From Hymenolepis diminuta (lineage: Eukaryota > Platyhelminthes > Cestoda > Cyclophyllidea > Hymenolepididae): a stretch of DNA of 64,000 nucleotides. The DNA lies in NCBI GenBank assembly GCA_900708905.1, contig CAADRB010000010.1:1300199-1364198 (forward strand). Reading direction: 5' to 3'. Under the pieces are notes generated by a model, which made no database searches, was not told the origin of the DNA, and saw only the letters and a program-made list of their open reading frames with translations. Shown here one piece after another: positions 1 through 64,000 of this stretch. The first letter of the stretch is position 1; each line of letters begins with the position of its first letter. The position numbers and the translations under genes are program-made.

Positions 1-1525
1 GGGAAGAGGGAAGCGAATGTAGGGAGTTCTGGGAGGAGGCGAATTTGAGTTGAGGCTGTGAAAAACGTTTAATATTTGCTCACGCATCCAATATCTCCCT
101 CGACTGATCACAAAAAGGCCAAAATATGCAAAAACCATAAATTTTATTTCCCTTGATCGGTTATTAATCGTCCTCTTAGGTCATAATTCTCTGGAAAAAT
201 TGTCATGTCCATCTTTAATTAGGTCATGATTAAGAGAATGAAATATGCCAAAGAGTACTCCCGTCAATTATTCAAGTAGTCGAATCGTTTAAGAAAGTAA
301 TAATTATTAATTGAAAGAGAGGTACGTGCGCATATTCTCTTGTGGGAATGGTTCTCGTAATTTTATTCCTAAAAGCAAGGTTTATTTTCAGTTCATGTTA
401 GGCAATATGTTTCCACGATGGATACCATGGCTCCAGTAATTTGAGAACTCTCTCTGTCCTTAACCTTATTTTTGTTTTTACTATTAGCCCTGTATATTAA
501 ACTGTATGGGTTATTGCATGAACCGGCATGTCCTTTTAATTTTCATCTCCGACTATCCTCACAGTTACTATCTTGGTCTAAAATATCAGACACTATTCAA
601 TTTTATAAGAATTTACCAGAAAAAATAATACTGAATCCACAAATTACTCCTATAAAGAGGATTATATTAACGAAATGGTAATAACTGTAATTGTGTCAGT
701 GATATTCGCACAAAATAGACATTTTAGATAGAAATACGGACTGATCGGCCAACTCAATTGCTGTATTTATGAATATTTACTGGATAAAATTTAATAATCC
801 CATATTTGGATTATGAATTCTGTATGATTAGTTAGCTCCAGAAATGCATTATGTCCTAAACTGGATTGAATAAGGTCCCATAACTTTATGCAAACAAGGT
901 TTGCCCTACTGAAATGAATCATCCTATTGGGGGAATTTTATAGTACATCACTCTTTGATTTGTCCGATGGATATGACAGTTCAAGCATAACGGCCTCAGT
1001 TTTATTTAATCATTTAAGTTTTGTTCCATTTATCACATGCTGGTGATGGACAGTAGAATAAAGCTTTTTCATCTCCTATTTCCATCCCAAGGTGCTACAT
1101 TGACGAAAACTACTCGAGTTATATTTAACGGTCATTATCCAATGTTACAACTTTTAAAATTCTGATCTATAAATATTAATTAGAAAGTCTAACATTATAA
1201 AGTAAGATGAAGATTATCGCGGGTCCATCATAAAATTTACTTCTTGATTTACTAGGTGGGGAAAGCTATTCAAAATACGCACCTATTACGTTCATGAAAA
1301 CAGCAATCTTTCACATTTAACCACTATATTTAAATAGTAGGAATTAGGGGAGGTACTCTAAATATTACATAATTTACTATTCCCCACCTGATATTTTAAA
1401 ATCCCACCATCTGCTTTACACCCATAACCAGTATGTCAATAAACTACGTTCTTGAACATCTCCAGTCAGTCTAAAATTTTGCGAAATATTAAAGACATCA
1501 ATTATTATAACTTTACAATTTTGTG
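1..1525. other. Left intergenic stretch, nothing recognised
   Basis: AT-rich non-coding sequence. The only open frames are short (under 75 codons), have no recognisable motif and lie in low-complexity AT-rich sequence. It leads into the poly(A) signal of the zinc-finger pseudogene that follows on the minus strand. Confidence 0.5.
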
Positions 1526-1531
1526 TTTATT
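1526..1531 (-). terminator. Poly(A) signal of the zinc-finger pseudogene
   Basis: AATAAA read on the minus strand, 177 nt beyond the position equivalent to the family stop codon (1708-1710). The surrounding bases resemble those around the poly(A) signal of the intact gene at 29.5-30.5 kb (29311-29316). The 3' UTR of this broken copy is therefore still alignable. Confidence 0.55.
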
Positions 1532-1707
1532 GCAAATTAAAAAAGGCAATACAAAGGAGAATATAATAATGTCAAATCAGACTTGATTCGGTGGGGCTAA
1601 TTCAGCCCATTATGTTGGTTGATCATGCTCCTTGCTGGCCTTTCATCTGGAATTGCATTCTGCGTCTGGTACGGCGTCTGCCGTAGATCTTCGTAAAGGC
1701 CCAACAT

Positions 1708-2663
1708 TCACTTTAGAGGACTATGTTGTTGTTCATCTTGCTCATAGCTAATCGGACCTGGAATGGGAGAGGTGCTAAAGGTATATTGAATATCACTAAC
1801 CGAACTAAGAGAGGGAAAATTACATACAACAGATTTGGAAATATTCAGATAATCAAGACTTTGAGAAGGAGAGAGAAAAATATAAATACTCTTACGAGGA
1901 TTGACAGTAGTAATGCAATAACCCTGTAAACAAATGTCACATCGGAGTGGCTTGAAGCCTACACGTTTTAGAGCAAAACGTTGGGGGTGAAGGTGTATGA
2001 TAGCTCTCCCAATTGTTGAAAAGAATGAAACTCCAACTGACTACACTGATTACAGAGGAAGTTCTGCTAAGGAGTTTTAAACCTTGTTTTGAAGCTGAAG
2101 TCATCTTACTAGGAAAATCAAAATTTTCAAATGGGTTGTTTAACATGTTAACACGCCCTTGATACTAAGGAGTGGCAGGTAAAGATTGACTTTAATGGAG
2201 TGAACCTGAACGAGAGAGATCAAGTACTCCAGAATCCATGTTCATGGAGTCCTGTGAAGGAGAAGCTGTTGTAAGAGCATATAGTTTGAATTTTGACATT
2301 GAGAGTGATAGAGTATCGATTTTCCTTTGGACAGGACCACTGGAATCAATGGTGCCCATCAGCTCTCCTTGAATAACAACTTTTGAATTTTTTTGGGGAT
2401 GGGATCTTTAACTGTTCTTATGATGACATTTTCAAGCTCTTTGCTGTCATGTAACATGACTGATTTAACTTCTTGTGGTTCAAATATTTGCTGATGGGAT
2501 TGCTGTAACATTGGTGAAAAGATTTGAGTGGCTGAGTCAGAAAGCATATTTAACATTAGATGTGAATCTGGTATTGCTGATAATTGTTGCATTGGTATGG
2601 TGGAAAATATTGGAGACGTACTGCTTCTATTGAATGCATCTTGCAGTTCGTTGGTATTCGCAT
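1708..2663 (-). pseudogene. C2H2 zinc-finger gene, broken copy (family member 1)
   Basis: A degraded member of the zinc-finger family seen four more times in the window. On the minus strand the family start codon is at 2661-2663 and the family stop at 1708-1710, preceded by an EQQHSPLK tail like the QQQCPLN tail of the plus-strand genes. The order of conserved parts is retained: the MLNM-LSD-TQIF segment, the central domain, a GVLDLSRSGS motif and finger 1. The frame shifts just after the start codon and again several times. At least three internal deletions are visible against the intact copies. One removes most of finger 2, one shortens the finger 2-3 junction, and one removes the histidine half of finger 3. 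The Cys of finger 3 survive in the DNA, but no zinc finger could form. It cannot encode the family protein. It could still be transcribed, because its promoter motifs and 5' intron are present. Confidence 0.85.
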
Positions 2664-2673
2664 ACTGTATTAT

Positions 2674-2750
2674 CTATAAGCAGAAAATTCTAAATAAGGG
2701 CAATTACTTAAGAATAATATAACAGCATAGAAGCCTAGTCGAGAACTTAC
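2674..2750 (-). other. 5' UTR intron of pseudogene (77 bp)
   Basis: On the minus strand the sequence reads TTTC|GTAAGT at the donor (2745-2750) and ends in TTATAG at 2674. The position matches the intron of the intact paralogues, about 10 bases upstream of the start codon. Both splice sites look usable although the coding region is dead. Confidence 0.7.
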
Positions 2751-2818
2751 GAAAAGTAAAAAGCGCGCACGATGAATGATTTGAAAGGAATTGTTCCGCA
2801 TATTCATACAACTGTTAA

Positions 2819-2941
2819 AAACCGCTTATCCTGCTTTGTTCCAATCAGAACGGAAATTATTAATCCCACAAGCATGACATTGGCTGTTCGCATTGAGGTT
2901 GGCAGCACAGACGCACACATGCGGAAAGGGACTACCAATGG
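2819..2941 (-). promoter_or_regulatory. Family promoter of the pseudogene
   Basis: In gene direction: CCATTGG (2941-2935), GTGCGTCTGTG (2916-2906), GCCAAT (2884-2879), GATTGG (2846-2841) and GGATAAGCGGTTT (2831-2819). The distance from CCATTGG to GGATAAG is 110 bp, as in the intact genes. The TATA box found in the other four copies is degraded here (about 2806-2812 reads as a non-consensus GTATGAATA). The CCAAT boxes suggest NF-Y binding, which is family knowledge and not shown by the sequence. Confidence 0.7.
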
Positions 2942-2945
2942 ACGT

Positions 2946-3439
2946 ATGTGAATCAAACCTCACCCTGATGATTGTGATTTTGCGTCCCGAATTCGGCGTT
3001 GCAAATAAAATTTAAATCATTCGAATATATGCGACTGAAATTCCATGATCATTTAAACGACTGACATGTTATAAAATTCAATTATCCGAATGTTCAACTC
3101 CTTTGCTTAATACCCCATTTAATTATCAAAATTTAATAAAATATCATTTCAGAATCCTTACGATGGAGTTTTACATTGTTCCCTAATCATAGCTAATTTA
3201 AATTCTGAAATAAAACATTAAAACTTCTGAATAATATGGATTAGTAAGCACGAGATATTGTAGAAAAGAATTTCTCCAGTTATCCAGGAGAGAACTTCTG
3301 ATATTTGGTCAATCTCCTCCCATTTATCATTTATTGGACCTATCGTTAATCGCATTCAGTTTCTTTCCACAATTAGATAAATTGTAATTTTGAGCCTGAT
3401 TGTGAGTCCCATTACAATAATATAAACAGATTCTTGTGT
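2946..3439. other. Intergenic, nothing recognised
   Basis: AT-rich upstream DNA of the pseudogene. It has no open frame of note and no repeat that I could match elsewhere in the window. Confidence 0.4.
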
Positions 3440-3670
3440 CTATTCTACGAGTGTCTATGGTTTTATGGAACATATTTGAGAACGTAGCAACTAAAAGCTT
3501 TTAATGTCCTCGTGAATTTTTACCCCTTTCCCAAATTAACGTGACCAAACTCATAATCTGAGGTCATACTTGAGTTTGAGTCGCTGTCAATTTCACCCTA
3601 AATGGAGGGTCCTAAATAATATTTTTGAGTGCTTTCTGAGCAAATCTAATTAATTTTATTTTCGTTAAAT
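3440..3670 (+). repeat. Repeat block J, copy 1
   Basis: This block aligns by eye with 22600-22815. Shared stretches include the TTTTTACGCC/TTTTTACCCC plus TTTCCCAA run and a GAGGTCA-A-TTGAGTT segment, in the same order and orientation. In both places it directly precedes a copy of block A. Non-coding. Confidence 0.55.
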
Positions 3671-4067
3671 CAACAAAATTAGAATCAAAGTTTAGACGAT
3701 ATTTCTTTTAACACTTGGTTTTTCTATCGTATAGTATTTAATAATAAATATTAGATGGCAATAAATTATAGTATAATATATTGTATAATATTCAATTTTC
3801 TCATAAAAAATATTGATTAGTCCAATCCGATATGATATTAGTAGTCCCTCTTGTATATTAAAGCCAAAAATATTGTATTTACAATATTATACTCGAATAC
3901 CTGATAACGTGTGCAATCACAGTTGAAAATGCAGTAAAAGTATAAGCAGAGAAGGTTAAATGGAATATATTGCAGATGGGCAAATATTTATCTTCCATCT
4001 TCAAATACTATCTTCTGGAAATCTTGTTAAAGCATGCATAATTGATGTCACACTCATCCTCAGTTAA

Positions 4068-4440
4068 TTAATGAGTAAACGGCGCAGTTGCTAACTTAAA
4101 AAGGTACACATGAGCACACCTGTCCTAATATAAGGTTCCCCCTCCTCAAAAGTCTACTGCCTAGTACCTACAGAGAAAACTCAAAGCACGTTAAAATAGT
4201 TACCATGATTGGGGGAAGGAAGAGAGGACCTAATTGTACTCACTTCGGACCAGCAACTGGAGAGAATTAATTTCGATGACACTAATGAGAATGAGTTATA
4301 GGGGAGGTGGTGAAAGGAAGCCTCGGCATGCTCTTGTCTTTCCTGCTCAAGCAGGAAAGAGGCCAAGGAATACTCATGTACAAGCGTAGTCCTCGAAACA
4401 AATAAGTGAATCATCAGTGCATTTTGGGTGGAAGGCATTG
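4068..4440 (+). repeat. Repeat block A, copy 1
   Basis: A block of about 370 bp found upstream of every family gene. It begins near a GAGTAA...GTTGCTAA element and runs through a purine/pyrimidine segment with CTGCC-AGTACCTACAGAG, a TAATTGTACTCACTT-GG-CCA segment and a final CTTGTTTAAGCAGG-like inverted-repeat segment (here CCTGCTCAAGCAGG). It lies about 1.3 kb upstream of the pseudogene promoter. It holds no coding potential I trust; the 85-codon minus frame inside it is not conserved in the other copies. Confidence 0.7.
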
Positions 4441-5419
4441 CTAACTTTGTTCAAAGTGGTAGAAAACTGGCGCTAAATTCATGCATTAATATCGTGTGAC
4501 GTAATGAGTCTAAATATTTTTCCTGAAGGGACCAAATTTTAGTTTAGCAGAATTTACAACCCTTTTCTATTCATTTTACCATTACATTAAACGTAAGTCT
4601 ATGTCGTATTTTTAATTATACGACGAGATTAAACTGTATCATCAAACGAATCTTTGATACCTAACTCTGTTATTTAAATAATAACCTACGCTCTCAATTT
4701 CTGCAGGTTTCCTAAACATCCGACACTGAATACTGGATAGTAGGTGGAAGACATTGAAGAAGTGAGAAGATATCGGAAATCGCCATTTTCATAGCACAAA
4801 ACTAGTCTAGATTTGCTGATCTCTTGAATTTCTAAATAATAAAAACTAAGATACGGACATTAAGTTCGCAATTTGTTATCGTGACAAAAGCCAATGACCG
4901 AATTTCACAAGTTTAGGTAACACAATGCTAAATTCATACATAATGGTTGTTTACAATAGGAAATATTAAGTGAATTTTTTGAGTAAATTTGAATATTCCA
5001 GTTAAAACAGCAGCTGAAAAGACCCTAAGACGCTAGATTAGCTGCCCATTTCCGCGTTCCGTAGCTATCCAAATAAACTATGGAGACCGAGATGTACACT
5101 TTCCTCAACTAAAGAGCAATTGGCAACTATTTGTGGAAATTGTAAAAAAGAACTGGCATCAGATTCGTGTTCCGCTTAATTGCCTTTCAAAGAATATTTT
5201 CTCTTAGCTCCTCGAATATATCAATCTGGAAAAGTCTTAGAGCCACACCTCGTAATTCTTAGCAATCTTCTCCCTTCAGAATCATCGCCTTCAAATTTCA
5301 TTTGACTCTTGTTCCGATTAATTTTACTAATGAAATTCTCCATTATCCTGCTTAAACCGTTTTTGAGAGGTTTATTAAACGATCATTTTTATTGGATCAA
5401 ATGATCTAAATATGAAAAT
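4441..5419. other. Intergenic, nothing recognised
   Basis: AT-rich DNA between blocks A and D of the first unit. I see no gene and no repeat that matches elsewhere. Confidence 0.4.
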
Positions 5420-5640
5420 GAATACTTAGACGGCGTTTATTTTTACAATGACCCCTTCCGCTACCATAATTATATTTTCATGGAAAGGGGAAGAGACATA
5501 GAGTGTAGAATATGGCACGCTCGAAACACATCTGGTTTGTTTGGATTAGCTGTCAAGACAGATTAAGGAAACCTCTTAATTTACCATCCAATCCAGGTGT
5601 CTCTACTGTAATCAATAGTACGTACATTAATATCAAAAAG
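5420..5640 (+). repeat. Repeat block D, copy 1
   Basis: Shared core: a purine-rich stretch, then GAGTGTAGAATATGGCACGCT, then ATCTGGTTTGTTTGG-TTAGCTGTCAAGA and a CCAGGTGTC segment. Reverse-oriented copies at 40.5, 40.8, 43.6, 45.9 and 57.6 kb carry the complement of the same core in the same order. Confidence 0.7.
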
Positions 5641-6689
5641 TAAGGGATAAACATGAATGATTACGGTATGTCTCTTAATACGGAACCCTGAAAAAAATAA
5701 GTGTTTAAGGGGGACAATTCGGCAGGTGGCCCAAATTTAAAAATAAATTTGCCGCAGGGGTAGTTCTGATTCTTAGTTGATGGATTCCATTCGATGGATT
5801 AGGCTAACATAAATATTTTTAAATTTAGATTCTAAAGAATACAAGACGAATATTCGAATATGAGAAAAAAGCTTATTTTGTCATCTCATCCAACGAGAGT
5901 TCGATTCTTTTCAGAAGCATAAAGCCAAATCTGAGCTTTTTTATTGCGGTGGCCAAGATTTTTAGGAAGTCTAAATTGATAATGTATATGGTTTCAGGGG
6001 TTTGGATAATAGGTTTGAATTAAGGTGTATTCTTTCCTTGTGCTCTCATTGGGCCTATGAGTATAAAAGTGATTGTTGGCTAGGCGATTGCTCTAATTAA
6101 GCAGCAACGGATATTTTGTGGATCATTGTCCATTGTTAGAGTCTGTGATTAATCTTGTTAGTAGTTCTCAGTTTTTCTGAGAATAAAAGTTGAGCAAAAA
6201 TAGCCATGTCTAACATGATGGAGAGCTTTGAGTACCTCATGAATGTGACTCAGAGCAAGGATATTCATTAGGGGGTATCGCGGACTCAAACAAAGACGTG
6301 TACTCTAGATGCAGAGCAAATACAATTTAGCCTGCAGATTCACGCTATTTCTCAGTACTTTCCCGACGTACAATTACAGAACAGTTTTTCACCATTTAGA
6401 CAAAGAAAGTCAACCTAACTGACTTCATATACTACTTCCTGGCTCTTATGGTATCACATACTTTAAAAAAGAGCAAATGATTTTGAGCATTAATTTAAGT
6501 GTTTAAGTAAAAAAACCGCTCTATGTCCTAGGGCCCATTAAAAAGAGCATGCTTCATTATATTATTATTCTTTTATCAAAAAATGTCTTAACAAGCGAAT
6601 ATTCAATAGGTCTAAAACAGTTCTTTACAGTCATGGCTTTGTAATCATCTACTTAACAGATGCACTCTACGCTAATACCCCTCCGAAGA

Positions 6690-6950
6690 ATATAACACGA
6701 AAAGTTGAAGGGTATAGAGAGATTAATATTTTCCGAAGTCCCTTTAATCGCTGTGGTATTATTTCAACTCCCCGATCACGCTATTCCAGGTGCAGAAGTC
6801 CTTAGTCTTCTATTAAAGTGTGAATGGACGTTTCACTATGCACTTGAAGTGAAAGGGGGAAAGAAGACGCCTCAAAACGATATCCATTGGCCACAATCGG
6901 TAGACCACTCATCTCAAGACTGGGAGGGGAGGAGATTATATGATTAGAAT
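6690..6950 (+). repeat. Repeat block C, copy 1
   Basis: This aligns with 18590-18900 and 38510-38850. Shared parts are the AGGTGCA-AAGTC-TTTTCTATT segment, GAAGACGCCT-AA--ATA-CCATTGG, and a CATCTCAAGACTGG-AGGGGA tail. An 80-codon open frame crosses it but is not kept in the other copies, so it is not called as a gene. Confidence 0.7.
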
Positions 6951-7849
6951 AGTTCTCTTCTCCTTGTACTAACGCCATCATAAAGTCATTAACATATTGC
7001 TAATCGCTAGCTACTAGAGTGCATATTGCAAACAAAGGTCTCAATATCAGCTGCAACAGTCAAATTTAATGATCAAGTTAATATGGATCTAATTTTGTGA
7101 AGGAGGAATAAAATTCGAAACCTGTCACACAAGATAAACTAAAACAAATAAATTGTACTAACAAAAAGGGAAAAAATTCCTTTTAGTATTGTCTGTGTTG
7201 CCACTTTAAATTCTCTCCGCTATTCTTTTCTTATTCCTATCAATTTCAAGCCAATTATCATTTGTGCTCTGTAGTTTCTCTTTATTACTTCGTTTATTTA
7301 TTCCCCCAATAAGGTTAAAATATTACTTTTAAGTACTTTTTGTGGTCAACCTGGCCCAGTTATAAAGCTAAGAAGAAAGTAGGTGATCGGAAACTGTCAA
7401 TTTAATCTTGATTAGCGTTATCATCCTATTTACACAGCCAGGGGAATTTGCTCCTTATTCCATTATGAAAATTGTCTCAAATACCTTTTCTGACTCTGTC
7501 TTTATGAAGTATCCCGCAAGATACCTAACGGCAAAATTTTTAAGAATGACCACAATACTGTTTAGATGTTAAACAAACGATAATTGGATTCATGATATAT
7601 TATTTATTTCAAATTCTAGTGATGTTCGTCTTTCATTAGAATTAGATCAGAATGTTTTTAAAAATAGTGCCCGCGCATATTTCGACATTTCAAAAATATT
7701 AAAAAAAACTTTCTACATTTATAAATAATAAAATAAAAATCCCTTTCCCTTTCCATTATTCCAGCAAATACTTGCTTTTTTGGAGGTCGCATCATTCACC
7801 AATAGGACCTGAATTACAGGTTAAATTAAAATCATAAATCGGGAAGTGG

Positions 7850-8160
7850 ACGGGCAATGCGGATATTGCATGTTTTCCTTAGAATGTTTACGTTAATGAA
7901 AACGCGGTGAAAGGTGATTAATTCGGTCATAAAATATAAACACTCTTGTTGCCTATATCTAGTCACCAAGCTGCGGTTTCTATCGCACTATAAACTGGCG
8001 CGTGGTAATTATAAAAAGAAGGGGAATGGTCTGGAAATTAGTGTGTCCTCTCTTCTAGTACCTAACAGAACCACCATGGAGCTTCTTCAGGAGGAGCCTT
8101 TGATATCATTTTGGCAAATATATCCTACAAAAACCTGTCTTTCACTTTGATGACTAATTC
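7850..8160 (+). repeat. Repeat block B, copy 1
   Basis: This aligns with 20880-21290 and 39590-39985. Shared parts are a TTTA-GTTAATGAAA-CG-G-T-AA-G start, TAGT-ACCAAGCTGCGGTTTC, and a GAGCTTCT segment followed by a hydrophobic-looking AT-rich tail. A 78-codon open frame inside is not conserved between copies. Confidence 0.65.
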
Positions 8161-9599
8161 TAAGGATCCGCTGGTGATGGAATAGGTATCCTGCCGATTT
8201 AGATGTGATAATTTTCAAGAACCTTAGAATATGACAGTATCAATTTGAATTTGAATTTTTTAGGTGCCAAATGACTATTGACTAAATAATATCAGACATG
8301 GACGTTTTTTAATAACTGATAATCATAAGGTAAGTCCACATTACAGATATTGTACATTTTGAGGAATATAGAAATAATGATGAGGCTTATTGACCCTCTT
8401 ACATATTCGTATTTTATCGTAAAATTGTAAATTCTCAATTAATAATGGAGCCGAGGAATAAATAAAATTTAGGGGTTAGAATTTCGAAACATGATTTATT
8501 CTGTTTTGTGATTAAATGGGATCAAGGTTAAAGTTAAATTCTGCAGCAAATAAGAAAGTTACATCTTCAAAAAGGAAAAGTCCTATTTTACAGATGTATT
8601 ATGACAATGAACATTCAGAGTATACATCAGTGGCTAATTTCAGTTCCTTTAAATTTGACATAAAGAATGCATTTCGTAGAACTTCAATTTGGATATGCCG
8701 ACACTATCCAGAATATCTTCTTATTTGTATTTTCATTATCGTCAGTAAGGAAGGATGTAATTTCCCACCGACTTACGCTGACTTCGATAGCTCATATCCC
8801 AAAATATCCTCAAATTTCATTTTGCTGTGATTGTTTACATAATCAACCTCAAAATGTTTTGTAGACAACCTGAAATATTCAAATATTTAATCGAAATTGC
8901 AACAAAGTCATTGATCTCGAATCTCCGTTAGATCAAATCGAATGACTTTCCCCTTAAGAATGGCGTAAGCCTTTTATTTCAATAGTTGAAAGTTGCAAAT
9001 ATCCTTAATTCCAAAGACCACAGTTAACGTGTGAGAATTAGTTATTACACTCGAAAGGTATTTTAACCTGAAAGAATGCGTTCTAAATTTAAGTTTATTC
9101 TGGTAGGGAGATTCCTATTAGTTATTGAAATAGACCATCAAACAACAGCTTGGTTGGTTTAAGGTTCCTTTTAATAACGCTTAGCCCGACAAGTAGGGGA
9201 GGGAAACAAATGTTTGAGGACCTTAGCTTACATGCTTTTCACATTAAATTTCACATGAGCAGTGCGACTATCTAAGGACACTGCAGTTCGAGAGTGAATT
9301 TGACTAATTACTCAGCCATACTAAACAGATGGCCTTTCCTAATCAGTGGACAGGTACTTTGGGAACTTTAAGGAAAAATCTTAATTTTATTCGAGTAATC
9401 TGACTCAAAGGTGCAGTTAAGTGAGAAATGTAGTGAAAGAATGACAGTTGGCAAACAGAAAATATACAACATAAATTTACACGTCTGTAAAAAATAAAAT
9501 TTTCTTGCTTTGGAGCACAGGTAATGAGTTTTCGTCACTGCATCAATTTCCAACAAGTTATTTATAATAGCGAAACTATAGTCAAAATCTGCAGTTATA

Positions 9600-9820
9600 G
9601 GCATTTTCGGACGTGGATTTTGTGGGTAGGGCCACTCCTATGATAAGGCGAGTGGGTTAACGCTATAGAAATTATTGTGTCTCTTGTCCTCGGAGTCTAA
9701 GAGAACCGCCATGAAGCTTCTGCTAGCGTTACTTTTAACAAGGCACTATCCAATTTGAACGTGTAAACATCCACTGCACAGGTTTTCAGCCACAGTTTGG
9801 TAATGATTAATTAATTGGTG
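9600..9820 (+). repeat. Repeat block B, partial copy 2
   Basis: Contains the second half of block B: GCCATGAAGCTTCTGCTAGCG, CACTGTCC-like CACTATCC, TTGAACGTGTAAACATCC, and CTGCACAGG. The best match is 39900-39975. It lies 1.5 kb after the first B copy, so block B is locally duplicated in this unit. Confidence 0.6.
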
Positions 9821-9829
9821 TGGTATAAA

Positions 9830-11880
9830 TAATCATAAATATTTAACTGACCTCCCAAGATGCTTCGGAGAATTCGAATTTTTACAATACTCTTGAATTT
9901 ACCATCTGAAAGTGCTAATGGAGTCTCCAGGGAATTCTAAGGGATAAGTTATTCATCTCCTTGTTTTGTATTTATACTTGATTCCAACTTTAGAATAACT
10001 GACTTTCCAATAATCGCCTTTAGTTTCTCAACAACTCTGGTGTTACCTTTCATATACTAAGCGAAACGAGAGTAGATATTTTACACATTAAAAATCAACT
10101 TCACTAGCTCGAGATGGTGGGAAATATCTGATGGCTTACAATCAAATATATAAATGAAAAACAATTTAGGAATAACTGATGTGAATGAAAATTAGTGAGC
10201 ATTTAGCATAGTGAAAGGTTGGGTTTGAATTTTAATTCCCCGTACATGGTAAAAAATCGCGAATCCATTTGTACCAGTCTATTAATCTGCACAATTTCTC
10301 ATACAAAAATGAGGACACATCTTGAGGTCAGTATGAGGTATGCCTTGATTTGGAGTTTTTGGGAGTTTTTTGGGGGGAATCTTGCTCAGGTCAGTTTGAG
10401 CACTGGCGGAGGGGAGATGTTTGATTTTAATATATGTCTCACCCTAGATCAATCATATAATCGCAAATTGTGGACATATGCACATATGCAATGGGGGGAC
10501 GCAATTTATTTTATATTCTCCATTTGGTTTTAATTTCCCTCTTCTTTGACGACTGTGTGCTACTAGAAAGTAGTCAGAGGAGTTTTAATTATGCCCTAAT
10601 CAGGAAAAGTTTCCTAATCAATTTGACAATCAGTATTGTTTGCAAAGCTTTCAAAAGATTGAAAGGGAATTATATGTATCAAAAGGCAGAATTGTATGTT
10701 CTATCTTCTGTGAAAAGTAGTTCTATTTAGAGACGAGTGATATTTGCAAATATTGGAAGGAGATTATATTGCATTTTTATAATATATGTTAAGTCTCCGA
10801 TAATTTGATGTGGTTCATTTGTCACTAATACTGCGCCTATTACATTTCATCCATCATTGAATAAACTATTGTATCCTTTTAGTTTTCTTCTAAAACCATT
10901 CCCGCAGTTGTGATAACTTCCTTATAAAGAGTGATTAAAAGACTCATTTCAGAGGAGTTGCTGAAATAAGGTAAGTCAAGAATTTAAAATGGGCACCATC
11001 TAGTCCAGGGGTTGCTTGCCTGAACTGAAATTCCTATGTGATAAACACAAGTGTCCTAATAGGGGTTTCAAACGTCATAGTTTTGCGTTTATATGGTTCG
11101 CTCCATTGAAATAATTTAGGTCATGGTAGGGGCAATGTTTATCTAAATTGAGTCCACATGCCAATACTTTTTGAATGTTGCATCAAATCCATATTTAATT
11201 TGCTTGACAAATTGATTCCTCTGCCATACCACAACTTGCAAACTTTGATTTTCATCAACATTTATTCTTAATTATCTCAACTTTCTAACTTAGGTAATGT
11301 GCCAGTCCATAAGGTTCTAATTTTGAGCTCATGCACTGCAGTAAATCCTACTGTACTTTGCTACAGTACTAAAAAATGCTGACACTTCAATTAATTAGCT
11401 CAAGCAACTTTGTTAGGTTAAGTAAGGAGATAATAATTAATACTTCGACTCATGGGAAACCTTTCTTTTTATTTTTAACTCGGAAAATTTAAGCCTGGAG
11501 AGAGTGTAATTGGCACTAAATTACATGTCCATCCCGTAATTTATGCTTTGGATACATGTGAAATCATTACAAAAAGCAGAGCTATTACTATAAATAAACT
11601 CGGTACCAATCAAGGAGTCATCACGTGTATAGGAATAATAAATTCACTAGTTTCGAGTTTCAAACTTTCTGCTTGACTTATACCATGGATGACAATGAGA
11701 AAAGAATGATGTACGATAATTTTCTTACCAGACGTTTAAAAGAGCGGAAGAAACCAGAACCTAAGAAAACTAAAAGTAACAGCTAAAACACCAATTGAAC
11801 CACTATTTAAAATAAGTTGATCCCTTGATTTCCCAGACTGAATTTACAACAAATAAATCTTTACATTAGGCACAAATATT
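9830..11880. other. Intergenic, nothing recognised
   Basis: No gene that I can support. Two overlapping open frames of 104 and 86 codons (10219-10730) have no recognisable domain, no homologue elsewhere in the window and no clear splice or promoter context. A segment near 11030-11080 weakly resembles part of block F. Confidence 0.4.
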
Positions 11881-11921
11881 CTGAAGTTTAATCAACGCGA
11901 AAGACATTGATTCTTCACGTT

Positions 11922-11927
11922 TTTATT
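11922..11927 (-). terminator. Poly(A) signal of zinc-finger gene 2
   Basis: AATAAA on the minus strand, 188 nt beyond the stop codon. The intact gene at 29.5-30.5 kb has its AATAAA at 186 nt beyond the stop, so the 3' UTR length is conserved. Confidence 0.6.
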
Positions 11928-12114
11928 TAGTTAAAGATAAGTATTAAAAATACACACATAAGGGCAATTTATCAAACATAGAGCTGTTAATGTTCATTTT
12001 ACAGTGCTGACCGGTTCTGACCATTCTTAACTCGTTTATCATCTGAAATAATTTTCTTTGCAGAGGGCTATCTGCCATACAGTGTTTGGAGGTACCACAG
12101 CTAAAACCAAACAC

Positions 12115-13122
12115 TCAAATCAGTGAGCTGTTTTGTTCTTCAACTGTAGTAGAACTGAGTGGGGGAGAGTGGTTGACAGTAGGTTTATTAGTGTTCAAAT
12201 AATCAAGACTTTGCGAAGAAGAGAGGAAGACGTGGATGTTTTCACGGGGATTAACAGTTGGGTGATTTACTTCAATATGTTTCATTAAGTGATCCTTTCG
12301 ATAATAACCCTGCAGACAGATACGACACCGTAATGGCTTGAAACCCACATGTTTCAGAGCATGACGTTGAAGATTAGAACGTTGAGTGAAGGTATGGCTG
12401 CAGATATGGCAGCGATAACATCCATGAACTTGCATGGTATGTTCTTCTAATTGCTGGAGAGAAGAAAATTCCATCTCACTGCACTGGTTACAGAAGACAT
12501 TTTTCCTTCCGCCAGTAAATCTCCGTTTTGGAGCTGAAGCCATTTTGCCGTGAGAATCGAGATTTTCATATAGACTGTTTAATTTGCTTGTGAAGTCTCG
12601 TTTTAAAGGACTGACTGGAGAAGATTCCATGGAAGTTATTGAACCTGGAGAGGAGAGATCAAGAGCTTCAGATTCCATGCTCATAGAGTCTGGTAAAGGA
12701 GAAACTGCTTGTAGAATTCTAACAGGAATGTAGGACTTGCGTTTGGAAGCTAAAAGTGATGAAGTATTAATTTTCATTGTGACAGGAGCACCGGAATCAA
12801 CAGTAATCATCAATTCTCCTTGGACAACAATTTTTGAATTTTTGTTGGGTAGATGATCTCGAATTGTCCTTCGGATGATACTTTCAAGCTCTTTGCTCTC
12901 TGGAAATACGACCTGTTTATTCGCTTGTGGCTGGAGCATTTGCTGATGGCATTGTTGCATCATTTGCAAAAATATTTGTGTAATTGGGTCAGAGAGGATG
13001 TTTAACATTGAACTTGAATCTGGCACTGTCGTCAACTGCTGCAGTGATGCGATCGAAGAAGCTGTGGATGTTCCTCCTCTAGCAGACATTTCTTGCAGTT
13101 CGCTGACATTCATATTTTGCAT
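12115..13122 (-). CDS. C2H2 zinc-finger protein, probable transcriptional repressor (family member 2)
   Basis: A 335-residue, single-exon coding region; I do not recognise an established orthologue. Three C2H2 fingers lie near the C-terminus: C211/C214/H228/H233, C238/C241/H254/H258 and C266/C269/H282/H287. Fingers 2 and 3 are joined by a VGFKPL linker resembling the TGEKP linker of DNA-binding fingers. Residues 153-157 read ALDLS, a match to the PxDLS-type motif used to recruit CtBP corepressor (family knowledge; recruitment is inference). A conserved domain at about 74-137 ends in SKRKSYIPVRIL. The N-terminus is Q/M-rich. The protein is probably nuclear. Two in-frame ATGs are possible: M1 (13122) and M4 (13113). 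M4 aligns with the start of the paralogues, so the protein may be 332 residues. The upstream 78-bp intron, family promoter and downstream AATAAA indicate a complete gene. It differs from the others by Lys instead of Arg at the last DNA-contact position of finger 3. Confidence 0.9.
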   Translation of the reverse strand: MQNMNVSELQEMSARGGTSTASSIASLQQLTTVPDSSSMLNILSDPITQIFLQMMQQCHQQMLQPQANKQVVFPESKELESIIRRTIRDHLPNKNSKIVVQGELMITVDSGAPVTMKINTSSLLASKRKSYIPVRILQAVSPLPDSMSMESEALDLSSPGSITSMESSPVSPLKRDFTSKLNSLYENLDSHGKMASAPKRRFTGGRKNVFCNQCSEMEFSSLQQLEEHTMQVHGCYRCHICSHTFTQRSNLQRHALKHVGFKPLRCRICLQGYYRKDHLMKHIEVNHPTVNPRENIHVFLSSSQSLDYLNTNKPTVNHSPPLSSTTVEEQNSSLI

Positions 13123-13125
13123 GAT

Positions 13126-13203
13126 CTAAAGGCAAAATAAAAGAATATAAAACAGTTTCCTGAAGACTAATAAGGCTATGAGAGAGATCAGACTGATGCT
13201 CAC
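13126..13203 (-). other. 5' UTR intron of zinc-finger gene 2 (78 bp)
   Basis: On the minus strand the donor is TTTC|GTGAGC (13203-13198) and the acceptor is TTTGCCTTTAG (ending 13126). It falls just upstream of the start codon, at the same place as in the four paralogues. Confidence 0.75.
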
Positions 13204-13253
13204 GAAAAGTTAGGATCAAATGTGACGTATGATTTGGAATAAATGTCTCTCAG

Positions 13254-13393
13254 TTTTATACCATATCCTAAAGCGCTTATCCCTTATTCGTCCAATCAAG
13301 GAAAGAGATAAAATCAAGAGAAGGATTTTATTGGCTCCTCGTGCCTAGGATGGCGACACTGACGCACACTAGTGTGAAAGGAATCGCCAATGG
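13254..13393 (-). promoter_or_regulatory. Promoter of zinc-finger gene 2
   Basis: In gene direction: CCATTGG (13393-13387), GTGCGTCAGTG (13367-13357), GCCAAT (13335-13330), GATTGG (13297-13292), GGATAAGCGCTTT (13282-13270) and a TATAAAA box (13260-13254). From CCATTGG to GGATAAG is 111 bp, and to the TATA box 133 bp. A further CCAAT element (ATTGGC at about 13420-13425) lies upstream. Transcription should start near 13225-13230, leaving a very short first exon. Confidence 0.8.
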
Positions 13394-13459
13394 GTGTGCA
13401 AGATTCTCATTACGTGCTAATTGGCTTCGTGTGCCAAAGTGATTTTGCGTTCCAGTTGG

Positions 13460-14705
13460 AAGTCTTTGAAATATTTTCATTTTTTATAGTTTTACAGAGC
13501 AGTTTGGGTTAATTTTTAAGTAATCCCTTCGGTAACGAGATATTGCAAAATGAAAATTCTTCATTTAAGTTAAATTAAATTTTCAGAAAAGTTCGACAAG
13601 AATTTTGCTAGGAAAATTCATTTTGTGATTATTTCCTCATAACTAGTTATAATTTTTAAATTCTTGATTTTATTTTTTAAATCGAGTAGCCTTCATAAAA
13701 TCTGATCTTATATTAAGAATTTTCCTTGCTTTTTGAGCCCAAACAGCTTTTCGCTTTACTTAAACAAACTTAAACCTACTTCGTATCCTGAGGAAGTACT
13801 GATTCTTTTAAATAGTCCAATATACTTTTGAAGCAAATCTAATATTCCTTTAGGTACTAAATATGCCAAATCGGAATTTAGATTTATGAATCGATTCACT
13901 ACCAATTTGAATTGATTAACTGACTTGAACAACAAAGAATGGAAAATAAAATGGATGGCTAATTCCAAGAAATCGACCGTTTACGAAACTGCACTATATG
14001 TAAGGATTAAGGGATTTTGTTGAGTTACCTAATCACGACATACAGAATATTATTTAGTGATTGCTATGGTTACGATTAATGCCGGTTTATTGGGTCCCTC
14101 GTTTAGGTCCTTTCTCAGGATTAATATTTTGTGAGTTGGATCTTAGTATAGACACCATGCATTTGGAAAAACCATTTATGTTTCACAAATATGAACAGAT
14201 GCCACCGAAAATTTTGATTTTTTTCATCGGAAGCTACATAAATACACTTAATCTATCCAATCGCACAGGATATCCTTCCACTTTTTTCTCTGACATTTAT
14301 TTCAATATGATCAATCCCAAATAATAATAGTACAGTATATTTTAACACTGAAAACACTGAAAAACACTGAAATGATATTGGATGCAAACATAATTTCCAT
14401 TGTCTTTCTTCGTCCTTTTTGAGTTTATGCATTCATTTACACATTTGTCAGTGCCTAAGCAATGGATATGCAGGAGAATTACTATGAATAACAAAATTAA
14501 AGTAGGTTTACTGTGTGGAGGAGAGATGACAAGTGAGCATATCACATGGCTCTTCTTCTATCTACATGACGGTTATACAGTTTCGACAATTTTTTTTGAC
14601 CAAATCTCCTTACTATACCTCTTCCTTCTATCACTTGTGTCATTCACAAATTTGGCGTGTAGGTATTTGGGAATAATGTAATAATATTAAACACAGCTTC
14701 CATAA
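13460..14705. other. Intergenic, nothing recognised
   Basis: AT-rich DNA upstream of gene 2. Overlapping open frames of 67 to 93 codons on both strands (14061-14681) show no domain or conservation. A short AACACTGAA tandem lies at 14344-14372. Confidence 0.4.
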
Positions 14706-14709
14706 AACT

Positions 14710-14880
14710 TTTAGAGGTACACCTGTGTTTTACAGCCTTCCACTTCTCCCTAAGTTTACCTTTAAAGGGTTGGCGGAATTGTGGCCATTAGGGGAGAGGG
14801 GAGAATTGAAATTTAAAAATGCACCATTTTTCACTAGAGCGATTTTCAGCGACTGTTTGCTTCACTTGAATGCATTCTTG
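14710..14880 (+). repeat. Repeat block E, copy 1
   Basis: Begins ACACCTGTGTTTTACAGCC and contains TTTTTCACTAGAGCGATTTT. Both segments recur, in order, at 26470-26590. The end (TTTGCTTCACTTGAATGCA) recurs exactly at about 23988. Non-coding. Confidence 0.65.
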
Positions 14881-15539
14881 TTTATCATAATTAGCGTAAA
14901 CTTTGCTGGGATTTAATTGGACCGAGGGAAATTTGAGGTTATGGGTCAATGACAAGAATTTGGGCTATATTAAACAAAAATCATTGCTCATTTTTTGTAG
15001 CATCATAACAAAATATCGAAACATTAGTAGCGATTTGTATAAAACTCCATAAATTAAGGGATCAAATAGATTTATATTCATTGCAAAACTATTTTTATGG
15101 TTGGTGTAATTTATCGAATTCCTAAACAATTTGATCAAATTTTTTAGTGTGGATTTGGTCATAAAACGTAATTTTCGACCACAAGTTCTTTTATTTGCAT
15201 AAATTCCTGCTTCAGTCAAATCCTCCGTAATTAGTATGTTTGAAATATTTCCTATCCAAACAGAGGAATAGTGGGGAGGGAGTATAGTCGGGGAAACGCA
15301 CAGACAATAGCGGTCACTAAGATCACGGTAAGTTTATATAAATCAGCGCCTAATTAGTCTTTAATGAAGCTTGAATCGAAATTTAGACCCTAACTGTAAA
15401 TATTTCACCATAAATATCCATCTTGGAAAATCGATAATGTCAGGAAGTGATTTTACTTGATGAAAGAGAATCATATTAATGAGTCAAAGCATCTTCAATT
15501 GCATACACTAGATGTGGCGAACCGTGTAATTCACCATTT

Positions 15540-16080
15540 AATACAAATGGCTCTTTACTTCTCTCTACCACTTGTATATGTTGAGAAGAAAATAACTGAA
15601 TTGCACAGCCATGGGAATTTAAACTTTCATTGCATACCAAACAGGATCTTCGTATCTTTAACCGAAAGGAAGTAAAATTTCTAAATCCGAGCCTTGGTAG
15701 TTCACGTCCAGTGATAGGAATGGCCAAAAGTAAATTTCACAATTTAGTGCACCATCGTAATGCCCCTCTTTCCCCAGAATGACTATTAGATTTTATTTTC
15801 CTCAGTGGGCTTTAACAGGGTTTATTTATGTTCATAAATACCTCAGCTTAGCAATATAAATGAATTTGGTAATTGTAAGTCCTGGAAATACACGTGTTTA
15901 AGCGTGCCCTAATAAAATGCCTATGTTGTGGTAATCGTAGAAACAGGTTAAGCATGAATGAAAGTGGAATTATTTTGAAAACCCCACTACCCTAAAGTCC
16001 AGGGCAGCCAAGTGTGTCATTCTATATGGCCCTAAAGTGTAGATGTGGTATCTTATGCAAATAGGGCAGGTTAGACGCTT
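15540..16080 (+). repeat. Repeat block F, copy 1
   Basis: This aligns with 27245-27525. Shared stretches are GGCTCTTTACTTCT, TACCACTTG, GAAACAGGTTAAGCATG, GAAAGTGGA, and AAGTGTA followed by a T-CTAATGCAAAT-like segment. Copy 1 carries about 250 bp of extra sequence in the middle, so it is either less deleted or interrupted. Open frames here on both strands are not conserved in copy 2. Confidence 0.65.
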
Positions 16081-16767
16081 TTGTAACAACACAATATTCT
16101 CCGATCATATGCACTTTAATTCATTTTTTAATAAAACTCAGTATTGAAGTTAACATTTTAATATACTCTCAGGGCAATTTAAGGGATTAACCTTCTAATT
16201 TAAGCTATAGAAATAAGGATGCTCAAGCGAATTCATGAATGGATTTCTCCATCGGTAGGCTAATGACCAGACCAAAATCTTAACGGGCTCCTATAACAAT
16301 AATGAGTTCAAGCAATTAGTAATTTCATTGGGATCGGGGATTGTTGATATTCATTCGTATCCTGATAGAAAAAAGCATTTTTTATTTCCCATGATCAGTT
16401 ACTGGACTGGATTTAAAAACGTCTAAACACTTGAGCATTTGTACAGTGGGGGATGGAGAGTAAACTAAAGGAAGAAAATTCAACAAAATCACTGTGTCAA
16501 AGAAATTGTGCTGTTGCATCAATATGAGAAATGAGAGGAAAGAGGATTCGGTTACTTGATTAAAACATACGATAGAGCATTAATAATTGTAATTCCAAAT
16601 AATATCCTGATCAGTATATGCCCCTATCACGAAGATTTAAGTACCATTGATTACTTCAAAGGTTAATTAATCATTAATTGCTAATGGGGTAATGAACCAT
16701 TTCTGCCGTCTATAAATTCTATTCGAAAATGTACACCTTAAGCTAATTCTCACCCTTCTGCGCAAAT

Positions 16768-17150
16768 TATTGAGTAATCATCCCAGTCACTAAGGCAAAT
16801 GCGCACATATGAGCATATCCGCCTACTCATGAGGAGAGGAAGATTGGTCCCCTCACCCCGAAACGTCTGCTGTCTCGCACCAACAGAGGGAACTCAAAGC
16901 AAATTTGAAGTAGTTACTATGGGAGAGGGGGAATGGAGAAAGGATGTGCCTAACCGTACGCATTTCTATTTGGAGAGAAGGTGGGAGGGCGGAACTATTG
17001 GGGAATCATTATAGGGAAAGGATGAGACAGGAAGACACAGACCCATGTGACAAACAGAATTCACGCTCGTTTTGTCTGTTTGAGCAAATGTTGGGCCAGA
17101 GAAACTCGTGTATAAACGTTTTCATAATTGTGTTGGCTTCGTAACTAGAG
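16768..17150 (+). repeat. Repeat block A, copy 2
   Basis: Matches 36372-36760 over its length: GCGCAC-TAT-GCA, CCCCGAAACGTCTGC, GGGAACTCAAAGC, TTTGAGCA, and TGTGTTGGC-TCGTAA at the end. It lies 3.4 kb upstream of gene 2, with blocks E and F between, whereas other genes have block A 1.1-1.3 kb upstream. Confidence 0.7.
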
Positions 17151-18589
17151 CTCATGAATGAGCACGTATGATCAAAATACCATTTGCCAGTTTGCGGCAA
17201 CGGTGTCTGAATGAGTGGTGCCTTAAATTCTGTAAATATAGTGTAAACCTAAATTATCAAAAATTTTAATAAGTGAATTAAGACTACTCGGACTGTTTCG
17301 CTGGAAGCATCTATTTTCTAATGCAGATAAATATAGAAAAATAGTTTAATTATTATATAGGCAATATTTTCGGAAAAAACGCAGCTCAATTCTATTGGAA
17401 ATACGGCTTTTAATTATTAGAAACTTTAATATTTTTTATCATCCATAGCAAAAGTGGGGATTATTAACTGATTTTTTTCGGAAAAAACCTAAAGAGGAGG
17501 CAACGGTTTCCCACTGTTTTGTCTGGGAATTCCTTGTCGATTTCCCTTCATCTCTGCCTAAGGCATACTATTATGGCTTTGCATGCTAAGTTCATCAGAC
17601 ACCTTTATTCATTTTCGCTCTATCGGGATTTAATTAGTCGCACTGTTGAAATAATAGATTATTGTATGGAGGATTTTCAACTCGAGATTATCGATAATTC
17701 TCATCTTATTTTTCTTTTGTAAAGTGTTTAACTGTACCACTTCCGAAGACAATCTTCAAATGGCTCAGTAGATGCTACTTTATCTACTGATCTTGGATAA
17801 TCCATTCAAGCCTTGAAACTCTACTTGAATTATTCATAAGTTGATTGGTTTTACACCGATATCATCGGTTGCCTATCTGAAATACGGGGTGTTTTGGATC
17901 GAAAAGGATCATCGAAACTGAATTTCGGGTACAATATTTTGCACGGAATTAGAGGAAATAGACTTTAGAAAAAGGCCACTAAGACAAAATCTCACTTTTT
18001 CTCAAAATATTATACTTGACAAAGATACTTTCAGTTCATCGTGAACAAGTGCTTATAGATTAAAGCAGTACTTTGTGATTATCACAGATCTAAACGAAAT
18101 TCCAAAAGTGGCCCACCAAAGTGTATCGGATTATCAACCTCTACTTATCACTTCTAACATGTAAAGGAAGTAAGTTATGATTTTACTTAAATGGTGATTA
18201 ATAATGCTAAATAGAAAGACAAAACACTTGTCTTTTTTATTAAAGGTACTTCATGAAGATTTTTCTCTAGCTAGCAAGTGCTGGAAAGCTCTTTCATTTA
18301 GTAATCTTGAGGATTTAATTCGTCTAAGAAATTTCAGTTGGAAATGCAAATTTTTCTTCTCAAAAAAATGTGGTGTGTTAAAAATAATTACTGATGTCTT
18401 AAATCGATTAAATTCAATATATAAACTAATCCTGAGCTATCGGAAGAATGCTTTTTCCAATATTAGATAAGATACTACTTACCTACTGAGAATAGCAATG
18501 CGGCACAACATCGAGGTAGACTTAATATTTGTTTTCATTTCCGATACATGCAAACCAACCTTGGGTTAACAACCACTTAATCAAAATGC

Positions 18590-18900
18590 GTACTTCATAC
18601 CTGCCTTCCCCTTCTACAAAGGCCCATTTGAGCACGTGAGGATTGAAAGAAGTGAAAGGGGGAAAAGAGTTCTAGCATGCACGCTTTTAATTGGTGTAGT
18701 GGATACGAACTCCCCTACAGCACTCTCACAGGTGCAAGAGTCTTTTGTTTTCTATTGAACATTAAACTGTCACTCCTTACTAAGCGTATAAAATGTTAGC
18801 ATAATAGCGAAGACGCCTGGAAACAATAGCCATTGGTAGCAAACGATTGACCGTTCATCTCAATACTAGGGGAGTGCGGGGAAAGAAAATATATAAAGTG
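18590..18900 (+). repeat. Repeat block C, copy 2
   Basis: Same order as copy 1: GTGAAAGGGGGAAAAGAG region, CACAGGTGCAAGAGTC, TTTTGTTTTCTATTGA, GAAGACGCCTGG, ATAGCCATTGG and CATCTCAATACT. The stretch TTTGTTTTCTATTGA is shared with 38510-38850. Confidence 0.75.
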
Positions 18901-18929
18901 GTCCCCGTCATGCCTTTATTGTCTTAATC

Positions 18930-20870
18930 CACTCACAAAACCTAAGGAGTCGCTTTGGGTTAGCAACTACGGTTAGTGGAGAAGGGGGGACATATTTGAA
19001 TACACAAGCAATGATCTCGATAGTAGTTTCGTATTTTGGAGACAACGACCGAGTTAAGTCGTTTCATTTTTCAGTACCCTCCTGAAATAACTTGAAAGGT
19101 CTCCAGGAGAATTTGGGTAAGCCGACAGATTTTTCCAAACAGGCCTTAAATTCGATAAGCAGTATTAGGATTTGTTTCTTCTGAATTGCTCGAGAAACTC
19201 AGTAAGCGGTTTGAACAATAACAAAATTATGCCTTTAAAAATGAAAATGACAAACGGTAATGAAGTTTGAAACACCCGGAGGGCCTTGACATTTGAAGAT
19301 GACGAGCTGTGCAGGATTAATTATCCTTCAGATAGTACCTTTTTTAAAATAATGATAGTTAAATAGTTCAGAGTGAGTAAAGTAATCACAATCTGTGGAT
19401 ACATTATTCAAATAAAACTGATGGGATTTTAGTATACTGTAGACCTCAATTTGAAGGAGTCGATGGCGGTACCTAAAAGAATTTCTTTACACCAAACTTG
19501 CGTTAACTTTGCTTTAGAAATCGCCTTAGAATCACATTATTCGAAGTTTGAAATTTTCATCAAACCGCCCGTGCAGATATTCGACCTTAATACCACATAA
19601 ACGAATTTGAAAGTGAAGATGAAGAAATGTCTCGGGAAAGGTATGAAAAGTCAAATAAAGTTTGAGACGGTCTGGACAGTAGGTTAGGCAAAATTTAAAA
19701 GCAGGTTATGTACAAGCTTTAGAACATGGAAGATTCACAAAAGGAGTATCTCATAGAATTTTGTTGGTTATGAAAATTGAAATAAACATTTTCTATATCG
19801 CAATAAGCTGCACAAATTCGGTAAACTAATCAGCGAATTGCTGATATCGAGTGATTGAAAAACAACTTTGTCCAAGATGTATCGGTTCAAGATTGACAAG
19901 TCATAAGTCAATGCTCATTGGTGCACACCCAGTGACCAAGCACACTAGTCAATTCTGATCAACAAGGGGTAAGGTAGATTGCGAATTTCTCGTAAGAGGG
20001 GCTCCAGGATATCTTTCTTCTACTCAATTATGATTTTGAGTCCTTTCCATTAAAGAGCTCAGAAGTTATAATTTGTTCTAAAATTCCAAAACATTTAAGT
20101 GTTTAAGAACGTATCAATATCAATATATTGATGAGCAGAAATAAGTTATTTTGATTAAAAAATGGTGAATAATCATGAAAGGCGTATGTGTTCAAAGGGA
20201 TTCTCAAACAACAATGGTGTAAAATTCGAGTTTACCTCCTCTATATTGAAGTCACAGGCGGTTTAAGAAGCTACAGACAAAGCTTTACACACTTTGAATT
20301 TTAAATCGAACGTAATGACACATGTATTCTTGTGATATTCTATTTGTTTGAGCACTGGTCAGTTATTAGTGCAACTGATTTTAAAATGGAGTTACGTCCC
20401 ATTCACTATTCGTTTGCTTATCGATACTATCTTTAAGCGAAGTTTACCAGAGGGATTTTCGCTATTGTCCGGGTTATAACTGGTCCGGTTAAAGTTCAAC
20501 TAAGCTGCGTATAACCGAAAAGAGGGATATGAAAACAGGTGTGACTATTTAAATATACTGTAATTTAAGCCCGTTGTTTACACAGTCATGCAAAAATATG
20601 TCTCTCACAAAAATTAAGTTTCTTACATCTCTGTGTTTCCCATATCGTGCGTTGAGCTTATAACAAAGATGTTATTTGTGTACATATTGGTTGTGCTTAT
20701 AAAAATGATTTTAACTGATTCGCTCCTTGCAAACTGAATATCGCACTTGCCAAAAAAGTTCCATGAACCGTTTCTGGGAGATAAATATTTTGTACTAAGA
20801 CCGAATCCATCAGAGTCCATAGGCAAAACTGCTTTAGTTCTATTTCTTTAAGGCCTCCCTACATTGTTTA
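18930..20870. other. Intergenic, nothing recognised
   Basis: AT-rich DNA between blocks C and B of the second unit. No gene or clear repeat is visible. Confidence 0.4.
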
Positions 20871-20879
20871 CATTAGCTG

Positions 20880-21290
20880 TAGAATTCCGCCTGAGGACAA
20901 GCAACTAACATGGGGATTCAATCTGCGGTCTTCCATGGGTTGTTTATGTTAATGAAACCGTGGTTAAATGGTACTAGTTTGACTCTTTTCCCCCGGGCCA
21001 CCTCGAATTAGCACCCTCATCACAACACATTAGTTACCAAGCTGTTCTTGCCACAGCATTTAACGATACTGTTTCCTGTGCATATGCTTATAGTCTGATA
21101 AGCCGGGCACACGTGATGCTAGTGCAATTAATTTGAAGCCCCTACCTCTTTCCCTCTCTAGCCCTCCCAGCGGTGTCTTATAGAAGTGTCACAGAGCTTC
21201 TGCGAGTGTCACTTTCAGAATCTCACTGTCCTGTTCGAGCGTGTAAATATATCCTCTATCAGCATTTTGATGACTACTTTTAAGTAGTTT
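20880..21290 (+). repeat. Repeat block B, copy 3
   Basis: The fullest plus-orientation copy. It has GGTTGTTTATGTTAATGAAA, TTAGT-ACCAAGCTG, TGTCACAGAGCTTCTGCGAG and CACTGTCCTGTTCGAGCGTG. The complement of the last two segments is found in order at 41320-41410. Confidence 0.75.
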
Positions 21291-21710
21291 CGATGTAGTG
21301 TGACATGGCACTTTGACAAATATTATTACACGTGTATAAACATCCGTCTAAAATACTGCAGGATTTGCATAATTTTTAAAATAATTAACTTTTATCAATT
21401 CTGTAAATCTTGCGTTTCAAGGAATGCGGACAAGAAAATGATTGATAGTCATTTTATTTTCGCTTTTTTGGAAATTCATTTGTTTCCTTAATGTTTTCTT
21501 TTAGGATATTTCTAACGTTTTCAACCTAAAGCATAATTTTATTGTTTTATAATTCCTAAAAATTGTTTGCATAAAATATTATGGATTAATAAGTTTCTAG
21601 GTAACTCTTTTTGAATGCTTACTACAATAAATTTGTATCTGTTTTTATATATATTGGCAAGAAAATTTCAATCATAAACTTATCAAAAAAACAAAATCTT
21701 GAATTTCAAA

Positions 21711-21729
21711 CCCCCCCCCCCCCCNNNNN
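21711..21729. other. Poly-C tract running into an assembly gap
   Basis: Fourteen C residues (21711-21724) followed by five N. The homopolymer probably stopped the read or assembly, and the true length is unknown. Confidence 0.9.
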
Positions 21730-22599
21730 CTTAAAATTCAGAAATTTGATTGTGACAATTTTTCTTCCTATTTAAAAGAAGTTTAACATTTTCACTAAAT
21801 AAGCATTTTAATATAGAGCACTTATCTTTATTTCCTATTTGCACAGTCATCTTGAGGAAATATAAGGTCGCATTATGAACGGTGAAAAAGAAGAAATATT
21901 TTGCTCTTTTAGATTGGCTGAACACCATGAACACTGTATTAAATCTACTGAAAAATATATTACCGTTAAAATAAAATCAGAATGAATACAGTAAGGTTTT
22001 GGCGTTTATTTTGAATTCCATTTAATGCTGAAATGTATCACAGATTTCATTTTTATATTTGGAGAAATGTCTAATTTGTTCATTCTCTGAATTTTCACCC
22101 AATGAAGGGGATACGTTTTGGGTAATGGAACTCGGTCCATTCGGCCATAAAAGTAGATGGCTGATTCAGAAGTGTGGAATGACCCGAACTCATAATCGCC
22201 AATGGGGGGAGATTCAAAGAAGTAGAAGTGGTGTTAGCTCGGGTCAACTAGAGAAGGGGCTGCTAAAGATTTGAGACCCCTACTGTATCCTTAGTCGGTA
22301 ATAAAAAAACATTTCCTCAACGGATGCATATCCACTTGGGATGAAAACCATCAAATAGAAATCTATCAATAGAAGAATTATTTTTGTCTGATCAAGGTGG
22401 CATAATCAGACTGACTGATGTTAGATCGAATTATAGTGATATATAGTAAAGGTGCAAGATGTCTTTAGTTTTTCCGCGTCTAAGCACACATAGCTAATGT
22501 AGAGAATCAATATGTTGATGGACTGAATTCTCACATTTTTAAATGATAAACACGGTAGTATTGAAATAGTTGTGACTTAGAGAAAAAATGAAAAAGACC

Positions 22600-22815
22600 T
22601 TGATAATTTTATGGGACACATTTTAAGTCATAGTAACTAAATTCATTTAATGTGTTTGCAATTTTTTACGCCTTTTCCCAACCATCCTAACCCGGATTCA
22701 TATTTTGAGGTCACATTTGAGTTCGTGTAGCAGTCAGTTTGGTCATGCTATTGCCGTTCGTAGATTCATACAAATATTTACGTGATTTTCCGATATTCAT
22801 ACACCTCCTTTAATT
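22600..22815 (+). repeat. Repeat block J, copy 2
   Basis: Aligns with 3440-3670 and again directly precedes block A. No zinc-finger gene or remnant lies upstream of it here, unlike copy 1. Confidence 0.55.
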
Positions 22816-22819
22816 AACG

Positions 22820-23110
22820 AATTAGCGTCCCAGTTGCTTAGGTGAAAAAGGGCTTATGTGAAACACCATGAGCAGGGAAATTAATGAGAAAATCAGCTGC
22901 TTATTGCTTGCAGAGGAGACTTAATAGTCAATAAGAATGGTTAATATGGTTGGAAGGAGGAAAGACGGATTTAATTGTACTCAGTTCTAGGGATTTGGAC
23001 TAAAAAGCATGTGATGTGAGCGAAGGTGTGAAATGAAGGCAAACTATGTTTTCTTGCTTGTTTGAACAGGAGCGAATCTAGGATTACTAGCTTTCACAAA
23101 AGTGTTCCTA
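22820..23110 (+). repeat. Repeat block A, copy 3 (diverged)
   Basis: Recognisable by CAGTTGCTTAGGTGAAAA near its start, GGATTTAATTGTACTCA in the middle and CTTGCTTGTTTGAACAGGAG at its end. It is followed at once by a second A copy in the same orientation. Confidence 0.55.
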
Positions 23111-23127
23111 GTCGCTCCTGAGTTTGT

Positions 23128-23400
23128 CAACAATCAAGCTTCATAGTGGCCAGGTAAAAGGGCACATATATGAGCACATTCGCATTTGAGGTGAAGAAGG
23201 TTGATACCTCACCTCGAAATGTCTGCTGCCTAAACCCTACAAAGAAAACATACTGCAGTTACTATGATGTGAAAGAGAAGTAGATACCAAAGGGGAGGTA
23301 TATTTTGTGGGAGAGTGATAGTCTGGCATAGCCTCAAGCCGTACATAGAAGACACACTATTCTGGCTTATTTGAGTTGAAGGCAGGTGCGAAATACTCCT
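23128..23400 (+). repeat. Repeat block A, copy 4
   Basis: Contains GGGCACATATATGAGCACAT, CACCTCGAAATGTCTGCTGCC and CTACAAAGAAAAC. It closely matches the first half of the copy at 16768 and forms a tandem pair with copy 3. Confidence 0.6.
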
Positions 23401-23869
23401 ATGTTATTCGACGATCTTACTTCGTAATTTAACTATTCGAAAGAATTAAATAGCTAACTTGTTAATTTATAACCACGCTGCCATAGTTTAGCGTGTCAAA
23501 TTTTAGTTTAAAGGTTAATAGTTTAAATACATCTTACTAACTTATTTTAATTGAATTGTTTATTGAATCTTCAAATTTAATTAATCAATTTTGTGATTAA
23601 GCAACTTAGTCAAATTCTGAGTTATATTTCATAACGAGCAATAAACCTTCATGATGTCAGTGCCTATCCGTTAACACCAATCACGCTAACCGATTCAAGT
23701 TAGGTATCGTAAAGGCGAGATCCTTGATTAAGAATGCTTCAGAAATTCATTAACGTGTTTCTTGTCCTTTCTTCATTTACTCTATCATGTGAGCATTTAA
23801 AGTCATTTAAATTATAGTCAACGCAAACTCTCTAAAATGACTTAAAAGAATATGTCTGAGTTCTGGTCC

Positions 23870-24010
23870 TCTTCCCACGTGTACATTCGAAGGAGAAAAA
23901 ATGGTCATTTGGGGAAAGGTGGAATTCGGGTAAAATTGAAAATACTTCAGTTGGGTGGTTTCATTCAGATAGAAGAAGCCTATTTGCTTCACTTGAATGC
24001 AGATATGGCT
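23870..24010 (+). repeat. Repeat block E, diverged copy
   Basis: Shares the exact 19-base run TTTGCTTCACTTGAATGCA with 14857 onward, and a weaker GG-GGAATT match before it. The short length makes this a low-confidence assignment. Confidence 0.4.
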
Positions 24011-24409
24011 GTTTAATCAGTGAAAAATAAGCTAAACTGAATAAAGACAATGAGATGAAAAGGGATATGAATCGTTTAGGTAAGATACCAGTGTATTAGT
24101 GGTATATGTCAGCAAAGACATATAAATTTGTACAGAACACTTAATAAATAACTATTTTAAATGGATCTAAATAAGCTTTCATAATATTGAGAGAATATTT
24201 AATGAGTTGATTTGCTTTACCACAATCTCCTTAAGGAGAGGATCCGCAAAATTTCTTACAACATACTTATTTTTACTTCTCTAAAATTCATATGCTGCAA
24301 AAATACTCCATCAATTGCCATTATTATTATCACCCCCGGTAATACAGAAAATACTATTTTTAATGTAGGGAAGCAACCAAAACTGATGTTCAGAGACTCT
24401 GATAACTGA

Positions 24410-24660
24410 CAAAGATGAGGGGATCACAAAGATACGTCGACGTCAAGGTAACAGAGGGTACTGCTTCATTCGATTTTTGGACTCGGGTCGTACAATATTT
24501 ACAAATTGAACAGTTTACTTTCCAAAATTCGATTTTCGCGATTGTCGCAATAACTTATCTACGATGTTTAACGCCTGTTGACCGGGATTTTTTGATCTAG
24601 AAGGGACAGTCTTGCCGATTTCGATTTGTGCCCAATGGTTGAGAAAACAAAATATTCTTA
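24410..24660 (+). repeat. Repeat block H, copy 1
   Basis: Aligns with 55520-55760: GGGATCA-A-AGATACGT, CGTCAAGGTA, TTCATT-GATTTT, GG-TCG-ACAATAT, and GATCGG-TTTT-like GACCGGGATTTTT. The orientation is the same (plus) as the two copies right of the centre, so this block does not follow the inversion. Confidence 0.6.
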
Positions 24661-25119
24661 GATAATATTCGGTAGCTTACAATTTATTATTAGAGAGATG
24701 AGATAACTGAAGATTTTGGGTTAGCAGAGTTCCGTAAGCTGTATTCACTCAAGGCGAGTCGAGGAAAGTTGTTTCCTACTTTTTTCAATTCGATCAAAAT
24801 TGTAGTTATGCAGCCTTCAGTTAAACTAAATCATCTCATCTGACTGAGTAATTGTGAAAATACATGTGCAATTAAAATCTTTGATTCGCTTATTGAAGAA
24901 TAATTCAAGACGTAAACTTTAACGACCCTTAACTATGGAAATTCACTTTTAGAAATCAAATCTGCCGTTTGAATAAAGTTTGCGAAAAGAAATCAGGACA
25001 TGTTTCCTCTACTCAGCTGAAGAACACGTAAGACGAATTTAAACAAGGACTATCCATTTTTGTGTTTCTTTCTGCAACTGCTTCGTACAACGCACTACTA
25101 AAGAATCTGACTGAATATA

Positions 25120-25330
25120 ACCATTGTCATCTCCGCTAGGTCCTCCATCTCGCTTCCAAGATTTTCAAAATTATGGAAAGTGAGGAAGTGGAGTGTAGAA
25201 TGTGGAATACTTTAAATTAATCTTATTTGTTTATGTTTTTGATAGGGAGCAGAAAAAGCGTTCAATGTAGGTAGCACTTTCCTCATTACCGAAAGTGTTG
25301 AATACGTACAAGCATATGTGCATTTTCAAT
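25120..25330 (+). repeat. Repeat block D, copy 2
   Basis: GTGGAGTGTAGAATGTGG and TTATTTGTTTATG correspond to the core of copy 1 at 5500-5545. More diverged than most D copies. Confidence 0.5.
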
Positions 25331-25334
25331 TAAA

Positions 25335-26440
25335 ATACTGATAAAATTTAGAAATAATAATTGACATTAATTTGACAGTCATAAATTTCTCTATTGAAGA
25401 ATTAAAAAATTTGATGCCAATGCCTGAAAATGTGAGCTATATTTCAAGTCACTTTTTTACTCATTCCTATATTTTATGTGAAAGTAATTTTTTCTTCACA
25501 GAATTCAGATAACCTAAAACTTCCATTGTTGCTAGCGAAAACAATTTTCTATTCAGTTAAGAAGGACATAAAATAAACAAATTGTAATAACTTAGGACGA
25601 TCAGTCAGTTTATGACAAGCAATCTGGACTCTCAGTTGGTTTGACCTCATATTTAACGACAAACTCATAAATATGCAATGGTTTATTCACCCAAATGGCT
25701 ATTAATATAGGAGAAATTAATTAATTAAAAAGCCTAACATGCAAGAATGCAAAACGTAATGAAATTATTTCCAACGTTACGGTAAATAAATACGAATTTA
25801 TTTTAATTTTGTCCTGCTTTAAGTGAACTTTAATGGGCATTATTACTTTAAAATAAGTTCAGTTAGTGTGAGCTAACTGATCTTACCTTTCTAAGGGCTA
25901 AATTATGAGAGTCGGTACATCCATCTATTAAATTTAATGGGCAAAAAATTCCTATCGTCGCCGATGCGAAGTCATTCAAGTATATAGAGATAAAATGCCG
26001 ATATTTGAAATGTTGAATTTGCAATAATTTATATTCATTATAAAAATTAAGAATCTGAAGTTCTAATGAGATTATTTTAATTGCCTCTCATTACTCTCCA
26101 CTTCCCTCCCCATTTTGGACGGTTTTACTGATCCCTTTGTTGTGATGCCTTTCTATGATTAAAATTTTTAAACTCCTTAAAAATATTGAAACCTTAATAA
26201 GTGTGCATCAGTCCATGACATAAACATTCATGTTCTTGGAAAATCAATTCGACTTTAATATTACCTCCACCTTCAACTTAGGAAGACCAGCCAATCCGGT
26301 CCCCTCATGGCTTTCTCAACCTCTCTGACGATTGTCCATTTTCTTTAGTAAAAACTTAGTTTTGTGCATTCTATTTCTTTTTTTATTTATAGATCTGGCG
26401 TGTGGACATCTGCGGATAATTTCATGACTGCAAAAACACA
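25335..26440. other. Intergenic, nothing recognised
   Basis: AT-rich DNA without a supported gene or a matched repeat. Confidence 0.4.
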
Positions 26441-26454
26441 GCCTCTCCGAAATC

Positions 26455-26600
26455 AGTGGGAAGAGACACTAGAGACTGCACCTGTGTTTTACAGCCCCCT
26501 TCTCCCCACTTACACATTTGTAGGGAAAATTCTGGGGAGTAGTGGAACGTAAAAGTTTTTCATTAGAGCGATTTTAAGCAGAAAGAAGGCACTCATGGGT
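26455..26600 (+). repeat. Repeat block E, copy 2
   Basis: GCACCTGTGTTTTACAGCC and TTTTTCATTAGAGCGATTTT match 14718-14850. As at the first copy, block F follows within 1 kb, so E and F travel together. Confidence 0.65.
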
Positions 26601-27106
26601 ATTAAAATTAGAGTAACCTGTATCACTGAAATGTGAAAATTATCAGCCAATAATAAGTTTATTTTCGTAAAAAAGCCCAGAAACTTAAGAATTTAATTTT
26701 GTGAATATTTCCATAACATCAGGTCGCATTAAATACTTTTAATATTAAATTTATTTTGATGGATTTTATTTATGCACAAAAATTTGTCTAAATCAAATAA
26801 CCCGTCAGTATCATTCTTATAGTATTTCTTCAATTTGTTCATAGATTGAATTTACCATTTTCCCTTTAAACTAAATGGGGATTCTACAGAGAAAAAATTT
26901 ATGAAAAAGCATAAAATAACTGTCACAAAGAGTACCATTAACTTATGTTTGACCACGTCCAGATATTTATTTAAGAATAATTTAATTTCTCAAACTTCAT
27001 AGACCTTAATTGTTAATGCTTTGGTTAAACATTCACACTGCTAAATCGGCAGTTTCAGAAGAGAATCAAATTAACTTGTTAAAAGAGCTTAATTTGTTTT
27101 CATTAT

Positions 27107-27142
27107 GATTATATATATATATATATATATAATATATATACA
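27107..27142. repeat. (TA)n microsatellite
   Basis: A run of about 16 TA dinucleotides with one break. Simple repeat. Confidence 0.9.
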
Positions 27143-27244
27143 TAATTTTAGACCTGTCCTCCCATACGGAAAGAAGAATACGACATACTTGAAACAAGAT
27201 CAAAGAATGCAACGAGAGTGAGATGTGCCTAAACTTCTGATTGG

Positions 27245-27525
27245 CCATCTAATACATGTGGCTCTTTACTTCTTCCTACCACTTGCATTCGTCGACAAAC
27301 ATTAGGTGATACATACATGTCACAGAAACAGGGCCATATATCCACAAGGCGTGACCTAATAGAGTGTTTATTTTGTGTCTATCATAGAAACAGGTTAAGC
27401 ATGGCTGAAAGTGGAGATATTTTGAAAAACCCATTACCTTAAAGCCTAGGACAGTCAAATGTACCATATCATATGACCCCAAAGTGTAAAAGTGTATCTA
27501 ACGCAAATGGAAGAAATTAAATTTT
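27245..27525 (+). repeat. Repeat block F, copy 2
   Basis: Aligns with 15540-16080 (see there). It lies about 2 kb downstream of the 3' end of gene 3, whereas copy 1 lies upstream of gene 2. The E-F pair is therefore not at the same position relative to each gene. Confidence 0.65.
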
Positions 27526-27529
27526 TATG

Positions 27530-29300
27530 AAACTAAATACAATTTCCCAATGAAATACGTTCTAATTCAATTTAGTTAAGCGCATTATTTAAGATAACTT
27601 TTCAATTTACTTTCAAGGAAATATCAATATGTTGGTTGCTAATGACCAGACCGAAACTCTGATAATAAATTGATGAGTAATTTCTTGAAATTATTACTCT
27701 CTTATTTATGGATGCTTACAAAAAACTTATTTAATTAATATTAGTCTCCAATGCGATAAAAAGAACTCAAATTTTCTAATTCCTTATTATCACCTGCAAA
27801 AAAAATTCATACAGAATAATTTTCTGAACTCTTTTTGTTCATGAACATGCATTTTCTTTGGTAGTCAAAATTTTTATTAAACAATCTCTGTAAATTAGGA
27901 AATTTTTCTATTAATCAAATTAGCAAAATTAAATTTCCTTTTCGGTGATTTGTTAATTAAGATAACCATGCACACGTGAGATAATATAAATTATTAATTT
28001 CGTTTTAACATTTTTTATCTACGTGTAGATTTCAGATATTGTGTCTGTGCGCATGAAATTTCTATCTGAAATCAGTCCTGCAGCCAAGGTGAATAAAAAC
28101 GAAGTAATCGCAAGTTCTACTGTGGTGCTATAGTAATAACCCACGATATTCAGTTGCTTTAGGACAAGGGATTGCGATCAGGACATATTTTTCCCCGCTT
28201 TTGGAGTAGGAGATTTAAATAATCAAAAGGGCAATGTTTGATAAAATCGCCATTGGTACAGAAATGTACGAGGATTTCAATTAAAATCAAAGTTAATTAA
28301 ATGGAGAAATACACTCGAACACTGAGAAGTTGATAATGAAAGTCTTTCAAAATGTCGATAATATTTTAAAAGCAAAAAGTTAAGCAACTGTTATTTTTAT
28401 TAGAGCCTAATCTGAGCAATAAATACTTTAACTAACACCAACTTACCGCTCTTGACCGAAGCTAAAGAAGCATTTCTCAAGATGGTACGAATAAGCGCTC
28501 AACCCGCTCCGGTGGACAACAACAAGGTCTGGTTATAAAAGACGGGAATTACTTCAGGAACCTATTGATAATATTTTACAATTGATCAAAATGACTTGCG
28601 TACAAAGTGAGAAACACGATGAAAATAGAAGTTGCATGAAGGAAGACTTTTTTTAGATTCTCTGACTCTGTTCTCTTTTTATAATCAATTATCATTATGA
28701 ATTTTTTACTATTTTAACGCTTTCTAACAATAGAAAAATATATTCTCGCCTTGTCAGGGATAAAAATGTGAACGAAAACAGCAAACGGGAATTAGGAACG
28801 CAAAATTTTCAAATGAGCATATTAAGATTTGTCAATCAATCTGATTTTAAGCTGATTTGTAATACACATAATGATAAACTAATTAATAAATTATATTGCT
28901 CGAAAGTAATTTTTCTGATTAACTTCGAAAAAATAAAATAACTCTGCGTAACGATAGACATAAATGTCCCATTTGGTCGAAAAGTTCATTACTTTTGACC
29001 TTACTATCGGCTCTATGTTTACTGAAACGGCATATCTCTATGTTGATGTGGTCTCTTGAACTACGGAAGTTACCTTGGTTATCATAACCTAATCCTATTT
29101 ATTTGAATTTGTCCTTATCTTGTCAAATGTCTAACAACCCAAAATGCCATCCCAACAGTACAGTAAGGGAACTGTTACCTCAGTATTCTTAAAACCGCTT
29201 TTTCTCCCTCTTAATTTTTATGCTTTGATACTAATCAGGTAAATAGTATTCCATATGCACCATTTCTCTAGCCAATTGGAGTCTGTAAAAAAATTTTAAA
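27530..29300. other. Intergenic, nothing recognised
   Basis: Very AT-rich DNA downstream of gene 3 without a supported gene, repeat or RNA. Confidence 0.4.
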
Positions 29301-29310
29301 GACTGATATA

Positions 29311-29316
29311 TTTATT
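29311..29316 (-). terminator. Poly(A) signal of zinc-finger gene 3
   Basis: AATAAA on the minus strand, 186 nt beyond the stop codon. The neighbouring bases match those at the pseudogene's signal (1526-1531). Confidence 0.65.
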
Positions 29317-29501
29317 GCAAAATAATAAAAGGATATAAAAATAAATGGAACGAAGACATTTGGGCTTGATTCCAACATTAATACTTTAAATAAGTGAAAT
29401 TAGAGGAAAGTGTGATCACATCAGTGATACTCTAAAAATTTCCTTTCGAATCGCAATTTGAGCCTTTCCATGATTGTCTCATTTGAGAAATGTAAGCGAC
29501 T

Positions 29502-30521
29502 TCAGCATAAATGACTGTTTCGTTGATCAACTGTCTCCTCAGGTTTGGGTTGTTCTGGCCCAATCAGAAAGAGAGAGGAAGTATCGTTAACGGCAAATTG
29601 AGTGAAATTGAGGTATTCGAGACTCTGCGAAGAAGATAAAATGACCTTAATATTTTCACGAGGATCGAAAGTTGGATGATTGATTTCCATATGTCTCATC
29701 AAGTGGTCTTTACGATAATAACCCTGCAGACAGATGCTACATTGGAACGGCTTAAAACCCACATGTTTCAGAGCGTGACGTTGGAGATTAGAACGCTGAG
29801 TGAAAGTGCGACTGCAGACATGACAGCGGTAACTACCATGGGCAATCTTGGTATGCTGTTCTAGTTGTTGAAGAGAATAAAACTGCATTTTGTTGCACTG
29901 ATTGCAAGGGAAATTTCGACGTCCGACAGAAAATTTCCCTTTCGCAGTTGAAATCCTTTTCCTGGGAGCATCATGCTTTTCATGCTGGTTGTTAAACATA
30001 CTTGCAAAATCAGGTTTCACAGGGGTGACAGGGGAAGATTCATTCGAATTAATTGAACCTGAATGGGAGAGATCGAGTGCCCCTGAGTCTGTGCTAACAC
30101 AATCTGGTGAAGGAGGAAAAGTTTGACATATTCTAACAGGAGTGTAAGACTTTCGTTTAGACGATGAAGACATAGAGGAATTTATTTTCACCGTGACAGG
30201 AGGATTAGAATCAACAGAAATTTTCAACTCTCCATGAATGAAACATTTGGAATACTTGCTGAGCAGATGATTTTGGATCGTCCTTTGGATGACGCTTTCA
30301 AGCTCTTTGCTCTCTGGCAATACAGCTGGTAGGGTTTCTCGTTGTTGAACTGTTTGAAATTGCTGTATCAGTTGCAAAAATATTTGCGCAATCGGGTCAG
30401 TTAGCATGTTCAACGGTGGACCCGAATCAGACATAATCGGTAATTCTTGCATTGATGAGGCCATGAAATTCGGAGGCACATTACTTCTCACGGACATGTC
30501 TTGTGTCACATAAGCACTCAT
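29502..30521 (-). CDS. C2H2 zinc-finger protein, probable transcriptional repressor (family member 3)
   Basis: A 339-residue, single-exon coding region in full register with the plus-strand genes (members 4 and 5). Fingers are C206/C209/H223/H228, C233/C236/H249/H253 and C261/C264/H277/H282. Residues 148-152 are ALDLS (CtBP-type motif), and TQDMS at 6-10 is a weaker version near the N-terminus. The domain at 68-131 ends in SKRKSYTPVRI. Finger 2 is identical in sequence to that of members 4 and 5, although many third codon positions differ, which indicates purifying selection on the DNA-binding part. The N-terminus (11-65) and the tail after 300 are much less conserved. The start is supported by alignment to the paralogues and by the acceptor site 12 bases upstream. 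The tail is acidic and lysine-bearing (EQPKPEETVD) and unlike the Q-rich tails of the others. The protein is probably nuclear. Function beyond DNA binding is inference. Confidence 0.92.
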   Translation of the reverse strand: MSAYVTQDMSVRSNVPPNFMASSMQELPIMSDSGPPLNMLTDPIAQIFLQLIQQFQTVQQRETLPAVLPESKELESVIQRTIQNHLLSKYSKCFIHGELKISVDSNPPVTVKINSSMSSSSKRKSYTPVRICQTFPPSPDCVSTDSGALDLSHSGSINSNESSPVTPVKPDFASMFNNQHEKHDAPRKRISTAKGKFSVGRRNFPCNQCNKMQFYSLQQLEQHTKIAHGSYRCHVCSRTFTQRSNLQRHALKHVGFKPFQCSICLQGYYRKDHLMRHMEINHPTFDPRENIKVILSSSQSLEYLNFTQFAVNDTSSLFLIGPEQPKPEETVDQRNSHLC

Positions 30522-30533
30522 GGTTTGGAAAAT

Positions 30534-30611
30534 CTAAAGGAAGAGATTCATAAATTAGGACGGTTCTTTAAGGAAGGCTTGGAAAATGCTTGTTGGTTGA
30601 CGAGGACTTAC
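30534..30611 (-). other. 5' UTR intron of zinc-finger gene 3 (78 bp)
   Basis: Minus-strand donor ATTTC|GTAAGT (30611-30606) and acceptor TTCCTTTAG (ending 30534), followed by 12 bases and the start codon. Same position as in the paralogues. Confidence 0.78.
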
Positions 30612-30656
30612 GAAATGTAGAGACTAACTGAGACATAACTTGAGAAAAGTCTCACT

Positions 30657-30797
30657 TATTTATACAATTGCCATAAAGCGCTTATCCCACTTTAGTCCTA
30701 TCAAAATACAGATTATTAAAGATATATGGTTAGTATTGGCTGCTTGTTCCCAGAATGGTGGACAGACGCACATAGGAACGAAGGGACAACCAATAGG
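30657..30797 (-). promoter_or_regulatory. Promoter of zinc-finger gene 3
   Basis: In gene direction: CCTATTGG (30797-30790), GTGCGTCTGTC (30771-30761), GCCAAT (30740-30735), GATAGG (30702-30697; a CCAAT box with one change), GGATAAGCGCTTT (30687-30675) and TATAAATA (30664-30657). From the first box to GGATAAG is 110 bp. Another ATTGG (AACCAATCA in gene direction, about 30819-30827) lies upstream. Confidence 0.8.
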
Positions 30798-30864
30798 AGT
30801 GTGAGATTGTAGTTTCGCTCTGATTGGTTCCGCTTGTACATTTGACTGCGTCCTAACCTCATGC

Positions 30865-31775
30865 TGAAACTTCAACAAAATTAATTAGTTTTAAAATATC
30901 CGGAAATTCAATGTCAAATTTTTGAGATATTAAGGGAGATTTATTTTTATTTTTCGTTGATATGAATTATGTTTTGCAATTATAGAGTGCTTTGGAAATA
31001 AATATATAAAATGACTTCATCGTTTTATTTTAAATTTTCTCAATCATTTTGATTTGATAGATATTCACCCCATGATATTTGCCGAATAGTTTTAGTCAGT
31101 AATATTCCTGTTGTCAAAGTTTTGGTATCAATAGAAATATTAATTTTTAACGCACGGTAAATGTAATTCATTCATATTTAACATTTAATTTGATTTTAGA
31201 GTTAGAACCGTTTAGAGGAACAATTTAGGGAAGAATCAAATTAGATACGCCCCTATGATGTTCTTTCACTCTCTTCCCATACTGAATGCTTATCTGAGGT
31301 TCCAACCGAATTTATCTCCACTGATAATTTATATTCTTAGGACCGTTCATTTCGCTTTTGGCCCAATTTCGCTTACGATGGCAAATATTTAGAACTTTTG
31401 CCAGTTATTTTGGCATAATGAAGAACAATTTTATTTGCTATTTCGAAAACAATTGATAATTGACTATGATAAAATTTTTGACATTCAATCTTTTATTTAT
31501 CATTTGCACGAATTTTGAAAATGTACAGAAATAGGTTTCAGCATATTAAAAGAACAAATATCAATTTAAAAAATAAGCCAAAATGTAATTGAAATAAAAA
31601 CTAAAATGTGATTGAGGTCCTAAAAATGAATCATTTAAATTTAATAATTACGAAATTCAATAATGCACAAATTTGTTTAAGAAATAGCGAAATATTTTGA
31701 TATATTTATCATCCTTTGAGATCATTATTAGTGGTCAATTGGCATATGAAATTCATTTGGGCTATTAGTATTATC
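30865..31775. other. Intergenic, nothing recognised
   Basis: AT-rich upstream DNA of gene 3 with no supported feature. Confidence 0.4.
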
Positions 31776-31781
31776 AATTAT

Positions 31782-31995
31782 TTAGCTGGTGAGCGAACAT
31801 CGCCGTCGGTAAGGTAAAAGACACATGAGTACATGTGTCCTTTCCCTAAACTGCTGCTTATCAGTACCTACAGAGGAAGTCAATGAGTGCTTATAGTAGA
31901 TGCTATGTCTGAAACGTAGAAAAGCGCCTAATTATAGCCACTTTAGGCCAACAACTACGAAAACGAAGGGTGACTAGAGCTAATGAACTTTAATT
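31782..31995 (+). repeat. Repeat block A, partial copy 5
   Basis: AGGTAAAAGACACATGAGTACAT, CTGCTTATCAGTACCTACAG and CACTTTAGGCCAACAACTA match the other A copies, but the last third is missing. It is 1.1 kb upstream of the gene 3 promoter, the usual position. Confidence 0.65.
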
Positions 31996-31999
31996 GATG

Positions 32000-33200
32000 C
32001 ATAATGGGCAGCTACAAATGTTCCATATCTTGTCTGGGATACCTGCGTACGATAGTGCTCCAGATTGCGGTTGCATAGTAGTTTGGATTAAAGAATGTAT
32101 GCTTAGGTTTAAGCAGGTGCTTCTAGGTTACGCATTACGTATAAATACAAAAAGTTGGTATGATATCTACTTAGACTGTTTAATGAGAGGCTCGTATTAT
32201 GAAAGCAATTGACTATCGGTAGTCATGTAATAGAAGAAGACGATAGTGCAGCATGAATAAACTATTTTTCTGTCTAATGCGGATTTCAATAAAATTCGAA
32301 GCTTCCACTTTCTTATTAAGAGGAATGGTCAACCTTCTCACCAGCTTCTTTTTTGGCTTTTTATTTGGCTAAATTCATGGGTATAGGCATCAAGTTACTT
32401 TGATATAGGAGAATTCGTATTTGTTCACCCGAAGAATGTTAGAATATCATCTTAACTCCTAACGTTATGCGAATGACGAATCTTTTGTGATGATGTACAT
32501 TAAACTTAGAAGCTTGTAGTTGTCCAATTACAAAGGACATCCAAAATTATCGAAAAATCCCAGCACATATTCTTCCATTTGAGATGAATGGTAAACCACT
32601 GAAAATCCCAAATCCACTAAATAACTCCCCACCCAACCCATTAAATTAAAGTCTTAGCACTATTCAACTATCAGCAGATCAGTTTAATATATACAAGTAT
32701 CATACACAAACGAACAAATTTAATATTGTTGTGAGGTGGCAAATGCACATTTTCAGGGCAATTCAAAATAAATTATATGATTTATCAAGTGAATCTCCTG
32801 CTGCAAAACTTTATTTATCTTCTTCAAAGCTTGTGAAGATCAAGATGAGAAAATGGTAAGCCACAATCAAAACAAACATCCCATAGCAGAAAATGATAAA
32901 ACTGCCAGAAAAAAGCTACATTTTACCAATAAATTCTACCAATCAGAGTGAGTTTACGGAGAGTTATTATGACTATGATATTACGAAAAAGTATAAAAGT
33001 TGATGTTGATTACTTGTGTAGAAGTTGAGCTAGTGACAGTCAAACAAAATTCCGCCACAGAAGGTCAATGGTGTTAGGCCAAAATGTATTGATAAAGCAA
33101 TAATGAGGGGATTCAAGCGGGTAAGATAAGTAGCAAATGCAAGAAGAGAGAAACAGGAATAAGTATATTATGAGTCGCTCCATCATTTGTGTTTATTACA
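32000..33200. other. Intergenic, nothing recognised
   Basis: A 72-codon open frame (31994-32212) and otherwise AT-rich DNA. No domain, repeat or RNA recognised. Confidence 0.35.
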
Positions 33201-33208
33201 GGGGAAAC

Positions 33209-34533
33209 ATCAGGTTGCAACAGAAGTTCTGTACAATTTTTGAGCTATGTGCTTAGGGCACGATTACCTCAATTTAACTTGTTCATGTTGTATGCTTATC
33301 TATGGTAACTAATGAAATATTATTTCTTCTTTCAGATTGTGTGATAATCATCGTTATTAATAGCTATCTCTAGCCCTAATGTACACTCCAAATAAAGACC
33401 ATATCAGGCATATTTAACTGTTTGAATTTCATCAAGGAAACTCGGCAAGCTCTCTTTGAGCGAACACACTGAAAGACACTTCTGGAAATGAGGTTGTGAA
33501 TGAAAAGACTTGCAGAAGGTGGTTTTCACCCTCACCTTCCAAAAAGGATGACTTCAGTCTGAAAGACGAACCGAGAGCAGGATGCTCTAAAAATCTCAAT
33601 TCTGAGCAATTGCAAGTTGCCATTGGTGAAAATCCAACTTACATTACTAGAGAACTGAGCAAAACCTCTCACCTACGCCGCCACAGGACCATATATAGGG
33701 AGATGAAAAGACTTGGCTAGGAAAGTCTCAAAGGCTGAGAAATGGGCCCTCCCCCCTTCCCCACACGATTTGTCAGAAATCAACAAGCAACAATGTGTGG
33801 CCTGTTGTGCTTCACTGTGTTCTCGTAAGCTTCAGGTACCTTTTTTACACCGATTCACAATTCACAGCAACGGGAAGTGGCGATCCTTTATAACGATGTT
33901 AAGCACAAGAGAAAATGGCTCAGTCAAGACAGTGGTTTAAAGCCAATTCCACAACCGAGACAATTCGGGATTGGACCCAAAAAAATTCACTTGTGTGCAT
34001 GGTGGGATTTGAAGGAATTGTTTATTATGAACTAATGGATGACAATCAAATAATAACATCTGAAGTTTGCTGTCGGTAGCTAACTCATTTAAAAGCAGTT
34101 GACGGCAGGAAAACAGCCTTCTTTGATCAATCGAAAAGGAGTGATTTTGCACTGTGACAATGCCAGACCCCACACTTCAGGAGCAACCAAAAATCTCCTT
34201 GAAGAATTTGGCTGGGAAGTCATGCACGTTCCACCCACCATGTTCTCTCGATCTTGCACCAACCGATTTTCATCTTTTCAGGAGCTTAGAGAATCATTTA
34301 ATGGGAGAAAGGTTTACTTCAAAAGGGGGGGTGGAAATGAAGCTGGTTTCTATTTTTGAGTCTAAACTGACTAAATCCAATGAAGAAGGAAAGAGAAAGC
34401 TTATGGCAAGATGGGAAGACGTAATTAATGAAAATGGCGACTGTGTTGAACACTAAATAAATATATCTTTGACAAAATTTTCACCTTAATTAAAAATTTA
34501 AAAATTGGATAAAACTTCTGTTACATGGTGATA
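33209..34533 (+). mobile_element. mariner-type DNA transposon, inactive (copy 1)
   Basis: About 1.3 kb, the usual length of a mariner element, with diverged terminal inverted repeats: CAGGTTG-CAACAGAAGTTCTGTA at the left end and the complement of CATG-TAACAGAAGTTTTATCC at the right. Transposase pieces appear in order but in different frames: a helix-turn-helix region (33496-33718, E-K-CRRWFSP and SHLRRHRTIYREMKRLG), the PHDLSEINKQQ signature (33773 on), ILHCDNARPHTS with the second catalytic Asp (34156-34158), and SLDLAPTDFHLF with the third (34265-34267). The two Asp codons are 109 nt apart against 105 for DD34D, with a frame change between them. The segment between PHDL and CDN is shortened and lacks an intact first-Asp region. 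No functional transposase can be made. It interrupts the space between two block A copies. Confidence 0.88.
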
Positions 34534-34539
34534 TATACG

Positions 34540-36365
34540 TTATCACGAAAGCAGTGGGTACAAATCTTTAATCAGTATTATCCAACTGAAGCGTTTGAAA
34601 ACAGTTCAAGCGAACGCGCAAAAGTAAAAATGAAATGATATCGAAACGAATTAAACAAACATTGTTCAATGGAAATTTAAGAAGTTTTTCTGGAGTCCTT
34701 TATTAATTTACCTTTCCTTACATTTCTTAATGTCTTACTTCGTCGGGCTTTGGAGAAAAAGATGGATTGAATAGATAGGACCGAGCAACTTAATTACTTA
34801 ATTGATCAATAAGCGGTGGACATTGGGAGATGGGAAGGAGAAATGGTCAATATTCTAGGGGATGAATCATGACATTTGAACTTTGGAACATAAAGTCGTG
34901 AATTCTCATTAGGTGGATATTATACAATCCAAAATCCACAGGTGTTTGCCGCTGCCGATGCTTTATTTATTTACTTATTTTTCAATATTTTCAATATTTT
35001 TTAGTTTCCATTCTTTTAGTTCTAATTAGACAGAAAACCCACTGCTCCTTTAATACGGTAATTCATAGTAATAGCGATCACTTGTGGGGAGTATACATGC
35101 AGACAGGTGAATGTGCACCAAGTTCGAAAAAAACAAATTTTTAGGCCTCTCGTTAATTTAAAATTTATTAAAACACAGATTGTAAGCTTTCAAGACTTCT
35201 AAAGCAACTAATAACTATAACATCTCTCTAGAGAGAGTATTCCTCGACGCATTTGTTAGGGGATTTGTGAAATATGTAGCTATTCGCTAAAGGCTTTTGA
35301 ATATTCTATTGATTGGCGTGCATAGGATTGTAATAAGTTGGATTGAGATAAAGGTGAAGAGAAACAAATTGGATAAAAATTCAGGATATATCCGTAAAGT
35401 CTCCAATGTATCGATTAGAATCAACACCAGGATGAGATTTTCAGAATATGATTTCAGACTGCCTTTTGAGTGAAATGTCTATGGCAAATGTGACAAGTGA
35501 AAGGCTTTAAATCCATGTGGGTTATGGCATGTTTCAAAAGTTTTAGTAGAACGTACTTCTTAACAGATATATACATAAATGACATCGAAAAGCTCCGCCA
35601 GCCAACTCCGTATGAAACGTCAGCTTCAATTTGGAAGAAAGTGAAACATTAAAGCATCGATTACGAGAAAATTATTAGGAGCACTCGGTAGAGTTGTCGA
35701 TTCTGTTTCCCAAATTCCCAAAAATTGGATTTGTTGGCTGTGCTGTTTAATGCTCACCTTCCGTCTATCAGTTAAACGCAATTGTTTGTATGGTATGTAT
35801 TCCTGTGAAACATTTTTAATTTCATATGTTCAATCACCTTTAGTTCTTATTTGAAATAAATCAAGTGGCGTTTGAAAAGTTTGCCTGCTGTTATTTATTC
35901 ATTCTAGAAAATGGGTAAACTTTTAGCAAAGCTTATTTGCAAATAGTAGCTATACCACACATTTCATTAAAAAAAGTTTCAGAATGTAATTTGTGTGCCG
36001 ACTGTAAAGATCTCTGATGTTATTAAATCTTTCACAAAAAAATTTCCTCCAGGTGTCTGTTTAACTTTTCGTTGTATGATTCCGCTTATGCAATAGTACA
36101 TATATGGACAATAACAGTTATCGTGCCGTAATGAAGTCATGATAGAAACTCTGATTAGGATAGTAAGTGACGTTTCGTGTTGTTTATAAAATACTGAAAT
36201 ACTGGACTATTCAAACCTGCAAAATTTTAAAGATAGAGGGATTTATCACATTTGAGGAAGATAATAAGTTTTCGTTACATTATACAAGCCCATCAATTAC
36301 ACCACATTGTTACACTAATACACTTCTCTGTAACTGTGAAAATTAGAAGAAACAGGCAAATATCC
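34540..36365. other. Intergenic, nothing recognised
   Basis: AT-rich DNA between the mariner element and block A. No supported gene. A short segment at about 35460-35530 (on the minus strand) loosely resembles finger-like Cys/His spacing, but too little is left to call. Confidence 0.35.
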
Positions 36366-36371
36366 TTGTCT

Positions 36372-36760
36372 AACTAGTGAGTAAGCATGGTGGTTGTTAA
36401 GGCAAAAGGCGCACCTATAATTGCACTGCATGCCATAAGGAGTGAGAAAGAGCAATGTCTTCCCCCGAAAATGCCTCCGTCTGGTACCTCCGGAGAGAAC
36501 TCAAGGCGCATTTAGAACAGTTGCTATGACTGAGGGTGGGTGCTAGAAGAGATGGCTAACTGTGCTCACTTTAGGCCAGCTATAGTAGCTAGTGGAGAGG
36601 AGGAAGATGGGCGGATTAATGTGCTTGAGTTGTGAGGGTGGGGTAGAAGGAAAGCCTGGCCTCCTGTCATTATTGCTTGTTTAAGCAGGACCGAGGTCTA
36701 AGACGCTCAAGTACAAACGTGTTCTTCGTTGTGTTGGCCTGGTAAGTTTTGACTGTATGG
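36372..36760 (+). repeat. Repeat block A, copy 6 (fullest)
   Basis: The most complete A copy. In order: GTGAGTAAGCATGG, TTAAGGCAAAAGGCGCACC, a CCCCCGAAAATGCC-CCG-CTGG-ACCTCCG segment, GAACTCAAGGCGCATTTAGA, TGCTCACTTTAGGCCAGC, CTTGTTTAAGCAGG and GTTCTTCGTTGTGTTGGCC. The complement of these parts runs in reverse order at 47640-48005 and 59020-59395. Confidence 0.75.
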
Positions 36761-37059
36761 CTCTAAAAGCTATTTACTAAATTACCAATGTCTTAAATTA
36801 TTTTTCTGTGAATAATTGGAGAAATTGAATGTCCGCGAAACCTGTCTTAGGTGGACCACTCTACTCCCGAAATCGAGTGATTGACGATGACCAAATAACA
36901 GAATAATATGAAACTGACGTCTTTATAAAGAACATTTTCTAGCAAATATGCATTTAATCCATATTAAAAGTCGTCAAAGGCTATATCGTAGCGAAAATCT
37001 CGAAATAAAACTGTCAACTGATCAGGATTCATAGAACTTCCGGACTGGTCTTCTTTAAG

Positions 37060-37680
37060 AAGTGTTTGCTAAAACTTTGGTCCAAATTCATTTCACTTGC
37101 TTTTGGCGCTGCATTTCAACCTGGGGTCTCTTGCATTTGCCCAAGCATGTTGTGGGCAGACAGTTTTATTATTAAAATGTCCGGTAGTAACAGCCGAATT
37201 TACAAGCATTTCCACAAATTTAAAAATTCTCGCACTCCACAGTTGTACAAAATTCTCAAATTTCCTCAAATTGGCAAAATATTGGAGCAGCAGTGATAAA
37301 AGATTCACGTATCCCCAACTCATAAGATTCAAACAAAACTTTCTTATTCCATATTTTGGACAACGACGTTTGAGAAAAGAAATATCCTGGAAATTAATGT
37401 TCGTAAGTAGAAATTTGGGGTAGGTGGGATGCAAAGAGAGTACCTTGCTCAAAAATTTCACGACAGATGATTGGAGATTGTTTCCAGTTGCTATGGCTTT
37501 ACACATCGACTCACGAATTCCAGAGATTCCGGAAATCCCTTTTTTCTCCTGCTGAAAATTGTGAGCAGCCCCGTCATCAACCCTCTCTCACTTTTTTGAG
37601 GACACAAATAAGTTCTCTGCAGCAGAGTAAAATAAAACCACTTAATAATATCCAAACTCGGAATGCATTATAAACTTTTG
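37060..37680. other. Stretch with overlapping open frames, unassigned
   Basis: Base composition is less AT-rich than the surroundings, and open frames overlap on both strands. The longest is 137 codons on the minus strand (37093-37506), opposite plus-strand frames of 108 and 76 codons. I recognise no domain, and it has no second copy in the window. It may be a fragment of an old gene or transposon, or chance. Confidence 0.25.
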
Positions 37681-38509
37681 ATGATTTCAGCGTGAAGATT
37701 AAATGTGGGTTCACCGATGGCTCAAAATGATACACTTAAGACAAGAAATAATAAACTTTGACTCATGCATAATTCTGGCAAATCTTAAGTAATCAAAGAA
37801 ATTTAAGTACTGTACGGGTGATTTGTACTAAACTCTAAATATCAAATCAAGTCTGGTTCAACTAGCCAGACCCTGGCCTCGGTAAATCGATACGTATTTA
37901 TATGTTTGCTGAGCTTCGTAAACTTGATTTTGGAGGCACATTTAAACATGTTTGATTAATGAGGAAACCGAAATAAAAATGGTTTAAAGCAGAAGTTCTT
38001 ATATTCAAATACAATTAACTTGAAATTAATTGTTTTCAATGATAGATTAATAATAACTTTTCTGAGGGTTTAAACTGAAAATTTTAAATTGAAAAAAATG
38101 TGGACATTTAACAAATAGAGCATTAATAAGCAAGTACTCATTTTAAAAATGATATCTGCAACCCGCTAATCAAAGTTATGATCTAGACACAGTATACTTA
38201 TTGTGGAAAAGAAAGCCTGAGTGAAGATATTCACTGCGTTTTGAATGTTCAATTACGTAGCCAATACCTAGAGCACTTACCTAGATTAAATCAGCGCTTT
38301 CGTAAGATTGTTTATTCCAAAATTAGAAGTTATGCTGTAAGCTGATTTTAAAACCACAATTTATACATCTGTACTCAAGGATGTTAGAATGACCCTCAAA
38401 AATGCAATAATTCAGTTTTTGTTTTCACTATCAGGTGTTTTACGTGTGTAAAACTAAGTTTGACAGCATTTCCTTGACAATTAGTTCTCCGCCTACAAAA
38501 CTCCCTTTG

Positions 38510-38850
38510 AAAATGTGAAAATATTCATGGGGAAGACAGTACATAATTCGCTTTTAATCGACGTGGCAATAACATCCTTCAATCACGTTCTCAAAGTTGT
38601 GAAAGTTCTTTGTTTTCTATTGATCACTGAAATAGCACTCTTTATCGAATACGGAATGAAGGTGAGTAGAAGAATGAAGACGGTTCGGAACAGTAATGAC
38701 GCCTAAGAATAATTGATGGTTCATCTCAAGACTGGAGGGGAAAATCAAGTTTGAAAAAATCTCTCCCCTCCCATTCAAAAAGATCTTATAAATACTCAAG
38801 TTAGGGGAAATGGGAGGCGGAATACTGGACTCTGGTAGCTTCATCTGTTA
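38510..38850 (+). repeat. Repeat block C, copy 3
   Basis: TTTGTTTTCTATTGATCA, GACGCCTAAGAATAATTGATGG and TTCATCTCAAGACTGGAGGG match copies 1 and 2. The complement is at 42040-42250 and 44930-45240. Confidence 0.7.
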
Positions 38851-39589
38851 AAGACAGTAATTCAGTCATATGGAAAATTTTATTATGCACATTGCCATTC
38901 GCTTATCAGTAAACCTTTTGTAAAATCAACAATTTTGTTTTAGTGATATAAATTGTAATCTTTCTACTGCGTATATTCACCAAAATGCAGTTGAAAAAAG
39001 CATTTCTGGCTTTACGACATGCTACAAATCAACTTTTGATGCAAAAGATTTCTCAATTATCTCCAGCTTAGATGAAATGCAGAACATACCCTATTTCATT
39101 TATCTCGGTCATAACAAAACTACTCTGTGACTTTGATTCACTTTTGGCTATTTTCCTTAATATTACCAGAATTTTATGTATGTTATTAACTGATATTTGA
39201 TATCCTTTGAAGTTTAACTGACGTATGGAAAATTTCATCGAACTTATTTTAGCAAAAAAAGGAAATACAATAACAGATAGTCGAATCCCATACATGCCGC
39301 CATTTAATCATGGACATTTATTTCGTTCTGTTTGAGTATTCGTACAAAAACAGGGTTCGAATTTAAAACTCAGACAAGGCTCTTGTCCCTTTTAGTGTAC
39401 AAGAGAATTTAGGAGAAACACAATTGAACAAGATACGGACAGGTTGACAGTTAAAATGCTATTCATTGTGAATAAAAAATGCGCATTTTAATCCTCATTT
39501 TGAGAAACAATTGTGCTTATAAGATCACCTTTCTGTACATTTTAATAAGTCAATAGTTCCAAGGACTCCTAAAATACTCGCATTTATTT

Positions 39590-39985
39590 CAGAATTTAAG
39601 CAGAAGACTGGGAATGAATTTGGATTCCTTTTGCGGTTTTCCACAGGTTGTTTATATTAATGAAAGTGTGTTGAAAGACAATTTTATGGTCGCCCTCTCC
39701 CTGCCACTTTGAATAAACACTTGTCACCTGCTATTAGTCACCGAGCTGCGGTTTCCCCAGTATTTACAGATGCTGTCTCCTGTGCACAGGCCCATAGTAG
39801 AATGCGTGAAGGCGTCATGATGATAAGGTGATTAATTTAAATTATCCACCAACCCCCGCCTCACCCTCCCCCTTTTAGAACTATTTAGGTGCTTCTGTTA
39901 GCGGTGCCTTACAGTCCTGTTCGAACGTGTAAACACATCCTGCACATGCCTATGTCCACAAATTTGATGAATCATTTAAAGGATT
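39590..39985 (+). repeat. Repeat block B, copy 4 (left side of the inversion centre)
   Basis: GGTTGTTTATATTAATGAAA, ATTAGTCACCGAGCTGCGG, GTGCTTCTGTTAGCGGTGCC and CCTGTTCGAACGTGTAAACA. The inverted copy at 41270-41640 is the nearest inverted partner. The midpoint, about 40.6 kb, is taken as the centre of the inverted structure. Confidence 0.75.
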
Positions 39986-40489
39986 CCCGTGGTGTTGTAT
40001 TATGGCCTTTGGACCACGATAGTCACACCAAATTGAATACTTGACTGAAATGCAAATAGGAAAAGTTGCTTTATTGAAAATCACAAAAAAACCATATTCC
40101 GAACGCAAATATTCATTCTGATGTCCTTTCCTGTTCCCTTATAAGGTACCAATACTTTGATAAATTAATTTTGACCTTTTTTCTTTTATCTTAATGTTTT
40201 CTAAAATGCTATGACCCTAATATGGCTCTGACCCTTGTTAACATTAAGGTGTGATCTACTGTCTCTATTCAAACCTTGGGATGTTTACTACTTTTTGCTC
40301 AGCCCTGAGACAACGTCCCTCTTTAGTGGACGCTCTCTAGAGATTCTTGTCCGTTGCCTCAACCCACTGTGTAAAAAGTGTTCTTCTTTAAGACGTTGGA
40401 CATCTTTCAGATACTACGTTAATAGACCTATGTTAAACTCACAAATATTTGTGTTAATCTTATGAGATGCAGCAAAAAAGCACCTGAAT

Positions 40490-40630
40490 TAGACCGTTAA
40501 TTTAGAGACTAATCACCCCCACATTCCCGCTCTTGACAGCCAACCTAAACAAATCAGATTTGTTTCAAGCATGTCCATTTCTATACCCCACTTCTTTAAC
40601 TCATTCCCCCTCCCTTTTCTCAAAAAATAA
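40490..40630 (-). repeat. Repeat block D, inverted copy 3
   Basis: TCTTGACAGCCAACCTAAAC, AATCAGATTTGTTTCAAGCA and a CCCCTCCC-TTTTCTCAAAA tail are the complement of the D core at 5420-5640. Confidence 0.7.
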
Positions 40631-40779
40631 TCACAGATATTAAAAGTTATGAATCAGATTTTTCCATACTGTAATTTTTCTCTTTAAATTCCAGTCACTT
40701 GCAGCAATTTTCCCGTCGTAACTTGCTGTATTTTCGACATACGCCTTATAGACGTACAGTAAGCATTCATATATATTCC

Positions 40780-40985
40780 TTACTCCACAATCACGTCTTG
40801 ATATAAATGTCAATCCTATAGAGGGTAGCCATGGAACATAAGCACTAGCTGTTAAATTTGTAGATTTTCCTAATTGATCTCGACAACTAACAAAACAAAC
40901 CAAAATTTGTTTCAAACATGCTGCATTTTATACTCCTTTTTGCACTCGTTTATCAAAATATAACCACGAAAATTGTATGAACCTG
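40780..40985 (-). repeat. Repeat block D, inverted copy 4
   Basis: ATGTCAATCCTATAG, AACTAACAAAACAAACCA, AATTTGTTTCAAACATGC and TTTATCAAAATA. With the preceding copy it makes a direct D-D pair at the inversion centre. Confidence 0.65.
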
Positions 40986-41269
40986 CTTTAATATCTGCTA
41001 AATACGTCACTTATTGTTTACTTCAAATTTATATATATGTTTGTCTCATAAATGAAATTTATTCGAACATTTTTCACTAAATTTTGGCAGGTCCTAGAAA
41101 TGAATTGCTTTCAACATTTATTTCTCAGTGAAACAGAAATAAAATAAATATCATTTAGAATAGTGCACGCCCTTGAGTTTTCACGACCGTTAATCAGTGC
41201 CGAAAGATTCTACAGGGGGAAGCGATTTAGGCAGCCATCCAATTAGGTGCGACTATTTTTGTCTAAGCG

Positions 41270-41640
41270 CCATGGCACACGAATTTGATAACCCTTAAAA
41301 CTGCTCCGTCAATTTGGACTTGGATATGCGTAGGACATGTTTACACGTTTGAACAGGACAGAGTGGTGCCTAAGGTAGCATTAGCAGAAACTCTGTGACA
41401 AGCATGTCACTTTCTACACTCCAATTCTCTAACCCATTCCTTACCTATTGCCGCTAAATGCTGTGGAAACCACGACTTAGTGACTGCAGAATGTGACAAG
41501 GGTGTTTACACACTGAGGCTGGGAGAGCGTGACCAAATTAATAGCCTATTCACCACGGTTTCATTAAAACAAATAACCTATAGAAAACCACAGAAGGAAG
41601 TTAAAGGCCCATTGCTTACCTTCGGCCCTAATTTTACGGC
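41270..41640 (-). repeat. Repeat block B, inverted copy 5 (right side of the centre)
   Basis: The complement of block B: GTTTACACGTTTGAACAGGA, GCAGAAACTCTGTGACA, GAAACCACGACTTAGTGACT and CACGGTTTCATTAAAACA. Order and spacing agree with 20880-21290 read backwards. Confidence 0.75.
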
Positions 41641-42039
41641 CAATATAAGTAATTTAAGAGGAGGCCTCATGGGAGAGGAAATTAATTAGTTTAGTGGACG
41701 AACTCAGTCCGAGGCAATCTCTCTTAAAGCTGAAGCAGATATGACTTTCGATATTGCATCGATAAAACCACTGCTCGATTTGATTTCTTAAAAATAATGA
41801 CAGCGAGTATTCTAAAATTTCAATATTTTCGTGTGCCTTTTGAAAGTCCTCTTCAAAAAAGAGGAAATGGAGCATTTTTATAAATCATTCCCCAGCATTG
41901 CTCAACTTTATTTCGGAGAGAAGAAAATGTCTTCGTATGTCTGTCTAAAAGGAACAGCCTCTAACAGTATTAACAAAAATGGGTGACTGTTAAGACCTTT
42001 ACAAATAAGTTAAGGTGAGCGAGGCATGTTTACGTATAT

Positions 42040-42250
42040 TTTGCCCTATTCAAATCAGTCTTGAGATGAGCAGACAACTATTCGTTGTTTTGATGTATCT
42101 TCATTCGACTACCCACCGTACTTCTATTTTAAACAAAAGACTTTTGCACCTATGAGAACTTGACCGGGGAGTTGTTCTCCATTTAATTAAATCATTCTCT
42201 CTTTACACTCCCCTTCTACTCTCAAATGGGCCTGTGTGAGGGGAACAAGA
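42040..42250 (-). repeat. Repeat block C, inverted copy 4
   Basis: CAGTCTTGAGATGAGCAGAC, AAAAGACTTTTGCACCT and CTTCTACTCTCAAATGGGCC are the complement of block C parts at 18590-18900, in reverse order. Confidence 0.7.
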
Positions 42251-43009
42251 AAGGGGTGTCTATTAGATTGAGTGTTTACCGAAGCAAAGCCGTAGGTGAT
42301 GAACAGCAGATAAAGAAAAAAATTCTGAGGCACTTTCTTGAAAGTATGCTAAGCTAGTTACTTACATTAATTTTAATACCTGTTTGATATTATTTAGTCC
42401 ATTGCTCAAAATTAGTCCATGCAGTTGTGGTAAGCACTGAAATAACCAATTCAAAGTATGTATGACATTTTGAATTGAGCTTCTCTGACAGAAAGCTCTC
42501 ATTAAAAATATGTGAACTTGCATTGTGTCTCATATTTCTTATTCTGGGCTAAATAAAAAATTTCACTGATTTTGATTCGTTAAGGCCTGCACTTTCAAAG
42601 TGAAAAACGAACTTTTAGAAATGCCTCATAGAGATGGCTTTTATGACTAAATTATGCGAGACTAATTTAAATGTTCCAATGTGCGCCTAAAGCTGACAAG
42701 CTAGAGCTTATGCTTTCACATTAGTAACCATATTTTCACATTATTTAATACATACCTGGAATCAGGCTGAGTTATCAAGGGAAAGTAAACGTTGTCTGAT
42801 TGAAATAGACCTCAAACTTAAACGTAAAAATTAGCAGAACTCAATCTTGGAGCGCCAAACTAAAAGTTCGAAATAATTTTTATTCATGCATCATTTTACG
42901 CTTTATTTTGTTCTGATGTAGATAACCAATTTTTGTCAACAACGAGAGAGAGAAAAAAGGACTGGTAAGAGAATTGCTCAGAGGCCTTAACTAGGATAAG
43001 AATTAGAAA

Positions 43010-43160
43010 CTTGAGTGGGTGAGTGTGTGCAAAGGCCTAGCAACAAGATACAATCTCAAGGCATCTGTTACTGCTGCCTTGTTTGAGTAAGCTGCTTGCC
43101 TCACATTCCACCTTCCCTCTTGCTTCTACACAGAGTCCTAACACTGGCATTCACACTCGG
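43010..43160 (+). repeat. Repeat block I, copy 1
   Basis: GGCATCTGTTACTGCTGCC, TTGTTTGAGTAAGCTGCTTG and CCTCACA recur at 45595-45655 with few changes. In both places it lies between inverted C and D blocks. Confidence 0.7.
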
Positions 43161-43559
43161 GTGTGTATTTCCCCTATTGAGATTTTTATCCGAAATGTGG
43201 GACAAAGATAGCGGTTGAATCACCTTGGATGGATATATAGCTCTCTGTGGCTGCTCCAATATTCAGCTCAGTAAGTTTTCAGATCGCACTGATTCTCGAA
43301 TGAGAATTTAAAATTTAGATTCGAAAGGCACCTTTAATGAACATTTTCTTGTCTAGTCTTTCAGTAAAATCAAAGTGATGAAATAAAAAACGAAAACTCC
43401 TGACGTGAATTAGAAAAGACCCTATTTTTCACTTCAGAAGAATAATTAATATCTCTTAATCGTTTCTTTTTATCACCTCTTCATCTGCGGTGAATTTCTT
43501 TAAATCAGGTGTTCTCCACCCTTTTCATCACTTTGGTTAGGGTTTCGTGCTAAAAGACA

Positions 43560-43800
43560 CTCATATGTATTCGTAAACATCACTCATGCCAATCCTACAG
43601 GAAGCAGTAAAGAGCCACCTGCATCTGACGGTGAATCAGGAGGTTTACAACTCCTTCCCTTCCTTCTCCTAGATCTCGTATTAACAACTAACCTAAACAA
43701 ACCCGATTTGTTCCAAGAATGCCGCATTCCGCACCCAACCTCCCCCTTTTATCAAAAAAATATACTCACAAGAGGGGATGAGGGCGCTGCCTAAATCAGG
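43560..43800 (-). repeat. Repeat block D, inverted copy 5
   Basis: CATGCCAATCCTACAGGAAG, GAATCAGGAGGTTTACAACT, AACTAACCTAAACAAACCCG and GATTTGTTCCAAGAATGCCG. A close match to 57640-57880, including the AGGAGGTTTA part. Confidence 0.75.
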
Positions 43801-44929
43801 CACTTGCTAAATTTGGTGGTGATCGTACTTTTCGCATTTTTCAGAATCACATTTATTGAGATATTCGTGAGGTTAAGTTTACTTAAAGAAGGAAATTGCA
43901 CTGGATATCGGAAATTCATTCACATTTTCCGTATTACATTTTTCAAATTCATTCCTCAATAGAAATTTTTGTATTGCTTGTCATTTGCCCAAAGTTTGTA
44001 GGTAATGCAAAACAATTTTGAATTCCACAGAGAAATCAGATTTTGGTTTATTTCGATTGTTAGTTCAGTCAATGTCTCATAAGATTAAATGGAAAAGCTC
44101 TCCACATATGACCCAAATTTAATAAGGCTTAAGAAAGGAAGTTGTCCTTTTTATCTTCACTGAAAGTAAGAGTCAACAACGAAGTAGAAGAGTTAATTTT
44201 CTGAAAAGGTAACACACGATACGTATGCTCGGATATATAAAAATATGCATGTACAAAATTGAGAGGTGTGATTGCATGTCGGGACTAGGTTTGTAAATTT
44301 ATCCAGAGACCATTTTTTTAGACCAGTTAACGGAAATTCAGTTATTTGAAAATCTTGACTTATTAATGCTACCTGCCCGGGAATTATTGGAGGAATTTTT
44401 AAATTGCAACGTCTTAATGCCAATAAATGATGCAAACTGCCCCTATTAATTGAAATTTCGAATAAATCTCTTCATATGCTTTGGATTAATGACTACTTAA
44501 CTCCTACGTACGTCATCCTTATTCATTATGCGAACTATTATCCAATCTCTTACGGATCTAGTATAAGCCATTTAGCATAGGATATGATCAGAATAATGAT
44601 ATGTTAAACTTTGCTCAAATTTAACGTACCTCAAGAAGCTTGAGGAATGAAAGGGAAATATTTCTACCACTAACGATTTCCTTATCTTTTGTTTACTATG
44701 CCCAACGAAAAGGGTGCAAATTTTGTTAATTTTGAAAAGAAAAGCTCTATTTTCAAACCTCAAGTAATTTTGAATTTTGTTTCTCAAAAGACCGATCTAA
44801 TTTTAAACGATCATTAAATTTGACACATGTAGTTAGTATCGAGTCCTCTGTATGAAATTATTCATGTCTCCCCACCCTAAAGGCTGGTAGCCAACAAAGA
44901 AAAGTATTTGAAGACTTTGTGAATACGTT

Positions 44930-45240
44930 AAGACAAAGGTAGGGGAGCTAAAGCATTCATACGCTTTTCACTCAACTCAGTATCAAGATGAGTATTCAAC
45001 CAAAAGTTACTAGTGGCTATTGTTTCGAAGCGTCTTCGCTCTATACACTTCACAGGCTTAATAAGGGGTGACGGTTCGCTTTCAATAAAAAACAATAGAT
45101 TTAATCACCTGTGAGAGCTCAATCGGGGAACTGGTTTCTACTGCAGCGAATAAAGTCGTTTTGAATAAAATTAATTTCTCTCGACCACGTACTCCCCTTT
45201 CTAGTTCCACTTACTTATATGGGCCTCGGTAAAGAGTGCG
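44930..45240 (-). repeat. Repeat block C, inverted copy 5
   Basis: AGTATCAAGATGAG, CTAGTGGCTATTGTTTCGAA, GCGTCTTCGC and AAAAAACAATAGATT-AATCACCTGTGAGAG are the complement of 18690-18870. Confidence 0.75.
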
Positions 45241-45559
45241 TCTTGATGAGACTGTTGCTAAGCCAAGGATACAAAGCCCTGTATCGCACGTGTTGAAAAT
45301 TAGGTAGCTAAAATATTCTTCACTATTGATATGCATCGGCTCCGCAGTAGTGAGCGTGTAAGTCTACAAAGTTAGAGATCCAGTGGTGTAGGTGACCAGC
45401 AGTTATGATTAATTTTGGTCAATGAGACTCTAATAGCTCTCAATTACGTGAAACATGACCTATATGTTTTTAAAAGAGGCTGATATCCCATCTCAGAAAG
45501 AAAATGTGAGCTTTCAACAAAACTCTTCACAGTTTTCAGTTGGAAGTCTACATTTCACT

Positions 45560-45665
45560 AATATGTGTGTGTACAAAGCTCCAGTCACAAGAAGCAATCT
45601 ATAAGGCATTTGTTACTGCCCTGTTTGCGTAACCTGCTCGCCTCACAACCTTAGACCTAAAGATG
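45560..45665 (+). repeat. Repeat block I, copy 2
   Basis: GGCATTTGTTACTGCCCTG, GCGTAACCTGCTCGCCTCAC; see copy 1. It supports a tandem duplication of a C-I-D segment. Confidence 0.7.
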
Positions 45666-45919
45666 GCAAACACATTGTCTGAAATTTGTCATCCTAAATA
45701 TAGAGCAGTGTAAGGTTATGGGCGTTAATTTAACCTGATAAAATACCAATATTTCGCCTCAAAAATTTAGGTAGGTCACTAAAATCTGATGGCGTAAATA
45801 ATCAATAACTCTCAGTTATTTATGAATCAAACCTTCCAATGCGGCTAATTTTATCTCTATATTCGAACCGATTATTCGACTGAAGGAGTCGTCCCCTTAT
45901 TTTTTCGCGATCCCCCATG

Positions 45920-46160
45920 AATACAATAAACACTTATGTTTATTCCTTTCTCTCCAATCTCTTCTGAATATTCATGTCAATCTTACAGGGTGCAAGTGAA
46001 GATGCATGGCTAATTTAGAGTTTGCCTTATTTATCTTGACAGTTAAACTAAACAAACCAGATTTATTTCAAGTATACTGTGTTCAACATTCTACTTCATC
46101 CCTTTTATCCAAAATACAATTGCAAAAGCAGAGATGGGGTATCATAAAAATTATATGCCG
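45920..46160 (-). repeat. Repeat block D, inverted copy 6
   Basis: CATGTCAATCTTACAGG, CTTGACAGTTAAACTAAACA, ACCAGATTTATTTCAAGTAT and CCCTTTTATCCAAAATACA. Confidence 0.7.
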
Positions 46161-46169
46161 GCAAAATAT

Positions 46170-47630
46170 AGTTTTTTTAAAATTTTTTTGCTTTTTTCGT
46201 TATTTAAGGTTTTGAGGGAGTTATGCACAGAAAATTAATAGTTCCAAAGGTTATAGGGAAGCAATTACACTTCTAATCGGTTTACCTTGATGATATTCAT
46301 TCGCATTTTCGTTTTTATATATTTCTAACTTCAAATCGCTTATAATTTTTATAGTGATGGGCGAAAGAATTTATCTCTGAGGCTATATTACTGTATGTTA
46401 TTCCTCACTGATAAACAAAATGCACAGAACCATTAATTGATCTGCACTAAGTGATGAGAGGGGTAAAAGGGCGATAATATATTTGGATATATTTGTTTAG
46501 ACTCGCGCAAGCCATTAGAAATCACACTCGTTTTAAACCCACCTCCAAGAATTTCTACAGCTTTGAACAAGGTAAACACCGACTTCCACCAGAAAACGTG
46601 CCAATGATTCACCAACATTTTTTGAATGGAAATTAATGTTTCATACCATTTTTAGCGGGAAGGTGTTATTTAAAGAGATTAATAATTCATGACCTTCAAT
46701 ATGCCTCCTTTAGAAGAATAGAAAATTTTATATTTTTATTGTAAATGTACTATGAGTGGCCTTTATTAATAGAGCGGTAACTCATTACAATTACTACTAT
46801 AATGAGTTGTGGTCTTTTAAATATGTCGGATCTAGTCTCATCTACTAGCTTTTAGTCGTAAAAAGATATTAAGAAAATCGGATGGCATGATTGACCATGA
46901 AATTATATCAAATGGTCATCGAGCCCCAGATAAAATGGGCTTAAAGTTATTCAAGACTGGACCACAATTAAATACGGCATCACAAAATAAACTCTCTTTT
47001 TTGAAAATATGGACTATTCAGTGCTTTTAAATTCAAGCAAAGACTTCAGGTTATTTCACAACCCTCCTATTTTTGTTCCCTCCTCCCCCCATATTATTTC
47101 TTATTCGACTCTCTTATTGCTTCACTTTTTCAATTTCTTTCCGATAATTAAAACTTGCAAAAGATTTCTTGCTTTGACAAGGACGATAAAGTAACAGTAA
47201 AGAAAAAGACAGATGTAAATTAATGTTGAAGAGCTTATACTAGTTGAAAGCCATCAGGTCAAGAGATGAGTACTAATTTTGTGAAAGTTGGTATCCAGAG
47301 GGATTTTGGATCAACGATGATGTTGGTGACTTTAAGTAGGAGATATTGAATGGGTTGAAAAACAACGAATGATTCTGTCTTCTCTATTACAGCTCATATT
47401 TTCACCGTCACAACGATCAAGCCACATCGAATGGAGAAAATTTCTCAAATTAATGATGTTAACATCATGGTTTTGTTGCCAGGTCGTAGACGATTATAGT
47501 AACTCAGAAATTAGTATAGATTCCAACTTAAACCACTTCATTTTAGTTACAATTAAAGCATACTTTGAAGCATCGCATTCTAAAGAAACATGGCTACAGC
47601 TTAAGAGTATATGAGTCTTTCAGAGTCGAT
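46170..47630. other. Intergenic, nothing recognised
   Basis: AT-rich DNA between blocks D' and A'. Open frames of 61-81 codons have no recognisable content. A stretch at 46440-46620 resembles 58180-58320 (both include GATAATATATT, ATATTTGTTT and GATTCACCAA), so a further diverged repeat follows block D on this arm. Confidence 0.4.
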
Positions 47631-47639
47631 GTGCTGATT

Positions 47640-48005
47640 CATACACTTAAATAACCAGGAGCATGTTCGTACTTATCCTATGTCCCGCTCTTGCTTAAAC
47701 AGGCAAGACAACATAAATTCACACCCTTCCACTTCTATATAGCTCATGTTCGTTAACTCTACCCACCTTCCGTTGCTACAGATGCTGGGCTAGAGTGAGT
47801 ACAGCTAGGCGGTCTAACTCTCCCCCTCTCACGCACAGTAACTGCTCCTAAATACGCACTGAGTCCTCTCTGTAGGCACTAGACAACAGAGGTTTCGGGG
47901 AGAGGATATCAGTCTCCCTCACTAATACGTAGATGCTATGTTGCTCACACGTGTGCTTTTCGCCTTAGCAACTGTGAAGTTTGTGAAATAGCTAACAGAG
48001 GATGA
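47640..48005 (-). repeat. Repeat block A, inverted copy 7
   Basis: CTCTTGCTTAAACAGGCAAG, GTTAACTCTACCCACCTTC, CTCTGTAGGCACTAGACAAC, GTTTCGGGGAGAGGATAT and CGCCTTAGCAACTG. It lies 1.0 kb upstream of the gene 4 promoter in the same orientation relative to the gene as on the left arm. Confidence 0.8.
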
Positions 48006-48920
48006 GAATTGACATATTTTATACATGCTTGAACAAATTTCACGATGCATGATGGCAGGAGTTCTTCCTGTATGTATACAGACATTTATTATTTCTCAGA
48101 GACTCAAAAGTGGGTTTCTCTCTTGCTTTTAAGTATAAGAATGGACATTATTACCTTGGTAGTCCCATTTAATTATCACTTTTGCAATTAGTAACATAAT
48201 TTTCTGTAAATTCATCTTAAATTTTGCACATTCTCGTTCATTCATGTTTGAATAATCAAAATGAAATGTAGTGACTATTCTGACATGCGATTAAAAATTT
48301 CACTTATAAGAATTAACGGCAATATACATGATAAAATGGATAGTTTTCACTTTACTGACATTTAATATGAAAATAATTGACATTTATTACGCCAAGAGGG
48401 TTAATAGGATCTTGGTAAAAGGGCAAAAACTGACAGCAACTTCAGCTCTGATATATTATAGAATACAAACTTGAGAGATTGATTTTGAGAAGTGTAAAAT
48501 TGTGGGTACATTGAAGGTGCATAATTTCAATGACCTTAAATATGAAAATAATTAAAAATATTTTCCTTAGAAAATTAAACCACTATCTCTGACGAAAAAT
48601 GCACGCTAATTAAACAAACAGAAGTATTAAACTCAACATTAAAAAGCTTTACGGGTGATAATTTATCACAATGTCAGTTTAGTTCAGTTTTTCCAAATCT
48701 CGAACACAATAGATCACCTCCCCTCCCCCCTTCCACTCCATATTAGCATAAATGGACAGCGTATAACTCAAATCGGCATAAACTACATCAGTATTAAAAA
48801 CAAACTTCCAGTATTTTCGAAGGAATCAGAACTACTGTTGCATACCTCTAGCACGGTATTCGGACAGACAGAGAAACGTGTATCAAGGACCAATCATATT
48901 GAGGAAAGAATCCTGCACGT

Positions 48921-49058
48921 CCATTGGCTATTCCTTCTCGCTTCCGTGCGTCTGTGCCGCCGTCCTAGGCACGAGGAGCCAATATCAGGCTTTAAAAACT
49001 CATAGTCTGTTTCCTGATTGGAACAAAGTGGGATAAACGTTTTAAGGTAAATATATAA
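48921..49058 (+). promoter_or_regulatory. Promoter of zinc-finger gene 4
   Basis: CCATTGG (48921-48927), GTGCGTCTGTG (48946-48956), GCCAAT (48978-48983), GATTGG (49016-49021), GGATAAACGTTTT (49031-49043) and an ATATATAA TATA box (49051-49058). From CCATTGG to GGATAAA is 110 bp and to the TATA box 130 bp. Transcription should start near 49080. Confidence 0.82.
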
Positions 49059-49108
49059 GTAGGAAACATTTACTCTGAAGTCATTCATCGGTATTGACAT
49101 CAACTTTC

Positions 49109-49189
49109 GTAAGGTATTGCCTAAATACTTCGATGGCCTTAGCAGTTCTTAATAAAAAAGTTTTATTGTGCTTTAATTTTCGATTGTAG
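49109..49189 (+). other. 5' UTR intron of zinc-finger gene 4 (81 bp)
   Basis: Donor CTTTC|GTAAGG (GT at 49109-49110) and acceptor TTCGATTGTAG (AG at 49188-49189). Exon 2 then has 12 bases before the ATG. The first exon has no ATG, so the intron is untranslated. The intron does not align with that of gene 5. Confidence 0.78.
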
Positions 49190-49201
49190 ATCATTCTAAA
49201 C

Positions 49202-50221
49202 ATGAACATCAACGAACCACAGGACATGTCTATGAGAAGCAGCGCATCGCCGACCTTATCGAATTCACCAACAATGCAACAGTCACCAACAATCGCAGTA
49301 CAAAATGCATTATCAACGGACACAATAACACAAATGTTCTTGCAATTGATGCAACAGTTTCAACATCAAATGTTTCAACCACAGGAAACAAAATCCACCT
49401 CTTTGCCTGACAACAGAGAACTAGAGCGTATCATACGAAAAACAATTCTTGATCATCTGACAAACAAAAACTCCAAAATAATAATTCATGGAGAGTTGAA
49501 AATCACTGTTGATTCTGACGCTCCTGTCACTGTGAAGATCAATACACCTCTGGGTACATCTTCCAAACGGAAGTCCTACACTCCTGTTCGAATCCTCCCG
49601 GTTGTGCCTCCCTCACCAGATTACACGAGCACGGATTCGGGAGTACTGGACCTCTCCTGCTCAGGCTCAGTTCATTCAAATGAATCCTCACCAATCACAC
49701 CTCTGAAGCCAGACTTTCCAAGCATGCTGCACATGCAGCATGGAAACCATGATTCCCCTGGCAAAATGAAGTCGGCGTCGAAGAGGAGATTCACCGGAGG
49801 TCGTCGAAATTTCCCCTGCAATCAGTGCAACGAGATGGAGTTTCATTCCCTTCAGCAATTGGAAGAGCACACCATGCAGACTCATGGCAGTTATCGCTGT
49901 CATGTCTGCAGTCGCACCTTCACCCAACGTTCCAATCTCCAACGTCATGCTCTCAAGCATGTGGGTTTCAAGCCATTCCGATGTGGTGTTTGTCTGCAGG
50001 GCTATTATCGCAAGGATCACCTGATGAGGCACATGGAGGTGAATCACCCTACTGTCAATCCGCTTGAGAACATTCAAGTTTTCCTCACTTCCTCACAGAG
50101 TCTAGATTATCTGAGTACTAATCAATCTACAGGCTGCAGTTCCCCCCTTCATGGTTTGGTTAATCCTGAGCAGCCAACATGCAACGACCACGTTGAACAG
50201 CAGCAATGTCCTCTGAATTGA
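49202..50221 (+). CDS. C2H2 zinc-finger protein, probable transcriptional repressor (family member 4)
   Basis: A 339-residue protein. PQDMS at 6-10 and VLDLS at 148-152 resemble CtBP-binding PxDLS motifs. Residues 40-62 are Q/M-rich and probably helical. A conserved domain of unknown function spans 66-131 and ends SKRKSYTPVRI. A Ser/Pro-rich stretch (136-170) precedes a basic SKRRFTGGRR segment (193-202), a possible nuclear localisation signal. Three fingers follow: C206/C209/H223/H228, C233/C236/H249/H253 and C261/C264/H277/H282. The presumed DNA contacts of finger 2 are Q, S, N, R and those of finger 3 are R, D, H, R. The tail (283-339) is polar and Q-rich. The start is set by the paralogue alignment and by the acceptor site just upstream. 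From codon 3 to 2 bp past the stop, the gene is base-for-base identical to gene 5, while all flanking sequence differs. The coding sequence is more GC-rich than that of genes 2 and 3. I do not recognise a named orthologue. Confidence 0.94.
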   Translation: MNINEPQDMSMRSSASPTLSNSPTMQQSPTIAVQNALSTDTITQMFLQLMQQFQHQMFQPQETKSTSLPDNRELERIIRKTILDHLTNKNSKIIIHGELKITVDSDAPVTVKINTPLGTSSKRKSYTPVRILPVVPPSPDYTSTDSGVLDLSCSGSVHSNESSPITPLKPDFPSMLHMQHGNHDSPGKMKSASKRRFTGGRRNFPCNQCNEMEFHSLQQLEEHTMQTHGSYRCHVCSRTFTQRSNLQRHALKHVGFKPFRCGVCLQGYYRKDHLMRHMEVNHPTVNPLENIQVFLTSSQSLDYLSTNQSTGCSSPLHGLVNPEQPTCNDHVEQQQCPLN

Positions 50222-50379
50222 AAAGTTGTGATATGTCATGTCCTTGCGGCATATACATTAACTGACTCAGAAATGGGAATGACTCCAGATGAAGTTAGGA
50301 AAGGTCATCGGAACCAGCCAACTTGATCAGCTCTGTTGGACCTTTTTAAATTGACTTTTCTGATCTATTTTTATATTAT

Positions 50380-50385
50380 ATTAAA
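50380..50385 (+). terminator. Possible poly(A) signal of gene 4
   Basis: ATTAAA, a common variant signal, 159 nt after the stop. No canonical AATAAA is present in the first 200 nt. Confidence 0.35.
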
Positions 50386-50682
50386 ATAGACCTGTAAATA
50401 TAACAAATGATCTCTTTAATTTCTCCATAATGGCTGATTATTTCACCGGAGAAGTAAAGATAAATAATTTCACTAATTATGGGATGGGAGTTAGAGTGGG
50501 TGGGCACAGTTATTGGCATGAAAATTATTTTTTAGGTACTGGGTGTGGAATTGGCAGTTATCAAATTGTTCAGAACTAACGTTTAAAGTTATTCTTATGG
50601 TACTTTTTTAGGATCCACTTCTTCACATTTCATATCAAATTTTTATTATTATTATTTCATATAATTTATGCCTAACAAATAA

Positions 50683-51950
50683 TACCCGGTTGAAATAGGA
50701 GTTCTGTCCATTTTTTTATTTTAATTAAGGTGAAAATTTTGTCAAAGATATATTTATTTAGTGTTCAACACAGTCGCCATTTTCATTAATTACGTCTTCC
50801 CATCTTGCCATAAGCTTTCTCTTTCCTTCTTCATTGGATTTAGTCAGTTTAGACTCAAAAATAGAAACCAGCTTCATTTCCACCCCCCCTTTTGAAGTAA
50901 ACCTTTCTCCCATTAAATGATTCTCTAAGCTCCTGAAAAGATGAAAATCGGTTGGTGCAAGATCGAGAGAACATGGTGGGTGGAACGTGCATGACTTCCC
51001 AGCCAAATTCTTCAAGGAGATTTTTGGTTGCTCCTGAAGTGTGGGGTCTGGCATTGTCACAGTGCAAAATCACTCCTTTTCGATTGATCAAAGAAGGCTG
51101 TTTTCCTGCCGTCAACTGCTTTTAAATGAGTTAGCTACCGACAGCAAACTTCAGATGTTATTATTTGATTGTCATCCATTAGTTCATAATAAACAATTCC
51201 TTCAAATCCCACCATGCACACAAGTGAATTTTTTTGGGTCCAATCCCGAATTGTCTCGGTTGTGGAATTGGCTTTAAACCACTGTCTTGACTGAGCCATT
51301 TTCTCTTGTGCTTAACATCGTTATAAAGGATCGCCACTTCCCGTTGCTGTGAATTGTGAATCGGTGTAAAAAAGGTACCTGAAGCTTACGAGAACACAGT
51401 GAAGCACAACAGGCCACACATTGTTGCTTGTTGATTTCTGACAAATCGTGTGGGGAAGGGGGGAGGGCCCATTTCTCAGCCTTTGAGACTTTCCTAGCCA
51501 AGTCTTTTCATCTCCCTATATATGGTCCTGTGGCGGCGTAGGTGAGAGGTTTTGCTCAGTTCTCTAGTAATGTAAGTTGGATTTTCATTAATGGCAACTT
51601 GCAATTGCTCAGAATTGAGTTTTTTAGAGCATCCTGCTCTCGGTTCGTCTTTCAGACTGAAGTCATCCTTTTTGGAAGGTGAGGGTGAAAACCACCTTCT
51701 GCAAGTCTTTTCATTCACAACCTCATTTCCAGAAGTGTCTTTCAGTGTGTTCGCTCAAAGAGAGCTTGCCGAGTTTCCTTGATGAAATTCAAACAGTTAA
51801 ATATGCCTGATATGGTCTTTATTTGGAGTGTACATTAGGGCTAGAGATAGCTATTAATAACGATGATTATCACACAATCTGAAAGAAGAAATAATATTTC
51901 ATTAGTTACCATAGATAAGCATACAACATTAACAAGCTAAATTGAAGTTT
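50683..51950 (-). mobile_element. mariner-type DNA transposon, inactive (copy 2)
   Basis: An inverted, nearly identical copy of the element at 33209-34533. Its outer left end (TA then CCCGGTTGAAATAGGAGTTCT) is the 3' terminal inverted repeat. At the other end, similarity stops near 51950 and the terminal repeat is missing, so the element is truncated or was overwritten. The frame breaks are the same as in copy 1, including the shortened middle and the frame change between the CDN and TDF catalytic Asp codons. Inside, I count only three base differences in about 1.15 kb (at 51591-51592 and 51618 or adjacent bases). The terminal 50 bp at the left end differs at more than ten positions. It lies 460 bp downstream of gene 4. 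Confidence 0.88.
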
Positions 51951-51959
51951 GATATTGAT

Positions 51960-52610
51960 TATTTACTCAATCTGTAATTAGAATTATACGTTTCCTCGGG
52001 TCTTCATACCTACCAGCTTTTTTATTCATAGGAGGAAGCGAAGAGAAAGTATTGCAAGCCTTGTGGAAGCCTTTGATTATCTTGGTCCGTTGAAATTTAT
52101 CATGAAATTACCAAACAGAGTCGGCATTTGCTTCTTTTCTATGTGTCCTCAAACGTACGATATGTTAAGTCCAAGTTTTAGTCCTGAACTAGATTGTCAA
52201 ATTAATAAATTGCGATTAATTGTGATAAGCTTAGTGATTAGCGTTCATTTCTCCACTCTGGAAAGATATGATGAGCTAAAATATTGGAGACTATTTTTCC
52301 TTTCAAAATGTACAAACAGACGCATTCATTCAACATTACCAAATCATCTGGCTTATTTCCTGGTCCTGATATTTCCAAAAGAAATATTAAACAGAAGCTT
52401 CTCCATTTCCGTAAATGCTTCTATTTAAGTTTCACCTTCTTTCGGTGCTGTTTAGAAAACAGTCTAATTCTCTTAATGGGGATATTATATTATTTAAATT
52501 TAAGAAAAGATATATACAATCTGAAGAAGAAAGAATAAAGGATGATCAAATTATTTAAAGTTGTCCTATTTGTAAAATCTTATAATTGTACTTGCTTGAC
52601 CATTTAAAAA
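51960..52610. other. Intergenic with an unassigned open frame
   Basis: A 121-codon open frame (52063-52428) overlaps another of 84 codons. Neither has a recognisable domain or a second copy. I do not call a gene here. Confidence 0.25.
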
Positions 52611-52619
52611 GAACACTCT

Positions 52620-52900
52620 CTAGTAACTAGGCAGACTTTTACCTACAACCCGTAGAATAGCCGTTGTTTGTGTACTTCTCAAACAAAGCGAGCACTCTAT
52701 AGGTGCCTCAGAAATTATTCTTGTTGCTATGTGCCTAATATGGTATTAGCATTGGAATAGAATGGACTCCGGACTGGACTACGTACCCTGTTCCAGCTGC
52801 TACTGCAAATTCCCACCCCTCCCCTCTTTACCCTAGCAACTTATTAACATTGAGTTAGAGCACTCAACGCACAATGTTAAGAGTAGGAGGGGGTCACATA
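52620..52900 (+). repeat. Repeat block G, copy 1
   Basis: Aligns with 63160-63360: AGGTGC-TCAGA-ATTA-TCTTGTTGC, a CCCACC-CCTC segment, TTAACATTGA-TTAG-GCAC, and CTCA-CACAA-GTTAA. Each copy lies downstream of a plus-strand zinc-finger gene. Confidence 0.65.
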
Positions 52901-52909
52901 TATGAATGA

Positions 52910-55510
52910 AGCAAGACACGTGAGGTACGTTACTATGGCCTCTGATAACTGTCCGTGTTTACTCAGTTTGCCGCTATTCTAAATGAAAATAATGCTAACG
53001 AGATTTCTAGCTCTGTTAAGAAAGCATACTTACTATTGGCCAGGGATTGCGTTAAACAATGATGCATTGACCATTAGGCGAATAAATCACAAATCACTCT
53101 TTTAATATATTACATTTTATTTCATTTAGATATGTGTTGGTGGTGCAGCTTTACCTGTTCTCATCAGACAAGTTAGACGTCATGAATTTAAATACCAACG
53201 GGAGATATCTTGGAAACCGAATGACCAACTAACCTGGTTAGGTCTAATTATTAGAGTGGTGATAGAATTTCATTTTCCTATTGGAAATCGTGATGATATT
53301 CCTTTTGCGGCTTTTCACGTATACCCCATCGAAAATCATCTGAACTAACTGCAACCATCACGTCATCTATCTGCGTTTTGGTGATTAGACGCCCGACCAC
53401 TTATGTGTTTCAACTCAGAAATCTCCTACTGCTCGACCGAAGCAAATTTGATGACTCAAGCATACATACTCATGGTAAGGTGAGAAACCTGACATTTTCC
53501 AATACTTATAAATGGATGTTTGAAATTATTCATCCATACAAATTTTTATTTAGGCAAAGAAATGCACTTCTTTAATGATTTCACGTGAGTATCCAATGCC
53601 AGATTTTTGGGATCATATAGTGAAATTACTACTGTTGCAAATGAATTTAAAGCTTAAACGAATATCTTTTGTCCTTGAGGTCATTCACAAGATTAGACCA
53701 AGAATATCAAATTTAAAATCGAAAGAGTTAGTTTTAGACGCCTTTGAATTCGCAATCCCAGAGTCTCTATATTCTGGGTTCTGAGAATACATCAGAATCT
53801 GAAATTATTGCCAAAACATTCTAAACCTGATATATTTTAGGAAAATTATCAGAGAGAATTGTTTATATTTGAATAGCATGCGATATCACTACGGGATCCA
53901 TCATTCAGACATGTACAAAATGAAGAATCTGACATAAAAGCAGTACAAACAGATGTTTCAACACAATTCTGTTAGGAATCGAGTAATAAGAGGTGTTTAC
54001 ATTAATTTCCTCCACTCTACCTTGCCAACTTTTCGCAATAAATAAGTTGAAGGAGGGGTGGAAAAAAGAGTTGTCTGACCCCTTTTACCACCGCACCTCA
54101 TTCAAAACGAAACTTCGTCGGAATATCTTAGAGACTAGCAGCATGTGAAATAGCTGTTTATTCAACGTAGTCTGATAAAGAATGGTAGAACCAATTTAAT
54201 TTTAACTAAGATTCCTTAAATAATTTATGAAAAACCGCAATAAGAACGCAAATTCATTCCTAGTCTTCTGCTCCAATTTTTCGGCTGATAAAAGCAATTT
54301 GGAAACCTATGCAAATTCAGATCAGATTGAAATATGGCTTTGTTTAATTAATTGTGATTTGAGATAATAATTCACAAAAGTTCGGCTACCAATTACCTTG
54401 TTCACGGAAACGTAATTTTAATCGTTGTCCTGACCAGTTCATTTAAGCCACCTTACCTTTCTTCGCTGAAGTCCTTCCACACAGCTACAAACCAACCGAA
54501 AAAAACAGAAATTCGGAATCCTGCCCAAGTTCGAAGGATTGTATTTTTTTGTATCCCTTTGTAAATAGGATATGCTTGCTCGTGTTAAATTTACAGATTA
54601 CTTTACCATTCACATCACATATGAGATTCTCTGAACAACTGTTACCAAATCTCAATTTCGGGGTTAAGCGCGAAATTTAGGGCACATTAATCAACTTTGT
54701 CAGAATTCAGAAAATAACGCGACTTCCGTTGAAACTTGATCGATACCTCAAAAATTGGATAGTGAATTTGAAGTAATAAAAAATTTTGAGAACATTGAAA
54801 GGAGTCTTTCTATAGCAGACGAATCTAATAAGATAAAAATCGGGAAAGGGTCATCAATAATGAATGAATACAAGACTTTACCGCATTTGAATTCGGGAAC
54901 ATTGAAATGCCTATATTTTTAAAAGAGGGTGCCCACTTGATGAGGTTTTAAGGTTCGATCTTCACAATTTGAGTTTCAGAATAACGGGTAAGATTATGTC
55001 CATTAGGTTCAAAGTTCGTTAACCGGTTGATCTATTTCCGTGGTCGGTCATACGAGCTCAATACAGAACAGCTTACTCAAGGTGAACGCTTCAAAAAGGG
55101 TAACTATTATTACAATCTCGTAAGGTTCTCATTTCTTTAGCAAATTCAAGTATGGATATTTAGAAATTTATGCTGACTTGGGTATTTAATTTACTACATT
55201 TATAAAGCTATTTAACTCATCCTAAATTGCTAATAATGATTCGCTTATTAACGTCAAACTAATGTGTCTTTACTACAAAAACATTATTCATGCCTCCATT
55301 TATTTTAAAGTGCAGTCAATTACACATAGATAAACTTAGATATACACACATTGGCTCTTTCAGTTGGACATATTATCAGTTCAATTTTCAAGTTCGATGC
55401 GGACTTTCTTTTTTAGATCGTTATTATATTTTTTATTATTATCACAACATTAATAAAAATTTCAATCTTTAGTTGGGGGAAGGAGCTGAAATCGACTAGC
55501 AGAAAGTTCA
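52910..55510. other. Intergenic, nothing recognised
   Basis: AT-rich DNA between blocks G and H. Open frames of 60-69 codons only, with no recognisable content. Confidence 0.4.
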
Positions 55511-55519
55511 ACAAACTTT

Positions 55520-55760
55520 GAAGGGAAGGGATCAAATAGATACGTAGAGCAACGTCAAGGTATCGAAAGTTTTAATTCATTTGATTTTGGAATCGGGTTG
55601 TACAATATGTACTAAGTAGGTAGTTCAAGTTGTAAAATCCAAGTTTTATGACCCGTTCCCTAGATTGCAACAGAGTTTTTTCTATTATGTTCAGTGCTTA
55701 TTGATCGGCTTTTCAACCAGTAAGAACTGGTCTTATTGCCTCAATTCACTTTTTTTCCAA
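55520..55760 (+). repeat. Repeat block H, copy 2
   Basis: Aligns with 24410-24660 and 63600-63870; see the first copy. Shared with 63600 are TTAATTCATTTGATTTT and the C-AAA-TC-AA-T run after it. Confidence 0.6.
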
Positions 55761-55769
55761 TAGATGAGA

Positions 55770-57630
55770 GTCCAAATGAATTTTCATGGTATTCAACAGC
55801 TTAAAAATTTAACGTAGTGAAAATAAGGCAGCTGAAAATTGTAAATTAGCAGAACTCCTCGATCTGTGTTAACTTAGGATGAGCTAATCACAATGAGTTT
55901 CCTAATATATAAAATATTCTAAGATTGTTAGATTCAAAGAAATAGTACCGTTCGAGCAAAATTGCAGCCTTATTTTATATTTTTATATTTCAGACTGAAT
56001 AAACAAACTGTTAGCCACCTTCAGTTATGCCTTCAAAATGAATCTTATTCGATACGATTATTTTATTCGACAGAACCAACAATTGCCCGTACATGCATAA
56101 ACTCCTTCCCACCCTTAACTTTCGAATCTAATCACAAATAATTTTTAAGTTCTTTTTAAAGTAAGGTAGCAGGTTCATTCTCTATATGTCCTCCCTCTCA
56201 CATACCCACCCAAACACAAACTTGTGTCATATCACGAGATTTTCGGTCAGGCATCTGTTGCAATTGTTTCGAGAAGTCTCCAACTCAAGTCATAGCTACC
56301 GAAAACATTGTGACTCAAATAATACCAGTGATAAAAAGAGGAGTTCTTCTCTGATAAGGATTAAAGGCGTTTTCTTGAAATTGTTCTGAGGTTGCCTCAC
56401 CCCCTTCTCATTTTCATGGATGCTCAAACGCCCCTTAACAGGGCTAAAATACGTGTAGATCCTTGGATTATGCAGCTGCCGAGCAACAGCCAAAAACGCC
56501 TATTTTGTGTACGCGCTTGTGAGTAGGATGCGAAAACGATGAATAAACACAGTAAAATAATTTTCCTTTTTATCTGGGAGTAATTATAATTAACTTTCCA
56601 TTTATTAATTGAAATTGCCCAGTTATTTCCCAGTATCATTTATCTTTGAAGTATCAAATGTTATGATGGTTTAAATTTGTCATAAAAATGTAGTTTTACA
56701 CACAGCCAGATCGTTTCGAATTTCCACTGACGTATTATAGCAATTTTTCTTCTCACTAATGCAGCTACAGAGCAAACGTCTACAATCACCCTAATTTAGT
56801 AAAATTCGTTTTACTCAAAGTAGGTACGAAGAAAATTCTGTAGATCAATGTTTGCTCAAATCTTATTATATTGCCCTATCTGTACGTACATTTATTTTGT
56901 TTTGAATCAAGTAAATGTCACAATTTAGCACCCATCCGCATTCTCCATTATGCTTATTTCTCATTTTATAAACGATTCTTAGTTTGAGTCAGTGATATCT
57001 CACCTAAGTAAGTTCCTATCCCCACTATGATCCATTTTTCCAGAGGAACTATAAGTCTTAATCGGATATTGCGGCCACTTGAATCTATGTATATTTAAAT
57101 TGATTTCGTTATGCCTGCTCAAAAACTGTAATAAACACCAAAAGTGCCATTGAAAATGAAAATTAAAACACTTTATTGAAAGCATTTAAATCTGTTCTGT
57201 TTCTCTCTGGACATCAAATCTCCATCTCTATTAATTCTTACGTCTTTTACAGTATTAACAAGCCTAAAAAAGAAAATATTTCAAAGTTAGGAGAATTTGA
57301 TTAACCAAGATGGAAGGCTCAATCCGTCACTCAAAATTAAAAAATTAAAGAAACCTCTTTGATGTAAGAGCTTTCTAATACACACTGATTTCTGATTGAT
57401 TGCTTATTATTTAGAAACAATCGCTGACATTTGGTACCAATAATTTATCACTTCTATTGTTATCTAATTAAATCAGTGAAATAGGAATGGAAATTATGGT
57501 ATTTTCAAGTTAAAGTTTACAGTAGTTTTGCTAGTTCACTCAATCTTTGGTGAATTTCCTCTAAAAATGTAATGCCTCCACATCAGTGGGAAGAGTCCGC
57601 TTTATCATTAATTAATATATTTCATCAGAG
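55770..57630. other. Intergenic, nothing recognised
   Basis: AT-rich DNA with short open frames on both strands (60-71 codons) that I cannot assign. Confidence 0.4.
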
Positions 57631-57639
57631 TTCCTCATA

Positions 57640-57880
57640 AATAGGCGCACACAAAACACTCGGATTTATTCGTTTACAACACTCATGTCAATCCTATTGG
57701 AAGTAGTATTGGGACACCTGCATTAAATGAATTAGGAGGTTTAAGATTCCTTTATCTCCCCTCGCCGATCACGTTTTGACAGCCAAACTAAACAATCCAG
57801 ATTTGTTTTTAGCGTGCCGAACTCTGCACTCCACTCCTCTACCCCCTTTCTCAAAATGTATTCATAGAAGCGAAGAGAGG
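57640..57880 (-). repeat. Repeat block D, inverted copy 7
   Basis: CATGTCAATCCTATTGGAAG, AATTAGGAGGTTTAAGATTC, TTGACAGCCAAACTAAACAA and ATCCAGATTTGTTTTTAGCG. It precedes block A' and gene 5 in the same order as at gene 4. Confidence 0.75.
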
Positions 57881-58775
57881 GAACATAAATTGATGTCAGT
57901 TAAATTTGTCGGTGATCTTACTTCGAAAGGACTTTGTATAAGATGTTTGAGGAGTTAAGATAATGTTAACGCTTAAGTAAAAAGACTTCAAGACGAAAAT
58001 GGATTTATATTGATTTTTACGAAAGATATTCATTTGTGTTTACGTTAGGCCATATCACGCAAGCCGGTCCTAATTTGTCTGGTAGAAGAATATAGAAAGA
58101 ATAGCAAACTCACACCATTTAAGAGCAACAAACAACACCCTGAGAACCGTTACCTGTCCCGCATTAAACAATGAGAAGTGTGAGGAGTGATAATATATTC
58201 AGAAATATTTGTTTGGACCCGAATTGGTTATAAGATATCATTTTGGTTTGCCAACCATTCACTACGATTTTCTGCAGCTTTGATGAATGAGTGTGTTAAT
58301 GATTCACCAATTTTTCTAACAAGGGAAATGACGCCTTCTACCTGACGAAAAAAGAAAGTTGCATAAAATAAACTACTTTTAGAAGAATCGAAGAAAAGTT
58401 ATATTTTTTTACTTATTATTTATATTGCAAATTTTGTATGATTGATCCCTTTTAATACCATGGCAGTATAATAGAAAACTCAGGTTTAAAGCAAAGGTTT
58501 TACGCAATTGTCATAATCCATTCATATTTATGGGTGATTTTTTATCGATTTTTACCGGCACTATTTCATGTATGTCCACCCAAATATATTGGCAGATATG
58601 GAAAGTCATTTTTTTACAACTAATAATTTGCGGTTGATGATTACTAATCAAACTCTAATTAACTTACGTAGAGTAAATTATAAAATTATGTTATGAATAT
58701 TTTCACTTCACTTGAAGGTGATTTCTGCAGAGGCGAATTAAAGTGATCTTGGTTAGACAGATATTCTCTCCCCTA

Positions 58776-58786
58776 NNNNNNNNNNN
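58776..58786. other. Assembly gap
   Basis: Eleven N bases of unknown true length, between a TCTCTCCCCTA sequence and CCTCTTTCATC. Confidence 0.98.
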
Positions 58787-59019
58787 CCTCTTTCATCATG
58801 TTTTTACACTATCAATAGGAATAAAAAAGGAACATCTGTCGGTTAATTGAATGAATTAACTAAAAAATAAGCTTCCCTCATATCATTCTAAATTTAATTA
58901 AACACAATTTGTTGTTAGCATCAATGTATAATTTAAAAATTTGATCATTAAAGCGCCTTGGCCGAGGTCCAAGAGTTGATGAGGTTTTTAGAGACTGCGT
59001 TCGATCCACGCGATGAAAA

Positions 59020-59395
59020 CTTACCAAGCGAACATGAGGAACACGTTTGCACTTGAGAATCCCTGGCCTCGCTCCTGTTTAAACAGGCAAAATGACACAA
59101 GGCCATGTCCTCCTTCTACCCTTCCACATCGATGGCTCACACTCATTAGCCCCACCCACCTACTGACGCTACATGTGTTGGCCTAAGGTGAGCACAGATA
59201 GACAGCTTAGCTCTCCCCCTTTCAATCGTAGCAACTACTCTAAATGCGCATTGAATTTCCTCTGTAGGTACTAGGCGGCAGAAGTTTCGGGGAGAGAGTA
59301 TTTAGCCTCCCTCGCCCTACGTGTACGCTCCGTGTGCTCAAATGTGCGCCTTTCACCTTGGCAACTGAGATGCTTACTCACTAATTGACGAAGAA
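59020..59395 (-). repeat. Repeat block A, inverted copy 8
   Basis: CTCCTGTTTAAACAGGCAAA, TAGCCCCACCCACCT, TTGGCCTAAGGTGAGCACAG, CTCTGTAGGTACTAGGCGGC, GTTTCGGGGAGAGAGTAT and CACCTTGGCAACTGAGATGC. The closest partner is 47640-48005. It lies 1.05 kb upstream of the gene 5 promoter. Confidence 0.8.
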
Positions 59396-59399
59396 TTGT

Positions 59400-60400
59400 G
59401 AATTCTGACATTTAGTGCGCGCTTGAACAGCGTTTTACAGACGGAAGTGTATAATGAAGAAAGCCATTTGGGTGTCCTTGAGCAAATAATGTAATTAAAA
59501 ACATTATATACGCATGAGGGCGATATTACCACACCAACCTAATGAAAGAAATTATTATGTGGAAGGATTATCTAGTCACAATTTCTCAGAGATTTTGAGC
59601 TACTGTTTCCATTCTTTCTGTCAAAAATAAGCTTGAATACTGTGATATGGGTTCGACCCTCTGAATGAATAAATTCATTGTCTTTTAATAACAGCAAATT
59701 GGATTAAATTTACTCCCACTCCTTACTGCTTATTTAAAAATTAGTCCTAAGGCATTCATGCATTAAATAAGCAAAAGTTATAGTCCCTATATCTAATAAA
59801 ATTTTCAAGTATAGAAATGTCTACCAAAGCCTCTAATAAATGCAACATTAACGGTTTTCCTTAACTATTATAGTCCTAGAATTTAACACGCATTGATTAA
59901 AATGATTGATTAAACATTTAAATAAAATGTTAAGTTTATCAGTTTGCGGCACATACTTCTCCTGATGTCTTAACAGTTAGACAGTACAAAATTCCCATCG
60001 TCCGACGGTGGGCTAATCTTGAACAATTTGAAAAGACTTTTATCCTTGAAAAAAGAATAATGCCTTTTGGATGTATTATTGTTCTGTTTCGATCTGAATT
60101 TGATTTAACCTAGTATTATCAAGCAGATGCCCTGATTATAGAAGCAAAAGCTAGACTTCTGATATCATGACAGTGTCGCAAAGCTCATTTAATTTAAATA
60201 CATGGTAAGAAATTCCATCAGTTGAAATTAGTGCTTAACTTCTCTAATTTTTAACTTACTTAAGACAATAGCTTCCCAAATGAAATAAATGCATCATTTT
60301 TGAATGAAATTTCTACGATATAATAAAATCATCAAATTGTCTCATTGATTTAAATTCTAATTGGCACTATATATAACAGAATTTGGTCAGAATGTCACTT
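59400..60400. other. Intergenic, nothing recognised
   Basis: AT-rich DNA between block A' and the gene 5 promoter. Confidence 0.4.
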
Positions 60401-60443
60401 ATCTGCCATGGACCAATCAATTAGAAGTAACTTTCTTGCACGC

Positions 60444-60582
60444 CCATTGGTTATTCTTTCCCACCAGCGTGCGTCTGTCTCGCCATCTTAGACATACAGA
60501 GCCAATGCAATTTTCGTACCATATTTAACCCTGTATCTGATTGGAACAAAGTGGGAAAAGCGCTTTAAGGCAATTATATAAA
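60444..60582 (+). promoter_or_regulatory. Promoter of zinc-finger gene 5
   Basis: CCATTGG (60444-60450), GTGCGTCTGT (60469-60478), GCCAAT (60501-60506), GATTGG (60539-60544), GGAAAAGCGCTTT (60554-60566) and TATATAAA (60575-60582). The motif distances are 25, 32, 38 and 15 bp, identical to gene 4, while the bases between the motifs differ at many positions. Confidence 0.82.
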
Positions 60583-60631
60583 CAATCTAGATATTTCCTC
60601 TCAAGTCATACATTAACATCGGCCTCCACTT

Positions 60632-60713
60632 GTGAGTTCATGTTTGTTCTCTTTTATTATCCCACTAACAATTAATAACAAGAATATTCTAAAGTTAACA
60701 ATTGTTCTTGCAG
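60632..60713 (+). other. 5' UTR intron of zinc-finger gene 5 (82 bp)
   Basis: Donor CACTT|GTGAGT (60632-60637) and acceptor TTGTTCTTGCAG (AG at 60712-60713), followed by 8 bases and the ATG. The coding frame happens to stay open through the intron back to the GTG of the donor, which gives a false 369-codon frame. Confidence 0.8.
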
Positions 60714-60721
60714 ATATTACT

Positions 60722-61741
60722 ATGAATGACAACGAACCACAGGACATGTCTATGAGAAGCAGCGCATCGCCGACCTTATCGAATTCACCAACAATGCAAC
60801 AGTCACCAACAATCGCAGTACAAAATGCATTATCAACGGACACAATAACACAAATGTTCTTGCAATTGATGCAACAGTTTCAACATCAAATGTTTCAACC
60901 ACAGGAAACAAAATCCACCTCTTTGCCTGACAACAGAGAACTAGAGCGTATCATACGAAAAACAATTCTTGATCATCTGACAAACAAAAACTCCAAAATA
61001 ATAATTCATGGAGAGTTGAAAATCACTGTTGATTCTGACGCTCCTGTCACTGTGAAGATCAATACACCTCTGGGTACATCTTCCAAACGGAAGTCCTACA
61101 CTCCTGTTCGAATCCTCCCGGTTGTGCCTCCCTCACCAGATTACACGAGCACGGATTCGGGAGTACTGGACCTCTCCTGCTCAGGCTCAGTTCATTCAAA
61201 TGAATCCTCACCAATCACACCTCTGAAGCCAGACTTTCCAAGCATGCTGCACATGCAGCATGGAAACCATGATTCCCCTGGCAAAATGAAGTCGGCGTCG
61301 AAGAGGAGATTCACCGGAGGTCGTCGAAATTTCCCCTGCAATCAGTGCAACGAGATGGAGTTTCATTCCCTTCAGCAATTGGAAGAGCACACCATGCAGA
61401 CTCATGGCAGTTATCGCTGTCATGTCTGCAGTCGCACCTTCACCCAACGTTCCAATCTCCAACGTCATGCTCTCAAGCATGTGGGTTTCAAGCCATTCCG
61501 ATGTGGTGTTTGTCTGCAGGGCTATTATCGCAAGGATCACCTGATGAGGCACATGGAGGTGAATCACCCTACTGTCAATCCGCTTGAGAACATTCAAGTT
61601 TTCCTCACTTCCTCACAGAGTCTAGATTATCTGAGTACTAATCAATCTACAGGCTGCAGTTCCCCCCTTCATGGTTTGGTTAATCCTGAGCAGCCAACAT
61701 GCAACGACCACGTTGAACAGCAGCAATGTCCTCTGAATTGA
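60722..61741 (+). CDS. C2H2 zinc-finger protein, probable transcriptional repressor (family member 5)
   Basis: 339 residues, starting MNDNEPQDMS where gene 4 starts MNINEPQDMS. Otherwise the protein and every base of the coding sequence are identical to gene 4, 11,520 bp away in the same orientation with no insertion or deletion. Domains are as in gene 4: PQDMS 6-10, central domain 66-131, VLDLS 148-152, and fingers at 206-228, 233-253 and 261-282. The ATG at 60722 is chosen over the longer open frame that begins at 60632, because the extra 30 codons are the intron and their first codon is a GTG that forms the splice donor. The gene has its own promoter and its own diverged intron and 3' UTR, so it is not a simple recent tandem copy or a processed retrocopy. 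Probably a nuclear DNA-binding protein and, from the LDLS motif, a repressor (inference). Confidence 0.94.
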   Translation: MNDNEPQDMSMRSSASPTLSNSPTMQQSPTIAVQNALSTDTITQMFLQLMQQFQHQMFQPQETKSTSLPDNRELERIIRKTILDHLTNKNSKIIIHGELKITVDSDAPVTVKINTPLGTSSKRKSYTPVRILPVVPPSPDYTSTDSGVLDLSCSGSVHSNESSPITPLKPDFPSMLHMQHGNHDSPGKMKSASKRRFTGGRRNFPCNQCNEMEFHSLQQLEEHTMQTHGSYRCHVCSRTFTQRSNLQRHALKHVGFKPFRCGVCLQGYYRKDHLMRHMEVNHPTVNPLENIQVFLTSSQSLDYLSTNQSTGCSSPLHGLVNPEQPTCNDHVEQQQCPLN

Positions 61742-61877
61742 AATTTTCGCTGTGTGTTATGATATCAACTAATTGTCCAAGCTCAGCAAATTTACGGACA
61801 GTGGAAACCAATTCAGGTGTATATGCAACATGTCGACGAAACTAGTCAATGTGGTCAGTTCTACGTGATGAGTTCAA

Positions 61878-61883
61878 ATTAAA
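61878..61883 (+). terminator. Possible poly(A) signal of gene 5
   Basis: ATTAAA, 137 nt after the stop. The surrounding 3' UTR can be weakly aligned with that of gene 4 (GAAAC-AG-CAA--TG-TCAG-TCT), which shows old homology with strong divergence. Confidence 0.35.
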
Positions 61884-61910
61884 TTTTGTTGTATAGTTTT
61901 ATCCCTGTTA

Positions 61911-61935
61911 AATATATACATATATATATATATAA
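61911..61935. repeat. (TA)n microsatellite
   Basis: A TA-rich run with ATATATATATAT followed by AATAATAATTATTA, in the 3' flank of gene 5. Confidence 0.85.
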
Positions 61936-61949
61936 TAATAATTATTATC

Positions 61950-63150
61950 TTTCATTTGTTTAGTTTTTACTCACGGCTTTATTGGATATGGGACAGATAA
62001 AAAATTAACTTGTTTTTGGCTAATTTTTGGGGCTCTGTGTTGGAGGAAATAATGATCAAGTCTTTTATTTGTAATTAATAATTACGAAATGCTTACATTC
62101 TTACTTTTAAAGTTATTTGATTGATGCTTTTCTCAAGGATTCAGCTCTTCAACCTTCATGTTGCGTTAGCGTATACCTTAAAATTCTATGTTTTTATCGC
62201 ACATATTTCCTTTGGTTAGTAACATATATCAGTAATAACACGCGTCAGCTTACAGAGCTTTGCTTACTTAAAATGTTTAACTATCTCCTCTGTCATGTTA
62301 AGACTGCAAGCTGTTTAATGTCATACAAGTTCATTTGGTCTTCGCAATCAATAGAGATAAAAATGAGTTGAAGCTTCAAGACCGACTGTCATGATTAAAA
62401 ACCGGTGAAGATACACAGATATCATTGGGAAGCATATAATGCAATCCAGGGGACAAATCATGAAATTTTAATTTTAATATTGAACTACTCATTTAGTAGA
62501 TACTTTACAACCCGAATTCGAAAATCAAATGATGTAGGACTCTTTAATTCCTTTGACGTTGCCTTCAGCATCTTTTCGATCTCCTTCCTTTTATCATCTA
62601 TTGAAATTCTGTTAACCGATTTCGGTCGCTTCTCACCATTGAAAATTGTATATGTTTATATATTGTTGCTGGGATTAATAATGACTTCCGTTTTAATTCC
62701 CAAGTCATTTTGCAAACACAGATTTAATAGAGCCCACAAAATACATATTGTGAGATAAATTAGGCTAAACGTAGAGAAAAACAGTCGTATTTTCAGTCCG
62801 GATCGGAATGATGTTCAATTAGGTTATGGAATTTTATGTTCGCTCTAACAGATTTATAAGTACCTATTTTTAACAATCACAATGCTTTAATCCATTTAGT
62901 GGTACCGATATTTCGAGTAGAAATATTGTGCACTAACTTTTTAAAATGGCCCTTTCATCAAACCCATTTCCAGCCCTTTTACATCTATTCTAGAGAACTA
63001 CGTTTCTGCTCAAACATGTTATATGAGATATTTTAGGCTTTATGATTAAAGGAAGATGGAAAAAAATGTACAAAACTCTAATCGCAAATAATCGAAGTGA
63101 GGTTGCCATATATTAATATGTATCTCATCGTACCGAATTCTAGTCCATTT
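61950..63150. other. Intergenic with unassigned open frames
   Basis: Open frames of 84 codons (62117-62371) and 117 codons (62405-62758). The second encodes a stretch of hydrophobic residues (about 60-100) that could be a membrane segment, but there is no homology I recognise, no clear splice context and no second copy in the window. I do not call a gene. Confidence 0.25.
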
Positions 63151-63159
63151 TTAAAAAAT

Positions 63160-63360
63160 TCTAGCGGCCAGGCGAATTTTTACGTACAATCCTTGGAAGG
63201 GCTACCGCTTGAGCATTTCTCAAACTACGCAAAGTTTCTTCAGGTGCTTCAGAGATTAGTCTTGTTGCCGTGTGAGCTCTGTTTCCATCCCACCTGCCTC
63301 ATCTAACAGCCCATTAATGTTGACTTAGCACACTTAACTCACAAAGTTAAAGTATGGAGG
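63160..63360 (+). repeat. Repeat block G, copy 2
   Basis: Aligns with 52620-52900; see there. It lies about 1.4 kb downstream of gene 5. The copy after gene 4 is 2.4 kb downstream, a difference accounted for by the mariner element inserted there. Confidence 0.65.
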
Positions 63361-63599
63361 AAGGAATTTTCAGATAAATAATCGACTTATATCATGTGAT
63401 CTGCATATTTATGCCCCCTCATTGTTTTTTCGTATTTGCTCAATGAAGTTAGGGGAAGTTTAGAGTGAAAACGGAAGCAAGCATTCAACACCAAGATAAA
63501 CCCAACTTACACAGAAGTTTTGATTTCATTTAATAATAAGATTTTAAATTTTATTCGAATAATCAACAACAAAGAAGAAAATTTACTAATTTTTCATTA

Positions 63600-63870
63600 T
63601 GGTAAAGCAACTGAAATCGGGTAAGAAAAGATCAATAAGTAAGAAGGAGAAGGGATTGAAGAAGGAGCGTCAGAAGAGTTAATTCATTTGATTTTCGTAT
63701 TCACTTTGTCTAATATTCACTAAATAGGCAGGTCACTGTTTCAAGCTCCAAAAATCAAATATCTGAAATCAATCAAATTCTTATTTATAATGTTCTACGT
63801 CCATTGACGATTTTTTAAATTTCTGATATCCATGCCAATTCAATCTATTTTTTCTATGGTCGAAAAGCAG
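63600..63870 (+). repeat. Repeat block H, copy 3
   Basis: Matches 55520-55760 (GTTAATTCATTTGATTTTCG, TACTAA-TAGGCAGGTCA, ATTATGTTC-like ATAATGTTC, CATTGACGATTTT). It follows block G as it does after gene 4, though much closer. Confidence 0.55.
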
Positions 63871-64000
63871 CAGTATCTTACATGGTCCTCAGAAATTTAC
63901 ATGATCTTTATATAGCAGAGCTCACGGAGTAGAGTTCACTCAAGGTGAACTGTAAGTATATATTGTATATTATTTTCTATTCCATGGTAGAAGTAACTGA

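Follow-up and report, generated by a model that had tools for sequence, protein, structure and literature searches.

Two old ZFP-1-type zinc-finger paralogues of the tapeworm Hymenolepis diminuta with an identical coding region, probably homogenised by ectopic gene conversion

Results

A cluster of ZFP-1-type genes

The window, a 64,000-nucleotide stretch of Hymenolepis diminuta DNA, carries genes of a flatworm ZFP-1 family cluster, which has five intact members with three fingers each (g0 to g4) as well as broken relatives. An earlier note on this DNA dealt with g3 and g4 and did not mention the three further intact paralogues or the broken one. Window positions are as follows.

1797..2670, minus strand: broken paralogue, found as tblastn pieces in several frames, with one TAG and one TAA in one piece
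12115..13122, minus strand: g1, intact paralogue, 335 aa (open reading frame, Pfam zf-C2H2)
29502..30521, minus strand: g2, intact paralogue, 339 aa (open reading frame, Pfam zf-C2H2)
35439..35662, minus strand: remnant of a related finger region, a weak tblastn match (E 5e-6 to 1e-4)
49202..50221, plus strand: CDS of g3, single exon, 339 aa, three C2H2 fingers, ZFP-1 family (open reading frame, Pfam zf-C2H2, QRSNLQR and RKDHLMR motifs)
60722..61741, plus strand: CDS of g4, 339 aa, beginning MND where g3 has MNI (sequence comparison)

The ZFP-1 family is described in PMC5927768 as specific to flatworms, as having three C2H2 fingers, of which the second contains QRSNLQR and the third RKDHLxR, and as acting in tegument or epidermal specification in related flatworms. 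By their sequence, the hymenolepid genes conform to this pattern: both motifs are present in g0, g2, g3 and g4, and g1 has QRSNLQR with RKDHLMK. In one search with a tapeworm query, 49 of the 52 matches carried QRSNLQR and RKDHLx followed by R or K, and those among the 49 with an organism shown were flatworms. Rfam and tRNA scans gave no matches.

Apart from g3-g4, the nine CDS pairs among g0 to g4 are 68.5-73.2% identical, with dS of 0.97-1.82. In a protein tree each of g0, g1 and g2 is joined to R. nana and H. microstoma proteins of its own (support 100/100), and these duplications therefore predate the species split. Among the four lineages compared, that of g3 is best conserved, with 81% identity to R. 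nana versus 67-72% for g0, g1 and g2. Its R. nana counterpart, P0002, is a cluster of two members on one contig; the two could both be R. nana copies, or one of them could be an H. microstoma protein.

An exact tract bounded by the coding sequence

The genes g3 and g4 lie in direct orientation 11.5 kb apart in this one assembly. Direct sequence comparison gave a maximal exact tract, here called homogenised in anticipation of the interpretation below, at the following positions.

49210..50223, plus strand: homogenised tract, g3 copy, exact over 1,014 bp
60730..61743, plus strand: homogenised tract, g4 copy, exact over 1,014 bp

There are no differences within the tract (95% upper bound 0.3% over 1,014 bp), and identity breaks immediately beyond either end. 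The first position of the tract is the last base of codon 3 (ATC in g3, GAC in g4), and its final position lies 2 bp beyond the TGA of both genes. The two CDSs are 99.7% identical with a dS of 0.004, and all 153 four-fold sites match; the proteins are likewise 99.7% identical, versus 81% to P0002, with differences confined to codons 2-3, outside the tract. The identity of g3 and g4 extends through 120 nt at both ends of the gene, which evolve fast: there g3 matches R. nana at only 25 of 40 N-terminal and 21 of 40 C-terminal residues, and its aligned runs with g0, g1 or g2 never exceed 10 nt. A search of 170.6 Mb of the genome found the tract twice at 100%; the next listed match was at 74%, and no copy of intermediate identity was listed.

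Diverged flanks with family-type architecture

Each gene has its own candidate upstream elements, the promoter role being assigned from sequence.

48885..49060, plus strand: g3 promoter-like core (alignment of six upstream regions), with four ATTGG/CCAAT boxes at 48890, 48923, 48979 and 49017 and TATATAA at 49052
49109..49189, plus strand: g3 predicted 5' UTR intron, GTAAGG...TTGTAG, 81 bp, ending 12 bp before the ATG (read from sequence)
58776..58786, no strand: assembly gap of 11 N, 1.9 kb upstream of the g4 ATG
60405..60585, plus strand: g4 promoter-like core (upstream alignment), with the same four boxes at equal spacing, at 60413, 60446, 60502 and 60540, and TATATAA at 60575
60632..60713, plus strand: g4 predicted 5' UTR intron, GTGAGT...CTTGCAG, 82 bp, ending 8 bp before the ATG (read from sequence)

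Both genes thus retain the promoter-like boxes of the family at the same spacing, a predicted intron and a start codon just 3' of it. Beyond this shared architecture the flanks have diverged. In a profile of 60-column steps, from which the two edge-straddling steps and the last one-column step were left out, identity between g3 and g4 ranged from 17/43 to 44/60 upstream and from 21/52 to 40/58 downstream. Pairwise identity is 62.0% (201/324) over the upstream 330 bp and 53.9% (206/382) over the downstream 400 bp; 20 random window pairs aligned at a mean of 46% (range 40-55%), so that the 3' flanks lie inside the random range. The same holds for the last 110 bp before the ATG, which contain the predicted intron (53%, 56/105). 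The 3' flank alignment stops at 50633, just before a mariner-like element.

33266..34525, plus strand: mariner-like element, 98.8% like the copy at 50691-51948
50691..51948, minus strand: mariner-like element, in the 3' flank of g3 only

The earlier note had read the tract as 1,014 bp without substitution or indel, running from codon 3 to 2 bp past the stop, between 5' introns that do not align and 3' UTRs with only scattered matches, and each of these readings agrees with our computation. Its estimate that the promoters are about 70% alike holds for a 207-bp core (71%) and is too high for the 330 bp upstream.

Over a 302-column upstream core, g3-g4 are 60.6% identical, g1-g4 60.6% and g1-g2 59.9%, all ten pairs falling within 51-61%, and g3-g4 were the closest pair in 449 of 2000 bootstraps. 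The g3-g4 duplication may nevertheless be somewhat younger than the others, because the only match of the g4 5' flank in a DNA search of the whole genome, apart from itself, was the g3 flank (71% over 207 bp), and because g3-g4 are slightly the closest pair in the 3' flanks (53.9%).

Assembly quality and other local repeats

The assembly is described in PMC6890685 as short-read de Bruijn contigs with an N50 of 75 kb; these were connected through mate pairs and Nanopore reads and treated with a gap-filling module. Five other local repeat pairs in the examined DNA contain exact runs of 628, 869, 1,407, 2,734 and 7,854 bp, which the earlier note did not mention. The 7,854 bp repeat is inverted and 100% identical, and its ends coincide exactly with the two edges of a 5,853-N gap on the same scaffold; the local repeats of 2,734 and 1,407 bp are exact despite unrelated flanks. 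The mariner pair is exact over 869 and 309 bp inside, with diverged ends and three internal differences kept. In five of seven other repeat pairs differences lie chiefly towards the ends, leaving an exact or nearly exact interior. Of the remaining two, the 417 bp pair on C104 has several internal differences and a longest exact run of 218, and the 277 bp pair is too short to count either way. As a control, a 30 kb stretch of C1 (6,710 N) had no self-match at the cut-off used and is too small for comparing rates. Long exact runs in unrelated local repeats fit repeat collapse; real recent copies would give the same picture.

The strict 100% identity of the g3/g4 tract is unproven, because the contigs are short-read de Bruijn products and other local repeats have exact cores, and it may partly reflect repeat collapse. 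The warning of the earlier note about an artefact is apt in this form, although not as the polishing of long reads that it had in mind. A stronger version would hold that the true g4 CDS is clearly different and that the assembler or gap filler wrote g3 sequence in its place. The construction of the assembly, the inverted repeat ending at the gap edges, the nearly exact interior of the mariner pair in the window and the exact repeats with unrelated flanks all speak for it. However, both junctions fall at the ends of the CDS, in frame; an erroneous overlap join would need at least one k-mer of real identity inside each end, where g3 has no aligned run longer than 10 nt in common with the unconverted paralogues; the 170.6 Mb search listed nothing between the 100% copies and the 74% match; and some repeat differences do survive, as in the mariner and C104 pairs. 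We consider this explanation unlikely. A literature search found no paper on false gene conversion from short-read assembly of segmental duplications.

Discussion

Probable gene conversion restricted to the coding sequence

The genes g3 and g4 are probably old paralogues whose CDSs have been homogenised by ectopic (interlocus) gene conversion. The age of the pair and the homogenisation of its coding sequences are indicated because upstream g3-g4 are no closer than paralogues that split before the hymenolepid species, a comparison that strengthens the view of the earlier note that an old pair had its coding region overwritten by conversion. That the tract breaks off sharply at those parts of the gene that evolve fastest speaks for the homogenisation itself being real. 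We infer both conversion as the process and its recurrence rather than a single event. Since a CDS of about 70% identity (dS of about 1 or more) would be a poor template for a 1-kb conversion, the similarity of the CDSs was probably maintained during the drift of the flanks. Many overlapping conversion tracts should blur the edge, and the absence of such blurring counts against recurrent conversion.

In our model g3 and g4 would be two old members of a hymenolepid tapeworm expansion of the ZFP-1 transcription-factor family, each with a promoter-like region, a predicted 5' UTR intron and a 3' UTR of its own. Recurring conversion would have kept the CDSs alike during the drift of the flanks and would stop at the CDS edges, where flanking homology is gone; a second possible limit is that conversions into copy-specific regulatory DNA were perhaps selected out. 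The outcome would be one protein under two promoters. The true identity of the two copies would be very high but need not be exactly 100%.

A far broader reading would make the ZFP-1 clusters of the largely selfing H. diminuta local hot spots of ectopic homogenisation, with g3/g4, the neighbouring mariner pair and the exact local repeats of the ZFP-1 clusters on C2 and C104 all real products of conversion or template switching, and one protein again under two promoters. This we regard as distinctly improbable.

It is very unlikely that the g3 coding block was recently copied into the place of an unrelated older gene, or that the flanks were replaced after a recent duplication. The absence of differences would, at face value, mean a recent event, but the g4 flanks are themselves of ZFP-1 type in their promoter-like boxes, predicted 5' UTR intron and distance to the ATG, and an in-register replacement of the CDS of an existing paralogue is conversion by definition. 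A recent tandem duplication, which would leave identical flanks, is rejected, as the earlier note had argued, since the flanks drop to near-random identity at the tract edge. A retrocopy, also dismissed in that note, is rejected because both genes retain the family-type boxes and predicted intron.

Conversion templated by reverse-transcribed mRNA rather than by the DNA of the other gene would fit a tract that starts downstream of the predicted intron, within exon 2. However, the tract includes only 2 bp of 3' UTR and none of the 5' UTR, and the same tract would be expected if the template was DNA and homology set the limits; the chance that mRNA was the template appears slight indeed. That purifying selection on the protein kept the CDSs alike without conversion is barely credible: the g3 lineage is the most conserved, but complete identity at the four-fold sites, if the assembly is right, is beyond protein-level selection alone, and the fast-evolving CDS ends are identical too; selection of this kind as the sole cause is rejected.

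The earlier note had also suggested a low-recombination or sex-linked region. Sex linkage, and with it an ampliconic pair, is rejected on the literature, since H. diminuta is described as a hermaphrodite in which selfing appears common (PMC10941210).

Comparison with known systems

The closest parallels are in Drosophila, as described in PMC3924832. The amylase genes Amy-p and Amy-d are, like g3 and g4, linked old duplicates with homogenised coding sequences and independent flanks; as there, the identity tract of g3 and g4 is far beyond chance between old paralogues, synonymous sites included, subject to the assembly caveat, and the flanks have diverged independently. In contrast, the amylase pattern was shown across species and in palindromic orientation, whereas g3 and g4 are a directly oriented pair encoding a putative transcription factor. 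The Hsp70 pairs likewise represent ectopic conversion of old linked duplicates, but they are palindromic, encode a strongly conserved heat-shock protein and have been through a cross-species test.

Gene conversion has already been claimed for tapeworm protein genes, namely the Echinococcus antigen B family (Haag et al. 2004, cited in PMC4358968 and PMC3352830), which encodes secreted lipoprotein antigens, unlike the zinc-finger genes described here. Clustered tandem SL-RNA genes of cestodes are reported to be under concerted evolution (PMC12582326), and four significant conversion cases are reported for TRIM elements in Taenia solium and none in four other taeniids (PMC4558846); these are RNA genes or retroelements, not protein-coding pairs. 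Schistosome zfp-1 and zfp-1-1 and planarian zfp-1 share with the hymenolepid genes the three C2H2 fingers and both motifs; the hymenolepid genes differ in forming a multi-gene cluster that encodes proteins of 324-339 aa. The account of those genes in PMC5927768 on which we draw makes no mention of conversion.

If real, the pair would be a tapeworm case of concerted evolution limited to coding sequence; the family concerned consists of regulators linked to flatworm skin, and two promoters would be served by one jointly evolving protein. Paralogue identities in the H. diminuta assembly call for read-level checks.

GC content at third positions is higher in g3 (161/340) than in g0 (128/325), g1 (118/336) and g2 (129/340; Fisher p 0.042, 0.0014 and 0.016, respectively). 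Because the four-fold sites of g3 hardly differ from those of g2 (GC 0.405 and 0.392, with 0.340 in g0 and 0.295 in g1), this is a weak hint of GC-biased conversion in g3.

Genomic context of the ZFP-1 genes

The window covers positions 1300199-1364198 of assembly sequence C10, and the proteins encoded in it have matches in Hymenolepis and Rodentolepis tapeworms. Those of g3 and g4, two of five intact three-finger genes (g0-g4) clustered on C10, have three C2H2 fingers with the motifs QRSNLQR and RKDHLMR. QRSNLQR is present in all five intact genes, the third-finger motif of g1 is the variant RKDHLMK, and further family members are grouped on C2 and C104. Both g3 and g4 also contain PQDMS and VLDLS, which may resemble CtBP-binding PxDLS motifs. 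The flatworm-specific ZFP-1 family is reported to have motifs of the QRSNLQR/RKDHLxR type. Specification of tegumental cells depends on zfp-1 and zfp-1-1 in schistosomes, the role of zfp-1 perhaps being more general, and planarian zfp-1 is required for the epidermal lineage (PMC5927768).

ZFP-1 loci (window positions unless C10 is given)
C10:1286309-1287283, g0, intact cluster gene
1797-2670, broken ZFP-1 copy
35439-35662, ZFP-1 remnant
49202-50221, g3 coding sequence
60722-61741, g4 coding sequence

The identical tract

It had been proposed in the earlier note that 49210-50223 and 60730-61743 are identical, and the two 1,014 bp blocks indeed match without mismatches or indels. This is the maximal exact tract between the copies; as the note had it, the tract begins in codon 3, at the third base, and ends 2 bp beyond the stop. 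Immediately outside the tract the alignment drops to 40-73% identity per 60-column step, omitting the two steps across the tract edges and a final step of one column. A search of the 170.6 Mb assembly (203 sequences) shows two occurrences of the tract, the next-best match being 74%.

The assembly itself could have contributed to the exactness, as its contigs were produced by the de Bruijn graph programs ABySS and dnaasm from Illumina data before Nanopore linking (PMC6890685). At the three surveyed ZFP-1 loci (164 kb of C10, 80 kb of C2 and 50 kb of C104, N included), seven self-alignments besides g3-g4 reach at least 200 bp and at least 90% identity. Five contain exact runs, of 7,854, 2,734, 1,407, 869 and 628 bp, with differences mostly near the ends; the other two are a 417 bp alignment with internal differences and one of 277 bp. 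De Bruijn assemblers can merge graph bubbles between near-identical copies, and the pattern of exact interiors is compatible with such repeat collapse, and also with real local copying or homogenization. Even under collapse, g3 and g4 bases no farther than one word length from the unique flanks ought to stay copy-specific. There are no differences in 190 or in 126 such bases, depending on the word length assumed, which would bound g3-g4 divergence at 1.6% or 2.4%, respectively. The gene ends are fast-evolving, with 25 of 40 and 21 of 40 amino acids in common with R. nana, and no aligned run longer than 10 nt was found between the g3 ends and g0, g1 or g2. Near-identity of the two coding regions with sharp boundaries at the ends of the coding sequence is therefore well supported; strictly exact identity is not.

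Age of the g3-g4 pair

Common to the upstream regions of all five genes are a promoter-like core and, directly before the ATG, a predicted 5' UTR intron. Both g3 and g4 have a TATATAA box and four ATTGG/CCAAT boxes at matching spacing. Over 302 ungapped upstream columns, identity is 60.6% for g3-g4, 60.6% for g1-g4 and 59.9% for g1-g2, with g3-g4 coming out closest in 449 of 2000 bootstraps. Downstream, g3 and g4 agree at 53.9% of 382 columns, against 42-52% for the other nine pairs and a mean of 46% (range 40-55%) for random pairs. In a tree built from 14 of 52 protein search matches, g0, g1 and g2 are each placed, at full support, beside their R. nana and H. microstoma counterparts, so that duplications whose flanks are about as diverged took place before the species separated; g3 and g4 fall with the R. 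nana protein of cluster P0002. By flanks alone, the g3-g4 split could be slightly younger than the other duplications. Judged from the same flanks, the pair is nevertheless far older than zero coding differences permit.

Cluster P0002 has two members on one contig. Since R. nana and H. microstoma orthologs of g0, g1 and g2 are 81-86% identical, a slower-evolving H. microstoma ortholog of g3/g4 could share this 90% cluster. Among the four lineages compared, the protein of g3/g4 is conserved best, at 81% identity to R. nana versus 67-72% for g0, g1 and g2. Cluster P0001, which represents the g3 and g4 proteins, has three members on two contigs, the longest of 3,555,596 bp compared with 4,672,544 bp for C10; another genome version therefore encodes the g3/g4 protein.

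Probable homogenization of the coding regions

Coding identity is 68.5-73.2% in the nine other pairs, where dS ranges from 0.97 to 1.82. All 153 four-fold sites match between g3 and g4, which rules out protein-level selection as the cause of the identity. Ectopic gene conversion acting on the coding region is the simplest process, and real, homology-limited conversion between these two old ZFP-1 paralogs is the most likely reading. Recurrent conversion would be likelier than one isolated event, since poor recombination is expected of a template with the divergence of the sister paralogs. A close precedent for coding-only homogenization is provided by the Drosophila amylase genes, in which concerted evolution is restricted to the coding sequence while the flanks evolve independently (PMC3924832). 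GC3 is highest in g3/g4 among the five genes, a weak hint since the four-fold sites show little elevation.

Gene conversion or concerted evolution is already on record in cestodes: SL-RNA genes evolve in concert (PMC12582326), TRIM elements of Taenia solium include four significant conversion cases (PMC4558846), and conversion of Echinococcus antigen B genes is named in the title of Haag et al. 2004 (cited in PMC4358968 and PMC3352830). In the retrieved portions of the literature on tapeworm gene conversion, cestode concerted evolution and Hymenolepis zfp-1, the ZFP-1 genes are not mentioned as undergoing conversion.

Other local repeats

Repeats at the ZFP-1 loci (window positions unless a sequence is given)
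C10:1245483-1253336 and C10:1259190-1267043, inverted repeat, 7,854 bp, 100% identical
C2:5741519-5744252 and C2:5747804-5750537, exact direct repeat, 2,734 bp
C104:1671859-1673265 and C104:1677381-1678787, exact direct repeat in the C104 ZFP-1 group, 1,407 bp
33266-34525 and 50691-51948, mariner-like copies, 17 kb apart
47541-48035 and 58909-59429, element of ~500 bp, 64-65% alike
Near 3956-4394, 16659-17144, 31844-31953 and 36269-36766, pieces related to the ~500 bp element

The 7,854 bp repeat encloses a gap of 5,853 N, the inner repeat ends being the gap edges, and there is a diverged ZFP-1-like open frame in each arm; the repeat may be a genuine palindrome or the result of placing a single contig twice. 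The 2,734 and 1,407 bp repeats each have two full copies by genome search, 6.3 and 5.5 kb apart, with unrelated flanks. The former lies near a ZFP-1-like match and is bordered on one side by a short diverged margin; additional shorter near-identical pieces of the latter lie on C104.

The mariner pair has a near-exact interior (three internal differences), and the 46 other mariner matches listed are 79-87% identical to it (40 of 712 candidates being scored). Identical ends would be expected of recent transposition, whereas both ends of this pair are diverged. The ~500 bp element has no match in the fetched stretches of C2 (80 kb) and C104 (50 kb). It sits 1.2-1.3 kb upstream of g3 and of g4, with related pieces at similar upstream distance from the broken gene and g2 and others elsewhere, and is either a repeat or an upstream element of old common origin.
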